Assembly: GCA_963920705.1 (NCBI GenBank)
Contig: OY987234.1
Location: 21,285,794-21,349,793, forward strand
DNA length: 64,000 bases
Direction of reading: 5' to 3'
Origin: Odiellus spinosus
Taxonomy: Eukaryota; Arthropoda; Arachnida; Opiliones; Phalangiidae
The position numbers and the translations under genes were made by a program. Positions 1 through 64,000 of the stretch are shown piece by piece (position 1 is the stretch's first letter; every line of letters starts with the position of its first letter). Below the pieces are notes generated by a model. The model worked only from the letters and a program-made list of their open reading frames with translations. It searched no databases and was not told where the DNA came from.

Positions 1-1084
1 CCCATAGAAACGGGTTCTATTTAACGACGCTTTTTGTTGGTTTCAAGGCTGTCAAAAGTATAGATAATCCTGAAAAAAGGCAACATCAATAGACGAAAAA
101 CAAGTAGTCGCGTATGATAACTAGAAAAATGCGAACACCCCTTAATTTTGAAAACTGGCAAAGGGAAGGCGAAAAAGACCAAGATAAAGGGAAGGCGAAA
201 AGGACCTCTCTCGGAAAACAGAGCAAAAAAAACTTGCCTTGGGAGCGCTTCTTTTTCCATGATTCCACTACTCTGCAATTCAGAGCTCTCTTGAAATAAC
301 AAGTTTTTCCTAAAAAAAAAATACCCATTAATACGAAGATTCACCCCAATTCAAAATAAATACCCAATATGGTACAAAAGTTTTTAGAAAACCCTTTTCA
401 ATACAGTTTTTCCAATTTATTTTATTCAAAACACTAAAAACGAACAGCGGTTTATTTTTTTTAACTTTTTATTATAATTAGAAACGTTCCTAGTTTATTT
501 TTTCCAACAGAAATGTAAATGGGGGGGAAAATATCTTTACGGGTGAGCTTTTATATAGGGAAGCTCCTGGAGTGTATTCACAAATTACCAAACAAAAGGG
601 GGGTTAAATTTAAATTCTTAAGAGACAAAAGTGAAGGCCAATTTTATCATGAACATAAAAATAATTGAATTAGTTACATTTTTTGTTATTCTGTTCATTT
701 TTTATACACAGTCCACTGTACAAGAGAGAAAACACTAAATTCTTGCCTCATTTTTGCAATGCTTCTTAATTTATACAAGCGCAATTGATTTGCGGGTTAA
801 AGGGGAAGAAAATAATCTAAATGAAATCAAAAAGCCTTCCCTTCCAAAAAAAATAAGGACAATAAATTTTCCTATATCACTTTTGGGCACGGCACTTAAT
901 TTCCAAAGTTAAATTTTTTTTTCTCAAAGTTTTGTTGAATAAGATTCTTTTTTAAGTTTCGTTTCCTCTTTTTTTTTTTCAGTCAACACCAATTGCCGAT
1001 AAAAACTTAAACCGCTACTAATACAATAAATTTCAAGGCCAAAAAAATTTAAAATAAAAATCCTGGAAACTTGTTTCTACAAAA
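1..1084 (-). other. HUWE1 3' UTR and downstream sequence
   Basis: AT-rich sequence after the HUWE1 stop (TAA at 1087-1085). Minus-strand AATAAA signals (TTTATT on the plus strand) occur near 417 and 494, which would give a 3' UTR of roughly 600 nt. The short open frames at 21-344 show no recognisable protein. The true end is not resolved. Confidence 0.4.
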
Positions 1085-2830
1085 TTAAGCAAAACCAAAG
1101 CCCTCTGAACATTCGTGGATGGCTTTCAGTAACATGGAGCGGAGCTTGTCATAGGTTTCGTACGCGGGAAGATCCAATTGGTTGAAACTTTAACGTTTAA
1201 AAAAATAGATTTTTATGAAATATTCGCGTAAATCATATATTGAGGAATAATGAGAGGTTTTTCTCACCAAGTATGGGCTGATGGTAGACGATCAGTGGAT
1301 CTATCATCCCTGTGGATCTGAAATTTCTGAATACCATTCATGCCTTCTAACGCGACGAAACCTTGCAAAGGTACTTTCGAGGTACCAGTAACGAACTGCA
1401 AAAACTTGGCCCTGTCTGCCTGATCAAAAGAACGTAAAGCCCTCCAAAACCATTGAATCTAAAATTTATAAAGAAAATTATAAAAAAATATTCAAATTGT
1501 AACAATTCTCGTCATCATACCTGTAAGGAATTTAGTTGATATTTGTGGTACTCAGTGTGAGCTTTAAGATCATCTATATCTATATTGGGTAGACCGGATA
1601 TTAATAGCTCTAGCTCTTGTTCGTTGAAAATGGCAATCAAACGTTTAGGAATTATCTCGTAAAAGCCTTCTAGGAAAGCGTTTAATTGCTTGCGTATAGC
1701 TCCAGTCATTTTTTCTTGACAGACGTAGCGCACGTATTCTTGTTTCATGTCTTCCGTCACTAGAATATTTCGCCCATTTGGCTTTAAATCTCTAACTTCA
1801 GTCACTCCAAACTCTTGAACCTGGAAATTTAATATCAGGTTATAATATGATTTTGTCTTTAGTAAACACGCAAAACACTGTTACAGAATATATCAGAAGT
1901 GAGTACGTGTGAAACTATTATCAACTCAGAAGATGTCAGAGAGGGCAAGTTCAAATCATCATGAAAATTCCGAGTACAAAGTGATTAAAAATATTGAAAC
2001 ATACCTCAACACTGAATGTCAGCTCATAGCCAATTTCAGAGACATCGTGGTCTAGTAAAAATACTAAACCTTGGTAAAAAGAATAATCTTCGCTTTCCAT
2101 ATCGGTGTACCTAAAATAAAGGGTCATTACATTAGCATTACCTCAATTTTAACAATGAGAGATGAAATAAAAGCTTAGAGGGCTCAGTATAGAGTACAAT
2201 ACTTTTTTCTCAATCAAATTTCTTGATCAGAGAGGGCAAGTGTATCTCATCATTGCTATATAATATATCTCGAAAGAGAGGAATTTTACTAACTTGACAA
2301 GTTTTCCTAAAATGTGCTTGTAGAATGATCTTGTAAAATAGCATTCCAGAAGTTTGTTGTCATAAACCGCCTTGGCAATGACCCTTCCCACAAATTTGAA
2401 GTAGCTCAAATGATTGGAATTGCAATGGGAAGATGGATTTATCATGTAGGTCACTCGATCCCCGGGAGATGTTGTGAAAAGGGCGTACATTGGATTGAAG
2501 ATTTCCCGAGAAATTATAGTATACCATTCCCTGAGAAGACCACCAGCGTCTTGGCCCTCTTCTCCTGTAAGTAATGACGAAGTTTAATCAAAGTTTTAGC
2601 CAAGTTTGTTATTATCAAGGTTTCACTTTACCTTCAAAAACTATATAAAATCTATTTTTCCATTCTTCCGGTTGTCTTCTGTGCAATTCTCGGAATGAAT
2701 CCTCAAAAACATGTTCCCGTCTGACATGAACGGCGAGATCTTCTCTTCGAGCTCCTTCGTCTAACCTTTCCAGTTCTTGCCTGAAATATCTTCTCTTTAC
2801 GTCAAAATCGAGAATTCGAGTGTGATCAAC
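1085..2830 (-). other. HUWE1: HUWE1 HECT catalytic domain coding region
   Basis: The HECT domain runs from about [18 protein letters not shown] (near 2805) through [13 protein letters not shown] (2550), [18 protein letters not shown] (about 2400), FYEIIPKR and [14 protein letters not shown] (about 1600-1650) to the C-lobe. The catalytic cysteine lies in [15 protein letters not shown]. Its TGT codon is split by the last intron: TG ends exon 1268-1458 and T begins exon 1085-1187. The residues around the active site match the human family sequence closely, so the enzyme should be catalytically competent. Confidence 0.95.
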
Positions 2831-5800
2831 CAGCACAGAGAAAGGACCATCCGCCAAAGGAGTCGTTGACTGTCTCAAAATTTGGTTTAAAACCATTCTA
2901 TGAGTCTCTGCAAATTTCAAGAATTTTCGCGTGTCGGGAGGAAGATTTTCCGCCGCTAATCCCGTAGGCGCTTCATTCCAGCTGAGGAGAGCTTGACTAT
3001 GTCCAGCCGTTGTAGTGGCTTGAGAGGAACTTTCCGAAGAGTCTCCAGTATTGGTTGCGTTGGCCGAATTTTCTGTAGTGCCAGTAGCGGGTAGAGGGGA
3101 TAATGGGGCCATTTCTTGGTGAATATGGGCCAATTGAGTTTCTCTGCTTTCGTGCCTATACTCCCTCCTTTTAGTGCTTGACTTCTCTACAGAAGAAGCG
3201 TGAACTAAGAAAAATGCTTCCACAGCCGATTGTAATACTAAAACAGCGTGATGATCGGGTGTTTCCGCTAGTTCGACTAAACATTCGCTTAAAGTTTCCC
3301 AGAGTGGATCTAATTGCAACTGTTCACTCAGGCAAGTCATTGTAGGAGGTGGCTCTATCGTAGAGGTTGCTTCTTGGCTCGAAGAAGAAGCACCAGGAAC
3401 CGTTGCGGAAGTGCTGGCTGAAAATATCAAAACCAAAAAAGCTTTTTAAAACATATCTTGGAATTAAAAAAAAAAAAAACATACCGGAATCTACTTCCAT
3501 AGGAGCAGTTCCATGAGTTAGGTTGTTTTCTGAGGCAGGGGATGACGAAGCCAAAGTTTCCCCCTCAGTAACTGAAGAATCCGTTACCTCATTGTTTTCT
3601 GAGCTAGCTGTTACTGAACTTTGAGAAGTTGAAGTGATAATGGTGGTGGTAGGGGCGGAGGGTACTGCAGTTGTCACCGGGATATCAGTCCTAGATTGCA
3701 TTTCCATAATACTTTGAGCCGCATCTGAAGGACAAAGAAATTTTTTGTAAAAAGAAAAATACTTCACAAAAAATTTTGATCATACTATTTCTCCAAGATC
3801 TATTCTGAGCCAGTCGAGCCGCTTCCCTGAGTTGTATAATAACTTTAAGCATGCGAAGAAAGAAAGCTTGGCTAGAGGTTTTGCTGGTCAATGAAGCCAT
3901 GGACGGAAGCTGAAGTTCGCGACCAACACTAGAACTCTTTACTTTTGTGGGAGCTGTGATGACCACCTTTACGAGGAGAATAAGTAATTTTTTAATCTAA
4001 GCCCTTAAAAGGCAGCGAATCCACTTCTAGACAAACCTGCGTGTTTGTGAACCTGTCTTGGATGACACCTTTCTGACTCTTGAGAGAAGAACTATTCTCT
4101 CCAGAACTTTCTTTGTCTTGACTATCTTCCACATCGAGTCCTTTATCTAGAGCTAGCCTGCTGTTCAGATTTTTTAGTTCACTGATCAAAGCGCGAATGT
4201 GCTCACACACAACATCCCCAAGCTGCCTAGCTCCTCCTAAAAGGAGATTTAGAACGGCTTGCCTCGTTCGCGGACACACGCGAGATAGTCTCAACAAAAG
4301 CGAAGTGGCATCTTCCAGGCCTTCTTCAGAACAAGATTTAGATGTTAAGACTTCAACAGCGAGTTGAAGATGCTGCTCCAAAATTACATTCTCTCTTTCA
4401 TCGTGCTCTTCTTTTAATTTGGTTGAAAAGTATTTATCTGTGTAAAGAGCAAATTTCAAAATTTAGAGTGGTAGAAAAATGGTTAGATAAACAAAACTAC
4501 AATTATGGAGCCTTCAGATCTCATAATCTACATTCATTGAGCACTTTCAAAACATAGCCATAGTCGTAATAAGCCTTAGGGGGATAAAGAAAGGGAGTTT
4601 TTTTTTTATCATTATTATTATAATTTTTTTTTTTTTTAAAGAAATGTTAGGGATAGGTTATGACGACAGACTTGTGTAGAGAACCCTCTCACGAAAGACT
4701 TTGTAATCACTAGGCAAAATAATGTTAAACTGAACAATATAAACTGTCAAACCTGAGGCACTTGATCCCATTTGAGAGGAGAGATGAGTTTGACTGGTCT
4801 GAGATCCAGAAGTTGGCTCGTGCTGAAGGACTTCCGTGGCTCCTCTGAGTAGTAACCCATGCATATCGGATAAGTTAGCCGTAGATGTTAATGATGGAGT
4901 GGCTGATACTCCGCTTCCACCCGCAGCTGTAGCTACCGCCGCTGCAGCAGCGGCTGCTACAGTTGAATTGTAAAGAATGTGAGAATGAATTCGGCTCAAA
5001 GCTCTGTTATGAGGAATGTGGTGAGAATGAGCCGGATGATGAGAAGGTGGGTGATTAACGGCTTCTTGATCTGGCAGGGCTAATGAAATCGCGGCCAACA
5101 AATGCAACAAGCGGTCAGTTAGTAAGGAACTTCTTCGTACAATCGGGTGAGATAACATTCCAATTAGTTGCGATAATGGAGACGCTTCAAAGTTTTGAAT
5201 TTTCGGGTCTGACCCATCACTAGTATTCTGCGGGTTGCTCGCGTTAGATCCACCAGTTCCATTTACAGCGGAGCTAGATCCTCCGGCATTAACGAATGAG
5301 CCCGTAGCGCTACCACCACCGCTGGTACTGTGAGTTCTTCCCACTAAATTCTTGCCTTTGCGCGACGTACTCAAAGAGTCAAGTTTCACTAAGACCTCCC
5401 AAAAATCTGTTTCTGGTCTTAAGTTACCCTGAGAAGAAGATGGAACGGGACCACCGCATGATCCCGAAATAGTAGCTGGAGATGAGCCACATTGACTTCC
5501 AGTTGCAGTGGTTGATTGTGAATCGGGTTTACCACCAGCAGAGCTCCCAGAAACTCCTTTGCCTCCTGGCGTTTTATTCAAACCCTCTTCTCTCGTTTTT
5601 TCAGGCAAGAAATAAACTGGGAAACTCTTAGCGAGAGATATTAACGTGTCCAAAACGTGTCTGCAGACAATAGGAGCGGCTTGAGGGTGTATACTAATAG
5701 CGACAGAATGTGATGTAGTTGACAGGGAACCAGACTGACTAGAAAGGTGAGACTGTCTCTCGCTAGATGTTTGTTTGCGCGAGGAAGTTGTAGAGGAAGA

Positions 5801-8800
5801 TGAAGGCCCAGATTGGCGTTGAATTTGGAAGACATTCGTTCTGCAACCCAAAGCAGCGTCCAAACTTATGGAAAGCCAAGACTGACCGGTACGGGAACTG
5901 GCTACATCATATCTTCAGAAAAAATACACAAAAAAAAAAAAAAAAACTCCCGTGAAATCTTACTATTTGAAATTTAACGAATTAGAACTGAGATATTATA
6001 GAATCAAAATCAGTTTTGCAACTTCAGCATGTACAAACTAGGCTTTATCTGATTTAAAATAGAATTTGCCTTTTTATTTTCTGAAAAGTGAAAACTGATT
6101 CTGAAATAAACCCTCAGATCTCATAATCTTCAGATCACTGGGCGCATTCTCAATCTACCAACCAAACGCAAAAACGCCATGAAAATGTTAGAATTCAGCT
6201 AAGTGGGGTATATAGGAAAGAAGTAAAAGAGATGAGAGAGAGCGAGAGATATAGATAAACTAAGAAGTCTAAGATTTCTAGTATAGGGGTTCAAAATGTT
6301 TAGAGAAAAAGAAATGGCGCATCGCATCTGGCAGTAGCCTAGGAATCCCCTCTAGAGGCAATTTGTAATCATCGGGTATTAATTAAGATTTAAAAATGAA
6401 GACAACATTGTAATTACTTAGAGTGACTCGTCGAGCTCTCAGAAGTATGAGAGGGAACAGCGGAGGTTTTACCGGATTGCTTCTTGCTACTCTTTGTGGC
6501 TTCCCACTGATGAGGTGCCTGATTTTGTCCCAATAAACTTGAAATAATTCCATCCGATGTCTGGCAATCTTTAGTTTTCTCTAGCATTGACAATAGGCAC
6601 TGCAATCACAAATTATCCATTGAAGATGGGTAGAATTAAAATATTTTTAAAGCATTAACGAACCTTAATGACCCACTGCCGAGTTGCAGCGTGATAGCAG
6701 AGATTTCTCAGCACTCTGTGAAGTCTACCCGTGTTAAGCTTTGGTTCGTCGACAAATAAGAGAACTAAGAGGCAAGATAGAGCCTCGTGATCTAAAAGTT
6801 GTCTTCCTTTCAGTCGTAAAGTTCCCGGAATGGCCGCGTTTTGAGCGGCCAGGGAACTTCCAACCCCGCTACTTAATGCCCTGGATGAGAGAGTATTCCA
6901 CATCCATTGACTTCTATGAGGTACGGCAGTTCGAAGAATTCGAGAAAGGGCCGTGCCAGCGTGTGTAGAGAAAAATCTTTCATGCATTTGCCGTTGCCTA
7001 GTCTCTAATTCCCTTCGTAGAGTGTGAGCTTCCGCCGCCAAATCCGCTGGCAACAAAGCTAATAGGCTATCATCCATGTCAGCTAATACTTGTTGCCTAA
7101 GCCCAACAGGTAGAGTTTGAATAAAGTTTCCGGGGTCTACCGGCGTGTCTGGGTTAGAGTTCTGAGCCGCTAAACGTTGCTGCTCGGCTCTTTGTTGAGC
7201 TAAAACTTCTTCCTGAATATTTGGTGGCAATGCGGCTAGGAACTCTGGATTCACTTCAGTAAATGAGCTCGGTTCAGCTCCAGCAACAGCATTTTGACCA
7301 CTAGCAGCCTGCGCTCTTTGTCTCAATCTTTGAAGTCTAAGTTCTTCGGCTATAACTTCCTGCCTAATTTGCTCAGGTAGCGCGGCTAAGAAGGATGGAT
7401 CAACCCCTTCGGGTATTTCCAAATCTCCAAGAATGTTGGCAAACTCTGCGTTCAAGAGACTCACTTGGCTCGTGGTAGTATTTGAAGTTATAGTTGCGCT
7501 TGAGGTAATAGAGGAACTCTGAGGCTGAGTTTCTGGAGTGGAAACATTTTGATCTTCACTAGCATTTGTGGATTCATTAGCCAGAAGAGTTTCAGATGTA
7601 CTTTTGGTTAAATTGGAAACATCTTCCAAAGTTTCAATACCACCCTCAGCTTCAGTTAAAAATATTTGCATTAAAATAAAATCCTCCTTTAAAAGGAGAA
7701 TGCAACCTAAGAACAACTGATTTTTTTATCCATTCCTTATCATTTGAATTGGCCTAGTCCAAAAAATTTAAAACTTACCATGAAAATAGGCTTAGCTTGA
7801 TTAATGGAGCTCCTGAACTTCCTATATAAGGACTAGCGACCAATGATCGATGGCCCTTATATGGGGAATGCAGGATCTCTATGAATCCAGCTAAGCCTAT
7901 TTTCGGGATAAGTTTAAAATTTATCTCTAGTTTAATATTTATCGATAAAAAATTAATTGCTAGGTTGCATTCTCCCTTTAACAAGCTTTAAAAACTTACA
8001 TTCACAAGGTCCAGATTCTGAACTAGCCACTGAAACTTGGGCTACCGCTTGTTGCGGTCCTTGAAAAGTACCATCTTCAACTAATTCTGAACTTTGAGCT
8101 AAGTCCGTGATTGTTTCGGAAGAGCTTGGGCGCGCATCTTCTTCTTGTACCATTCCTACTGCTCTAGCATTTCCTCCTTCTTCACTCGTATCCATGGGTG
8201 AGGACGTCACTATATTTCTCTCTAAAGAGTCGAAGGTGTCGCTACTTAACAAGGACTCTAGCTGCGATTCTAAACTACTGCTATTGTCAGTTGGCACAAC
8301 GTCAGAGACATCTTCTAACCACCCTGGTGGAGGAGGAGGCATATTTGACACTGGAATCCGCGATACTTGCAAGCTACTTCCTAACGAACACGAACTTGAA
8401 CTAGTGGTTAAACTGCTAATACCAATAGATGATCCAGAGTTTGACTCCGACGAAGGTTGCAAAGGATGTAGCAAACTTGACGAAGTATTTACGGCTAAAG
8501 ATGAGGCTGAACTTGTGATTCTTGGAGCAACAATTCTTGATGGAATATTTGAGCTGACAATTACTGGAGTAGTAGATTGACTCAACGCGGTGAAAGATTG
8601 CTCACTCATTGGTGGCATACCAAGTAGAGAACCCAAAACTAACGAAGCCGCCAATTGTTCAGTAGTCATGGGAGCATTTAAATCTTGTGCAGAACCACTG
8701 CTTGATATAACTCCAGAATCATTTCTATCCACACTGCTCAATTCTGCGCGAGAATCATTGGTCACCTCCATATCAGTAACCGTTTCTTGAACAGCTAAGG

Positions 8801-11800
8801 GTGCCGAGGTTTCTTGACCCTGAGTACTGTTGACATTGGCGCAAGAGGTTATTTCGGCTCTATGGCTTTGCTCTGAACTTTCAGCGATACCAGCTTCGGG
8901 AGTTGAATGGATCAATTTGGAAGCAACCAACAAAGATTCTGATCTTGGTTTTCTCGTGTCAGAAGTTGCGTGTTTAGATTCAGAGTCTTTCTTTTTGGCA
9001 TCTTCCTCTTCTTGCATCTTTTTCCTTTTCTCTCTCCTTTCTGCCAATTCCTCATCCCTATACTTTTCTAAGATTTCTATAATTCCAGGCTTTAAGCCGG
9101 TGATGCAATCATGCACAGAGTCTCCATCTAAGGCTCTTGATTCTTCTGTCCACCTCACTAACGCAGATGGAATACTGCTAAGAGTTCCAGAGCCACTTCC
9201 TAACAAAGTGTTTGTGTCCTACAGATACAAGTTTTTTTTTACTCTACTCTTCAATATTAGCTAAGAATTAATTTAAAATTTTCCACACTTACCAAGCCAA
9301 CTGGATCAAACATATCATCTTCGGCCGCTAGAATTCTAAAATCACTATTGGCAAAAACAACTCTAGTTTGCCCAGCATTGGGATGGGAATTGAAACTAGA
9401 AGTTAATTGAAGAATATCCTGAGCCGTGTTGGGTCCCAAAAGTCTTTGTAGGATGGCGGGTGGATTAGGGTGACGATTAGAACCAGCGTAGACATGCCAA
9501 GTATAATTTCCTTGAGTTCGGTAACGTTGGCCACGGTTCCTGTGAGCTCTTGAAGAGAGTGAACCCTGTGGATCTCCATGCCTAACCAGTAAAGGATGAG
9601 TTGCCGCCACGTTTCCAGGAGCGGGTGGAATGGACGGAGCTAAAAATTTAAGATACATTGAAGCGTACAAAACCAATCGTCAAGGGTTGTAGAGAGACAA
9701 TCTCGTTGCAAAATTACAATAAGATTTAGCAACTTTCAATAAACTCTTATTTTTAATTTAGCATCAATATGAGCCAATTTTTTTTATTTTTTTTTAAAAA
9801 ATCTGGCACTCTATGATGCGATAGTTGTAAGGCAATATAAAAAAAAATAAAAATGTACTAACCAGCACTCTCAGCGGCATTAGCAGTATCTTCAGCAACC
9901 ATAGGAAATGGAAAAGTCCGTACCCCATCTGCACCACCAAATATAAAAGATGAAGCTGTAAGAGAGTTTTAAACTATGAAGTTGACACCAATCCGAGTCA
10001 TCAAATTTCAGAATTTTTCTCCATCAAACTCAGGTTGATGGCAACTAGAGACAATGTTTCTAATTTTGAATTAAGCCTTACTACTCGGTGGAAAAACATC
10101 TTCTAGCTGGAAGAGTATACTATCGTCCCGGTCTTGAATTCGAAACAAGGCATTCTCTAAATCTTGAAAATGATCTTCAGTTTCAAAGTGAGAACCCTAA
10201 AAAGAATTTTTTTTGTTTCAGTTAAGTTAAAGGAAGATTAATAGCTAAAAAATTCACACCGAAATTAATTTTTACCCCGATTCCCTATAATTAAATATAA
10301 CCTCCTGAATTTTTTCACAATTTAAAAAAAAAATTCTGCATGCATTCATTTTTTAAATCTTCGTTAGGCTTAGCTATGGGAGCGGATTTTTTTTCCAATT
10401 AGAGCATTTCTAAAGCGATAGCCAATCCCGTCAGGCTCTAGAATATATGCTAAGAAGAGTAAGCAACGGTTAAGCCAGATTTAACATCACTACTCGTTAG
10501 CTATTACACCATTGCTTACTAAACATTAGTCGTACGTAATGCTATTCTATGGAATTTGGTTTATTGAAAGTGGCTTAGCTTTCAGATTTATTATCTAATA
10601 CTTCCAGATATTTTCAGCCTTATATTTTATAAAATGACTTTTCCCTAATCTTTGGCGAAACGCTTGACTAGACTTTACAGCAATTATGTAAGAGTTCGTG
10701 AGATTGGCAGTCTTTTTTACGTCTGCAGATTGGCCTCTTGGCAACAGTGAGAAATTCAAACAGATGTTTAGGATATAAAACTTTTCTTATGGAATTTCTT
10801 TGGTAAAAATTCAGGGGGGGGGGGGGGGGGGGCATAGTTTTTCACGAGGAATCTGATAAAAATACTTCATTTCAGCTAATAGCATCCCTTCAAAGTTATT
10901 TTGAATGTAGCGGCTATAGCATAGCCCAAAAAATTTACTGATTTTTAGGGTTATCTTGTAATCGCAAAATATATTCTAACACTGGCTTTGCCACGATGCC
11001 CTATTTCTCATATGGCACCGTGAATATCATAACAGTGTCTGAAAAAAGTAAAGATATTCTAGCTACTTCTTCTTCATCCTCTTCATCTTCATCCTCAGCG
11101 TCATCATCTTCTTGATCTTCGTGGTCATCATCATCATGTTCCCCATCGTCTTCACTATGGGTTCGACCAGATTCTGAATTTGAATCAGACTCTGAACTAT
11201 CTTGATTATCATCTTCTTCACCACCGGTAACTTCTTCGAACTCTCTATCATGTCGATTGACAATAAGTCCACCGGATGACATCCTAGCAGTTCGATGACC
11301 TCGAGAATGAGACAATTGAGAACCTCTACTGTTCCGGCTAGAGTGAGAAGATCTCTGAGGGGGTCTATCGTCAATGTCGGCTTCCATGCTAATGACAAGT
11401 TCCTGCGAATCACTAGGACCTGAAGTTTCGTTCCCGGGGGCAACTACTTCAGCTAAACCAGTTTGTACTATTATAGATTCAGCGAGAATTTGTTCCTCTG
11501 TATTACCATGACGATCCAAAAGTTCATCCATTATACCTTCTAATTCGGCTTCACTCTAGGGAACCATAAAAACCGCCATATGGTAAATTCAGAGCCAGAT
11601 TAAATGTAATTTAACAGTAATTAGGAATGCTATTTTATTGACTACCTGTACTTGGGTATTCGCAACGATAGACTCTTCAGCTGTAGCCGTTCCATCAGTT
11701 GCTGAAAGGAAAACTACTCATCATTGATATTATTTCCCCCAGAAAACAAAAATAATAAAGGAAAGCATACCATCATTGTCAGTATTATCAGCACTATCGT

Positions 11801-14800
11801 CCACCGTGACTTCAACGTAGGCATTAGTGGCTTCAGAAGTACTGATTTCGTTGTTGCGAATACTAGATGCTTCAGCGCTAGCTAACTGCTGAGAAGCTTG
11901 ATCTTCATCCATGGCTTCCGCAATTCCAGCATCTTCAGTTACTCCTCCAGGCGTACTGACTGAAGACTTGCATCGAGATGAGTTTTTCGTCCCCCCTATT
12001 TGCCCCGTTGGTATATTTACTATTCTGGACAAGGTTTCTAAAGGTTTCAAGGCGGAATTGACAGTCGCGGCCATGTGGGGGCTTGATAAATCCAAACTGT
12101 GGGTGATCCTGGCCAAATCCGTTACCAAGCTTCGGCGTAATAAAGCTCTCACAATATTGTTCATGCTGAAATGGATATTATATAGATACCAAACTTAAAC
12201 TTAATTTTTCATAAGTAAACATACCTATTTTGTTGATGTCGTAACCCACTAGTCAATGACTGACTTTGAGTTGAAGAGCTAGTCACAGTTGATGAAGACA
12301 CTGGACAACTTTCAATCATTGTTCCAACAAGACCAGTTAGAGCCTGAATTCTAGAATGCTTATCAGCGCTCTCAGGTAAAACGAGAGCTCGATGAAGAGC
12401 AGACTTCACTTCATTAACTAAAGCTGTCTGAGCCTCAGGGCAATGATTAGACGCTGCTAAAGCAGCGACTAAAACCCTTGCTAGAGCAGGCGTGTCTTTA
12501 TCACCGGCAGTTTGACACTGAGGGAGTAGGTTATCCAACAAAAAGGCTAATGCAGTGCAATCCTACGAAACAGTGAATTAGAATTGGCTAAATATAATTT
12601 CAAACAGAAAATGAGAACTCACCTCGGTAACCAATTCAGACTGTCCAGAATGATAGGAATGTTCGTAAACAAGTTTAGCCACTCCAGCGTAAGACCTCAC
12701 TAATTCGGCTAATAAGCGACATATAGAGGATTTGGGAAGAAGTGGTCTGAGTTTCTTATTGGCCTCTTCAGCTTTAGCATCTTTTGCACTAGCTTCTTTA
12801 CTGGCTTTAGTTTGACCAGATGCATCTGTTTCTACAGCCGTAGAGACCTCTATGGCGTCTCCATTAACTTCCAAGGTTACAGCCTAAAAATAGGAAGTTG
12901 TAAAAATCCTTACAATAATATGACCAGACCAAATTACCGCAGAGTCATCATCATCCTGCTGCAAAATATCATTAGAACTGACATCTCTTAAAAGACCAGT
13001 TGTTTCAACTATGCCTACAGTTGGAATATCTGGGTCAACAGTAGCATTTTCTTGGCTATCATCTTGATTTCCGCTGGCTTCTTCGGGTTGAATTGGTTTT
13101 ACAGTTAAAGCATTCAGGAGATCAAATATAACTTCTTTAATAACTCCTTCTAACGGGGGAGTCTGACTAGGCTTAGCTGGTAAGGCCTTTAACATTTGAA
13201 CTGCGGTATTGCTGAATAATCTTCCTTCGTCTTCGTCTCTTTTGATCATGGACGGCAGAGAGACTCTCAATATGTTCTTAGCGACTGATGGAAATAGTTC
13301 GGGATCACGACAAGCAGCAGGGCCTAATGTTCTTAAGACATAATGCATTTCTTTTGTTCCAATGGGAGAGTTGTTTCCCAAAGTGGCTGCTCTCACAACC
13401 TTTAAAATGTTGTAAAGAGAAAAACATTGTATAAAGGTTGAAGCTATTTACATTAAGATTAAACAAGCTAGGGCTGCGGATAAAAATAAATAAAAAAACG
13501 GGTGTAAATTACTTCATACACTGTAAAGTAACTTGACAATGATGTCCACAGCCTCAGCTCATGTCCCTTAGTAAAGTTTCTAATTTAATTTACCTTTTCC
13601 ATAGTGTTTTTTAACGTCTCTGGCTCTTCCAAGATGTGTCTTATTAAAAGTGTAGCTAAAGATTGGAAACCAGTGAAGGCTGAAGCTTGGGTTAATCCTA
13701 GAAGTAACTTAGGACCACTGAGTTCAGCAAAAGTACTCGCATGCTCGTGAAGTCGAGTTAAACGTAAGCAACACCTCATGACAGCGTGTAAAGTATCAGG
13801 TTCTATAGGAACACTCAAAAGCCCAACACATGAACGAATTAGAATGGAGCCTTGTTCGTGGGTCAACCCCTTGACAACTTTAATCTCAATAACACTCTCC
13901 ATTTGTTCATCTTCTTGAGCTCCAGATAAAGAAGCTCCCAAGGTTGGGTGATTCAAAGCGTCTAATGAGGCTAAGAGCTCGCCAGGGAAAAGAACTGGGG
14001 TAGTCGGTGCAGTGGCGGAAGTTGTTGTTCCACTCGGTAGGGGTGGAGTTCGAGGTCTTTCGACTAAAACTACAGCAGGAACTGTTTCGTTTAACATTGT
14101 GGGCGGTATTGTAGTAGTTATGGTAGTATCTTCAGTTTCCATGGCTTTCTCTTTCATCCTGTTGTCTTCCTTTTTTTCTTTCTCTTCCTTTGTCTCAACA
14201 GTTAACATTATTGGTCTCCAATTCCCAGTTTCTTCATTGATCTGAACCATAATGCTGAATTGGACCATATATCTCCGCCTTCCGGCAGTAAATCTAACAT
14301 TTTGTTCACCAGCTTTGTAGGCATTATCAATGGTCTTGTTATTGTTTACCGCGTAGCTATTCCATCTTCCAGTTCTATCATCGAACCATTTCCACTGTCT
14401 TTTGGGATACTAATAGTAAATGATTTTATTAGCAATTATAAAAATAAAAACCACCCATAATGTAAAACTATCGTACTTTTAACAACGGAGCTCTGCGTTT
14501 GGAAGCAACCGAGGCTTTTTCGTACAAATCAATCAATAAGACTAAAGGAGCCAACCACTTTGGTGTAGGAACTTCTTTGGCAAGAGTCATGCAATGTTGT
14601 GCCGAATCTACCAGTCTGACCAAGACATCAATAATTCTATGTTCTTCAACTAGGGTAGCGCACGGCATTCTCATTTCCTCAAACAAGAGAGTAAAGAGGT
14701 GTACTCTAACTGCCATCTTCCCAGATTCTGGGGCCAAGGCCAATTGCGAAGCCCACTCTTGAATAGTTCTAGTGTCAGACATTGTCATGGGTGCAGCAGC

Positions 14801-17800
14801 TTTTATAAGAATCTCAGCATTTTCTTCAATCTCCATGAGAAGCTGCGTTAACATTTTCTGCCTCCATTCTAAACCATTTCGGGCCACAACCGCTACTAGA
14901 AGGTCACATACGCGATAGACAGTATCTGGTAGAGTATCTAGAAGTCTCAAACACCCAGGCAGCATTCTATCGGTGAATTCGTCTATCATTTCTGCTCCCA
15001 AAGGATCTTCATCTTGTTGTTTCTCTCTTTCCAATTCTTTAATCTCCTCAGCTTTTCGCTTGGCTTCATCTTCCTCCTGTTTTTACAATCGTTAATTTTA
15101 GTAATCCTAATTATCGCAATTATAACTTAAAACTGACTTCGGTAGTTGAAGCCTGCACATTTTCACCCAAAGACATAGCAATAGCTCTCATCATTTGGTC
15201 CTCTTCGGACATTTCCCAATCAGTTCCAAGATTCTGCTAAAATTCTTTCAATTAGTTTTAACCACTTTGGAGTAGCGAGTAATAATGAACTGAAATGGAA
15301 ATTCACTAACTGTTTCAGTTCTACTGGCAACAAAACTAGGATGACTCAAAAGTAGGTCAGTCGCGTGTTCAACCGAGTTCGAATGAAGTAAAGCTTCGGT
15401 GGCCATTTCGCGACAAAAGCCCATGTCCATCAATTGAGTTAAATGCTCTTGATTAACTCCCTGTTCTTCTAGCTCTTGAGGAGCTGGACTGTAATAAAAT
15501 GAAACGCTTATAAAGCTTTAAGCCTATTATTAAAAATAAGTTCCTTCACTACACTAACCCTGGAGCGGTGGCAGTAGCTCCCACTGGTGTTGTTGCAACA
15601 GCTGGTGTAACTCCTGATGGAGCAGTTAAGGTCCTAGCAACACCAGCAGCAGCACTAGCCAATGCGGCAGTTGGGGGCACTCCTAGACTGGTGCCTGGCT
15701 CACTCTCTTTATCTTTACGAAGCTTTTCTTTTATGATCGCTTCTCCTCTTAATAAATGGCACATGATTGCCAGCATAGATTCAGACATCCTATCACCGTA
15801 AACTTTCAACGGTTTTCTATCCCATAATTGCATAATGGCGTTAAAAGCCAATTTCTGAGTGTGAATCAAATATAGTATTGGATTGAAAGGTACAAATCCA
15901 GGCTGGGCTGACTTGGCTGGCAAAGTATGAGGAGACTCTAAAACAGTCTTTGGATTGACCATTTTTTCCAAAAGCATCAACCAAGCATCGAGAAATTCGC
16001 CCGTTCCATCGGGTAGTTCAGGATGTTCTAAACCTTGTTCAATTTCAACCTTTCCTCCACAAGTCAGAGCCCAACGGAAGGTACTGAAAAAAGCATCTTG
16101 TCCACCACATGAAAGAAACTTTTGCAACATCAGGTGGAAAGGGTATTTCCTCTCGTCAAAGAGCATTGGAGATGTAAATCCAACAGAACATATGTAGAAT
16201 GTAAGTCTAAATTTTGGTAGTGGTGAAGTCGCCGGAGGTTCCCAAGAAAGTCCAGCGGCTAACAATCTAGTTAAAGCGGATGCCACTGCTCTAGCAGCTG
16301 GGGTGGGAACAGTAGGTGATGGAGGAATCTGCTGGCCTCTTCTTTGCCTCATTGGAGATCCAACGCACAACTTTACCAATAGTCCAAAAAGTTCAGCCAA
16401 AGCTCTTCCTAATCTTGATGCCCCAGAAAGCAAAGGTTTTATTTGTTTCACTTGAGCTTGAAGTTGCGCCAGTTTTCCCTTATTATTTTTGGTATCAATA
16501 TCACAGCTGGTACCAGCGTCGACTAAAGTTGATGAAGCATTGCTAGTAGAAACAGCATCATCGACTTCCATGGCGGTGGTTGATGTAGAGGGTTCGGTGC
16601 TCAGAGCTTCCATAGCGGAAGTTACTCCGTTGGATCCAAATTCACCAGTTGCGGAAGTTAAAGCTATTGAGCTATCATTTGAAGCGCTTTCTGGGCTTTT
16701 GACTGCGACTGGACTTTGGCTAAGTTGCTCTTTAGGTGGCACTAGTCTATCAAGTTGATGTTTGCCAAATTGGCAACCAGCTGGTAAAGCATTGTCACTA
16801 CATAATGCGAGTAGCACCGTACTCTCCCATACCAATGAAGTGTACAACCGGCTTAGTCCTCTCAATACGCTTAAACCTAATTCAGAGCCCCAGTGGGAAA
16901 TGGAGATGGTTCGGATGTCACTCTGAACAAGAAGATACAACTGTATTTATACCAGAGTTACATAATAAACAATTTCATTATAATACCTGTCCAGTGCGGC
17001 AAACGTGAACAAACATAATAATGTAGGCATGAGCCGCAGCCATGGCATGAAGTAGTGGTGTGACCTGTGGACTAGCTGTAGCTTCGCTAGGGTTTGGGGC
17101 ATTGATAAGTTCTTCTAACAAAACACTTCCACCAGGATGTTCGAGAGGCTTATGAAGAGATTCCAAACTTTGAAGCACTTCATTCAAGTGTAAAAGTCCT
17201 TGTTTTAGAACTTGAGGTTCGTGGGCTAAATTCTGGAGGACATATTAAAGTATAGTTGTAGACAATATTGGGAAGTGTAAAATATAAGTGTTGGATCAAA
17301 ACCGATCCAACAATTAGGGAAAAATTATAATTTTGTTAAATTTTCACCTAATAATAATTGATTTATTGTGCAGTTAATCTACTTTTCAAATTCAAATAAA
17401 ATTAACTTAATTTTGAGGTTAAATTATAGGTTACTCAGTTTCCAAAAATTTACTATATTGTTTAAACCTTTTATATTGTTATCATAACAGATTAAGATAT
17501 CGACCAAAACTAAAATATATTAAAGTAAAACTGTAGCAACAAAGACTTCCAGGAGCAAATAAAATTTAATTTCTAATCCTCCAACGATGCTAGCGCTGCC
17601 ATAATGACACATTAATTGCTATTGCATTTTTTCGAACAGAAACCTCATAATCTGAAGAATCTGTAGATACAAAATGCAGAATGGTGTGACTAAAGATAGT
17701 TAAAAACCTTAATCACCAGGATGGACTTGCAAACGCTGGCAACCGCTTGACACGCTGGAGTGATGGGAAAATCAACGGGTAAATTTGGCAATCCCAAAAT

Positions 17801-20800
17801 TCCCATGAGAGGCACTAATCCTTTCTGTTTAATAAATTCTCGACAATGATCATCTGTAGAATTGTTACTAAGAATAGCATCCACAAATCGCATCTATAAA
17901 CGAATTAACAAAGAACAAACATTCTTGTAAGTTTCCCTGATAGTCAAAAGTTTTCATTGTTTCTAAAGCCGTAACTTTTGTAACATCATTTGAACGTTAC
18001 ATTTCATAGAGCTAAGATTTCACTTTTGCAAACATTTTATACCTGTTAAGTCAAGTGGTTAAGTTAACAGGAGACCAAATAAGTTTGCGAAAGAATAGTA
18101 AACATCTATAAATAGAAACATACCACATTTAAAATGTAATCTACAAGAGGAACTGGTGTTTTAGTTTCGCTTCCTGTTGAGTCGGATGGTTGTTTTTCGG
18201 AAGAATTAGATTTTAATGATCCGTGAACCGGTTGGGGTCCTCCAGTTTCATCATCTTCCTCATCCTCCTCGTCCGATGACCCCGCTTCGTTCGAAAGGCT
18301 ACTAGGATTTCTAGAACTGGCTCCCACCGAAGAAGGATGGCAAGTATCGGTTTTAGAAACTGGCCTGGAACAAATGAACTTCGGGTCTTTCCCCATCGAA
18401 CACAGTTCTTCCAAAAGTTTAACAATGGCCCCCATTGCGTCTACCCTTAAACTGGGCTGATGCCTCATAAGTTCATCCATAGCATTTCCAAGGTTACTCG
18501 CAGTGTCACCCATTGGATCAGAACTTCTACGTCTTCTCATAGCGGGCAAGTAGTCTGGCAATAGTAGTACTTTGAATAGACCTTCAAATGGTTTACAGGC
18601 TACGAAAGCGTGTAGTCCCCTAGTATTTAAGCAAAGGGCACTAAAAACGTTCGGAAGAGCGGCTAGAACCTCTCGCGTTGCTGGAACCTCTTTGACTAGG
18701 AGGGCGTGTAGCAAGACATCGGTTAAATCATTGTCCTGAAGCGATGATAATAATGATGGTTCTTGAAATACATAAACCGTGACTACATCAGTCGCTAACA
18801 AGAATAGAGAGGGGCCGTAGTATTCGGCGTTGCTTATTATATGCTTCAACGACTTTGGAAGGGATCCGTCCATTACTGTAATAGAGAAATGCACATTATT
18901 AAGTCGCATTTTGAATTGGGTTTCAGAAATTAAATACAATGTCTGATGCTATCGGAGAAAGCGGGATCTTGAATTGCCTTCTTCAAAAAGTTTAACATTG
19001 ACTTCAGCAGAGCTGCTCTCTGCGGGAAACATTGAACACCTTTCCTAGGTTCTGACTCTTCGCTTAAACTATCGAGTCTACTAGGACCAGCCGATTGATC
19101 TTCGGAATCTTCTGGGGGTACAATTGAGGAACTTTGAGTAGAGGTGGCTGCAGGTTCTGGTTCTTGGCTGCAAGAGGCAATGAGTGTTCAAATACCACTT
19201 AAAAGCGAGAGTGATTAACAAAACAGAAATTAATTAACTGTCTCAAGAAGATAAGTCAGCTAAAAACCAATCAAAAGTTTTTCGCAGTGCCGACCTGAGC
19301 TTATATAATTTTGCACTTTTTAAAAAACAGCTGTCTAATTATTAAGAATTAGAAAACTGGTACAGAGTGCTTGTTTCAGGAGAAAAAAAAAGGGGGGTAG
19401 TGAGTACAGGATATCCCAAATAGTATTGCAGAATATTCCTTAAATTGCAGTAAATACCGTTAAGTATTACAGTGGGGCTTAGAGTTTAATTTTAAAGGAA
19501 CAGTAAATCCTGTGGAAAAGTAATGTCCATTTAAACAATATATAAATCTAGTGTCATTGTCTTTGGCGTCACATGGCTATAATGTAAGCAAAAAACTAGT
19601 TTAATGTTAAAATCTGAATCAGAGTTATAACAGGCGTGCAAGACTAAATTGGGAATCGTCAGGTGGGCTGCCACAAAAAAGCTAATTCTATAGGAAGTTA
19701 GTGGCTTTTGTTTGTAAAATCATACTATCTCATTTTTTTAATGGGTGAGGGCAAACAAAGATCATAGAAATGTTTACATTAACCTATTAGTAGGCCTGTG
19801 CGAGTACTCGACGAGAGTCGAGTACTCGGTCGAGTCTCGAGTCGAGTACTCGACTCGAGACTCGAAAAGCAAAATTTTGGGACTCGAGAAAACTTTCGAG
19901 TCCTAAAAAACTAGATATTAGGACTCGAGATGGACTCGAACCTAAGCTTACCAGTTAGTCGAGTCCTATTTTGAATGCCTCACACCGAACCCTTCAAAGA
20001 TCGACCACCCAAGGGCTACGTGAGAAATTCATTCTATACGCGTTTTGGTATTCCCAATATTTCACTAAAAATAAGGTGTATGCCAGCTTTGTACGTGCTG
20101 ACAAATGAAGGGGGTATATTCTATATACCTTCGTTTATTTGGATGACCCTATTCGCTCTTCAACAAAAGAAACGCCTTTTTTTTTAGTAAACATTAAAAT
20201 GAACACTCAGAGTTAGCAATGACTACATTTTTCCTTATGAGTTTTGATATTGCGTATCAATCCGCCTTGGGTTTTCCCATACTGCAAACCCATCCATAAC
20301 AAGTTAAAGACGCTACGTGACTATTGGTTGTAAGTAGCATGACGTCACAATCGAAAGAGAGATCAGACAAACCAAAACTAAAACACTTTGTCCCATCGAC
20401 TCCATTTTGAAAAGTCATTTCATAAATTCATTTTAACGGTTGACGGCAATGAGGAGTGTTCGCGCTTTTGAAGTTCTAAGATTCTAACTTAATTCAGAGT
20501 TTATTTTAAAATTAAGAGGACTCGATTAGGACTCGAAATCATAGGGAGGACTCGGAATGGGACTCGAAACATGGTTTTTAAGCCGGTTGAAGGACTCGAA
20601 GACTCGACACTAGAGTCAAAATTGGACTCGAGACTCGAGATGTCGTTTGGTTTGGACTCGAGACTCGACTCGAGACCCTAAAAATTGGACTCGCACAGGC
20701 CTAGGTTAAACAATTTAAGTGAATGCCCTGATTGAAATTTCATTTTGGAAAAAAATCGCGACAACTCTTGGGTAAAGAAAGACTAAAGAGAGGACAACAA

Positions 20801-23800
20801 AGATATATTTACTCATTAGAAGTAGAATCTTCAGGAGCTTGATCAACCTCCATAGGGGTACCACTTCCGGCTCCGCTACTTTCCACATCTCCTAGAGATG
20901 GATTTGAAGGAACCGGAGAGGGTGGTGCCTCTAAAGCTACCGAAGGATGTCTAGTTCTCGGTCGAATTACGTAAGGTTGCTCTTTATAGCAGATATCTAC
21001 TTCCACTTCTAACCTCTGAATGAAACTAGCCAAACCTCCGTGAGATTGAAAAGCTTGCATATCCAAGTTTGTAATCAGATCTATGACTCTTACTGCTCGA
21101 GTCACAAACTAAAATGAAGAGTAATCAGATAATTTTTGAAGAAAAATCATTAATGGTTGCCGCTAACCCTTACAGTGATATGTTCAGGATCAGTTCCTTT
21201 CCAATTGATAACTTTCAATAAAGATTCCATCATTCCGCAGGAAACTAAAGCTTCACCGCCACTCTCGTAACTGGCCAGGTGATATAGGAATGAGAAAAGC
21301 GCCGTAGCGAAGGGTAGAGGAAATGTCGCGACACCGGGATCTACAATTTAAAAAAAAAATAAACTATGGTCATCAACTTTAGCAAAAGAGATATGTCGCT
21401 CGAGTATAGATGAAACTACGTTAAATTTACGAAGTTTCGGTACTGAAACGAGCTCTTTATTCTAGCAACATTTAACCAGTTTAGAGTTCTATAGTTAAGA
21501 ACCTATCCTTCTCAAGTTGCTTAAGATAACAAAGAAGGAGAAAATTACCTGTAAGTGACTGTATACAATTTCTAACCAGAACAGGTAAGAAACCGTGATA
21601 CGCGGCAGCACCAGTAGCGTCAATTATCGTGTTTAACCTAGGATTTCTATCCAGATGTATTATGGATGTTAAAGTTCTCAAAGATGCAGCCTTTATCTCC
21701 TATTATACGCAAAAGCCGAAAATAAATTAACTTTTCAAACCTAAATCCAAAAGTTGGGTGAGTACCACTTTCAGGGTAGAGCTGAATATTTAATATCAAA
21801 AATTTTAGTCAAATATAAGTGTTAGATGGATAAAATTACAGAAATAATTTTATTCAGGGGCTTGAAACATCTCTTCTTGACTTTTTATAAAATTATTTAC
21901 GTTATTACATGCTTTGGTCTGTTCTTAGCAAACTAATTTTTAGATATGCGAGTAGTTACGCTGTGCTAAATTACTCGAGGGTTTAGAGAGTAAAAGATTG
22001 AGTAGCAAACTTGATACTAGTCACGAATACTAAAATGAGTACCGAGTACTCAAACTGGAATGAGTACTCACCCAGCCCTACTTCCGAATAACTCACAATT
22101 AGACTATCATCTTTAAGTTCTAAGACATCTACCAGTTCTTCGATCAAACCATTGTACAATATCGAGCAAGAATTATCTTGAACTGCGTTGCAATAAACTT
22201 GAAAAGCGGGTAAGGAAGAAAATTATGGTTATTTGCGACCAAATTAGAACTGGGATTTCATTGATATTCACCTAATATCGATAGTGCCTGTAACCTCGCC
22301 TGTACACATTGTAACCTTTTTGAATGATCTGAAAAACTATGGGCGAGTCTGACGTGAGTAAACAAGAGCATCTGTTTATCTTGGGGTATAGGGTAAGTTT
22401 CCATCAAATCCTCCATTATCTGAGAAGGATTTTTATCGGGAATCTAGAGGTACCGTAAAGTTAGTTTTCACGTTACAGGTTTTGGCGAATGATAACAAAA
22501 ATTACCTGGTCTAAATTTTCTATGTGTATACAGCATACTGTATTTGAAGGTTGTTTTTTGCCCAGTTTCTCTTCCAAATTTTCTATGTAAAACTCAAAAT
22601 GTAACGTGGTTGAGCTCTTTGGAAAACTCTTCTATAAAAAATTAATCTGTTAGGTGACAATTAGGGATTGAGCTTTTACAACGTACCTTTGTTGAATTAT
22701 TCCTAACGCAACACTCGGCCAAACCAAACCCATTTTCTTTACCACCCCAACTCTAAAAGGATAATTGTCAGGTTGATTGATACCCAACACAATATGTTAA
22801 AGGGAGGGTGAAGATTAAAATATAGATTTAATTGATTCTTCCGTAAAACAACTCGAGAAACGTTTCTGAATTATAGAAAAAAGGGAAAATATTTAAATTT
22901 TGGGATTTAAAATAGCCTCCAACTGATCAAAAGACTCCCCACCTTAATCTTCATTAAATATCTGCAAGAACAAAATTTTAGCCATATTCAAATGGTGTGC
23001 CGCGGAAATTTTACTATGGTAAAGGTGGGGCTTCATTTCATTAGTCAGATGTGTTCATTTTAATTCTGTGTCAAAATTAGGGTTTTCCAATTTATGTAAA
23101 ATTTAGAGACACACAAACGTGTCTTATATTTAGAAGCAAAATAATAAAAATATTTTTCTCTTCAGCCTTCATTTAAGGTTTCAAAATTTACCTCCGCTAA
23201 GTAAGTCAACCTTGTTAATATTGCTTGCCTCCTTTCTTGGTTTAATCGGGTAATGAAATTGGACCTTTTACTAACAAGAGTGGAAAGTGTTAAAAAGAAA
23301 CCTTAGGATTAAGGCACTTACGTATAATGAGTTACGTACCTAAATACAAACAACAGATTCAAAACCCCTAAAACTATTTGCATATCACTCGAAGAAAGGA
23401 GAGTAGTGACATGCTAAAGATAACAAAAATGTATTAATATCAAAACTCTTAAATGGCCAATGAATAGCTAGTGTCTTTATAGATTCTCACTTCCATGGAG
23501 TTGTACAAGTGTCGTGAAAAGCTATGCTCAATAAGCAGCGAGGTGAAATGAAGAATTTGAAGCAACAGCTCTTTGTTCTATGTTTAAAAACCACACGGTT
23601 ATCACCTTCCTTCAGGATTAGGTAAAGTCTACGTTATCTTACTTTTTCTTGTCCAGGAGTATCAGCGGGCAAGCACCATTGCTTTTCTTTGGTTTTATGA
23701 CAAGCCGCTTCCAAGATTGTATCAAAGAGATCCAAAACTTCTACCCAATGATACATTTCGCATTTTCCACTGTTCCATGTTTTTATTTTTTTGAGCTCCA

Positions 23801-23983
23801 CAAGTAATTCGTCGCTGTTGCATGACTTTAGCTTCTCTATGGTTGGCTTCAAGTCTGCAGGCTATAATTTGGATTGTTTTGACCATACCAGGTTAATTTG
23901 TAAGCTTATTCGAAATACTAATATCAGGTTTCTCTTACCACTTCCGAGGAACATTTCTTTAATTTAAGTCGATCAATCTTCAT
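1085..23983 (-). CDS. HUWE1: HUWE1-type giant HECT E3 ubiquitin ligase, 43 coding exons
   Basis: E3 ligase that takes ubiquitin from an E2 onto a HECT cysteine and passes it to nuclear and cytosolic substrates. Start [10 protein letters not shown] matches the family N-terminus; the C-terminus ends ECSEGFGFA. Exons, 5' to 3': 23983-23939, 23861-23643, 23577-23491, 23413-23340, 23264-23192, 22752-22687, 22631-22506, 22443-22272, 22182-22097, 21699-21549, 21340-21174, 21108-20813, 19167-18938, 18875-18124, 17893-17708, 17232-16987, 16922-15559, 15488-15311, 15236-15138, 15076-14477, 14409-13594, 13399-12938, 12883-12623, 12562-12225, 12165-11771, 11701-11646, 11555-11067, 10196-10082, 9955-9863, 9639-9293, 9218-8000, 7649-6664, 6599-6418, 5912-4753, 4437-4037, 3966-3786, 3724-3485, 3417-2632, 2564-2294, 2110-2005, 1820-1521, 1458-1268, 1187-1085. 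All junctions use GT/AG and keep frame, giving 4,904 residues, longer than human (4,374). No frame break was seen, so it looks intact. A few boundaries (10082, 11067, 18938) use weaker donors and could shift slightly. Confidence 0.96.
5913..6417. other. HUWE1 intron, 505 bp
   Basis: AT-rich intron between exons 5912-4753 and 6599-6418. Apart from the A tract near the acceptor (about 5931-5945) I see nothing in it. Confidence 0.6.
6664..7649 (-). other. HUWE1: HUWE1 ubiquitin-binding motif (UBM) exon
   Basis: This exon carries repeated Leu-Pro ubiquitin-binding motifs: [60 protein letters not shown] and a weaker [13 protein letters not shown]. The LP pair inside each short helix is the family's ubiquitin-contact signature. 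The exon ends with [20 protein letters not shown] and [13 protein letters not shown], which are nearly invariant in HUWE1. In the protein this block lies after the long Ser/Thr-rich linker of exon 8000-9218. Confidence 0.9.
7689..7981. mobile_element. TTAA-bounded palindromic element in a HUWE1 intron
   Basis: The intron 7650-7999 is almost entirely this element. Its ends are near-perfect inverted repeats (left TTAAAAGGAGAATGCAACCT, right complement TTAAAGGGAGAATGCAACCT), each starting at TTAA. A second, inner inverted repeat (AAAATAGGCTTAGCT near 7784 and its complement near 7890) makes it a nested palindrome. TTAA target sites are used by piggyBac and Kolobok transposons. No transposase is present, so it is non-autonomous. 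Confidence 0.75.
10197..11066. other. HUWE1 intron with a 19-G homopolymer
   Basis: Intron of 870 bp, AT-rich, no exon seen. It holds an uninterrupted run of 19 G at 10814-10832 and short segments shared with other repeats in the window (for example GCTTAGCTATGGGAGCGG near 10370). Confidence 0.6.
11067..11555 (-). other. HUWE1: HUWE1 acidic tract exon
   Basis: This exon encodes the family's long acidic stretch. It opens [18 protein letters not shown], equivalent to the human ELEDLIDELLERDG, and closes with Asp/Glu runs (for example [18 protein letters not shown]). The stretch is thought to be involved in substrate recruitment and autoregulation. The donor used here (GAA|gtagct at 11067) is weak, but it is the junction that keeps frame with the next exon. 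Confidence 0.8.
13594..14409 (-). other. HUWE1: HUWE1 WWE domain exon
   Basis: The exon begins with the WWE fold: [15 protein letters not shown], an asparagine-rich turn, then [13 protein letters not shown] and [15 protein letters not shown] domains bind poly(ADP-ribose)-type ligands. After the WWE there is a low-complexity Glu/Lys then Pro/Thr linker ([19 protein letters not shown]), then a conserved armadillo-like section ([20 protein letters not shown]). Confidence 0.92.
15138..15488 (-). other. HUWE1: HUWE1 UBA and UIM exons
   Basis: Exon 15311-15488 encodes a UBA domain ([20 protein letters not shown], with the MGF loop, then ATDLLLSHP). Exon 15138-15236 encodes the UIM ([20 protein letters not shown], with the A..S core). 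Both bind ubiquitin and lie next to each other in all HUWE1 proteins. Confidence 0.93.
17233..17707. other. HUWE1 intron, 475 bp
   Basis: AT-rich intron with no repeats or exons that I can support. Confidence 0.6.
19791..20703. mobile_element. hAT-like element with CGAGT-rich ends in a HUWE1 intron
   Basis: About 913 bp bounded by inverted termini: left TAGGCCTGTGCGAGT, right complement TAGGCCTGTGCGAGTCC. Both ends are packed with short palindromic runs of ACTCGA/TCGAGT (19800-19960 and 20515-20695), the middle is ordinary AT-rich DNA, and there is no transposase. The TAGGCC..GTGCGAGT terminus resembles hAT ends. I could not find a clean 8-bp duplication, so family assignment is tentative. 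Confidence 0.65.
21960..22080. mobile_element. hAT-like element fragment
   Basis: Intron segment with GAGTACC/GAGTACTC repeats ending CACCCAGCCCTA at 22080. Read in reverse, the end is TAGGGCTGGGTGAGTACTC, similar in style to the 19791 element. Only one end is clear. Confidence 0.35.
22797..22957. mobile_element. Possible TTAA-bounded element in a HUWE1 intron
   Basis: Left end TTAAAGGGAGGGTGAAGATT at 22797. An inverted match (AATCTTCATTAA) lies near 22946-22957. The left end matches the 60766-61000 element well and the right end only partly, so this may be a decayed copy. It occupies much of the intron 22753-23191. Confidence 0.4.
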
Positions 23984-25645
23984 CTTGACCAATTATCTTT
24001 TAAACCCACATTACTTAAGTATAATCCTCCATACTCTACAAGTTTAAAAATAGAACAAAAAAAACATTTTTTTTTTTTTTTTTGGTAAAATTGAAGTAAA
24101 TTTATTTGCCAGACATTTATAACAACGCATGTTGTATGGCAAAGGCTTAAAAAAAATCAGAGAAAAGATAAAGGAAGTTTATCAAAAGGCAAAAGGCACG
24201 ACCGTTGGCCAACCCAAAGCATTCGAGGCCAAACAAAAAAATTTACAATTTTTTTCAAATAAAACGTTAACGTTTTAAGGGGTTTGGTAATAAATTTATA
24301 CAAACTGCGCTTTCACTAATTTTTATCATAATTCAACTCAGAAATCGGCTAAAGCAGCGGCGCAACGCCGCAACCCAACTTTTTGAAGCGGGCCACGACG
24401 CAAAGGCTTATCGTTCCGATTTTTTTCATTATCTTACGTTAGGCTTAGCCGCCATTACTCGGCAAAATATTTGATCGAAGATTTTAAGAGTAATTTATAA
24501 GTTTGAATAGGCCAAAATAGTTATATCTACCTTAGAAAGGCGAGAATAAAGTAAAGAAACAAATAATTACCTATTACAATTGCGAAATTTGTGATAATTA
24601 CGACTTTAACGGACTTTTTGACAAATATATACACGTAATGATTCCTCCTCTTGAATTCTCTCTGAACCTGGACTTGAAATCCTTTCTTGAGTTTCTTCGG
24701 GATTCGGGAATGGAGTTTTGGGAGAGTCACGTGACGACGTAAAACCCCTCCTATTTCCGCGACCAATGAGATGCGTAGAAAATTCAAGAAATTTAAATCA
24801 ATTGGCGCACCCATCTATGAGGGGGACAAACTTTAATATAAGTTAAAATTAATTAAATAAGAATAAAAATTTTAATTATATTTTAAGAACTATTAAAATA
24901 GCTAAAATTAAGTTCGATAATTTCAAAAATAAAACTAAACGATTAGGCCTAATAATACACCTGAACAGTTGATATGGGCATGAGCATATAATAAGAATTA
25001 AATGAGTTCATTTCCAATTTATCTTATTTAGAAGATAAGTTATAAACTTATGGTAGAATTAAAGTAAATGCAAATAAGAAGGCTTTAGTCCTTTATAAGT
25101 TCTTTCGACGTGTAATTATGAATTCCTGATTCAACCCAACTCAAATTATGCAATTCAAAAGTGGTGTAGTTAAAGGGACTATCTGCGATTTTTAAAGCCC
25201 CTTTATTCTTGCTTAGCAGACGACGATGACCCTAACGAATTATACACTCAAGCAAGGCTGTGTTCACAAAGGAAGGTGATTTTAAAGGGGCAGATTTCAG
25301 AGCAGATAGGGCCTTTAAGACAAACTACCCTACAACTTTATTAGGAAAACTAATGACAAGGGAAGGGTTGTACCAATGGTAAAGAGGAGGCTGATTAATA
25401 CACAATTAATTATACAAGCGAGCCTTTTAGAGCCTATTCCACTTCTTTTTTTAGACCATGTAAAGAATAGTCTCACTTTAGATATCCTTTCTGGTTGTTC
25501 ATGCTGACAAATTTATAGAAATAGAGTATAGAAAGTTTTTAACTTATTTTAAGTTATAATTTATAAACTAATGATTAAAATAAATACCTGTATAATTTAA
25601 AATATATTTTTCAAAATTTACAAAAGGTTTAATGTCAGTTAATGC
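23984..25645. other. HUWE1 upstream / ALG10 downstream interval
   Basis: No gene recognised. It contains a T17 tract at 24067-24083 beside TTTATT at 24101-24106 (on the minus strand AATAAA then A17, like the tail of a retroposed transcript), a TTAA element at 25170-25318, and AT-rich DNA. The HUWE1 promoter must lie here on the minus strand, but no TATA box or initiator is obvious. Confidence 0.5.
25170..25318. mobile_element. TTAA-bounded small element, family B
   Basis: 149 bp with inverted ends (left TTAAAGGGACTATCTGCGAT, right complement TTAAAGGCCCTATCTGCTCT) and TTAA at both boundaries. The interior TTGCTTAGCAGACGACGATG is also related to the copy at 61661-61983. Non-autonomous. Confidence 0.7.
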
Positions 25646-25651
25646 TTTATT
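25646..25651 (-). terminator. ALG10 polyadenylation signal
   Basis: TTTATT on the plus strand gives AATAAA on the minus strand, about 170 nt past the ALG10 stop codon. Confidence 0.5.
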
Positions 25652-25818
25652 GTCACGAATTACAATAAAATAATGAAATTTGGATGAGATGAACTTATAA
25701 GGCGTGGAAAAAAAAGTTTGTACAAGGTTTTGGTTTTTGTAGAAAAAGGTATACAAATTCCTACCATCTTTAATTGCGTCTTGGCTTTCGTAATTGCATA
25801 GGGCTGTTTTGCATTAGT

Positions 25819-27620
25819 CTACCACATAAATCTTTGAACTTCATGATGACCCTCCCATTTATAAGGGCGTTGAGTGAACATGTAGAGAGTTAAACAGTTT
25901 ATAAGAAAGTAAGTGGTTAATTCCGCAAAGATTTGAATGTTTGAGCCTAGAGGCGTATGAAGCCGAATAATCAAATATGGCACGATAAAGTAACGCAATT
26001 CTAATAATTTCTGAGGAACAATGGCTAAAACTAAGCACGTAACGAGAAGCAGTTTCCAGAGGGCATTTTTAGACTGAAAAATATTCATTAAACCCCAGGC
26101 GGAATAAACGTAAAATGGAATTAATAAATAGCGGATTCCGCCTCTACCTAGAAAATACCTCCAAATATAAAACATATAATGGCGATTATCAGCCAAAAGG
26201 TAAGGGTGGACGTAAGTTAGGTAACGTAAACAAACAGCCATAGCCAACATGACAGCCACGATAAAGATGGGTCTTTCCAAACACCAGCTCCAAAATTTGT
26301 TTAATTTGGAAATGGTCAACAGATAGGAATTTCCAAAAGCCAAAATAAAACCAAAGAAATAAAAAACTTGGGGAATGTGCAAACACACTTGATGAGCTTC
26401 CCTATCTCCGACCGCTATTCCTTCGTTAAAAATAACAAAGGTTACGAATAAAGCCGCTACACCGAGATAAGCGCCGCATGTTTGAAGAATTTCCAGTAAA
26501 ATCACGAGGGAAACCTTTCTTTGCGAATGAGGCATCGTAATTAACGTTTGCAAAACTTGCAACAAATAATGCCAACTTCCTTTCGATAACAGTACTTTCT
26601 TTTTTTCTATTCTGACGTGGCTCAAAATGACATCTACCACTTTCTCACCAGCCATCTGAAGATATAAAGTTTATTACCGATAAAATAATAGATTTGAAAT
26701 ACTTTCAAACTTACGAAGAAGATCCAAACTATGTTAGTTTGTCGAAAAAACAGAGACAAAGCTCCGAAAGCGGCTGACATCATATTTTGCCCGTATAAAT
26801 GGTGTAAATAAGCGAGAAGGACGAAGAATGTAGAGCTGACATCGGTGTAATATAGAAATGAAAAAAAATAGTGAACCGGAAAGATCCAGAGGCTTACGGA
26901 AGTAAAAATGATCTTGCTGGAGCTGGCATTCTAAAAATATACATATCACAAATCGATTTTTAATGACAATTTGCTCGCATTTAAATCATAGACTAGAAGA
27001 TGGTATTCCTAACCCATCATATTTGATCTTAACAAAAGTAAGTTTAAGTTAAAAGAATTGGGTATGGATTCCATCTTTTTTCAATGCTAAATACCTGGTG
27101 TAATTTCCTACTTATACTATATAGTAAGTACAGATTTCCCACGTGAAAGATCATGTTAACGAGCCTGAGATGTAAAATTTCGCAGAGCTGAAGATTAAGT
27201 ACTTTGCTTATGGGTACCAAGAATCCAACAGTCACCACGTACAGCCCAGGAGGAGTTGTAATTTTCGGATCCCACTAAAAATTTTCAAAATCATAAGTAA
27301 AATACTAATCCTTCCTAATTTAATTCGCTTAAATTGTGGTAGACGAGTAGACTACTAGATCACTGCCTTCTCTAATACTATAACTATTAGAGAAGGCAGT
27401 CACTAGACAATGTCAAGGCTTAGTTTTGACAATCAATATTTACTTCGTTGAATTTTCCATTACAATATTTGTGCGCTTGAGGAATATGGAATATTTCATC
27501 CATATAAGGTTTACTTTGAACGGAATTTACGAATATTAATGAGAGAAAAGTAATTAATACGAAAACTAGTGGAACAAACAAAATCAAAAATTGACTAGAG
27601 TAATTGTTTACAGTTGCCAT
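25819..27620 (-). CDS. ALG10: Dolichyl-P-Glc:Glc2Man9GlcNAc2-PP-dolichol alpha-1,2-glucosyltransferase
   Basis: ALG10 adds the third, terminal alpha-1,2 glucose to the dolichol-linked oligosaccharide on the lumenal side of the ER, which oligosaccharyltransferase needs for efficient N-glycosylation. Exons 27620-27444, 27274-27095, 26930-26715 and 26655-25819 join in phase 0, giving 469 residues (human 473). Conserved landmarks: PYMDEIFHIPQAHKYC in the first lumenal loop with the family's acidic DE pair, WDPKITTPPGLY, FFRQTNIVWIFF, GDREAHQVCLHIPQ, LLADNRHYMFYIWR, VPQKLLELRYFIVPYLI and the terminal EVQRFMW. Many hydrophobic segments fit a polytopic ER membrane protein. The start is the first ATG, followed by a hydrophobic helix (FLILFVPLVFVLITFLSLIF). 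It looks intact. Confidence 0.96.
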
Positions 27621-27726
27621 TTTGGAATTTTAATGCTTAACAAGAAAATGACAATAGGAACAATAGAGGGCGCCACTAAAAACCACCCAAACATGGAATA
27701 AAAAAGAGCGCTAATTTTGAACCGGA

Positions 27727-27838
27727 ATTATGACAATGGTTTGGAGACTGAAGGATTATGACAATGGTTTGGAGACTGAAGGATTATGACAATGGTTTGG
27801 AGACTGAAAGATTATGACAATGGTTTGGAGACTGAAGT
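27727..27838. repeat. 28-bp tandem repeat, four copies
   Basis: Four near-identical head-to-tail units starting ATTATGACAATGGTTTGGAG, spaced exactly 28 bp (27727, 27755, 27783, 27811), with one base change in the third unit. It lies about 110 bp upstream of the ALG10 start codon, in the divergent interval. Confidence 0.92.
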
Positions 27839-27985
27839 ATCAAGACAATTTATAATGACGAGCTTGATTTAGGCATATGTAGACTTTGTTTTCCTAGGGG
27901 TACTTAACTCGTGCAAACGTAGGAAAATTCCAACAAATTGAATAATTAGTTATAAAAAATAAAAAGTACAAAACAAAGGAGCATT

Positions 27986-28022
27986 TTAAAGGGCCAATTT
28001 TAGAGCAGACAGGACCTTTAAA
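27986..28022. mobile_element. TTAA family B element fragment
   Basis: TTAAAGGGCCAATTTTAGAG through GCAGACAGGACCTTTAA matches the right end of the element at 25170-25318 (GGGGCAGATTTCAGAGCAGA). It is a solo fragment. Confidence 0.5.
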
Positions 28023-28301
28023 GGAAGAAACGACCGGAGATAATGGTGGTATGTTTTTGAAAAACGTTCAAAAACGTTTCATAACGCTCTAGAAATATTT
28101 AGTTCCACAGAGCAAACAAAATGTAGATGTCTTTTTGGGAATATTCGTAGGTGATATTCTGCCTTGTAATGCACCTGTTGTTTTGTCACTAGCATGTTTT
28201 TAATCAACACGGGCTTTTTAAAAAGACAAAACCTCGATACAAAACTTCATACTCGCTATTTTAGTCGAACCAACTAGGCGAAAACCTAGAGCACCAACAA
28301 A

Positions 28302-28362
28302 ATGCAGCTTCGTTTCGCAGCTTTCGTCGTCGTCATTGCTTTGGCTATGTTTTGCGCCATTG
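28302..28362 (+). CDS. Signal-peptide first exon, alternative 1
   Basis: ATG at 28302 opens MQLRFAAFVVVIALAMF..., a short basic n-region and a strong hydrophobic core, then a consensus donor (G|gtaagt) after 20 codons plus one base (phase 1). It fits in frame with the 38104-38184 exon. Insect laminin beta chains start with a similar basic residue plus Val/Ile/Leu run, so it could be the LanB1 first exon, or the first exon of the low-complexity gene. The upstream 700 bp is shared divergently with ALG10. No TATA box is evident. Confidence 0.6.
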
Positions 28363-30668
28363 GTAAGTTAATCTTCTTCGCCATAATTGAACACCTAGGA
28401 CCATTTTAATTTCAATATAAACAATTCTGATATAGAGGCCTTAGAATTGAAGAACTCCTTCAAGAACGAAGATTATAAAGCTCTTTCGGCCTTAGTGTCT
28501 AAAGTAAATAAACTATATATTTTTTTATTCGTGTAAATTAGCTGTAGGGTATATTCAATGGAATACCACTCGAGCGAAAGCCTTATTGGTCCAATTCTAG
28601 CAAAAGTTCTTCTAAAACGAACATATTTGGTGGATTTTATATTAAATTCTGCCACAAATATAGTAGGCGTAAAATTATTAGGTCGAATAGGAATTCGTTC
28701 CAATGGAAAATAAGTAGCAGGGTAACCACAACAAAAGCTCCCCCAAAATTGAAGGAAAATAGGAATTTTTCCATCGATTTATAGGAAATTATAGGAAAAT
28801 TACTGCTAAAATTAAAGGAACCGTCTTATTTCTCATTCTAAAACTAAACATAATGAAGCGTATGACACTTGACCCAATTTCCTACAATATTTTCACTTCA
28901 ATTTTGTAGCTTTTCTCTATTAAAAAATTTTCCCTCGTCTACCATATTTAAAAACGAACAAATACTAAAGAAATATAGGAAAATGGTCGGGAAATTATAG
29001 GAATTTATATAGGAAATCATAGAAAATATAGGAAAAAATAAATTCGGTCTATTTAAAACGTCTAAACTGGGTTTATAAAAACCTTTTAGAAGTATGATAA
29101 TATAAAGCAAAGTTCGCAAAGCTTGTGACCCTTTTTTTAATTAAAAAATATCAATGTTTTCCAGTACTACAAGCAAGCTTTTAAAGCCGAGGAGCGTTCG
29201 AAGTAATTATAAATTTAACTTCGCGGGTAATTATTATATTTAAGCAATTAAAATTTATTTTACAGAATGATGTCTCTGCTCATTGGCCAATAAAATATGA
29301 AAGCCAAAATATATTTTAACAGGATTTTGAAACATAATGATGTAGTCTTTTTCGCAAAATTGATTGACCATGGTAAATAAATAATATTAAATTAATCAAC
29401 TTCATGATTTAATTAATCATCGTTAATTAATTTAATAATATTAAATTTACTGATAAATAAAAAGAACAAGTTTGAATATATAACCATATTTTGTATCATA
29501 AAATAATCCACGCTTAAAAATAAAATTTTAAACTATATTTTTCGTTTCACGTTAATTTTCTTATTTCACGTTCTTACACGAAATTTGTTTTTCACGATTC
29601 GTGATGGTATTTTGATTCTTTTACGTTATTGTAAACCCTATCCAAAAATCACGAGTCACGAGTTGAATTTACGTAAGCTTATTTGTTTTAGGACCGTTAC
29701 GAATGAAATTTTCGTGCCATTTTTGGTCACCGACTTATTTTTTTTAAAGTGAGGATGAAATGAAAAATTAAATTTAAGTCACGAAGCAAAATAAAGTTCG
29801 TCCAAACCTATATTGAAACGCGTATAATATTGCCTTTCATTCCACTTAAAAATATTCAACTGTTTTCTCGTAAAGAGGATTAGCCTTTAATTTTATTTCT
29901 CGAGACAAATTTGAATTTTCAGAAAAGGGGAGTGGCTACATTATCGCGTGGGAATGTTCGGCCTAGCTATCTTTCGAGCGTAGTGCGTGAAATTTCATTA
30001 ATTTTTAAGCCTCGCTACCGTTTACATTTCCAAGAACTTTGAAATCTAGTTCAGTCAGCCTCATCGAATATACTTTATAGTAAAATATCGTCTGCTAGTT
30101 ACTAATGAAAACATTTCGGCGACAAAACCCAACCGATTAAGGGTTGCCTTAGACGTATCTCCCTTTGATTTCAAATCTTGTTTAATAATTAGATTACCAT
30201 TTTAAACTAATTTTGAAGTAGAATGAAAATTGATCGAAAATAACTTTTTACTTTTACACATTCCCTTTATTTAAAATATAGATGAAATCACCTTGAATTT
30301 TTACTGACGCCTTTTTCTATGTACGGACTTATCATTCTTGCTTGCTGGAAATTGAATCTAATATTGACTATAGATTTGAAACAGTGTTAAAATTACTTTA
30401 ATAATATCATTAAATCCAAGTTTCGGATAGACGATCGATTTAAAACTGTCCAAATTATGGCATTGATAGTAAAAAAACAAACAATGGTTCCTTTTATTTC
30501 TATGATTAGTATTCTTAGAGCTTCCTTAGAGATAGAGAAACTATTTTTCTATATGCTGAAAACTTAAAGCGAAGCTGTCATGGTTTTTCAATATCTCCAA
30601 ATGGAATTTAAGTAACATTTTCGGAGAGATCGTCATTCAAAAAAAATTTAATTTCGTAATCTTCCAAA

Positions 30669-30952
30669 TAGTCCTGGTCGATTTGCCGGAAATGGGCCCT
30701 TGTCTCATAGCCGCGCCGCCATCTTTTTGTAGTAACAGGTTGCCAGACTATTTCTAATTTTATTTCCCACAAACCAAATTCAAGTTGTTAGTCCAACGCT
30801 TCCTATATGATAAAGTATAAGAGGCGTTGGTTAGTCTGTAGCTATTTTCACACTACAAAAAGATGGCGGACGATCACGTGACAAAAAGTTTTCCCCGCCA
30901 AAATTTTCGCGAGGTTCTCTAGACTTCCGGTTTTGGAAATCGACCAGGACTA
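30669..30952. mobile_element. 284-bp TA-flanked element, copy 1
   Basis: Inverted termini TAGTCCTGGTCGATTT / AAATCGACCAGGACTA with TA at both boundaries, as in Tc1/mariner-type insertions. A second inner inverted pair places GCCGCCATCTTTTTGTAGT opposite ACTACAAAAAGATGGCGG. Non-autonomous, no coding capacity. Confidence 0.88.
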
Positions 30953-31830
30953 TTTTTGAAACGATTCTCGCGAGGCTATTATAGATTCAACAGATGATTA
31001 TTTCATATTCTGTCACGTGATAGGTCACTCTCGCGCGGTCTTTTTTACGAAAGTTCCACCTTCTATTTAAAACTTATCGTTAATTATGTTCCATAATCAA
31101 ACTACGTCATCAAGTGGGAAAAATAAATTATATTCATATTTTTGATATTTTAACTCAGAGGGGTAAAACTTTGAATATTATTAGAATGAAAAAACTAAAA
31201 ATATTAAGCATTTGTCTTCGACAAAAATGGTGACAGCCACACTTTATTTCTAACTATAAGAATACATTAAAGGGTTCCTATAATCAACAATTGTTCTACG
31301 TCTATACGAGCGATAGAAAGAAAAAAAGGCCAAAGTAGGAAGCGAGATAATCTCAATTCGCCAAAACACCAAGGATGGAAAATATGCGGGGGCCACAAAG
31401 TTTCAAATCTTGAAATCCCACACATCCCCCCCATACAACTTCCCAAGTTTTTGATTTTTGTGATGTAATGGAGTTTAAGGGGCCCTATATAACGGTTTAC
31501 ATAAAACCTTGCTTTCCTATAATTTATAGTTCACTGAAAAATTTAAACAGTAAAGGGAGAATGAAGCGTGATTCCTTATCGTTAAGTGACAGCAAACATC
31601 GTTTTGTAAAGGAATTAAATTTGGATAATGCAATTTCAATTTCATTTCCCCCTCCCCCTCAAATTTCGGCTACTTTTCAGATTTTAATCATCATATTTGA
31701 ACTCCCAATTGTATCAAATCTATTTTCTTTTTAGTAATCGTGGGAAGCTTACGTTGGTATCACTCCATTTCATTTCACCTTTAAAAGGCCAAAAACAGAT
31801 TGAGATTTATAATTATTCATGTATCAAATA

Positions 31831-32114
31831 TAGTCCTGGTCGATTTGCCGGAAATGGGCCCTTGTCTCATAGCCGCGCCGCCATCTTTTTGTAGTAACAG
31901 GCTGCCAGACTATTTATAATTTTATTTTCCACAAACCAAATTCAAGTTGTTAGTCCAACGCTTCCTATATGATAAAGTATAGGAGGCGTTGGTTAGTCTG
32001 TAGCTATTTTCACACTACAAAAAGATGGCGGACGATCACGTGACAAAAAGTTTTCCCCGCCAAAATTTTCGCGAGGTTCTCTAGACTTCCGGTTTTAGAA
32101 ATCGACCAGGACTA
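31831..32114. mobile_element. 284-bp TA-flanked element, copy 2
   Basis: Same length, orientation and termini as the element at 30669-30952, differing at only a few positions, which indicates recent amplification. Flanks are TA on both sides. Confidence 0.88.
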
Positions 32115-32532
32115 TAAGAGCATTTTCCGTATGTCATTTTTAAATCGCAATAAAAGTTGTAACTTGATTGCATCACCACCCAAGTTAAAAAAATAAAAAT
32201 AAAAAATAAATAAATTATGTTTCAATTCTACTCCGTCTTCCCTTGAATTAATTAATAGGTTCCCTAGCCTAGGCACTATTAATTAATCCATGATCTTCCC
32301 TACTTTCTATCTCTTTCCTTGGTTTTTAAATTATTACAATAGCTTTTCAATTTATTTTTTTATTAATTTATTTTTATTTTGTATTTGTCCTGGCAACCAC
32401 ATATTACAGGCTACGTTTCGCCTCAGTGGTTGCCTGTAATACTGTTGCAAACTAAGTATTATTAATATCACTAGCAAATATCAGGTTTATTATACGTTGA
32501 TGATACCGTCAATAATATAAATAGGGTAAGCG

Positions 32533-32580
32533 CCTGTAAAAGTGTTCCAGCCTACGCGCTTCCGTGTTCAGGGTGAAGCC
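32533..32580. repeat. Dispersed repeat fragment, copy 1
   Basis: CCTGTAAAAGTGTTCCAG then CGCGCTTC and GTGTTCAGGGTGAAGCC. The same order of words recurs at 43396-43442 in a laminin intron. The family is not recognised. Confidence 0.6.
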
Positions 32581-33618
32581 CAACCTATTGCACCTTTCTG
32601 TCTATAATTTCGGATTCGAACAAATGGATGCCTTGTCGATCGTTTGCAATTCGACATATCACGGTATGTCGGAATGGTATACATATAAAAATTATTACTC
32701 CCAGCAGGCTTCCTAAAGTCTAGACCCATCGACCCTCGGGAGTAAAAAATAAGATAACAAAACATCGTCGCCGAAACAAATCTGTTGTATAATAAAACGA
32801 AAAAGAGCTAGGAAGACCACCCAAAAAGCGTCATTATATCATACCAGAAGCAAATTATAACCAGACTTAGAACCTCCCTTGACCTTTTGTTTCTGCCTTC
32901 ATTAATTAATTAAAGCTTTAGGGGACTTAATTAACGAAATTAAAGAACTACTTTTTGGCGTTTTTCTTCAGGGAGACTTGGGAAGCAAGACCGTGCATTT
33001 GGAAAACTAACAACACAAGAAAGATGGTCGGTCTCTCGTTACGCGACTAAAGCATTAGGGAGAGTCGAACTTCTCCCGTTATCTCCTTTTGACAATACCC
33101 ATATATAGTAAGGAATTTCCCCATAGGAAAAATTAAACTAAGAAACATCTTTCGTATATCAATTTAGGGTTTTTTTTTACACAAAACGTCTTGACCATAG
33201 TGATAAAATTTCAGTAATAAAATTAATTACTACAGAGACTGCTACTGCATTGATATAAAAATATAGTCCGTCTATTGAATTGTAAATCTCTCCAGAACGC
33301 TTAAACTATTTTAAAACTATGAATAAGCAGGTCATAATTTATTTTAATCATATTTTAAATTAGGCTTAAAAAGAAATTTAAATAAAGTTTGTTTAAAATT
33401 CGCCGTGTTTACTTTAGATTAATGATTATAACTACATAGTAACGTGATTAACGACGGAAAAAAAACGTATCTTGAGGCTATGCTTTAGTTGAAATCAGTA
33501 GTTATGTTACAGTTTGTTTATTTTTTATCAGCTAAGAGAGAAGAAACCGGGCGTTTGAGAAAATATGATCAATGGGTTTTTGTTTCGGCAAGATTAGAGT
33601 TTTCGCGATCCTCTTGAT

Positions 33619-33899
33619 CAAGGAGGATTAGACAAGGAGAGGAAATGTGGGGCTGCGTTGAGTTAGAGAGAGAAGAGCCAACCTCCCACTCGGGTGGAAA
33701 GGGGGGATAGGAAATTCTCGAGGTAAACTGTTGTCACGTGGTCGCTAGCTAGCGCGTCTCATAAAGGATTCGTTTTACCCACGCGACAACATTTTACCAC
33801 GAAACGTCTCTACCCCCGTTCTCCCAGAGTGGGAGTTTAGGCCGACGCAGTAGGAACCGCGCCGTCCACACATTTCTTCTCCTTGTCTAATCCTCCTTG
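33619..33899. mobile_element. 7-bp-TSD inverted-repeat element, copy 1
   Basis: 281 bp, long inverted termini (CAAGGAGGATTAGACAAGGA at the left and its complement at the right), flanked by a perfect 7-bp duplication TCTTGAT (33612-33618 and 33900-33906). Termini beginning CA with 7-bp duplications fit P-superfamily (1360/ProtoP-like) elements. No transposase, so it is a miniature non-autonomous copy. Confidence 0.92.
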
Positions 33900-33906
33900 T
33901 CTTGAT

Positions 33907-35232
33907 CATGCTCTTTCATATCTATATCTTTTTCACGTTGAGTTAGAAGAGCTAGCCATATAATTAGAGTTAATAAACATTTTTTTCTTCACAACACACC
34001 AACCCCACTCCTATATAAGTTATAAAACCAATAAATTACGTTTAAACCTTATATTTATCTTTAGAAAGCCATCTTTTCTCCCAGTCTTCCACAATCTATT
34101 CTATACTTCAATCCCCAAGCGGTAAAAACGCGGTTTCTCTTTGCCTGATTTCTAAAGCGAGTAGCCTTTTGCACTCGTGTCAAAAGCAATTCAACCCCCG
34201 AAGGAATTTGACCCTATAGGGTCACTTTTGCCCTCCGCCTCACCCTACTCTACATTTTTACCGTTCAACCGGCGCTTCTTTCGTCTAAATTTCTACGAAA
34301 TGAAGCCGGCGTGCGTATGGGTGGAAAGGAAAAACAGCCTCCAGAAACTCCAACCTTAGAAATTACCGAAGATTGAACTTACTATCAAGCAAAATAGGGT
34401 GGGGTTAAAGAAGTATGGTCCCTGCCTTGACCACTGGTAGAATATCGCGTTGAAAAAGAAATCTACATAGTAATCTGGCAAAAGAGCCAAAAGAAGCGGG
34501 AACCGCCGGAAACTGAATGTTCATTCTTTTTTTCACTCCATAAATAAACTATACTGGTTATCAATTTTATATAAAACTAGTAAAATGGAAACGTAAAGGC
34601 CTCCCACAGTTTCATAACGCTCTAAAGTATATATGATACAACTTCATTCATAGATATCAAGATAATCAATCCGGGGTTAGGATTGTAAGAGACGGTGGAG
34701 AAAAGTCTTTCTAGCGTTGGTAAAGGTCGCGAGTTTGGTTGAAACTTATCAATTCCAAGCTATCCAAAGCGTGTACGTTAACTTTAGACCGATGCCAGCC
34801 AAATATTAAAACCCTCGTTACGTTTGGTAACAGTGTAGGATAACTTTGATATAACTAAAATCCCCTCTGTGAAAGAGCAGTCTCAGAGGTGGGCCGCCGC
34901 CTCTAAAAAATATTTTTAGGGAGAAGAAACGCTCGCTTTCCCTCTCATTTTCAAGAAAGCGAGAAAGAACGTCTTTGGAAGATCAAGCAGTCTTCTTGGA
35001 GGCGAGGGAACTAAGGGAACTAGCCTTCTATTCGGGTATACGAGTCGGACATATAGTGGAAAAGGGGCCTCTATCTACCCTCTTTGGTTCGGTGTGTCGC
35101 GCGCGCCCTATATAATTTGGCTTGGATTAAAAACAAGAGAGCCCTAAACGCGATGCCTTGGATTTTAAATGAAGGCGATCGTGACCATCAACGTATATAA
35201 TAGTCAAATCATAGCCATTCCAGTATTAAGGC
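33907..35232. other. AT-rich stretch upstream of second signal exon
   Basis: No gene or repeat I can support, beyond short low-complexity tracts. Confidence 0.5.
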
Positions 35233-35239
35233 TATAAAA
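35233..35239 (+). promoter_or_regulatory. Candidate TATA box for the second signal-peptide exon
   Basis: TATAAAA lies 138 bp upstream of the ATG at 35377. The intervening sequence is comparatively GC-rich and lacks an intron signal, consistent with a 5' UTR. Confidence 0.35.
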
Positions 35240-35376
35240 CTCGGGTTAGGTCCGTTGGATTATCGAACCGCGAAGAGCGGAGGATCAGCTCATCATCTAG
35301 ATTTCTCCATCGCGGGGTTTTCTCCTAACGTTGCCTTAGGGGCGGGAGAGAGCCTAGGCCTAGAACGTCTAAGGAT

Positions 35377-35449
35377 ATGGAGTACGATTCGGCTCTAAGG
35401 TTTACCATCGCGATCGTCTTGGCCATACTTTTCGTGACACCTTTTTCGG
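35377..35449 (+). CDS. Signal-peptide first exon, alternative 2
   Basis: ATG at 35377 opens MEYDSALRFTIAIVLAILF..., a second typical signal peptide, ending in phase 1 at a consensus donor (TCG G|gtaaga). It has the same phase and the same kind of product as the exon at 28302, so the two look like alternative first exons of one gene. The best candidate partner is the acceptor at 38104. Confidence 0.6.
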
Positions 35450-38103
35450 GTAAGAAGACTAATTCGTTATTCTACTTCTTAATTTTGTCCTTATAAGGTT
35501 TCGTTTAAAACGTAAAACGTGAGCGAGCGAGAGAGAGACAGGGGCGGAAATGGGTGCGTGAAGCGAGTTTGGAACTGACTGTGTTTTAAAAGATCTCCTG
35601 GAAGGTCTTGGCTTTCACGAATCTTAGGAGATGACACGCCCCTGAATATCCGTGGAGAATCTATTTAAATTACCTTATGACCTCTAGATTACACTAATCT
35701 AAGTTGTCATTATTGAACGTGATTTAATACGTGTCTTGGGGGTTCAAATTAAATAATTTTGATTGAACGTTATTCGGAAGATACGTTTAATTGAAAAAAG
35801 ATGGATGTAGCACTTTATTTAATGGAATTTGAACTTTTGGTATTAAAATCCGATTATTTTAACGCTTTATTTAGTTTGAATATGTTATTTATTCATAATA
35901 GTCGTGGTTAATTAGTATTTGCGAGACATTCAGGCTTAAAATTAAGTGTAATAGTTGGGATTTCGGCAATTATTTTGAACTAATCTCGGATAATTCTAAG
36001 ATATGATAATTAGTCAGCTTTTTGGCAAAGATCTCGGGTTAAAAAAAAAAAACAGAGAAACGATGGTTTAGACCTAGGATATGCAAAGGAATGGGTGTTA
36101 CTATTGTTTTGGTAATTGTATAAGGACAAAGATATTTTTCCGCTGCCAAAATTTTAGTCTTATTGTAAGACCACCCAAAAAAGGGAAAAATGATTAGATT
36201 AAAAGAATTCCATGGTCGTCAGTTACAATTATAAATATGACGTGATCCAATTGCGAAAAGTATTCATAACAACATGTGTTTCTATCTCAATATCGAAGGA
36301 TTTGTTTAGATACGGGTATAGACTGTATAGGTAAACTTCATCGAGCTAAATTTCCTGAAAACCCACACACAACCGTATAGAGTAGAATTTCCAAATCCGT
36401 TGCCAACTAGGGAATACGCCCGTACAATATTTTTCACATTATGGCGGAGAATAAATGCTACAAAAATATTCGCGCAAAATAAATTTAACGGGAATGAGTA
36501 CATTGCAAAAACTTCAAACTTTCTTTTGACCACGGTTTGACCTCGGGTTTGACAGTCTTTTTGGAAATTGGAAAAGATTTTATCAGAACCCCCTGAACGA
36601 TTCGCAACCAACTTATCAAGAAGGAGGTTTAGGACTAGGGAGGGGATTGGAGAAAAGATATAATTTGACAGTGACGAAGACATTTCAACCATAAATTCTA
36701 AGCCTAAATAACAAGTGCAGTGTCACGTTTGAAAAATAGACCTCCCTTCTAGCTATACAATACCAGACAAACTCACCCGAAAATAACATAAAAGAAATAA
36801 TGAATGGGTTTTATCCACAAAATTGGTAGTCTAAAAGATCCCCCCACCATAAAATAAACTTATTTTAGATAAGTTCTGTTAATAGTCATCTTTAAATCAA
36901 TTTTAAGATAATTTAAATGGGGTTAAAACCCTTCCAAATAATCAGTATAAAGTCTGTAGCTTTGACTGTACTAAAGAGATTACGTAACTGAGTACGTATT
37001 TAGTATTAACAAAGGCCCAAAAGCCGTGTTTGTCAATTTATTGTTAAGCCTAATTAGTGCTAAAAACTAGCGTTCATGGAGACTTACAACATTACGATTT
37101 TTTTACATTGGATATCAATTCCCATAGTTGGTATTATAAAATAACCTTGGAAGCAGCAAAAAGAGCCATTAAAAAGCACCTGTTTCTACGAGGATGTTTC
37201 CATTTTTCACGGTTGGTACAAAGTATAGGATTATCAATACTTTTCTCAACCTTGGAACCAACAAAAAGAGCCGTTAAATTCAACCTGTTTCTATTGAAGA
37301 TATTTCCTTTCAAGGTTGGGACAAAGTGAAGTTTTATAATATCAACTATTACCTCGTCCATTTTACTCCAACGCTCCTCTTGAACTGAAGTATAAATCCA
37401 AAATTTTATTTTAAAACCACGATGTATAGAAAATCGAATATTTACGACGATTTTACATTTCACCACGCCTTTAAAAGTTTAAAAGGGGGAATGAAGTGTT
37501 TATGAAATCAATTTTAAATCGATTTAAATAAAGTTCTTTGTCAAAATGGAAAATTAGAGACTTAAAAGTTTGAGACTTCAATAAAAAATGGGTCTAAATT
37601 ATAATTTAGAGGTTGCGTTATACAAAATTGAGAAAAGGCGGGAAACCATGTTTTAAGAGATAGACTGGGGGTGTTGTATGATATGGTCGGAAATATCGAA
37701 CGAGTTCAGCTTCCTACAAATACAATTTTTATTTCTCTCTTCCGTCGTTCCCATATGCGGCCAAAAATAGGAGCGCCGCTATACTGTACTTTTAGTCTTT
37801 TCACCCTTGCTAAAATATTTCTCTTCCAACTAAAAACTATAGTCGCTAGCACCGTTTAGTTTTGTGTGTAGGTTTTTTTTTATATATATTTTTTATCGTC
37901 TCCTAATTCAACGCCCACGCGAAAGGAAAATGACAAGGCTCCGACGCCGCTGAGATATTTGCTAAAACTATACCTATACATTGAACACCAGGAGGGGATT
38001 TCTAGTTTTTCGTAATTAATTCCAAATTTGTCTCGCTAATTTAGCCTTGGTATACTGATTATTTTTTTCATATTTTCCTCAAATTTGTATTTTAAACTTT
38101 CAG
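35450..38103. other. Intron between second signal exon and shared exon
   Basis: About 2.65 kb, AT-rich. Two short duplicated segments, GGAAGCAGCAAAAAGAGCC (near 37149) and GGAACCAACAAAAAGAGCC (near 37253), form an imperfect roughly 105-bp direct repeat. I see no exon. Confidence 0.55.
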
Positions 38104-38184
38104 AGGTTGCCGGTCAGAAACACCATGGTTACAGAAAAACATCCCGAGGGCAAGGGTATATCCAAGAACTTGATAGGGAGCGAG
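38104..38184 (+). CDS. Shared 81-nt exon after the signal peptide
   Basis: Acceptor tttcag|AG and donor G|gtaatt give 27 codons in phase 1 to phase 1. With either signal exon it reads EVAGQKHHGYRKTSRGQG...DRERG, a hydrophilic, basic mature N-terminus. Composition and position resemble the short basic spacer that precedes the LN domain in insect laminin beta chains, but it also matches the Arg/Glu/Gly-rich style of the 38904 exon. Which gene it serves is unresolved. Confidence 0.55.
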
Positions 38185-38903
38185 GTAATTATATTTTAAA
38201 AAATGATCTAATGTTTTCTATAATTATAATGACGTAATTGTAACGCTATTTTACTAATTAGGCGTACTTAATCAAGTTAATATTAAATGAACGCGCTTTA
38301 GTATTTTGTAAAGTATCTTATCACTGAATACCAGCATCAATACAGTTTTGGTGATGACCTTTTGACCTCAAAGTATAATTTTTTTTAATTAGTTTCGTGT
38401 TCCTAACGCGCGAACGAAAATAATATCACAGAAAAGTTTTTCAAACTTCATCACCAATGATTTGGTGTTCAGGGAGAAGTTACTTTCTAGGGGCCAATTA
38501 AAATAATATTTGAAAAATTTATTAGCCTACCTAACTGTCCTATCTAAGCTTACAGACTATTTTTACGACTTTACTACGTTAATATCCAACAACTTTTCAA
38601 TTTCAATAAATTATGGGTGATGGTATATATTAATTAATGCATTATACGCATTTGCAACCTTCGAAGAAATAAATTTACCGAGGAATACCGCGTTTACAAA
38701 GCGAAAGGAGCTCACTTCTAAGGTTGCAACTAGCTATAGACCTAAAAATACGTAACTCAAACCGTAACTACACGCTTTAATACAAGTCGCGATATGTTAT
38801 AACTAAAAACGCGTCAACAACAACATCGAGGTGCGAAGGTGCTACCGCTAACAGCTTAACATGACCACAAATCAAAATAATTAAATTCCGCGATTGAAAA
38901 AAG

Positions 38904-40822
38904 GATCTAGAAGCGTTCAGAAGGACGAACCGGAAATACGCCAAGAATCGTACTTCGGGCGTCAAGACGAGAAAGGTCGCGAACGTTTCGACTGGGGTAG
39001 CGGACGAAAGTCTTCTCCGAACCAAATTGACGAAAGTAGACTGGTCAAAAGCGAACGAACGTCCAGCAGAACTAGGACGACTGAGAGAAGAAGCCACAGT
39101 TTCGCGTCTTCATCCGATATCGATACCGGAAATGGGAAAGAAAGTTTCGCGGATTTAGCCACGCGTCTTCGGGAGTATCAACAACGGAGATTCGGTGGCT
39201 CCTCGCAAGGTTTCGATACCTTTTCCCACACGGGTATCAAGAACGGTACCAGAACCGTTACCAGGGTAGAAGAACGACTTTCGCAACGTCTCTTACCGGT
39301 CGGTGGACGAGAAACGACCCTAAACCGATCCATATCGGCAGTCGAAACGCCTATTTCTTCGGAAGACCTTGATAACAGGGACTTCCTAAAGGAAACCAGA
39401 TACGGCGGCAGTAATACGATAGATCGCGGGTCATTTTCATCCGCAGGAAGTAGAAAGGGTGATTCCGGTGGGTTCTCGAGTAGAAGGGATTCGATCATCT
39501 CATTGGACAGTGAAGAAAAGGGACGTTACCATACCAGAACTGACGCTGCAACGGGAAGCGAAACGGCTCGTAATTGGCAAACCGGAAGTAGAACATGGTC
39601 AGCCGGTGGTAGTGAAACTAGAACCGGAAGCGAATCAGATAGAAATTGGCAAACCGGTACCCGTACTTGGTCCGCTGGAGGTGGTAGTGGTTCTAGTAAT
39701 GAAAGAGGAGGAAGTGAAACAAGAACCGGAAATGAAGATGATCGAAATTGGCAAACAGGAACTCGTAATTGGTCTGTCGATGGCGGCAGTGGTAATAGGG
39801 GCACTCAAGGTAAAATTGGCGAAGAGGGAGAACGTGTCATCAAAACTGAAAGCAAGTCGTTCGATTCAAATACTATGGATAGAGACTTGGAAGAATGGTT
39901 GAGAAATAGGAGACTAAAAGAGTCACGAACTACGTGGTCTTCTTCTTCGTCCAAAACGGGACAAACTGGAGAAGAAAGACAATGGTCAGGAAGAACCGAA
40001 TACTCCTCGCGATCGGGAGAAAAGGGAACCCCACCCAGACCAGTCACAACGTGGAGTTCAGAAACCTACAGAGGGCAGACCGGAGGAAGTTCCGAAACAT
40101 ACCGAGGACAGACCGGTGGGTGTTCCTCTTGCCGAGACAGAGACGAAACCTCGAAAGGAGACGATGACAGACGAGATTTTGGAACTAGAACTAGGCCAGA
40201 CGCTTCGAGAGGACGCGACCAGGACGATCGCGTTAGAGTCACCGAAAGCAAGGGGGAAGAAGTCGACAAAGTAACTGGAGAAAGAAGATACTGGTCCACG
40301 AGAACGGAAACCGGTGGATTCGAAACCAAAGGCGGTGGATGGTCGTCTAGAAATGACGTCAGAACTACGACGAGTAAAGGCTCTTCCGAAAGCGACTCTC
40401 GATACGACTACGAAAGAAGACAATGGGAAAGACGCCGTCAATCCTCGACTCCAACCCCGATTCAGCCATCGACGACGGAAACCAGATGGTCCTACGGTTC
40501 CGGTACTTACCCCACCTACGTGGATGGCTCCGCAACAAGAACGGAATCCAGATTCAATAGGACATCGACAGAAATATATACTCGAAGAGGTACGGGAGGT
40601 ACCACCTATAATACCACAACAAGACGATTCTATAACGAATCCGGAAGTGGATGGGGTTCCGGCGGAAGCGGAAGTACTAGCACCAGTTCCAGGGGATGGA
40701 AATACGACCAGGATCGTCGTGAAGAAAAGGATAGAGATCGTGGAGTCATCAAAGTAACGGTTGACGAAACGGGTCGTAGTCCCGGGGGTTCCGGTGGTAC
40801 GTTGACAAATTTTACCAAATAA
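38904..40822 (+). CDS. Unrecognised Gly/Ser/Arg/Thr/Trp-rich low-complexity protein, main exon
   Basis: Open frame of about 640 codons ending at TAA 40820-40822, in a GC-richer island. An in-frame stop at 38882 implies that it starts by splicing or at a non-ATG. Acceptor aaaaaag|GA at 38902-38903 is weak but in phase with exon 38104-38184. The protein is probably disordered and highly charged, with tryptophan recurring in blocks: NWQTGSRTWSAGG (39571), NWQTGTRTWSAGG (39643), NWQTGTRNWSVDGG (39745), RQWSGRTEYSSR, RYWSTRTETGGF, ETRWSYGSGTYPTY. SSETYRGQTGG is duplicated (near 40055 and 40088). The only cysteines are one CSSC (near 40119). I do not recognise the family. If joined to a signal exon it would be secreted, for example a matrix or secretion protein, but function is unknown. 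Confidence 0.7.
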
Positions 40823-40895
40823 GTAGATGTAACCACGGGTGATGGTATAACCAAAAGTAGTTGGTAACAAATTGGACCATTTAGTTTGGACAAGG

Positions 40896-40901
40896 AATAA
40901 A
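40896..40901 (+). terminator. Polyadenylation signal of the low-complexity gene
   Basis: AATAAA 73 nt after the stop codon at 40822, the right distance for a 3' UTR end. It supports this exon being terminal in its own transcript. Confidence 0.6.
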
Positions 40902-42285
40902 ATCACGAGTTTTTATACTTAAAATTAATTTAAATAATTTACCGAGTCCATTCATTTGGTTCAGAAACTTTTGCGCCTTTTTTTTAACCAATGGGGGTAG
41001 TTTTAACACCTTTAACCCAAATAATTTGAGCGTTGGTTTACGATTTGTTTTTACAGATATGTTTTATGATTAAGCCGTGGGTAAGGTGATTTTTACCTTG
41101 TATTTAAACACATATTTATATATATTTAATATTTTGCCAGTTTAGTGGTTACATCACTCTTTGAAAAGAGAATTTTGGCACCGTTTTTGTTTGACAGAGA
41201 AAGTTTAGGTTCATTCGCGCTAGAATTTACTAGCCTAGGTTGCGATGCAAACTTATCTTGAACCTTTTGTAATAAAAGGTTATCAAAGATTTGGAAAGAG
41301 AGTTAATATATACTTAAAAGAGGGGAATTCATATTTGGTCGAAAAAATTAGATTACACTATGAAGATAGTTTGAAAACGATTTAAATGTGAACTCGACCG
41401 AATAGCGACGGAAGAAAACGCACTGTCAGGAGAAGAAAAAGGGGAAAAGTATAAAAACATGTACTCACTGCACTTGCTTCCATCCATCCCATCCTTTGAT
41501 GTTTCTTCTTCCCGCGTCGGAAAAAATAAAATAAAGAGTGTCTTGGTCGTGAGTCATCTTTTGGTCGGTCTTATTAGGGATGATGGGAGTTTTAAGCATC
41601 GTCCATAATTTGAAGATTCGTTTTTTTTCTTTTCGCGGGCCTACTTTCGTAAAACGGCGCCAACACCTACACGATATCGTAATGATCATGACTATGGAGT
41701 AATTTCCATCTTGTCTCAGTCGTTTTTCTTTTTTGGTAGTTTTTAGGTTTGCATATTCCTCCCACAGCGAGGAAAGACGTATGTTCTTTCCCGTTTTAGA
41801 TAATGACACGATAACGAGGGGGTAACATCGAATTAGCTAGTCGAACCTAATTGAGAAATAATAAAATAAGAAATTATGAGTTTTTTAAAACAATATGATC
41901 ATAACTGGTATTTCCCAAACATATTACACTGTCAAAATATTCCGTAAATGATATGTACCGCGAAATATTTGGACCCCAAAAATCTCTGAACTTTAACCTT
42001 TAAATCAGTGAAAACAATTTTATCCTAGTTAGGGTAACAAATTAAACTCCTTGATAGGTTAGAAAAACTACTTGGGAGTGTCAGAGGGTAACTTGTGACC
42101 AAAGTTATCCCAAACATATTTACAAGAAACATTACCTATATTAAATAATAATTTACAAGTTCGTCGTCATAAACAATTAAGTCTAAAGATGACCTTATTA
42201 ATGATCAAATAAGTCAAATTATAAAAGTTTAATATAGAAACAAAATAAATGAATTAATTTGATTGCTTGTAAAAATTCCACAAAG
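40902..42285. other. Interval between low-complexity gene and laminin exons
   Basis: AT-rich. I searched it for a small exon encoding the conserved Cys-x3-Cys at the start of the laminin LN domain and found none. A 114-codon minus frame at 41465-41809 has no recognisable features. Confidence 0.5.
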
Positions 42286-43138
42286 GTTTCACCGCAACCA
42301 GATTGGGAAATCTTTTAATCGGCAGAGAAGACCGATTATCAGCCACATCAACTTGCGGGTTAACTAAACCCGAACGTTACTGTATAGTCAGTCATTTGAA
42401 AGAGAAAAAGAAGTGCTTTTATTGCAACAGCACGCCAAACAGAACTAGCGACAAATTTTATCATGGAATTGACAAAATCGTTTCCAGGTTCATATCAAAT
42501 CGAAATCTATTTCATTACTCCAAGAAACTAGCGTCTAAAAGCTTAAAATTTTCAGGATATCAAAAAGAAAGGGGCAAACTTGGTGGCAGTCCGAAAACGG
42601 TGTCGAAGAAGTCTCGATTCGATTGGATTTGGAAGTCGCGTTTCATTTTACCCACGTCATTATTAAATTTAAAACTTTTAGGCCAGCTGCCATGTTGATA
42701 GAAAGGTCTAAAGATTACGGGAAGACGTGGAAAGTAAGTTTGTTCGAGACGCTCCTTATAGCTAAGAAGTAACGTTCATTAAATTAATGGTTCTTAACAG
42801 GTGTATCAGTATTTCGCGTATAATTGCGAAGAATCCTTCCCGGGAATACCGGTAAGAGCTCGTCAAAGAATAGACGACGTTGTTTGCGACACTCAGTATT
42901 CGGCGGTGGAACCTTCCTCGGACGGCGAAGTCATTTTTAAAGCCATCCCGCCACAAATTCAGCAACTGAATCCGTTCAGCGACGAAGCTTTAGACATTCT
43001 GTCCATTACTAATTTAAGGATAAACTTTACTAAACTCCACACTTTCGGAGACAATCTCTTGGATTCCAGGGAAGAAATTAAAGAGAAATATTACTACGCT
43101 ATCAAAGAAATGTACGTCAGGGGCAGTTGCTTCTGTAA
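42286..43138 (+). other. LanB1: Laminin beta LN domain coding region
   Basis: The LN domain drives polymerisation of the laminin network. The first exon reads [20 protein letters not shown] then [16 protein letters not shown], where relatives have CYPATGNLLIGR. The usual preceding Cys-x3-Cys is absent. If the upstream exon ended in T the split codon would be TGT (Cys); with exon 38104-38184 it is GGT (Gly). The first intron inside it is only 68 bp (42488-42555). Confidence 0.85.
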
Positions 43139-46100
43139 CGGACACGCTAGTCATTGCGTAGCCGATCCCGATATCAACCAAGTCTCCAAACCAGAAATGG
43201 TAAGTTAATCAGGCGAGAGTAAAGATTCTCTTGAATTTTGTGGACTAGCAATTATATCGGTGTTTTAATTGCAGACTTAATTAATTTTATTTAATTTTAA
43301 TCCAACCAAAGTTACTGAAAGTAGCCGAATTGTTCTACGAGTTATTACTAGTTAAAAGAAATCAAAATTGGATATTTTCTAAATTTTACTTTGCACCTGT
43401 AAAAGTGTTCCAACAGTCGCGCTTCGGTGCTCAGGGTGAAGCCAACATCTACAGAATTTAGGGTAGAATATATGAAAATAAAACAAGGGGAACCGGATGT
43501 AAATATTGAAAGTCTAGCTCGCAAAAATACGAATAACAAGAGTAATAATTGGACAATGATTTTAATTTAATAGCATTAAGAAATGTTTATCAATTCACCA
43601 TCAAGAGCAATTAAAATCTAATGGAATTATTTTGGAAACCCAACTCCAAAAAATTCAAAATTCCTCGATCTGAAACTTCAGAAAAATCTACCGATTGCTA
43701 GTCCACAAATAAAAAATATTCCACGTTTAAGCTAGAAAATTTCTTCAAAAATATGCGGATATGTCATTAAATTTAGGTTTTTGGGAAATGCGAATGTAAC
43801 CATAATACGGAAGGAAAGAATTGCAATAAATGCAAAGCATTATATAATGATAATCCATGGAGACCAGCCATGATTACTCAAGCGAATGAATGCAAACGTA
43901 AGTACTTGAACAACTTCGAAAGCCGAAAATCATATAAACTGAAGTATTTGTTATCTAGTTTGCGAATGTAATAACCACGCGACCGAATGTCACTTCAACC
44001 GAACTTTGTGGGAGACGAGTGGAGAAATCAGTGGTGGTGTTTGCGAGAACTGTAAGCACCATACGACTGGGAGAAACTGCGACCAGTGCCAAAATTTCTA
44101 CTATCAGGATCCTGGCCGAGATCTGAGGGATCCTAATATTTGCCAGCGTAAAATTTTGAATAACAAACTAACGCTTTTTCATACGCTTCGTTAAAATATT
44201 TCCTTTCGTGGTTGAAAAATGCACTCTCATCGAAAAAAATACGAATGTTATTGGAATTTTCGACCCGCAATATTAATTGTAGTTTTTAACTTAAAAATAA
44301 CACCTTGGTAAAGGATCTTCGTCGCGAAATGGGTCGATTAAAATTATTTTTATCGTTTTAAAATATAACAGAATGCGACTGCGATAGTAGAGGGTCCCTC
44401 TACGACGGAGTTTGCGACTCCAAGACTGATTTAGACAGGGGCTCGGTCTCTGGTAACTGTCATTGCAAGAGAAACGTAGAAGGAAGGCGATGCGATAGGT
44501 GCAAAAATGGATTCTGGAAGTTTGAACAAGAAAATCCAGAAGGATGTATTTGTAAGTACCAACAAATACCGCCATAGCCTTTCCGGCAACGACACAAACT
44601 AAATCTAATTTCTTAAAGCTTGTTCGTGCGACCTCCTTGGTACCGTCATAAACCAAGGGTGTAACCCTTACACGGGAGAATGTCTTTGCAAGAGGAACGT
44701 AATTGGAAAAGATTGCAATCAGTGTTTGGTACGTTACAGTTGGTTCCTTTATCGTGACGTCATTATTAACTATCCCAGAATAATCTAACGATTAAATAAT
44801 GGTTACAGCCAGAGTTCTGGGGATTGAGCGCGGACGAAGATGGTTGCAAGTCTTGCGACTGTGATCCCGGTGGCTCGTACGATAACAACTGCGACGTCAT
44901 TACCGGTCGATGCCGTTGCAGACCAAACATTAACGGAAGACGCTGCGACCAACCGGAGAGTGGCTTTTTCGCTGGAGATTTAGATTACATGACGTACGAA
45001 GCCGAATTGGCCAGGGGTAGCAACGATTGTCAAGTTTTGGTGAGGGAACCGTATCCTAGTAGAGAATCCACTTGGACTGGTTTGGGTTTTATGCGAGTTT
45101 TTGAAAACTCCTATCTCGAATTTGACATCACGGACGTACCGGCGTCGATGGAATACGATATCGTCATTCGATACGAACCTCAGGTTAGTTTGTTTCTCGA
45201 TAAGCGTTTAAAATAAATCTTTAAATTATTAAGATCATATTTTAAAATTCCTTGCACGCCTATCTAAGACGTGGTATATCTATAATGGTAAACTTATCCA
45301 AGATTCTTATGATTCTTCTTTGTTAAATGAGCAATACGAAGGTTTAAATGTAGGGCCCAGTAACGCTTGCTCGAAAAGTTTCGGGAAGTATTTCTTGGTC
45401 GCTAAATTTAAAACAATTGCAGCTCCCGGGACAATGGGAAGAAGCGACAGTTACGATTGATAGACCGGGACCAATTGCCCCTGATGGTCAGTGCTCTAAT
45501 ACCATGCCTCAAGACGATATCAAAAGAGTCACGCTTCCTTCTGGTAAACACATTCGAGACTCGAGTATATTTAACCAAGAAGGATCAGATAAGGAGAGGA
45601 AAAGTGGGAACGGCGCGGCTCCTACTGCGTCGGCATAAACTGCCACTCTGGGAGAACGGGGGACAGACGGGGGTAGAGATGCTTCGTGGTAAATTGTTGT
45701 CACGTGGGTAAAACGAATCCTTTATGAGACGCGCTAGCTAGCGACCACGTGACAACAGTTTACCTCGAGAATTTCCTATCCCCCTTTCCACCCGAGTGGG
45801 AGGTTGGCTCTTCTCTCTCTAACTCAACGCAGCCCCACTTTTCCTCTCCTTATCTGATCCTTCTTGATTTAACGAAGTTTAATAACTAAAACCAAATTAA
45901 AATAGGCGAAAGAAATGTCGCGGTATTCCCGCCAGTATGTTTGGAAGAAGGCAAAATCTACAAGATAAGAATAGAGTTCAAACAATACGATTCGCAAATC
46001 GATACACCATCGGCTTCTATTTTAATAGATTCCGTAAGAAATTAGTCGTTTTATGATGTCCAAAATGAGTCAGTTTTAAAAATACTTTCTTGTAATAGAT

Positions 46101-49100
46101 CGCGCTCATCCCGAGAATAGATAGTATTCCATTCTTCCAAGGTACTCCGATGAACGAGCATAGAAGACAAGAATACGAAAGGTTCCGTTGCGGTCAAGCC
46201 TTTTTCAGCGTGGTTAGACCAATACCTCCAGATGTTTGCAAGAAATACTTGTACAGCATTGGATTTTACGTGTACGGACAAGCGCATGGTAAAAATCTCA
46301 AATGCCTGATAAAATGAAATTAAGGAAATACTAAGCCTTCATTCAATTCGTAACAGAATGTAATTGTGACCCAACTGGATCAGTCAGTACCTCTTGCGCT
46401 AATCTAGGTGGACAATGTACTTGTAAACCAAATGTTGTTGGCAAAAACTGCGATAGGTGCGCGCCAGGAACGTACGGATTCGGCCCAACGGGATGCAAAC
46501 GTAATTTTTCCAACAAGATGTCTCGATTTCATTATATTGTTAGCAACAGGTTCTAACCAATTTTGATTGAAATCTGGTAGCTTGCGACTGTAACAGCGTG
46601 GGTTCGTTGGATAATTTCTGCGGAGGTCATTCTCAAACTGGCCAATGTAAATGTCGACCGAACACTTACGGTCGTCAATGCGACGAATGTCAACCTGGCT
46701 ATTGGAATTATCCTAATTGTCAACGATGCGAATGTAACGGTCACGCCGACACTTGCGATTCTAGAACCGGATACTGCATTGATTGCAGAGACTTCACCGC
46801 GGGACATAGATGCGATAGGTAAATAATTTTCTTCTTCATTTAAGAACCTTGTAGAACTAACTACTAAGAACGCCTTTCGTTATCAAGATGTGAGAATGGG
46901 TTTTACGGCGATCCCCGAATTAGTAAAGACATCGCTTGTAGAGCCTGCCCTTGTCCAGGAACTGTTGAGAGTGGAATAAGTCACGCGTCAACTTGCGAAC
47001 TGGACCCGAGAACGCAAAATGTCATTTGTTCTTGCGAAATTGGTTACGCGGGTACGTTGAACTGAAAACTAAAATTCCTTTCTTCAATTTTATTTTAAAA
47101 ACAAACTTTTTTTAACCGAAAGGCGAGAGGTGCGATAGATGCGCTCAAAATTACTACGGAGATCCAACCATACCAGGAGGAGATTGTAAAAAATGCGAAT
47201 GCAACAATAATATCGATGAGACCGTAGGAGGAAATTGCGACGCGCGAACGGGAGAGTGTCTTAAGTGTCTCTATAACACGGAGGGTTTCTATTGCGAAAA
47301 TTGCAAGGCTGGATATTATGGAGATGCAACGAGACAACAGTGTTTAGGTGTGTTTTTTTTTTTTTTTTATTTAATACACCCTCTTGGATTCTGAGATAGT
47401 GTATTAAAGCTTACAACTTCTCTAGAATGTGTATGCAACCTCTTGGGTACTGATCCAAATGCTGGACATTGCGATAAAAAAACTGGTCAGTGTCCGTGCT
47501 TACCTAGCGTGGTAGGTCAGTCTTGCGACAGATGCGCTGATAACCATTGGAAGATTGCGAGTGGAGAAGGTTGCGAACCTTGCAACTGCGATCCACTCGG
47601 GTCATACAGCCCAACTTGTAATGAGGTAAATAAGAATGAACAACCATTCAATCCTTTCTGTTTCTCATGAGGTTTATACTGAATCTGAGTATCTTTTCAG
47701 TATTACGGACAATGTTCATGTAGACCTGAACACGGGGGATTGCAGTGTAACGAATGCGAAGCTAATTTCTGGGGAAATCCAGCTATTCAATGCAATGGTA
47801 AAATCTTCACCTTAGTAATAATTATAATTGTTACAAAAGCCACATTTTCATTTTAAATTCGCAGCTTGTAATTGTAATCTAAATGGATCAACGACTATGC
47901 AATGTCATCGAAATAATGGTACTTGCGTTTGCAAGCCGGGAATTGCCGGTGACCGTTGTGATCAATGTGCCAGAGGTTATACCGGAAGAGCTCCCTATTG
48001 TGATCCTTGCGGAGAATGCTTTGATAATTGGGATTTTATCATACAACGTCTGAAGGGTAAGAATTACCCGTTATAATTTTAATATTCTTTGAAATAATGT
48101 TAACAAGTTTAAACGCTGCTTTTGGGATAATAGTTCCATTTACAAAACGTTGGGGTGAGTGTTAAAGAAATAACCCCGCTAATAAGGAGTAAAAAACGAG
48201 AAAAAAAATCCAATTTCAATAACAGAGGCATATTTTTTAAATAGAACAAACCCTGGAATTATTGGAAGCCGCCAGCCGGATCAAACAAACAGGAGTGACG
48301 GGTGTCTTCACTCAAAGTTTCATGGAAATGGAAGAAAAACTCAAAGAAGTCCGCGAGATTTTACAAAGCACTAACGTAACGAGTTCGGACATTGATAGAC
48401 TTCAAAACAGAATAGACGAGATTAGGGAACAACTTGGAAAAACCGAAGTCAGGTTACAAGAAGTCGAGGACGAAGTGGAAAATACAACCCAAAGGATTAT
48501 CGACGCTAATCTAACGTTAGCCAAACTAAAACGAGACGCTGACGCTTTGGCCAGGTCCGCCGAAGAGTTGAGAGACAAGGCCATAACTCTACAAGAAGCG
48601 AATGTTGAAGGTAAGTTCGTCGAAACTTCTAACGGAGTAACGATTGAAACCATTTCGAATTCCCAGGAGCACTGAATATAACCAGGGACGCGCAAAGGAG
48701 GTCGAAGGCGGCCGAAAATAAAATTGGTCAAACAAAAGACGACTTAACAGCATCCGCCAGACTACGAAGAAGAACTGAAGGTTTACTCAATAACGCTACG
48801 GGAGCTTACAACAAAACACTTAGCGCCAACGAAGCGGCTTTGAATAAAATCTCGGGTGAGATAACGGACTTGGAGCTCCAAGTTCCAGATATCAACGAAA
48901 TGGTTTGCGATGGTAGAGGTACCGTGAACACTTGCGATTCCTCTTGCGGAGGGGCCGGGTGTGATAAGTGCGGTGGTCTCAATTGCGAAAAGGGAGCGGT
49001 AGACAAGGCAGCGCAAGCCAAGGAAATTGCGGAAGACGCGGAAAAGGGTTTGGCCAAAAAAGAGAAAAAGGCCAAGGAATTGTTAAATAAATTAGTCGAG

Positions 49101-50568
49101 GCTAAGCAAGAAGCTCAAAGGGCGTTGGACGAAGCTAGGGCCGCTTACGAGCGAGCTAAGCACGCTAAGAACATCTCCGAAGACGCTTCGGGTGATGTTG
49201 AGGAACTGATCCAGAAAATCGAAGACTTCCTTAAGGCAGAAGCCGCGAAACCGGCCGGAATAAGGACTTTAGCCGAAGAGGTAAACATTTTGTTTTATAA
49301 CTTTAAGTACTTTTGGTTTATGAGGTATGAAGTTGGTTAATACACTTGGTTCATGTATGATGTGTTGATATACGAGAGAAAAATGAGTGCGGCTTTTAAT
49401 TGCGAGTAGGAAATTAAAAAAAAAAATTGTTAATACAGTGTTTAGCGTTGAAAATCTCACTCCAACCGGAAGAAATTATGGATTTGGCTCACGAAATCAA
49501 CGACACGATAGCTACTCTAACAAATATAGACGAAATTCTCGATGACACTCACAACAACGTTGAAATGGCTAAGAATCTAAAGAAAAGAGCAGACAAAGCC
49601 AAGTAAGTTCTTAGTACCTAAGGTTTCGACGATTACGTTATTAACCCGGGTTTTTAAATAAAGGGAAGACGCCGATGACATATTGAATACCGCGAACGAA
49701 GTTCTCGACGCCTTAAAAGAAGCTAAAAAGGCCCAAGAAGGAGCCCAAAAAGCCATAGATGACGCGAGAAGAGATACGTCATCAGCCGAAGAAATCTTGC
49801 AAGATGTATGTAAATTTTATCCCTAAGATAATGGGAGTTTTTATCCAAACAATTATTTTTCAGATCACTGCTGAGACCGATAACGCTCAAGATTTATCAA
49901 ACCGTACTCTTGACGACGTAGCGAAACTTAATAACCGTCTCAATGATTTGAAAAAGAAATATATTCAAAATCAGAAAGACGCTGGAAAAGCGGGCGCAGA
50001 ATCGGACGCGGCTGAAAGATTATCCAAACAAGCTGCTAGGGTTAGTACCATATATTATTTCAATCTTCTGTCAAAAGTCTAATTGAATCGCAATTATTTA
50101 TCTAACGCTAACAAAATCGTAGTTGGAATTTGTAAGAGACACAACCAATTTCCTTACAATACAATTATAACAAATTAATCTCGGAAAATAATCAAATTAA
50201 TTATTTAGGACGCCGACGATCTCAAAAGAAAATACGATGAAGCTATAAGAAATTTGGAAAAGAAAGCCGGGGTTAGTGGAAAATCAAAAGACAGGGCTGA
50301 AAGATTAAGGGAGCGAGCCAGGAAACTTGCTGAAGATGCGAATGGCAAACTAACAGAGCTGACGGGTAAGTTAAAAATCGACCTCTTCACCTAATTGAAT
50401 AACCATTTAATTACTCTACTTTCATTAGGAATGGAGGATACCTTCCACGAAAATGAATTACGTCTGAAAGACTATTCGGAAATACTCAGACAATTAAACG
50501 AACAAATGGACAGTCATCTCTTATTTATCGACCAGAGATCAGCCTACTACCGCGATTGTCAAAGTTAG
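42286..50568 (+). CDS. LanB1: Laminin subunit beta (LanB1 type), 25 exons; extreme N-terminus unresolved
   Basis: Basement-membrane laminin beta chain, secreted as a coiled-coil trimer with alpha and gamma chains. Exons: 42286-42487, 42556-42733, 42801-43199, 43777-43897, 43959-44147, 44372-44551, 44619-44728, 44809-45183, 45423-45543, 45906-46033, 46099-46288, 46357-46500, 46581-46818, 46888-47051, 47123-47347, 47426-47625, 47701-47797, 47865-48056, 48245-48610, 48667-49280, 49439-49602, 49664-49805, 49864-50040, 50209-50365, 50429-50568; every junction is in frame, 1,737 residues. Order: LN domain ([37 protein letters not shown]), LE modules of CxCx..C pattern, laminin IV-B/LF domain ([20 protein letters not shown]), second LE array, coiled coil, beta-knob ([15 protein letters not shown], near 48940), coiled coil, and the C-terminal cysteine YYRDCQS. 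With about 48 upstream residues it would reach about 1,785, like human LAMB1 (1,786). Confidence 0.95.
43200..43776. other. Laminin beta intron with dispersed repeat
   Basis: 577-bp intron, AT-rich, holding the repeat copy at 43396-43442. Nothing else is seen. Confidence 0.55.
43396..43442. repeat. Dispersed repeat fragment, copy 2
   Basis: CCTGTAAAAGTGTTCCAACA then CGCGCTTC and GTGCTCAGGGTGAAGCC, parallel to 32533-32580 with a few differences and small indels. Confidence 0.6.
45576..45866. mobile_element. 7-bp-TSD inverted-repeat element, copy 2 (in laminin intron)
   Basis: 291 bp in reverse orientation to the other copies. Termini CAAGAAGGATCAGATAAGGA and complement; 7-bp duplication ATTTAAC at 45569-45575 and 45867-45873. 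It sits in the intron between laminin exons 45423-45543 and 45906-46033 and makes up most of that 362-bp intron. An open frame runs through it from the exon, but the splice joins TCT G to GC GAA (serine, then glycine) and restores the conserved domain. Confidence 0.93.
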
Positions 50569-52898
50569 AACTAAACCTAAAACAAAGTTTTAAGAAAATC
50601 TTCAACACTTATTCGAAAGTGTGTAGCAAACAGTGTCAAATTTCTATAATATAAATAGAACTTTTAAAATGATGATTTTTTTTTGTAAAATAACAAACAC
50701 AATTAGTATAAAACCTTTTTCAGGCCTAATGGGAAAAATGACAATATCTAGTAGATGAAAAAGATTAATTAATCACATTTTTTTTGGTTCTTAATTATCT
50801 TTAATTATTATAAAATTTAAATTAAGCGGATCCTTTTTATTTAACTACTACTTTATCCGTTTATTTTTCCCACCCTTCGTAAATTCAACCTAAATTTAAT
50901 TTTGTGCCAATTCTGTCTCGTACAGTACAAAGATGAGTCGAATCTCCATTTTTTTAAAAGTAAACTAGATTTTTATTAGAATTAAATGATCTAATATGCT
51001 AGTCTGTTAGGAGTGTTTTTATGAAACTAGTATATCTTTTGAATTAATTTTTTTTTTAATTGCTTAGTAATAATAATAATAATTTCTTGTCATTTTTCGA
51101 ATTAATATTTTCCAAAGAAGGCATTAACAAATTCATGATCGCCACCCTCACCAATTTTTTTGTTTTTTTGTTTTTTTTTAAGAAATCCAGCGTGTATTTA
51201 TTTTCCTGACTCAAGCTACCAAGATTAATTAAAATTTTAAAGGTATAAACCACCCATAAAATAATTGTAGTTCATTATGACATGCACGTTTAAAAACCTA
51301 ATTAACCCTAGAGTGGGTGGCTGCTGTTTTAAACAAATGCTTCTCTGAAGTCTGGAACCAATGAAAAATTTCGCTACAGGTGACGTTAGTTTCATCGAGG
51401 GCTATTAATAATGGACATTTACCTTAATAGATAAAGATCCCAGCCCCAAGATTAGGGGTTTTGCGTGTTTTGAAATGTGGTATTTTCTTAAAGAATGCAA
51501 TGTTCTTTGGAAGGTGAGGGATTTTTCAAAACCATTTAAAGTTTTTAATTATTTTCTAGTTTCGTTGCAAGCTTACAAGAAACCTGAATTTCCATAGAAA
51601 AACAGGATTTTTAATGACTACAAGATCCCCTTTTAAGCTTGCCAATAACTTTTTGATCTATAGTAGCAATTTTGGCTTCCAAAGGGATTAACTTGGGGCA
51701 ATGGTAGTCTTGCGTTTTTGATTGAATTTATTTAGTATCAAGATAATTTCAGCTAAGCCTACAAGTTTGGTTCAAGATAAATATATTAGGCTTAGCTAGG
51801 GTCATCAGACTAAACATGAACCATGACCCGTGCATAGATCTCCTTAACCATTGACCATTATAGGTAAATCAAAGAAAATTTGAGGTATAAATTAAGGTCA
51901 CCTGCTTTTTCTAGAAGTATTTAGAAGAGGGATTGATCACCCCAGTTGTAATCTGTGTACAAATGTGTAGCTTTAACTGTACTAACTGTAACTGATTACG
52001 TAATTACGCGGTAATTAGTTAAGTAACCTTGTAGTTAGTGCACAGATTTAATGGAAGTGGTTAACCTCTGGTATTAGCATGTTTTATATTATCGTTTGTG
52101 ACTGTAATTAATAACCAATTATTATAATTAAAAAAAATATCCATCCATCCCTTTAGAGTATTTGTAAAAAAAATATCTTTTTATGAAAAAGTTTTTATTA
52201 ATTGTAAAATTTTGTTTAAAAAAATGATTGCGGGCAGTATTTTTTTTTAATTTAATTATTCTATCACTGCCCTTTAATTAATGGTGCTAATAATTAAAAT
52301 TTTAATTCATATACGAGCTAAATTATGGTAACAATCCGTACCACTAACGATATCATAAATATTCATATCAAAAGTTATAAAAATTTCAGTGCCAAAATAA
52401 GTTTCAGTCGTTTTTTTTTTTTTTAACTGTTTAAAATATTTGATATTTTAAAATGGGTCACGTTTGGGTTTTGGCCATTTTAATTTCGTACAACTACGTT
52501 TACGGCATTTTTCTTAAAACTCATAATAAATAAATCTCAAGGATTTATGATCCAAGAAAAAAAAAAAACCTTAATTTTAATTTTTCCTGCCTGAAAAATT
52601 ACAAATTTTTCTAAAAGATGTCCGCTAACCTCGAGACAAAATGTAAAATAAAAATTAAAGACCCCTTTCCAAACTATAATTAGTTGTATTTCTATAAAAA
52701 ATAAAAAAATAACCTTTAGAGGGCGTAATAATAATATTAATATAGTTAATGCTTTGAATAAAAACTGGATTTGATTAAACTCTATTTTATTATTTCTTAA
52801 AACTAAATACTCGTTTCTATCGAAAGATTTGACTCTAGGTAATGTTCCATTATCTTGTCACGAAATAAATTTTGACTAATTTCAACCGTTAGTAAAGG
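50569..52898. other. Laminin 3' UTR and AT-rich downstream region
   Basis: No gene recognised. The canonical polyadenylation signal nearest the stop is unclear; AATAAA occurs only far downstream (about 52754). Long T and A tracts. Confidence 0.45.
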
Positions 52899-53185
52899 CA
52901 AGAAGGATCAGATAAGGAGAGGAAAAGTGGGGCTGCGTTGAGTTAGAGAGAGAAGAGCCAACCTCCCACTCGGGTGGAAAGGGGGGATAGGAAATTCTCG
53001 AGGTAAACTGTTGTCACGTGGTCGCTAGCTAGCGAGTCTCATAAAGGATTCGTTTTACCCACGTGACAACAATTTACCACGAAGCATTTCTACCCCCGTC
53101 TGTCCCCCGTTCTCCCAGAGTGGGAGTTTAGGCCGACGCAGTAGGAGCCGCGCCGTTCCCACCTCTCCTTATCTGATCCTTCTTG
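52899..53185. mobile_element. 7-bp-TSD inverted-repeat element, copy 3
   Basis: 287 bp, same termini (CAAGAAGGATCAGATAAGGA), perfect 7-bp duplication GTAAAGG at 52892-52898 and 53186-53192. Interior is closely similar to copies 1 and 2, including GTTGTCACGTGGTCGCTAGC. Confidence 0.93.
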
Positions 53186-53649
53186 GTAAAGGAAAAGGCT
53201 CTGGAAGTTTCGAATTTACGAAGAAAATTGTATCAGGGAAAACTGAATGCTTACGGGTTCAGGGCCATATGTAGATAATAGGTTAAAATTAATGGGTTTA
53301 AATGACATTAAATTTAGCTCTAGAAATGAGAACATGACATATTTCACTTTGACGCGAGAAGCAGCTGTGAAGATTACGTGTTCGATATATTTGGACTATT
53401 GGCTATTAATTACCTGCCAGTTTTTATATTATATATATATGTAATATTTTACTAATATAGTTTTTTAAAGGGATAGTTTCACCTATAAGTTGTAATTAAT
53501 AACACACCTCGCAAGAGTAATACAAAGGGTGTAGACATTTTCTATTGGCTATTCAAATTACAGCGCGTGATTACTTGGATGGTGGGTGTAACAGTTATGA
53601 TTTCAGTGTCACTGCCTCTTTAAGAAATATAATTTTAACGGTTTATGGT

Positions 53650-54650
53650 TAGGAGATAGTAGAGAAACGTTACGGTCATTTTAAGATGGGGGTAATTTTT
53701 GGATTTTTGCTCGATTTCTATCAGTGGCGGAATAATCTTTAACGAGTGGCTCATGTCAATTTTATTATTTTAAATTAATCTAAGGAATGTCTACTTTCTA
53801 ATAATACAATCTGTTTATTCCTAGGATATTGTAGAGAAAAGTTAGGGCCATTTCAAGATAGGGGTCATTTTTGGATTTTTGCTCGATATCTATCACTGTG
53901 GAAATAGTCTTTAACGAGTGGCTCATGTTAATTTTATTATTTTAAATTAATCTCGATAATGTGTTCTTTCTAATGGTGCTATCGATTTATGCCTTGGTGA
54001 TAGTAGAGAAAAGTTACGGCCATTTCAAGATAGGGGTCATTTTTGGGTTTTTGCTCAATTTTTGTCAGTGAGGAATATTTTTTAATGAGTGGCTCATGTC
54101 AATTTTATTATTTTAAATTAATTTAGGGAATCTCTTCTTTCTAATGACGCAATCGGTTTATTCCTAGGATATTGTAGAGAAAAGTTACGGCCATTTCAAG
54201 ATAGGGGTCATTTTTGGATTTTTGCTCGTTTTCTATCAGTGACGGAATAATCTTTAACGAGTGGCTCATGTTAATTTTATTATTTTAAATTAATTTAGGG
54301 AATCTCTTCTTTCTAATGACGCAATCGGTTTATTCCTAGGATATTGTAGAGAAAAGTTAGGGCCATTTCAAGATAGGGTCATTTTTAGATCTTTGCTCGA
54401 TTTCTATCAGTGCCGGAATAATCTTTAACGAGTGGCTCATGTTAATTTTATTATTTAAAATTAATCTAGGGAATCTCTTCTTTCTAATGACGCAATCGGT
54501 TTATTCCTAGGATATTGTAGAGAAAAGTTAGGGCCATTTCAAGATAGGGGTCATTTTTGGATTTTTGCTCGTTTTCTATCAGTGCCGGAATAATCTTTAA
54601 CGAGTGGCTCAAGTCAATTTTATTATTTTAAATTAATCTAGCGAATGTAT
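53650..54650. repeat. Satellite-like tandem array, about 172-bp unit, six copies
   Basis: Units begin near 53651, 53823, 53995, 54166, 54337 and 54509, each with GATATTGTAGAGAAAAGTTA-type start, TCATTTTTGGATTTTTGCTC, ATCTTTAACGAGTGGCTCA and TTTTATTATTTTAAATTAAT. Later units are more alike than the first ones. The unit length is close to one nucleosome repeat. Confidence 0.95.
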
Positions 54651-55487
54651 TCTTGCCCTTCCTTCTTAACGAAGAGTTCTATAGCTCCCAGACTCCACCC
54701 AGATTGTTGGACGAGACTAGTGACGTTTAATCACGTGGTAAACTATCCACCCCGCTTAATTTAAAGCGGTAGAACTGAAGAACATGAATTTATTGCAAAA
54801 TTTCTTAATTAATAAATTAATACGCTAATAAAACTTATAAATAGCAATGCAATATTGATCTAAGGACGCATTTTTGAGTCTACGATGCAACTACATCGAG
54901 AGATAAGCCTAAATGTCGCTTAAAACACACTTTTTAAACAAATCCGCTGAGTGAACACGTATGAAATTAAGACTAGGATAAATGCTCCATTTTGTACAAA
55001 ATTATGCAACGCTTAAAATCAAAACTTCTACAATTAAAAGAGGTACTGCACATTTTCAAAAAAACCCACGTAGTGAACACGTGTGGATTACATTTTTCAT
55101 AATATATGATATTGTTTTTCAAATTCCTAAACTTTTGATTTTTAAAATTGACAGTAAAAGCAAATTACCGCGAATATTAATGATTACCGGTAAGCGGTAA
55201 TTTAAAATAAAAACTACTACAACTAAATAATGAAATATTTCGGCCCGAAAACCCGCTAAACCAGTGACTTGTCTGTGATCCAATTGAATGTGACGTCACA
55301 CCACCATAGCCAATCCCCCTTTTCCTCAAATGCGGCCAACTTCCACATACATCGATCATTTTACAGTCGACCGCTATATCGAATAGACCCTTCGATAGCG
55401 CCGACAATTATATTTTCTATTAAAAATATTTATTAAATTTAATTTAAATTTAGTTATTATTAAAATTAATTTAAATAAAGCCTCGTC
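54651..55487. other. AT-rich interval upstream of a candidate first exon
   Basis: No gene recognised. Contains the CRE-like site at 55291. Confidence 0.45.
55291..55298. promoter_or_regulatory. CRE-like palindrome TGACGTCA
   Basis: A perfect CREB/ATF consensus 190 bp upstream of the candidate non-coding exon at 55488. CRE sites are known in vertebrate ALAS promoters, so this could be part of an ALAS promoter, but an eight-base match can be chance and another TGACGTCA lies inside the transposon at 19791-20703. Confidence 0.3.
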
Positions 55488-55514
55488 ATGATCGCCGTTA
55501 CAACAGCAAGTTCG
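55488..55514 (+). other. Candidate upstream exon end (ATG plus consensus donor)
   Basis: ATGATCGCCGTTACAACAGC ... TCG|gtaagt. If spliced to 63221 it would place an overlapping upstream reading frame out of frame with the ALAS start. It may be a 5' UTR exon of ALAS or unrelated. Weak. Confidence 0.2.
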
Positions 55515-55750
55515 GTAAGTTTTAATTTTTTCGTTAAAAGTTAGTAAAACTATTTTTACAAAATTTCCTGATTATGAAATTTTTTGGGAGGTATTTTAAC
55601 TTCCTTAAAGACAGAATAGTAGAAAATAGGTTTTTTTTTGGAGATAAAAGTACTGGTAGAATCCAGGTTTAATGTCCGTAATACTAGTTCAAACTAACGA
55701 ATAAACTTTTAACAAGTTTTGATTAAAGACGATAAGAAAGTTTTTAATTG

Positions 55751-56758
55751 CAGGGTGACTAGACTTCCTATATTTTCAATGCTTTCCTATAAATTCCTAT
55801 AATTGAAGGTTTTCTCCTATATTTTCCTATTTTTCTCACTTTTTTGATTATCAGGTTATTAATTTTCAAATAAAAATTAAAAATTTCTGAAAAATAAAAA
55901 TTCCCACCAAAGGCATCGAGTCAAGGGTCTACCCCCATTTCGCCCAATTTATTTTCGCCCAATTTCATTTCGCCCAATTTCTTTTCGCCCAAATCCCATT
56001 TGGCCCAATTTCTTTTCGCCCAATTTCTTTTCGCCCAATTCCCGTTGGCCCAATTCCCATTTGGCCCAATTCCCATTTGGCCCAATTCCCATTTGGCCTA
56101 ATGTCTTCTCGCCCAATCTCGTTTCGCCCAATTGTGATTTGGACCAATCTCATTTTGCCCAAGTCACATTTTTCCACTTTTTTCCCCCCAACCTAACCTA
56201 ACCTAACCTAACCTAAATTAAATAAAAGTCACTTTTTTGGCCAACTAAGACTTTAAATTTTAAAAGATTTAAGCTTTAATCGTTTTAGGCGAAAAGGGAA
56301 GAGAAATTTTTGGGTTGGGCGAAATGGGAATAGATAATTCTAGGCTAACTGATAAAACGATTGGGCAAATTGGGATTGGGCGAATTGAGAAAAGGAATTT
56401 TTAGTTTGGGCAAAATGGGAAGAGATAATTTAGGGCCAAATGATAAAGCGATTGGGCAAAGTAGGATTGGGCGAAATGGGAATAGATAATTTTGGGCAAA
56501 AAATGCCTTGGGCGAAATGGGAATAGATCATTTTGGGCGAAATATTTTGGGCGAAATGGGTACATACCGAGTCGAGAGATTAAGATTTTAAAGGAAATCA
56601 ATGGTGTATTAAAAGATATCCTATTTTTTTCCTATACATTCGCTGTTATTTATGATTTTCGTTATTATTTATCACATATTTTCTATAATATTCAATCCTA
56701 TTTTCTTAAATTTCCTATTTTTAATATAAAATTTCAAGTTTTTGCCCTGGTCACCTTG
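55751..56758. mobile_element. hAT-like element enclosing a foldback and a telomeric tract
   Basis: Ends CAGGGTGACTAGAC at 55751 and complement CAAGGTGACCAGGGC at 56758, each followed by TCCTATATTTT-type sequence. Inside are inverted arrays of a roughly 12-17 bp unit: TTTCGCCCAATT on the left (55934-56170) and the mirror GGGCGAAATGGGAATAG on the right (56285-56560). No coding capacity; short minus-strand frames here are repeat artefacts. Confidence 0.65.
56190..56216. repeat. Interstitial telomeric repeat (CCTAA)5
   Basis: Five units of AACCT, the arthropod telomere motif TTAGG on the other strand, lying in the centre of the foldback at 55934-56560. Confidence 0.85.
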
Positions 56759-58763
56759 TAATTTTTTAATTATCTTTAAAATTAATTATAAAGTCAGCTT
56801 TTGAATATATTTAAAATAAAAATATGCTATTTTTTATTTGAAATTGTTTTAAACTGAAGTCTTGAAATAGAAGGATAAAGCCCAGTTTTCAATCAAGGTT
56901 TTCAAACTTTTGCTTAATCTTTTAAAAACGAAGATCTTAATTAATTTAGATATTGACTTCTATGTCACTTGAAGCTCATGTTAACGAAAAGTTAACAACT
57001 TTGTTTCGAAGCAAAAAAAAAATCTGGATTGAAAACGCGACTTTATTCAAGTTAAAATTTGTAAACCAACTATACGCGATTACGTAACTGGGTACAGCCT
57101 TTGGCAATGCTAAATACGTAGTAATTACTAGCGTAATCACTTTAGTACAGATATAGTCTTGTTCACAGTTATAGTTCACAGTTATAGTCTTGTTCACAGA
57201 CTACGTGGAACTTTCTATTTATTTTTATTCAATTTACTGTTAAAATATGTCCTAAATTCGCCAAATATTTCGAGGTAAGTTAATTATCAAAGTTGCGAAA
57301 TTAGACCGATAGAAAATTCGGATATATATTTCAAAAGGACTTAATTGCTAACGTTAATGAGAGAGGTCTCTTTTTGAGAAATAGCCCGCTTTTAGAGTTA
57401 AAGGGAAACATTAAGCTAAAAATGGAATAGCTTTTAAATTTATTTTTAGAATCGTCGTACCAAAAATAACTTGAGAATTTTTTCAGAATTTTAAAGACAC
57501 ATTTTTGGTCTAAAGTTTTCTAAAATTTGAAAAAGTAAATATAAATTCGGACCAATCATATTATTTCAGTCTTCAACAGCGCTTTAGCTCCAAGTTTCCC
57601 TTTAAATTGGTTCAAGCGCCATTTCATTGGTATCATCATTCAGCAATTCAGTTTGCTCGAAAATTTTTATAAATTACTTAAAAATGGATTCAAACTTAGA
57701 CTCCTAGAGAGTTCAGTAATAAAATATATTCAAAACAAACTCATATTCGAAGAATATCATTTAAAAACACCCAACAGATATGAAAAGTGAATCTGAAGTA
57801 GTTTTTACAACTGTAAAATTTTTACAACGACTTAAAAACTAAACAAAAATTTAGCGCACGATGAAAAAAAGTGGACCAACTTTTAGTCTAGAATTAAGAG
57901 CCAATTTTTTCCTTAAAGCCCTTTGGGCAAAATGTTTCTTATATAAGAGAGTTTAATTTCACTCTAATTCGTGTTAAAAACCGTCGCTTTCTCTTACTTT
58001 AAAAAAGGAACAGCTCACAATTATTAGAAATCTTTAAAGTGATACTGTCACAAATTTTGTCAAAGTCTATGAATTAAATTTTTAGCACTTCAATACGTAT
58101 TATTAAAAAATTATATTCAAAATTTCCCCTAACCCTTGATGACGTATAAAAACGGAAAATTTAAAATTAAAAGTATGACTTTCGCGAAAGAGACCACGCG
58201 AAAGCATTCAAAGCAACCATATCACCAATCAGAACGCGAGAGTGATGACGTATGTCGGCTAGTCCGGGGGGTTGTTTCTAAAAATATCGAAATCGTCGAT
58301 TATTCGCGATCGAGGTGGCCCTGAAGTTTTTGTGATCGACTAAGGTGTTCATCTCTGTCCGTAGCCACGCTAAAACTCAACGAGTTATTTCTAATTGATC
58401 GATTTTCAACTGATCGAAACTTTTTTATTAACTGATCGATTTTCAAATGATCGAAATGGGAAATCGGTGTTAGAATCACTTTAATCCATTTTTAAGTATG
58501 GGTTCCGTAAAATATCTAACCAATTTTTTTTTCTCCCGTAAGCAATAAATTTTAAAGTTTGAACTATTGACCTAATTTAAAACAAAGCCGATTTTAATAG
58601 TATATAATTTATTATATCTTAATATTCTTAGTATTTAGACAGTTTTGGTTTAAAGTTTAAGGGTAACTACTCGCCCAATCTCGTTATCCTTCGAACTTCA
58701 GTTCAAACAAAAACGTTTTAAAGCACCTCTATTGAATCTATATAATGAAATGAACATATATTA
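56759..58763. other. AT-rich interval, no gene seen
   Basis: Short repeats of TTTTCAACTGATCGA around 58397-58455 (three imperfect units). No exon recognised. Confidence 0.45.
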
Positions 58764-59083
58764 CAGGGTTGGCACAGTTATTTCAGATTCAAATTCCCTG
58801 ACTTTTCCGTGACCTTTTCCAACGATTTTCCCTGACCGTTTCGACTAATACTACCCAATTTTTAACCTTTTAATTATTTATATAATCGCGTTCGCCAAAC
58901 TTTGTTGCAGGCGTATCTTTGTTCTAATCTATACAACTGACACACCGTCAGCTGAGAATCTTTTCCGCGGATAATGATTGGAATTTCCTGGCTTCTTGAA
59001 AAATCTTTAAATTCCCTGACTATTTTGGTTTATTTTCAAATTCCCTGACGTTTCCCAGTTTTCCCTGACCCGTGGCAACCCTG
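58764..59083. mobile_element. hAT-like element, TTCCCTGAC-rich
   Basis: 320 bp, termini CAGGGTTGGCAC and complement CAGGGTTGCCAC (typical hAT ends), interior full of TTCCCTGAC repeats. TATTA is present at both flanks. A related truncated copy is nested at 61770-61922. Confidence 0.75.
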
Positions 59084-60765
59084 TATTAACAGAAACTTGT
59101 AATAAACAATCAGGGGAACCGCGTTTTAGTGTAACGATATGAAAACGAAATTACGAAGAACTGAAAGGGTTAATAAAAGCTGCAGGGCTTTTCTGGGAAA
59201 TGCTTGAAACCAAATTTTATTGAACACTTAGGAAACACAAAGGAACAAAGCTCAATAAACCTAAAGATATTGCGTAACCTCTCAGTAATTTATTTTTATA
59301 ATTTTACGTAATATTTCCTGTCAAATACTAAACGTGTACTCGAAAGATAACACGTTTAAAGTGTTTGTAGAAAAAAAGTAAGACCTATATGAGAGTTATT
59401 TTTAATGTTTTTATCAGTGGTGTTTCCACAGTGAATTAAAAACCGGCTATAAGGTTTTAAAATGTTAAAATATAAAAGTAAAATCGAATTTTTAAAGTGA
59501 TTCTACAACCGATTTCTTTTTTTATATCATGTTATGTCATAAAAGAAATTATCCCAATGGTAAAATTAAAAATATTTTACGAATATCTCAGGGAAGGTTG
59601 ATTCTCAAATTTTGCTCGCAACTAAGTAGTGAAACTAGATAAAAAATAAATCAAATAGTAACCAAAAAGTAACTAAAAGTAATTAAAATTCTCGTTAAAA
59701 TTAATATTGGATAAAAACAGGACGGTTTTAATTAGGTATAAGTGCTGCAGCTGTAATTGGCTCACGAGTGTTTTAATTGGCGCGAAAAATATATATGTAA
59801 AGGCGGATGTACACAGATACATTTTCGCGCTCTTTAAGCTCGTGCGTTCATAGAAGTCAGCGCACGAGCTGACCTTTGACTGTACAAATTTCACGCGCGT
59901 AAACTTTGTAGAGTCAAAGCGCGTGAAAATATTTTCTGACAATTTTGGCGCGTGACTTTGGTAGGGTTGTGGATCTAGTTCATTTTTATATATCTATGTT
60001 TTAATTGGCTCGTTTTTTAATTGGCGCGTGAATCGAAAGAGATGTTTGCAAGAAATAGCGCGTGTTTCAGATATTTTAATGACATATCAGCAACTAACTT
60101 TTCTCGAGAATTTCTTTATATTCTATAATTTATTCAAAATTGTTTTAGGCTTAGCGAGACTAGTTCGTGACTTTGATAATTAACTGTAAATTACCTCGAA
60201 GCCTTTGGTGAGTTTTAATACGTTTTTACGCGTAATATAACAATCCAAATCTTTTAAAAATAACGTGTTATAATAGTATATTATCCCTTTAATTTTAATG
60301 TAAAAACATTTAAAATTGGAGGTCATTATGTTCCTACCCCAACCCCGACTAAAATCTCACCCCATACGATCTTTAAAATGCCTAACTTCTTATAATAATA
60401 ATAATAGGCTTATGATACAACCTGTAGACCTTCGACAAATTAAACAACTCATGGGCCTTCGAAAAATGATTTTAACTCTTATTATTGTCTCAGGTATAAG
60501 TTATTATTATGATTTTCACTACGAGGCACTTTGGTAAATTATTATTGGTAATAAAAATTCGAAATATCACTTAAACTGAAATTAAACCGTATATTCCATA
60601 AAAATAACTAAAATTACTAATTAGAGGTGGACATAATTAAATTTCAAGGGACACTAAAATCCAATCAGTAAGCGGTAAAAATAGAGATCAATATTACACA
60701 CTTCCCAACCCGAATTAAAGAATACTGGCTTTTCTACAGAGAGACTGAAAAATTAAAATATATTC
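59084..60765. other. AT-rich interval with GCGCGTGA repeats
   Basis: 59760-60065 contains recurrent GGCGCG and CGCGTGAA words and an inverted pair AGCTCGTGCG / CGCACGAGCT near 59838-59871. A 73-codon frame at 60316-60537 is listed separately. Confidence 0.4.
60316..60537 (+). CDS. Weak small ORF, one hydrophobic segment
   Basis: 73 codons, FLPQPRLKSHPIRSLKC at the start and KMILTLIIVSGISYYYDF near the end, the latter able to span a membrane. AATAAA begins within 20 nt of the stop codon. Not recognised, no splice context, and could be a chance frame. Confidence 0.15.
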   Translation: MEVIMFLPQPRLKSHPIRSLKCLTSYNNNNRLMIQPVDLRQIKQLMGLRKMILTLIIVSGISYYYDFHYEALW

Positions 60766-61000
60766 TTAAAGGGAGGATGAAGAGGAACATGAAGCATTTT
60801 TTATATTGATTGTTTCTAAAAAAAAGGTCATGTTGATATAGTACGCAGAATCGTGCGTACAACAGCGCGTGTCGCAAATATTTAACGAAGCCAAAGGTGG
60901 GGAGTATTTTGATTCGTTGGAGGTTCCTCTTTCAATTCATTCCTGACTGTTTAAAAAGCGAATTAAAATATATTGATTTTCTTCTTCACCCTCCCTTTAA
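60766..61000. mobile_element. TTAA-bounded small element, family A
   Basis: 235 bp, inverted ends TTAAAGGGAGGATGAAGAGG and complement TTAAAGGGAGGGTGAAGAAG, with TTAA on both sides. Related single ends occur at 22797, 31551 and 37480. Confidence 0.75.
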
Positions 61001-61660
61001 CCTTTTTTTTTTAACCTCGGATAAAGTTAGAACTATTTACAATTTCTAGTACCTAGTCTTTGGAATTTTCTGGAAAATGGGTCGACCAAACTGTAGTTTT
61101 ATATGGTAATAAAGTGAACAAGTTCTGTATTGGGGCAAAATTAACAATAGACTTGATATAGTTTTACTAAACTTTATAAAAATGGGTAAATATTTTAAAG
61201 TAAACGACTTGAAAGTAAAAAAAAATACCTATTTTAACGACATGATAATGACGTAAATTAGCAAATTACTTTCCACGAATCAAGATTACCAATACTATAA
61301 TTTTTAGTTAAAAAAAACGGCTGCTATGAAAAGCCTGGGTTACCGGTTTTTCGGAGAATTTCCAATCTTAAAACTAGAAATATACGATTTTATTTTGCCC
61401 CAAAAACTAAAGTTATCTTTAAAAGAAGATGTAAAAATGTTTTAAAATCTAAAAGTAAACTTATAATCTAATCTGTACGTGTGGATTTAAATTATATCTA
61501 ACACTCCAAAGGAATGTTTACCTTCTAAATCCTCAAATTTCTAACCCTAATTAACAGAAACTAGTTCAAATGCCCCAAAGGTTGAATGTTTTCAGGCCTA
61601 ACTGGGTAAAACAGCGAGTCTAGATCCTAGACACTTAACACACCTTTAACTCTAAATTCC

Positions 61661-61983
61661 TTAAAGGACCTATCTGCTCTGATATTTGGCCCTTTAAAAT
61701 AATCTTACGTTACGTACAAGGCTTAGCTTTGATTGTACAATCTGTTAGGGTCAACGTCGTCTGCTATTACACGATTGTCACAGTTTCTTCAGATTCAAAT
61801 TCCCTGACTTTATCCAGGTTTTTCCCTGACCTTTTCCAACGATTTCCTGGCTTCTCGAAAGATCTTTAAACTCCATGACTTTTCCCTGATTTCCCTGTTT
61901 TCCCTGACCTGTGACGACCCTGGCTAAGCTAGAAAAGAAAGCGACTTTAAAGGGGATTTAAAAATTGCAGATGGTTCCTTTAA
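61661..61983. mobile_element. TTAA family B element with a nested insertion
   Basis: Ends TTAAAGGACCTATCTGCTCT and complement TTAAAGGAACCATCTGCAAT match the family of 25170-25318. The size difference is partly explained by a hAT-like fragment nested inside. Confidence 0.65.
61770..61922. mobile_element. Nested hAT-like fragment
   Basis: TTGTCACAGTTTCTTCAGAT ... TTCCCTGACCTGTGACGACC is a shortened relative of the element at 58764-59083, inserted in the TTAA element, which gives an order of insertion. Confidence 0.6.
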
Positions 61984-63220
61984 AAATGGTTTAACAGACC
62001 ATAAAGTTCAGAAAAATAGGCCAAACTATCTTAATTATGATACGAATATTTAAAAAAAAGTTTACAATCTTAATTGAAGAAGGAAAAAGTGAAATCACAA
62101 CACATTATAAACAATAATTTAAATAATTCCAACTTAAATATTATTTACAGGTTAGCAGAAAGTGTTTACTACAACAACTGGGATTTTGTTTGAAATCTAC
62201 AAACTGGCAAAGTAAATACCTATTTAATATTCATTTCATAGGCTATTTTTTTGAGCGGTTTTCCCCTTTGAAATGACGTTTATCTGATCAATAAAAGCCT
62301 GTCAAGCTATTCTGATACAAAATTCAATTCGTATAGAATTATAGAAACGTTTTCTTAATCTAACTCTTTCGTTATCTGACAAGTTACATAAAACATTTTG
62401 AATTTATCATTACAAGACATAATGCCAAGGACAGGTTGGCCTTGAAGAAGACACGCTGGGAAAGATAGAACGTGCATTGGGTTTTTCAAGAGTCTATAGA
62501 CTTGGCTTTCTCAATGGAAAATATATCTTGCAAAGAGCGTGCAATCTTTTCTATAGCTTGAAACAGCGTTGGTGTAGGTCTGAGTCTCATCCATTCGGTT
62601 TTTCCTCCCAAAGCTTTCGCGTTCTACTTTTAGCAGTGGGTTATAAAAGACACCTACACTAAGGTGACACGTAACCTAACTTTACTAAAAAGCTAGTATA
62701 GTTAAAAGCTTTCGAAAAACAACAGTAATATCGGTAAAATTAGGCCGCAAATAACGAGGGGAATTCGTTTAGATAAAAGGTAACATAATTTATGTATCAT
62801 TATTATCGTGTTACGTAATATTATTCTTGAAGTAATCCCCAGGGTGCCTAATTTGAAATATATTATTTTATTTTATACTAATTTTTATTAAATTTTAACT
62901 TATATAATTATCAATTTTCGTATAAAAATAGTCTTCAAATTGAGAGAAGCAAAGGCCTAGCGAATTCTTAATAGTTAGTCTAATAGAATAATAGGCCAAA
63001 ATTGAATGACCTCTTGTGTTTTTTGGTCTATTTAATTGCGCCAAATTTGAATACTATATTTCCCACGTGTTCTATTTAATTTTGGGGGATATTTCTCTAT
63101 AATCTTACTAAAAATATAATTGAGTACAATTGAGGTCATTAAACTTTAGGAGAAATTGGAGGTCATTCTACTTATGTCGATAAATATAATATTATAAATT
63201 TATTTTTCTTTTTCCCGCAG
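61984..63220. other. AT-rich region before ALAS, probably its first intron
   Basis: No exon recognised. It ends in a strong polypyrimidine tract and acceptor (tttttcttttcccgcag) at 63220. Confidence 0.5.
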
Positions 63221-63255
63221 AAAATTCTTTTAGATATTTTTCGCATAATTCGAAG

Positions 63256-64000
63256 ATGCCCTGCCCTTTTTTGTCCAAGCTTCCATCAACGTTTCTCCGT
63301 AACTACGGAGGTAGCATCGTTAAAAGCTATATGGACCAATGTCCCTATATGGTTAGATTCGCTTCCAGCGTTTCTATGGATGTTGCTGGTATATTTGAAA
63401 TTCGAGCTTATTTCGCTATTTACTAAAGGTTTAAAGCTACGTAATAACCAAAATTTATGTAAATTAGGACCAGTCAAAGAAGGAAAATGCCCATTTTTGG
63501 ATGAGGTAAAGCCAACATTGAAAGTCACGAGCCTCGAACTTCAAGGGGATGTGATTGATTTGGGTCAAGAGAAAAAACTGAGTAAATTATTTAAACTAAT
63601 TATATTTATTACTATTGATCTTAGAAGTTAATTTTGCTTTTTCTAATTTAGATACTGGAGAAGTTTTTCCGTACGATGGTTTTTTTGGGGAACAAATCGC
63701 TAAGAAGAAAAAAGATCACACCTATCGTGTATTTAAAAAAGTGAACAGAATAGCCAAGAACTTTCCTCATGCTGAGGAATTTACCGAAGGTGCCAAACCT
63801 ATCACCGTATGGTGTAGTAATGATTATTTGGGGATGAGTAGACACCCTAAAGTGAAGGAAGCCGTAATGTAAGTCATTCTCCAACTAACTGTATAATTAA
63901 AATTCAAATGGAAGCTTAAGTTTTTTAAAAAAACAGTAACGCCGTAATGGATCATGGAGTCGGTGCAGGGGGAACTCGTAACATTGCTGGAAATTCCTTA
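63256..64000 (+). CDS. ALAS: 5-aminolevulinate synthase, mitochondrial, 5' part (runs off the right edge)
   Basis: The first and rate-limiting step of haem synthesis in animals: glycine plus succinyl-CoA to 5-aminolevulinate, PLP-dependent, in the mitochondrial matrix. Exons 63221-63388 (ATG at 63256), 63468-63581, 63652-63868 and 63937 onward join in frame. The N-terminus [19 protein letters not shown] is a presequence with a haem-regulatory CPFL; a second Cys-Pro (DQCPYM) and another CPFL (EGKCPFLDE) follow, matching the three Cys-Pro sites of vertebrate ALAS1. The catalytic domain starts [20 protein letters not shown] and reaches [16 protein letters not shown] and [12 protein letters not shown], the conserved substrate and cofactor region. 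The exon has 35 nt of leader before the ATG, open in frame, so an upstream exon exists. The PLP lysine lies beyond the window. Confidence 0.96.

Follow-up and report, generated by a model that had tools for sequence, protein, structure and literature searches.

Arthropods make several low-complexity secreted structural proteins, among them silk fibroins, sericins, resilin and glue proteins. These are the systems closest in kind to a gene that we describe here from a 64,000-nt stretch of the Odiellus spinosus genome (hereafter the window). In general features, and not by sequence comparison, the gene is like them in having a likely signal peptide, short N-terminal exons and one long repetitive exon, and its predicted product is likewise Gly/Ser/Thr-rich, disordered and without a recognisable domain. 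Unlike theirs, the product has much Arg and many acidic residues, Trp at repeated places, little Ala or Pro, and clear repeats numbering only three plus two. A second point of comparison is the adjacent laminin beta-1 (LanB1), which lies on the same strand and could be joined in phase to these first exons at position 42286, whereas the long repetitive exon encodes no Pfam domain. In the silkworm, BmLanB1-w is reported as an extra (second) laminin beta gene (PMC4515764). Both cases are lineage-specific novelties among insect beta laminins, and they differ in that we find here one laminin beta beside an unrelated orphan.

On the + strand, exons at 35377-35449, 38104-38184 and 38904-40822 (e1b, e2 and e3) fairly probably make up a single gene for a secreted, disordered protein. 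The relevant features are these:

28302-28362, + strand: e1a, second candidate first exon, signal peptide MQLRFAAFVVVIALAMFCAI; ends in phase 1
35233-35239, + strand: TATA-box-like TATAAAA (pattern scan), 144 nt 5' of the e1b ATG; putative function
35377-35449, + strand: e1b, candidate first coding exon, signal peptide MEYDSALRFTIAIVLAILFVTPFS; ends in phase 1
38104-38184, + strand: e2, EVAG/QKHHGYRKTSRGQGYIQELDRER; enters and leaves in phase 1, finishing a cleavage-like site
38904-40822, + strand: e3, terminal exon; the junction codon is followed by 638 residues and a stop (40820-40822)
39447-40822, + strand: possible shorter e3 from an in-phase (phase 1) acceptor (score 5.57, 99.7th percentile)
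39551-39798, + strand: three NWQTG(S/T)R(T/N)WS repeat units (motif count and unit comparison)
40055-40120, + strand: SSETYRGQTGG tandem duplication
40896-40901, + strand: polyadenylation signal AATAAA (pattern scan), 74 nt past the stop

The stop-to-stop frame that contains e3 spans 38885-40822 (645 codons), has no ATG in its first half and, translated from 38906, yields 638 residues and a stop. The longest open run in Markov shuffles had a median of 155 and a maximum of 264 codons (n = 300, 3 kb, six frames). At the base composition of e3, the chance of so long an open run is 1.4e-15, and that of the 38885-39446 segment alone staying open is 7.9e-5. The residues are dominated by Ser (15.0%), Arg (13.6%), Gly (13.0%) and Thr (13.0%), with 2.7% Trp, a single Met and two Cys. 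We scored silent codons in 25 windows, of which 19 lie inside the open frame; in 19/19 of these the e3 frame ranked highest of the three + frames, and over e3 all three antisense frames scored below the sense frame. GC content was 0.43-0.53 within the 19 windows versus 0.32 just 3' of the frame. Two results count the other way: eight of the 19 windows inside the frame had a negative silent-codon score, and over the whole of e3 the score was 0.05 versus 0.07-0.09 in three stretches of neighboring genes, which were themselves part of the training set.

The repeats bear on the same question. Three NWQTG(S/T)R(T/N)WS units are spaced 24 and 34 codons apart, with pN/pS values of 0.15 (units 1-2), 0.41 (1-3) and 0.23 (2-3), and the two back-to-back copies of SSETYRGQTGG differ by six silent and no replacement changes, so that pN/pS among repeat units spans 0 to 0.41. 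The initial annotation took the protein to be fast-evolving; within the gene, these substitutions show purifying selection preserving the amino-acid sequence of the units. The initial annotation had reported a roughly 640-codon frame at 38904-40822 with almost no cysteine, its own AATAAA and a duplicated SSETYRGQTGG, all of which we recover; its tandem NWQTGxRxWS repeats are present in three copies and are interspersed rather than head to tail. Because of the 645-codon frame, its ATG-less first half and the mostly silent repeat differences, the frame ending at 40822 is, on sequence evidence, a real, translated and protein-constrained exon.

How would this exon acquire a start? A scan of 26.6-42.3 kb for first exons of about 50 nt or more returned e1a and e1b as the only strong signal-like candidates. 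Their donors, 28362 (TTG/gtaagt) and 35449 (CGG/gtaaga), rank at the 98.7th and 99.5th percentiles of 772 GT sites in that interval. DNA of 35200-35460 was found once in the genome, and TATAAAA at 35233 is one among many TATA-like words in an AT-rich stretch. As the initial annotation had proposed, both ATG exons end in phase 1 and fit 38104-38184, with no stop in the joined part inspected; joined through e2, both would be in frame with the repetitive region, and e1a + e2 + e3 reads through whole (686 residues). With thresholds derived from e2 itself, e2 alone among exons of 24-300 nt was open from phase 1 to phase 1, both in 35450-38903 (4/4 thresholds) and in 28363-38903 (3/3). When 35450-38903 was shuffled 200 times, a bridging exon at e2's own thresholds appeared in 12 shuffles, and none of a second 200 held one together with a cleavage-like start. 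For both signal exons, VAG/Q outscored other cleavage-like sites outside the hydrophobic core.

Some observations argue against these joins. e2 is short, its coding score in phase 1 is weak (3.2, rank 22 of 490 candidates), and phase 0 is open too, with a better score (4.8, rank 13). The 38904 acceptor has no pyrimidine tract and scores -4.49 (34th percentile of 926 AGs), far under the acceptor of e2. A much stronger in-phase acceptor, at 39447 inside the frame, could yield the shorter form of e3. In favor of 38904, a CTTAAC word near 38855 resembles the branch-point consensus, and the next AG is at 38902-38903.

In line with the earlier failure to recognise any family, searches with e3 returned no Pfam family (E up to 10), no NCBIfam match and no PDB sequence match (E up to 1); with zero Pfam domains, it has neither the LN nor the EGF-like domain of the laminin/LN/EGF matrix family. 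Relatives were sought in the same genome, viral contigs and prokaryote genome contigs. A single place was found in the genome itself (protein search, E up to 10; four candidates scored), with no transposon-like multiple copies, and neither the one viral nor the 12 prokaryote stretches that fitted the pattern were confirmed; these outcomes do not bear on relatives in insects. Rfam gave no match over 26600-42300. The motif strings NWQTG, SETRTG, TRTWSAGG and SSETYRG had no literature match, and among the matches listed (titles and abstract openings) we found no description of this gene. AlphaFold2 returned a mean pLDDT of 39.6, with 584/638 residues below 50, for one sequence with no alignment, an input that often gives poor models, so that a low pLDDT supports disorder weakly. 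The e3 product is probably almost wholly disordered, as predicted; composition, repeats and single-sequence pLDDT describe a mature part that is low in complexity, repeated and disordered.

We infer splicing, secretion and function from sequence, as follows. The signal peptide would be completed over the first splice junction (FSEVAG/QKHHG), leaving a mature part of about 660 residues (662), almost wholly disordered. Charged residues amount to 33% with a net charge near zero, Arg makes up 78% of the basic residues, the protein has 17 Trp and 19 Tyr, and Ala (1.9%) and Pro (2.0%) are low. Such a protein would most likely work as a flexible polymer outside the cell, with cohesive stickers of Arg and Trp/Tyr and spacers of Gly/Ser/Thr, and the polymer would form or coat an extracellular layer, be it matrix, secretion or adhesive. 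Judging by composition, a role in extracellular matrix or secretion may be proposed. The 662-residue mature form has two KGD and no RGD, the motif of tiggrin-like integrin-ligand matrix proteins.

The initial annotation went further and held that both signal exons belong to e3, with promoter choice altering only the signal peptide. That e3 is real and likely part of a secreted protein stands; the remainder is no more than a possibility, given that e1a also fits a short gene of its own and that laminin beta needs a signal exon too. We consider it quite possible, if somewhat short of an even chance, that the genes are separate: e1a would start its own small secreted peptide, e1b would belong to e3 or to laminin, and e3 would have no alternative signal exons. 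The relevant feature is:

28436-28536, + strand: alternative second exon for e1a, frame EALELKNSFKNEDYKALSALVSKVNKLYIFLFV followed by a stop; intron 28363-28435 (73 nt)

e1a has in-phase AGs for introns of 73 nt (a 53-residue frame) and 75 nt (33 residues), an AATAAA at 28507 lies beyond the stop of the 33-residue frame, and two 98% identical copies of a 286-nt repeat lie in the 9.7 kb separating e1a from e2. Against this, the two acceptors reach only the 77th and 54th percentiles, AT-rich DNA often contains AATAAA, which here falls within the 53-residue frame before its stop, and the peptide has no supporting paralogue in the genome (E up to 10). e1a may begin its own short gene and not serve e3.

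An unlikely reading, and a more consequential one, is that laminin beta starts from the signal exon(s) as well, e2 perhaps included, e3 being an alternative last exon in the laminin 5' intron; the choice of splice or polyadenylation site would then lead from one start to either laminin or the disordered protein. Its elements are:

42058-42094, + strand: possible short laminin exon encoding CQRVT, followed by C once joined to 42286; it would provide LN cysteines one and two
42302-43199, + strand: first recognisable laminin beta-1 exons (LN domain): 42286 or 42302 to 42487, 42556-42733 and 42801-43199

The part from 42303 matches Pfam Laminin_N (E 1.9e-77), and the best PDB match is laminin subunit beta-1 (E 1.3e-103; query including 42058-42094 and 42286-42302). 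One LN exon found itself in the genome (99%) and otherwise only two places at 38% and 29%, which makes a single laminin beta likely. This gene must have a signal peptide, and the 26.6-42.3 kb scan returned no strong signal-like first exons besides e1a and e1b. Position 42286, where the LN part may start, is in phase 1, like the ends of e1a, e1b and e2, and joins them in frame. However, e1 or e2 joined to 42286 drops the first two LN cysteines of PDB laminin beta-1 (CAEGSC); the better-scoring acceptor at 42302 is in phase 2 and fits none of the three exons; and the cysteine-restoring 42058-42094 begins in phase 0, or in phase 2 from 42063. This small exon has a weak donor, no convincing phase-0 partner was found, and it is the only exon fitting 42286 with C-x3-S/T spacing; a looser rule over both acceptors (42286, 42302) gave seven candidates. 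Pfam bits for three LN versions (261.4, 260.3 and 260.7) differ little and are not decisive. An alternative first exon or intronic polyadenylation of an insect laminin with a secreted product or signal peptide had no literature match. Slightly less likely still is a single transcription unit for laminin and the disordered protein, with shared signal exons leading to LN exons or, by intronic polyadenylation, to the 640-residue orphan terminal exon.

Several other candidates at the laminin 5' end were set aside. Cys-Tyr-Pro codons are absent from the + strand of the whole window, and upstream Cys-Phe-Pro matches on that strand (27887, 29155 and 31510) have no fitting context for laminin LN cysteines. 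Four phase-2 exons with two cysteines fit 42302 within 1000-42302, one of them (30738, donor -2.3, weak) between ALG10 and laminin. Eight starts joined to 42058 or 42063 were weak or in another frame of e3. In-frame donors inside e3 that might continue into laminin (e.g., 40115 and 40589) were also discarded; many derive from GGT glycine codons, which make a phase-1 GT automatic. The upstream gene carries the Pfam domains WWE, UBM and HECT, which presumably point to HUWE1.

It is rather improbable that e3 is coding and not secreted, reached from an upstream exon in another phase for example through the acceptor at 38921, and specifying a disordered protein of the nucleus or cytoskeleton. In its favor, the acceptor at 38904 is weak, the phase-0 one at 38921 is better (84th percentile), and Ser/Arg-rich disordered compositions also occur inside cells; against it, no bridging exon other than e2 was found in phase with the signal exons and with 38904, and e2 creates a cleavage-like site next to either signal exon. 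That e3 is a chance frame or transposon remnant with no gene is very improbable: low complexity can hold frames open, and the same stretch has a 284-codon antisense frame slightly above the shuffle maximum, but that maximum is far below the sense frame, the repeats favor silent over replacement changes, the antisense frames score worse, and one copy was found in the genome.

Our preferred reading of e1b, e2 and e3 as one gene makes this probably an orphan gene just upstream of laminin beta for a secreted, unstructured, Arg- and Trp-rich repeat protein. The product would be a new orphan secreted disordered protein of a familiar kind. Domain-based annotation easily misses such proteins, and this gene is recognisable from its own DNA through the silent-site evidence in its repeats. 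If the first exons are common with laminin beta, an orphan matrix-like protein would be tied to laminin expression by splicing; if the two form one transcription unit, a cell could switch between making a laminin of the basement membrane and making the disordered secreted product.

We first asked how far the sequence between ALG10 and laminin beta behaves as a gene. The plus-strand frame that contains the long terminal exon e3 (38904-40822) runs for 645 codons without a stop (38885-40822), whereas the longest open run in composition-preserving first-order shuffles (n = 300, 3 kb each, six frames) has a median of 155 and a maximum of 264 codons. GC content is 0.43-0.53 in windows within the frame and 0.32 immediately past its end. 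Scored on silent-codon preferences trained on neighbouring genes, the e3 frame exceeds the other two plus frames in 19 of 19 inner windows (25 windows examined), although 8 of these 19 have a negative score. The region 38885-39446 alone is open at p 7.9e-5, the other two plus frames carrying 6 and 9 stops there, and these open-frame statistics favour coding. Second, the internal repeats differ mainly by silent changes. The tandem SSETYRGQTGG pair has six silent and no replacement differences (Fisher p 2.5e-5), and the three NWQTG units give pN/pS values of 0.15 (units 1-2, p 1.5e-5), 0.41 (units 1-3, p 0.038) and 0.23 (units 2-3, p 0.0011; 0.17 when this last comparison is extended). Pooled pN/pS is 0.13, with an overstated p value because the comparisons have a unit in common. 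The case that e3 is translated, and that its sequence matters, is made most strongly by this pattern, which needs no other species. The ~640-codon open frame of the initial annotation is thus upheld as a real gene, on its length against the shuffle maximum and on its silently diverged repeats.

The gene lies in the interval between ALG10 and laminin beta, in a window whose gene content suggests an insect or a close relative, among the following features:

1515-14409, minus strand: exons with HECT, UBM and WWE domains (Pfam domain matches), which we take to be most like HUWE1
minus strand: ALG10 gene (domain matches)
42058-42094, plus strand: candidate small laminin exon (CQRVT|C aligned with CAEGSC of PDB laminin beta-1)
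from about 42.3 kb, plus strand: laminin beta (first recognisable exons joined)

The joined first laminin exons match the laminin beta-1 chain in PDB (E 1.3e-103, query including 42058-42094) and, from 42303 onward, Pfam Laminin_N (E 1.9e-77). A 172-nt tandem array (53639-54654, 5.9 copies, 89 per cent matches) lies 3' of the last laminin-like frames, and 55934-56560 holds TTTCGCCCAATT-type short-repeat arrays together with their reverse complement, including a 5-nt AACCT array at 56190.

The e3 protein has one methionine in 638 residues, at residue 324 (numbering of its sequence, P0001), so translation most likely starts from an upstream exon. We scanned 26.6-42.3 kb for an ATG, a hydrophobic N-terminus and a donor score above 0, in exons of about 50 nt or more. 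Six starts were found, only two of them strong: 28302 (exon e1a, 28302-28362; hydropathy 3.2, donor 4.3) and 35377 (exon e1b, 35377-35449; hydropathy 3.59, donor 6.0). Of the other four, one lies at 36212 (hydropathy 2.0) and three, overlapping one another, lie in a different e3 frame (2.48-2.55). Near e1a, a 28-nt minisatellite (27727-27849, 4.4 copies, 94 per cent matches) lies ~450 nt 5' of the exon; further on, two 98 per cent identical copies of a 286-nt element (30668-30953 and 31830-32115) have inverted ends (AGTCCTGGTCGATTT...AAATCGACCAGGACT), resembling a short non-autonomous DNA transposon.

Both e1a and e1b end in phase 1. In a search for open exons of 24-300 nt that begin and end in phase 1 and lead into e3, e2 (38104-38184) was the sole bridging exon within 35450-38903 at four thresholds and across 28363-38903 at three; it is also open in phase 0, where it scores slightly higher. 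With thresholds set post hoc from e2 itself, 12 of 200 shuffles of 35450-38903 contain any bridging exon, and none of 200 in a second set combines one with a cleavage-like start. The junctions read ...FCAI-EVAGQKHH and ...TPFS-EVAGQKHH. Scored simply at positions -3 and -1, VAG|Q makes a good cleavage site for both signal exons, with the top-scoring site in each falling within the hydrophobic core. On generic, hand-set splice weights, not a trained model, the 38904 acceptor is poor (-4.49, 34th percentile) and 39447, in the same phase, far better (5.57, 99.7th percentile); hence a shorter e3 form lacking 181 residues is possible.

Laminin beta must itself start with a signal peptide, and e1b may belong to e3, to laminin beta or to both. 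The exons e1a and e1b are the only strong signal candidates found upstream of laminin beta, and both join in frame at 42286. However, that junction would yield a laminin without the first two cysteines of its N-terminal (LN) domain. The candidate exon 42058-42094 would restore them, but its start is not phase 1 and its donor is weak. For the LN domain (42058-42487) no first exon opening on a CxxxSCYPAT-like sequence is obvious; the nearest match spans an intron with a weak donor and has an insertion of two residues relative to PDB laminin beta-1. In another frame of e3, a hydrophobic MKMIEIGKQELVIGLSMAAVVIGALK stretch (39732-39809) has a phase-0 donor that would fit the candidate exon at 42058, and is probably a by-product of glycine codons. 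The genome likely has one laminin beta, judging from a single exon: a genome search with the third LN exon retrieves its own locus (99 per cent) and two further places (38 and 29 per cent), which both belong to the 13 Laminin_N matches. Alternatively, e1a may start a separate short peptide: a 73-nt intron (77th-percentile acceptor) would give a secreted peptide of 53 residues, and a 75-nt intron (54th-percentile acceptor) one of 33 residues, with AATAAA following at 28507. The proposal of two alternative signal exons for e3 is a possible reading that fits in phase and in the e2 bridge; e1a has other possible partners.

Read through e2 and cut after VAG, the e3 product would be a mature protein of 662 residues, probably secreted. 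This form has 117 K+R and 100 D+E (net charge per residue 0.026), with arginine making up 78 per cent of basic residues, 17 Trp, 19 Tyr, seven N-glycosylation sequons and no RGD motif. Single-sequence AlphaFold2 gives a mean pLDDT of 39.6 and predicts short helical segments spanning P0001 residues 81-96, 121-124, 323-338 and 502-510. Its composition would suit a flexible, self-cohesive secreted polymer. No second e3 copy was found among the best candidates in its own genome (443 Mb, 286 contigs) at E up to 10, and searches of Pfam, NCBIfam, PDB and the viral and prokaryote collections gave no match to e3; the initial annotation likewise recognised no family. As read from its sequence, the e3 locus is a real gene of an ordinary kind, assigned to no family by these searches. 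It would go beyond the ordinary only if its first exons were common with laminin beta.
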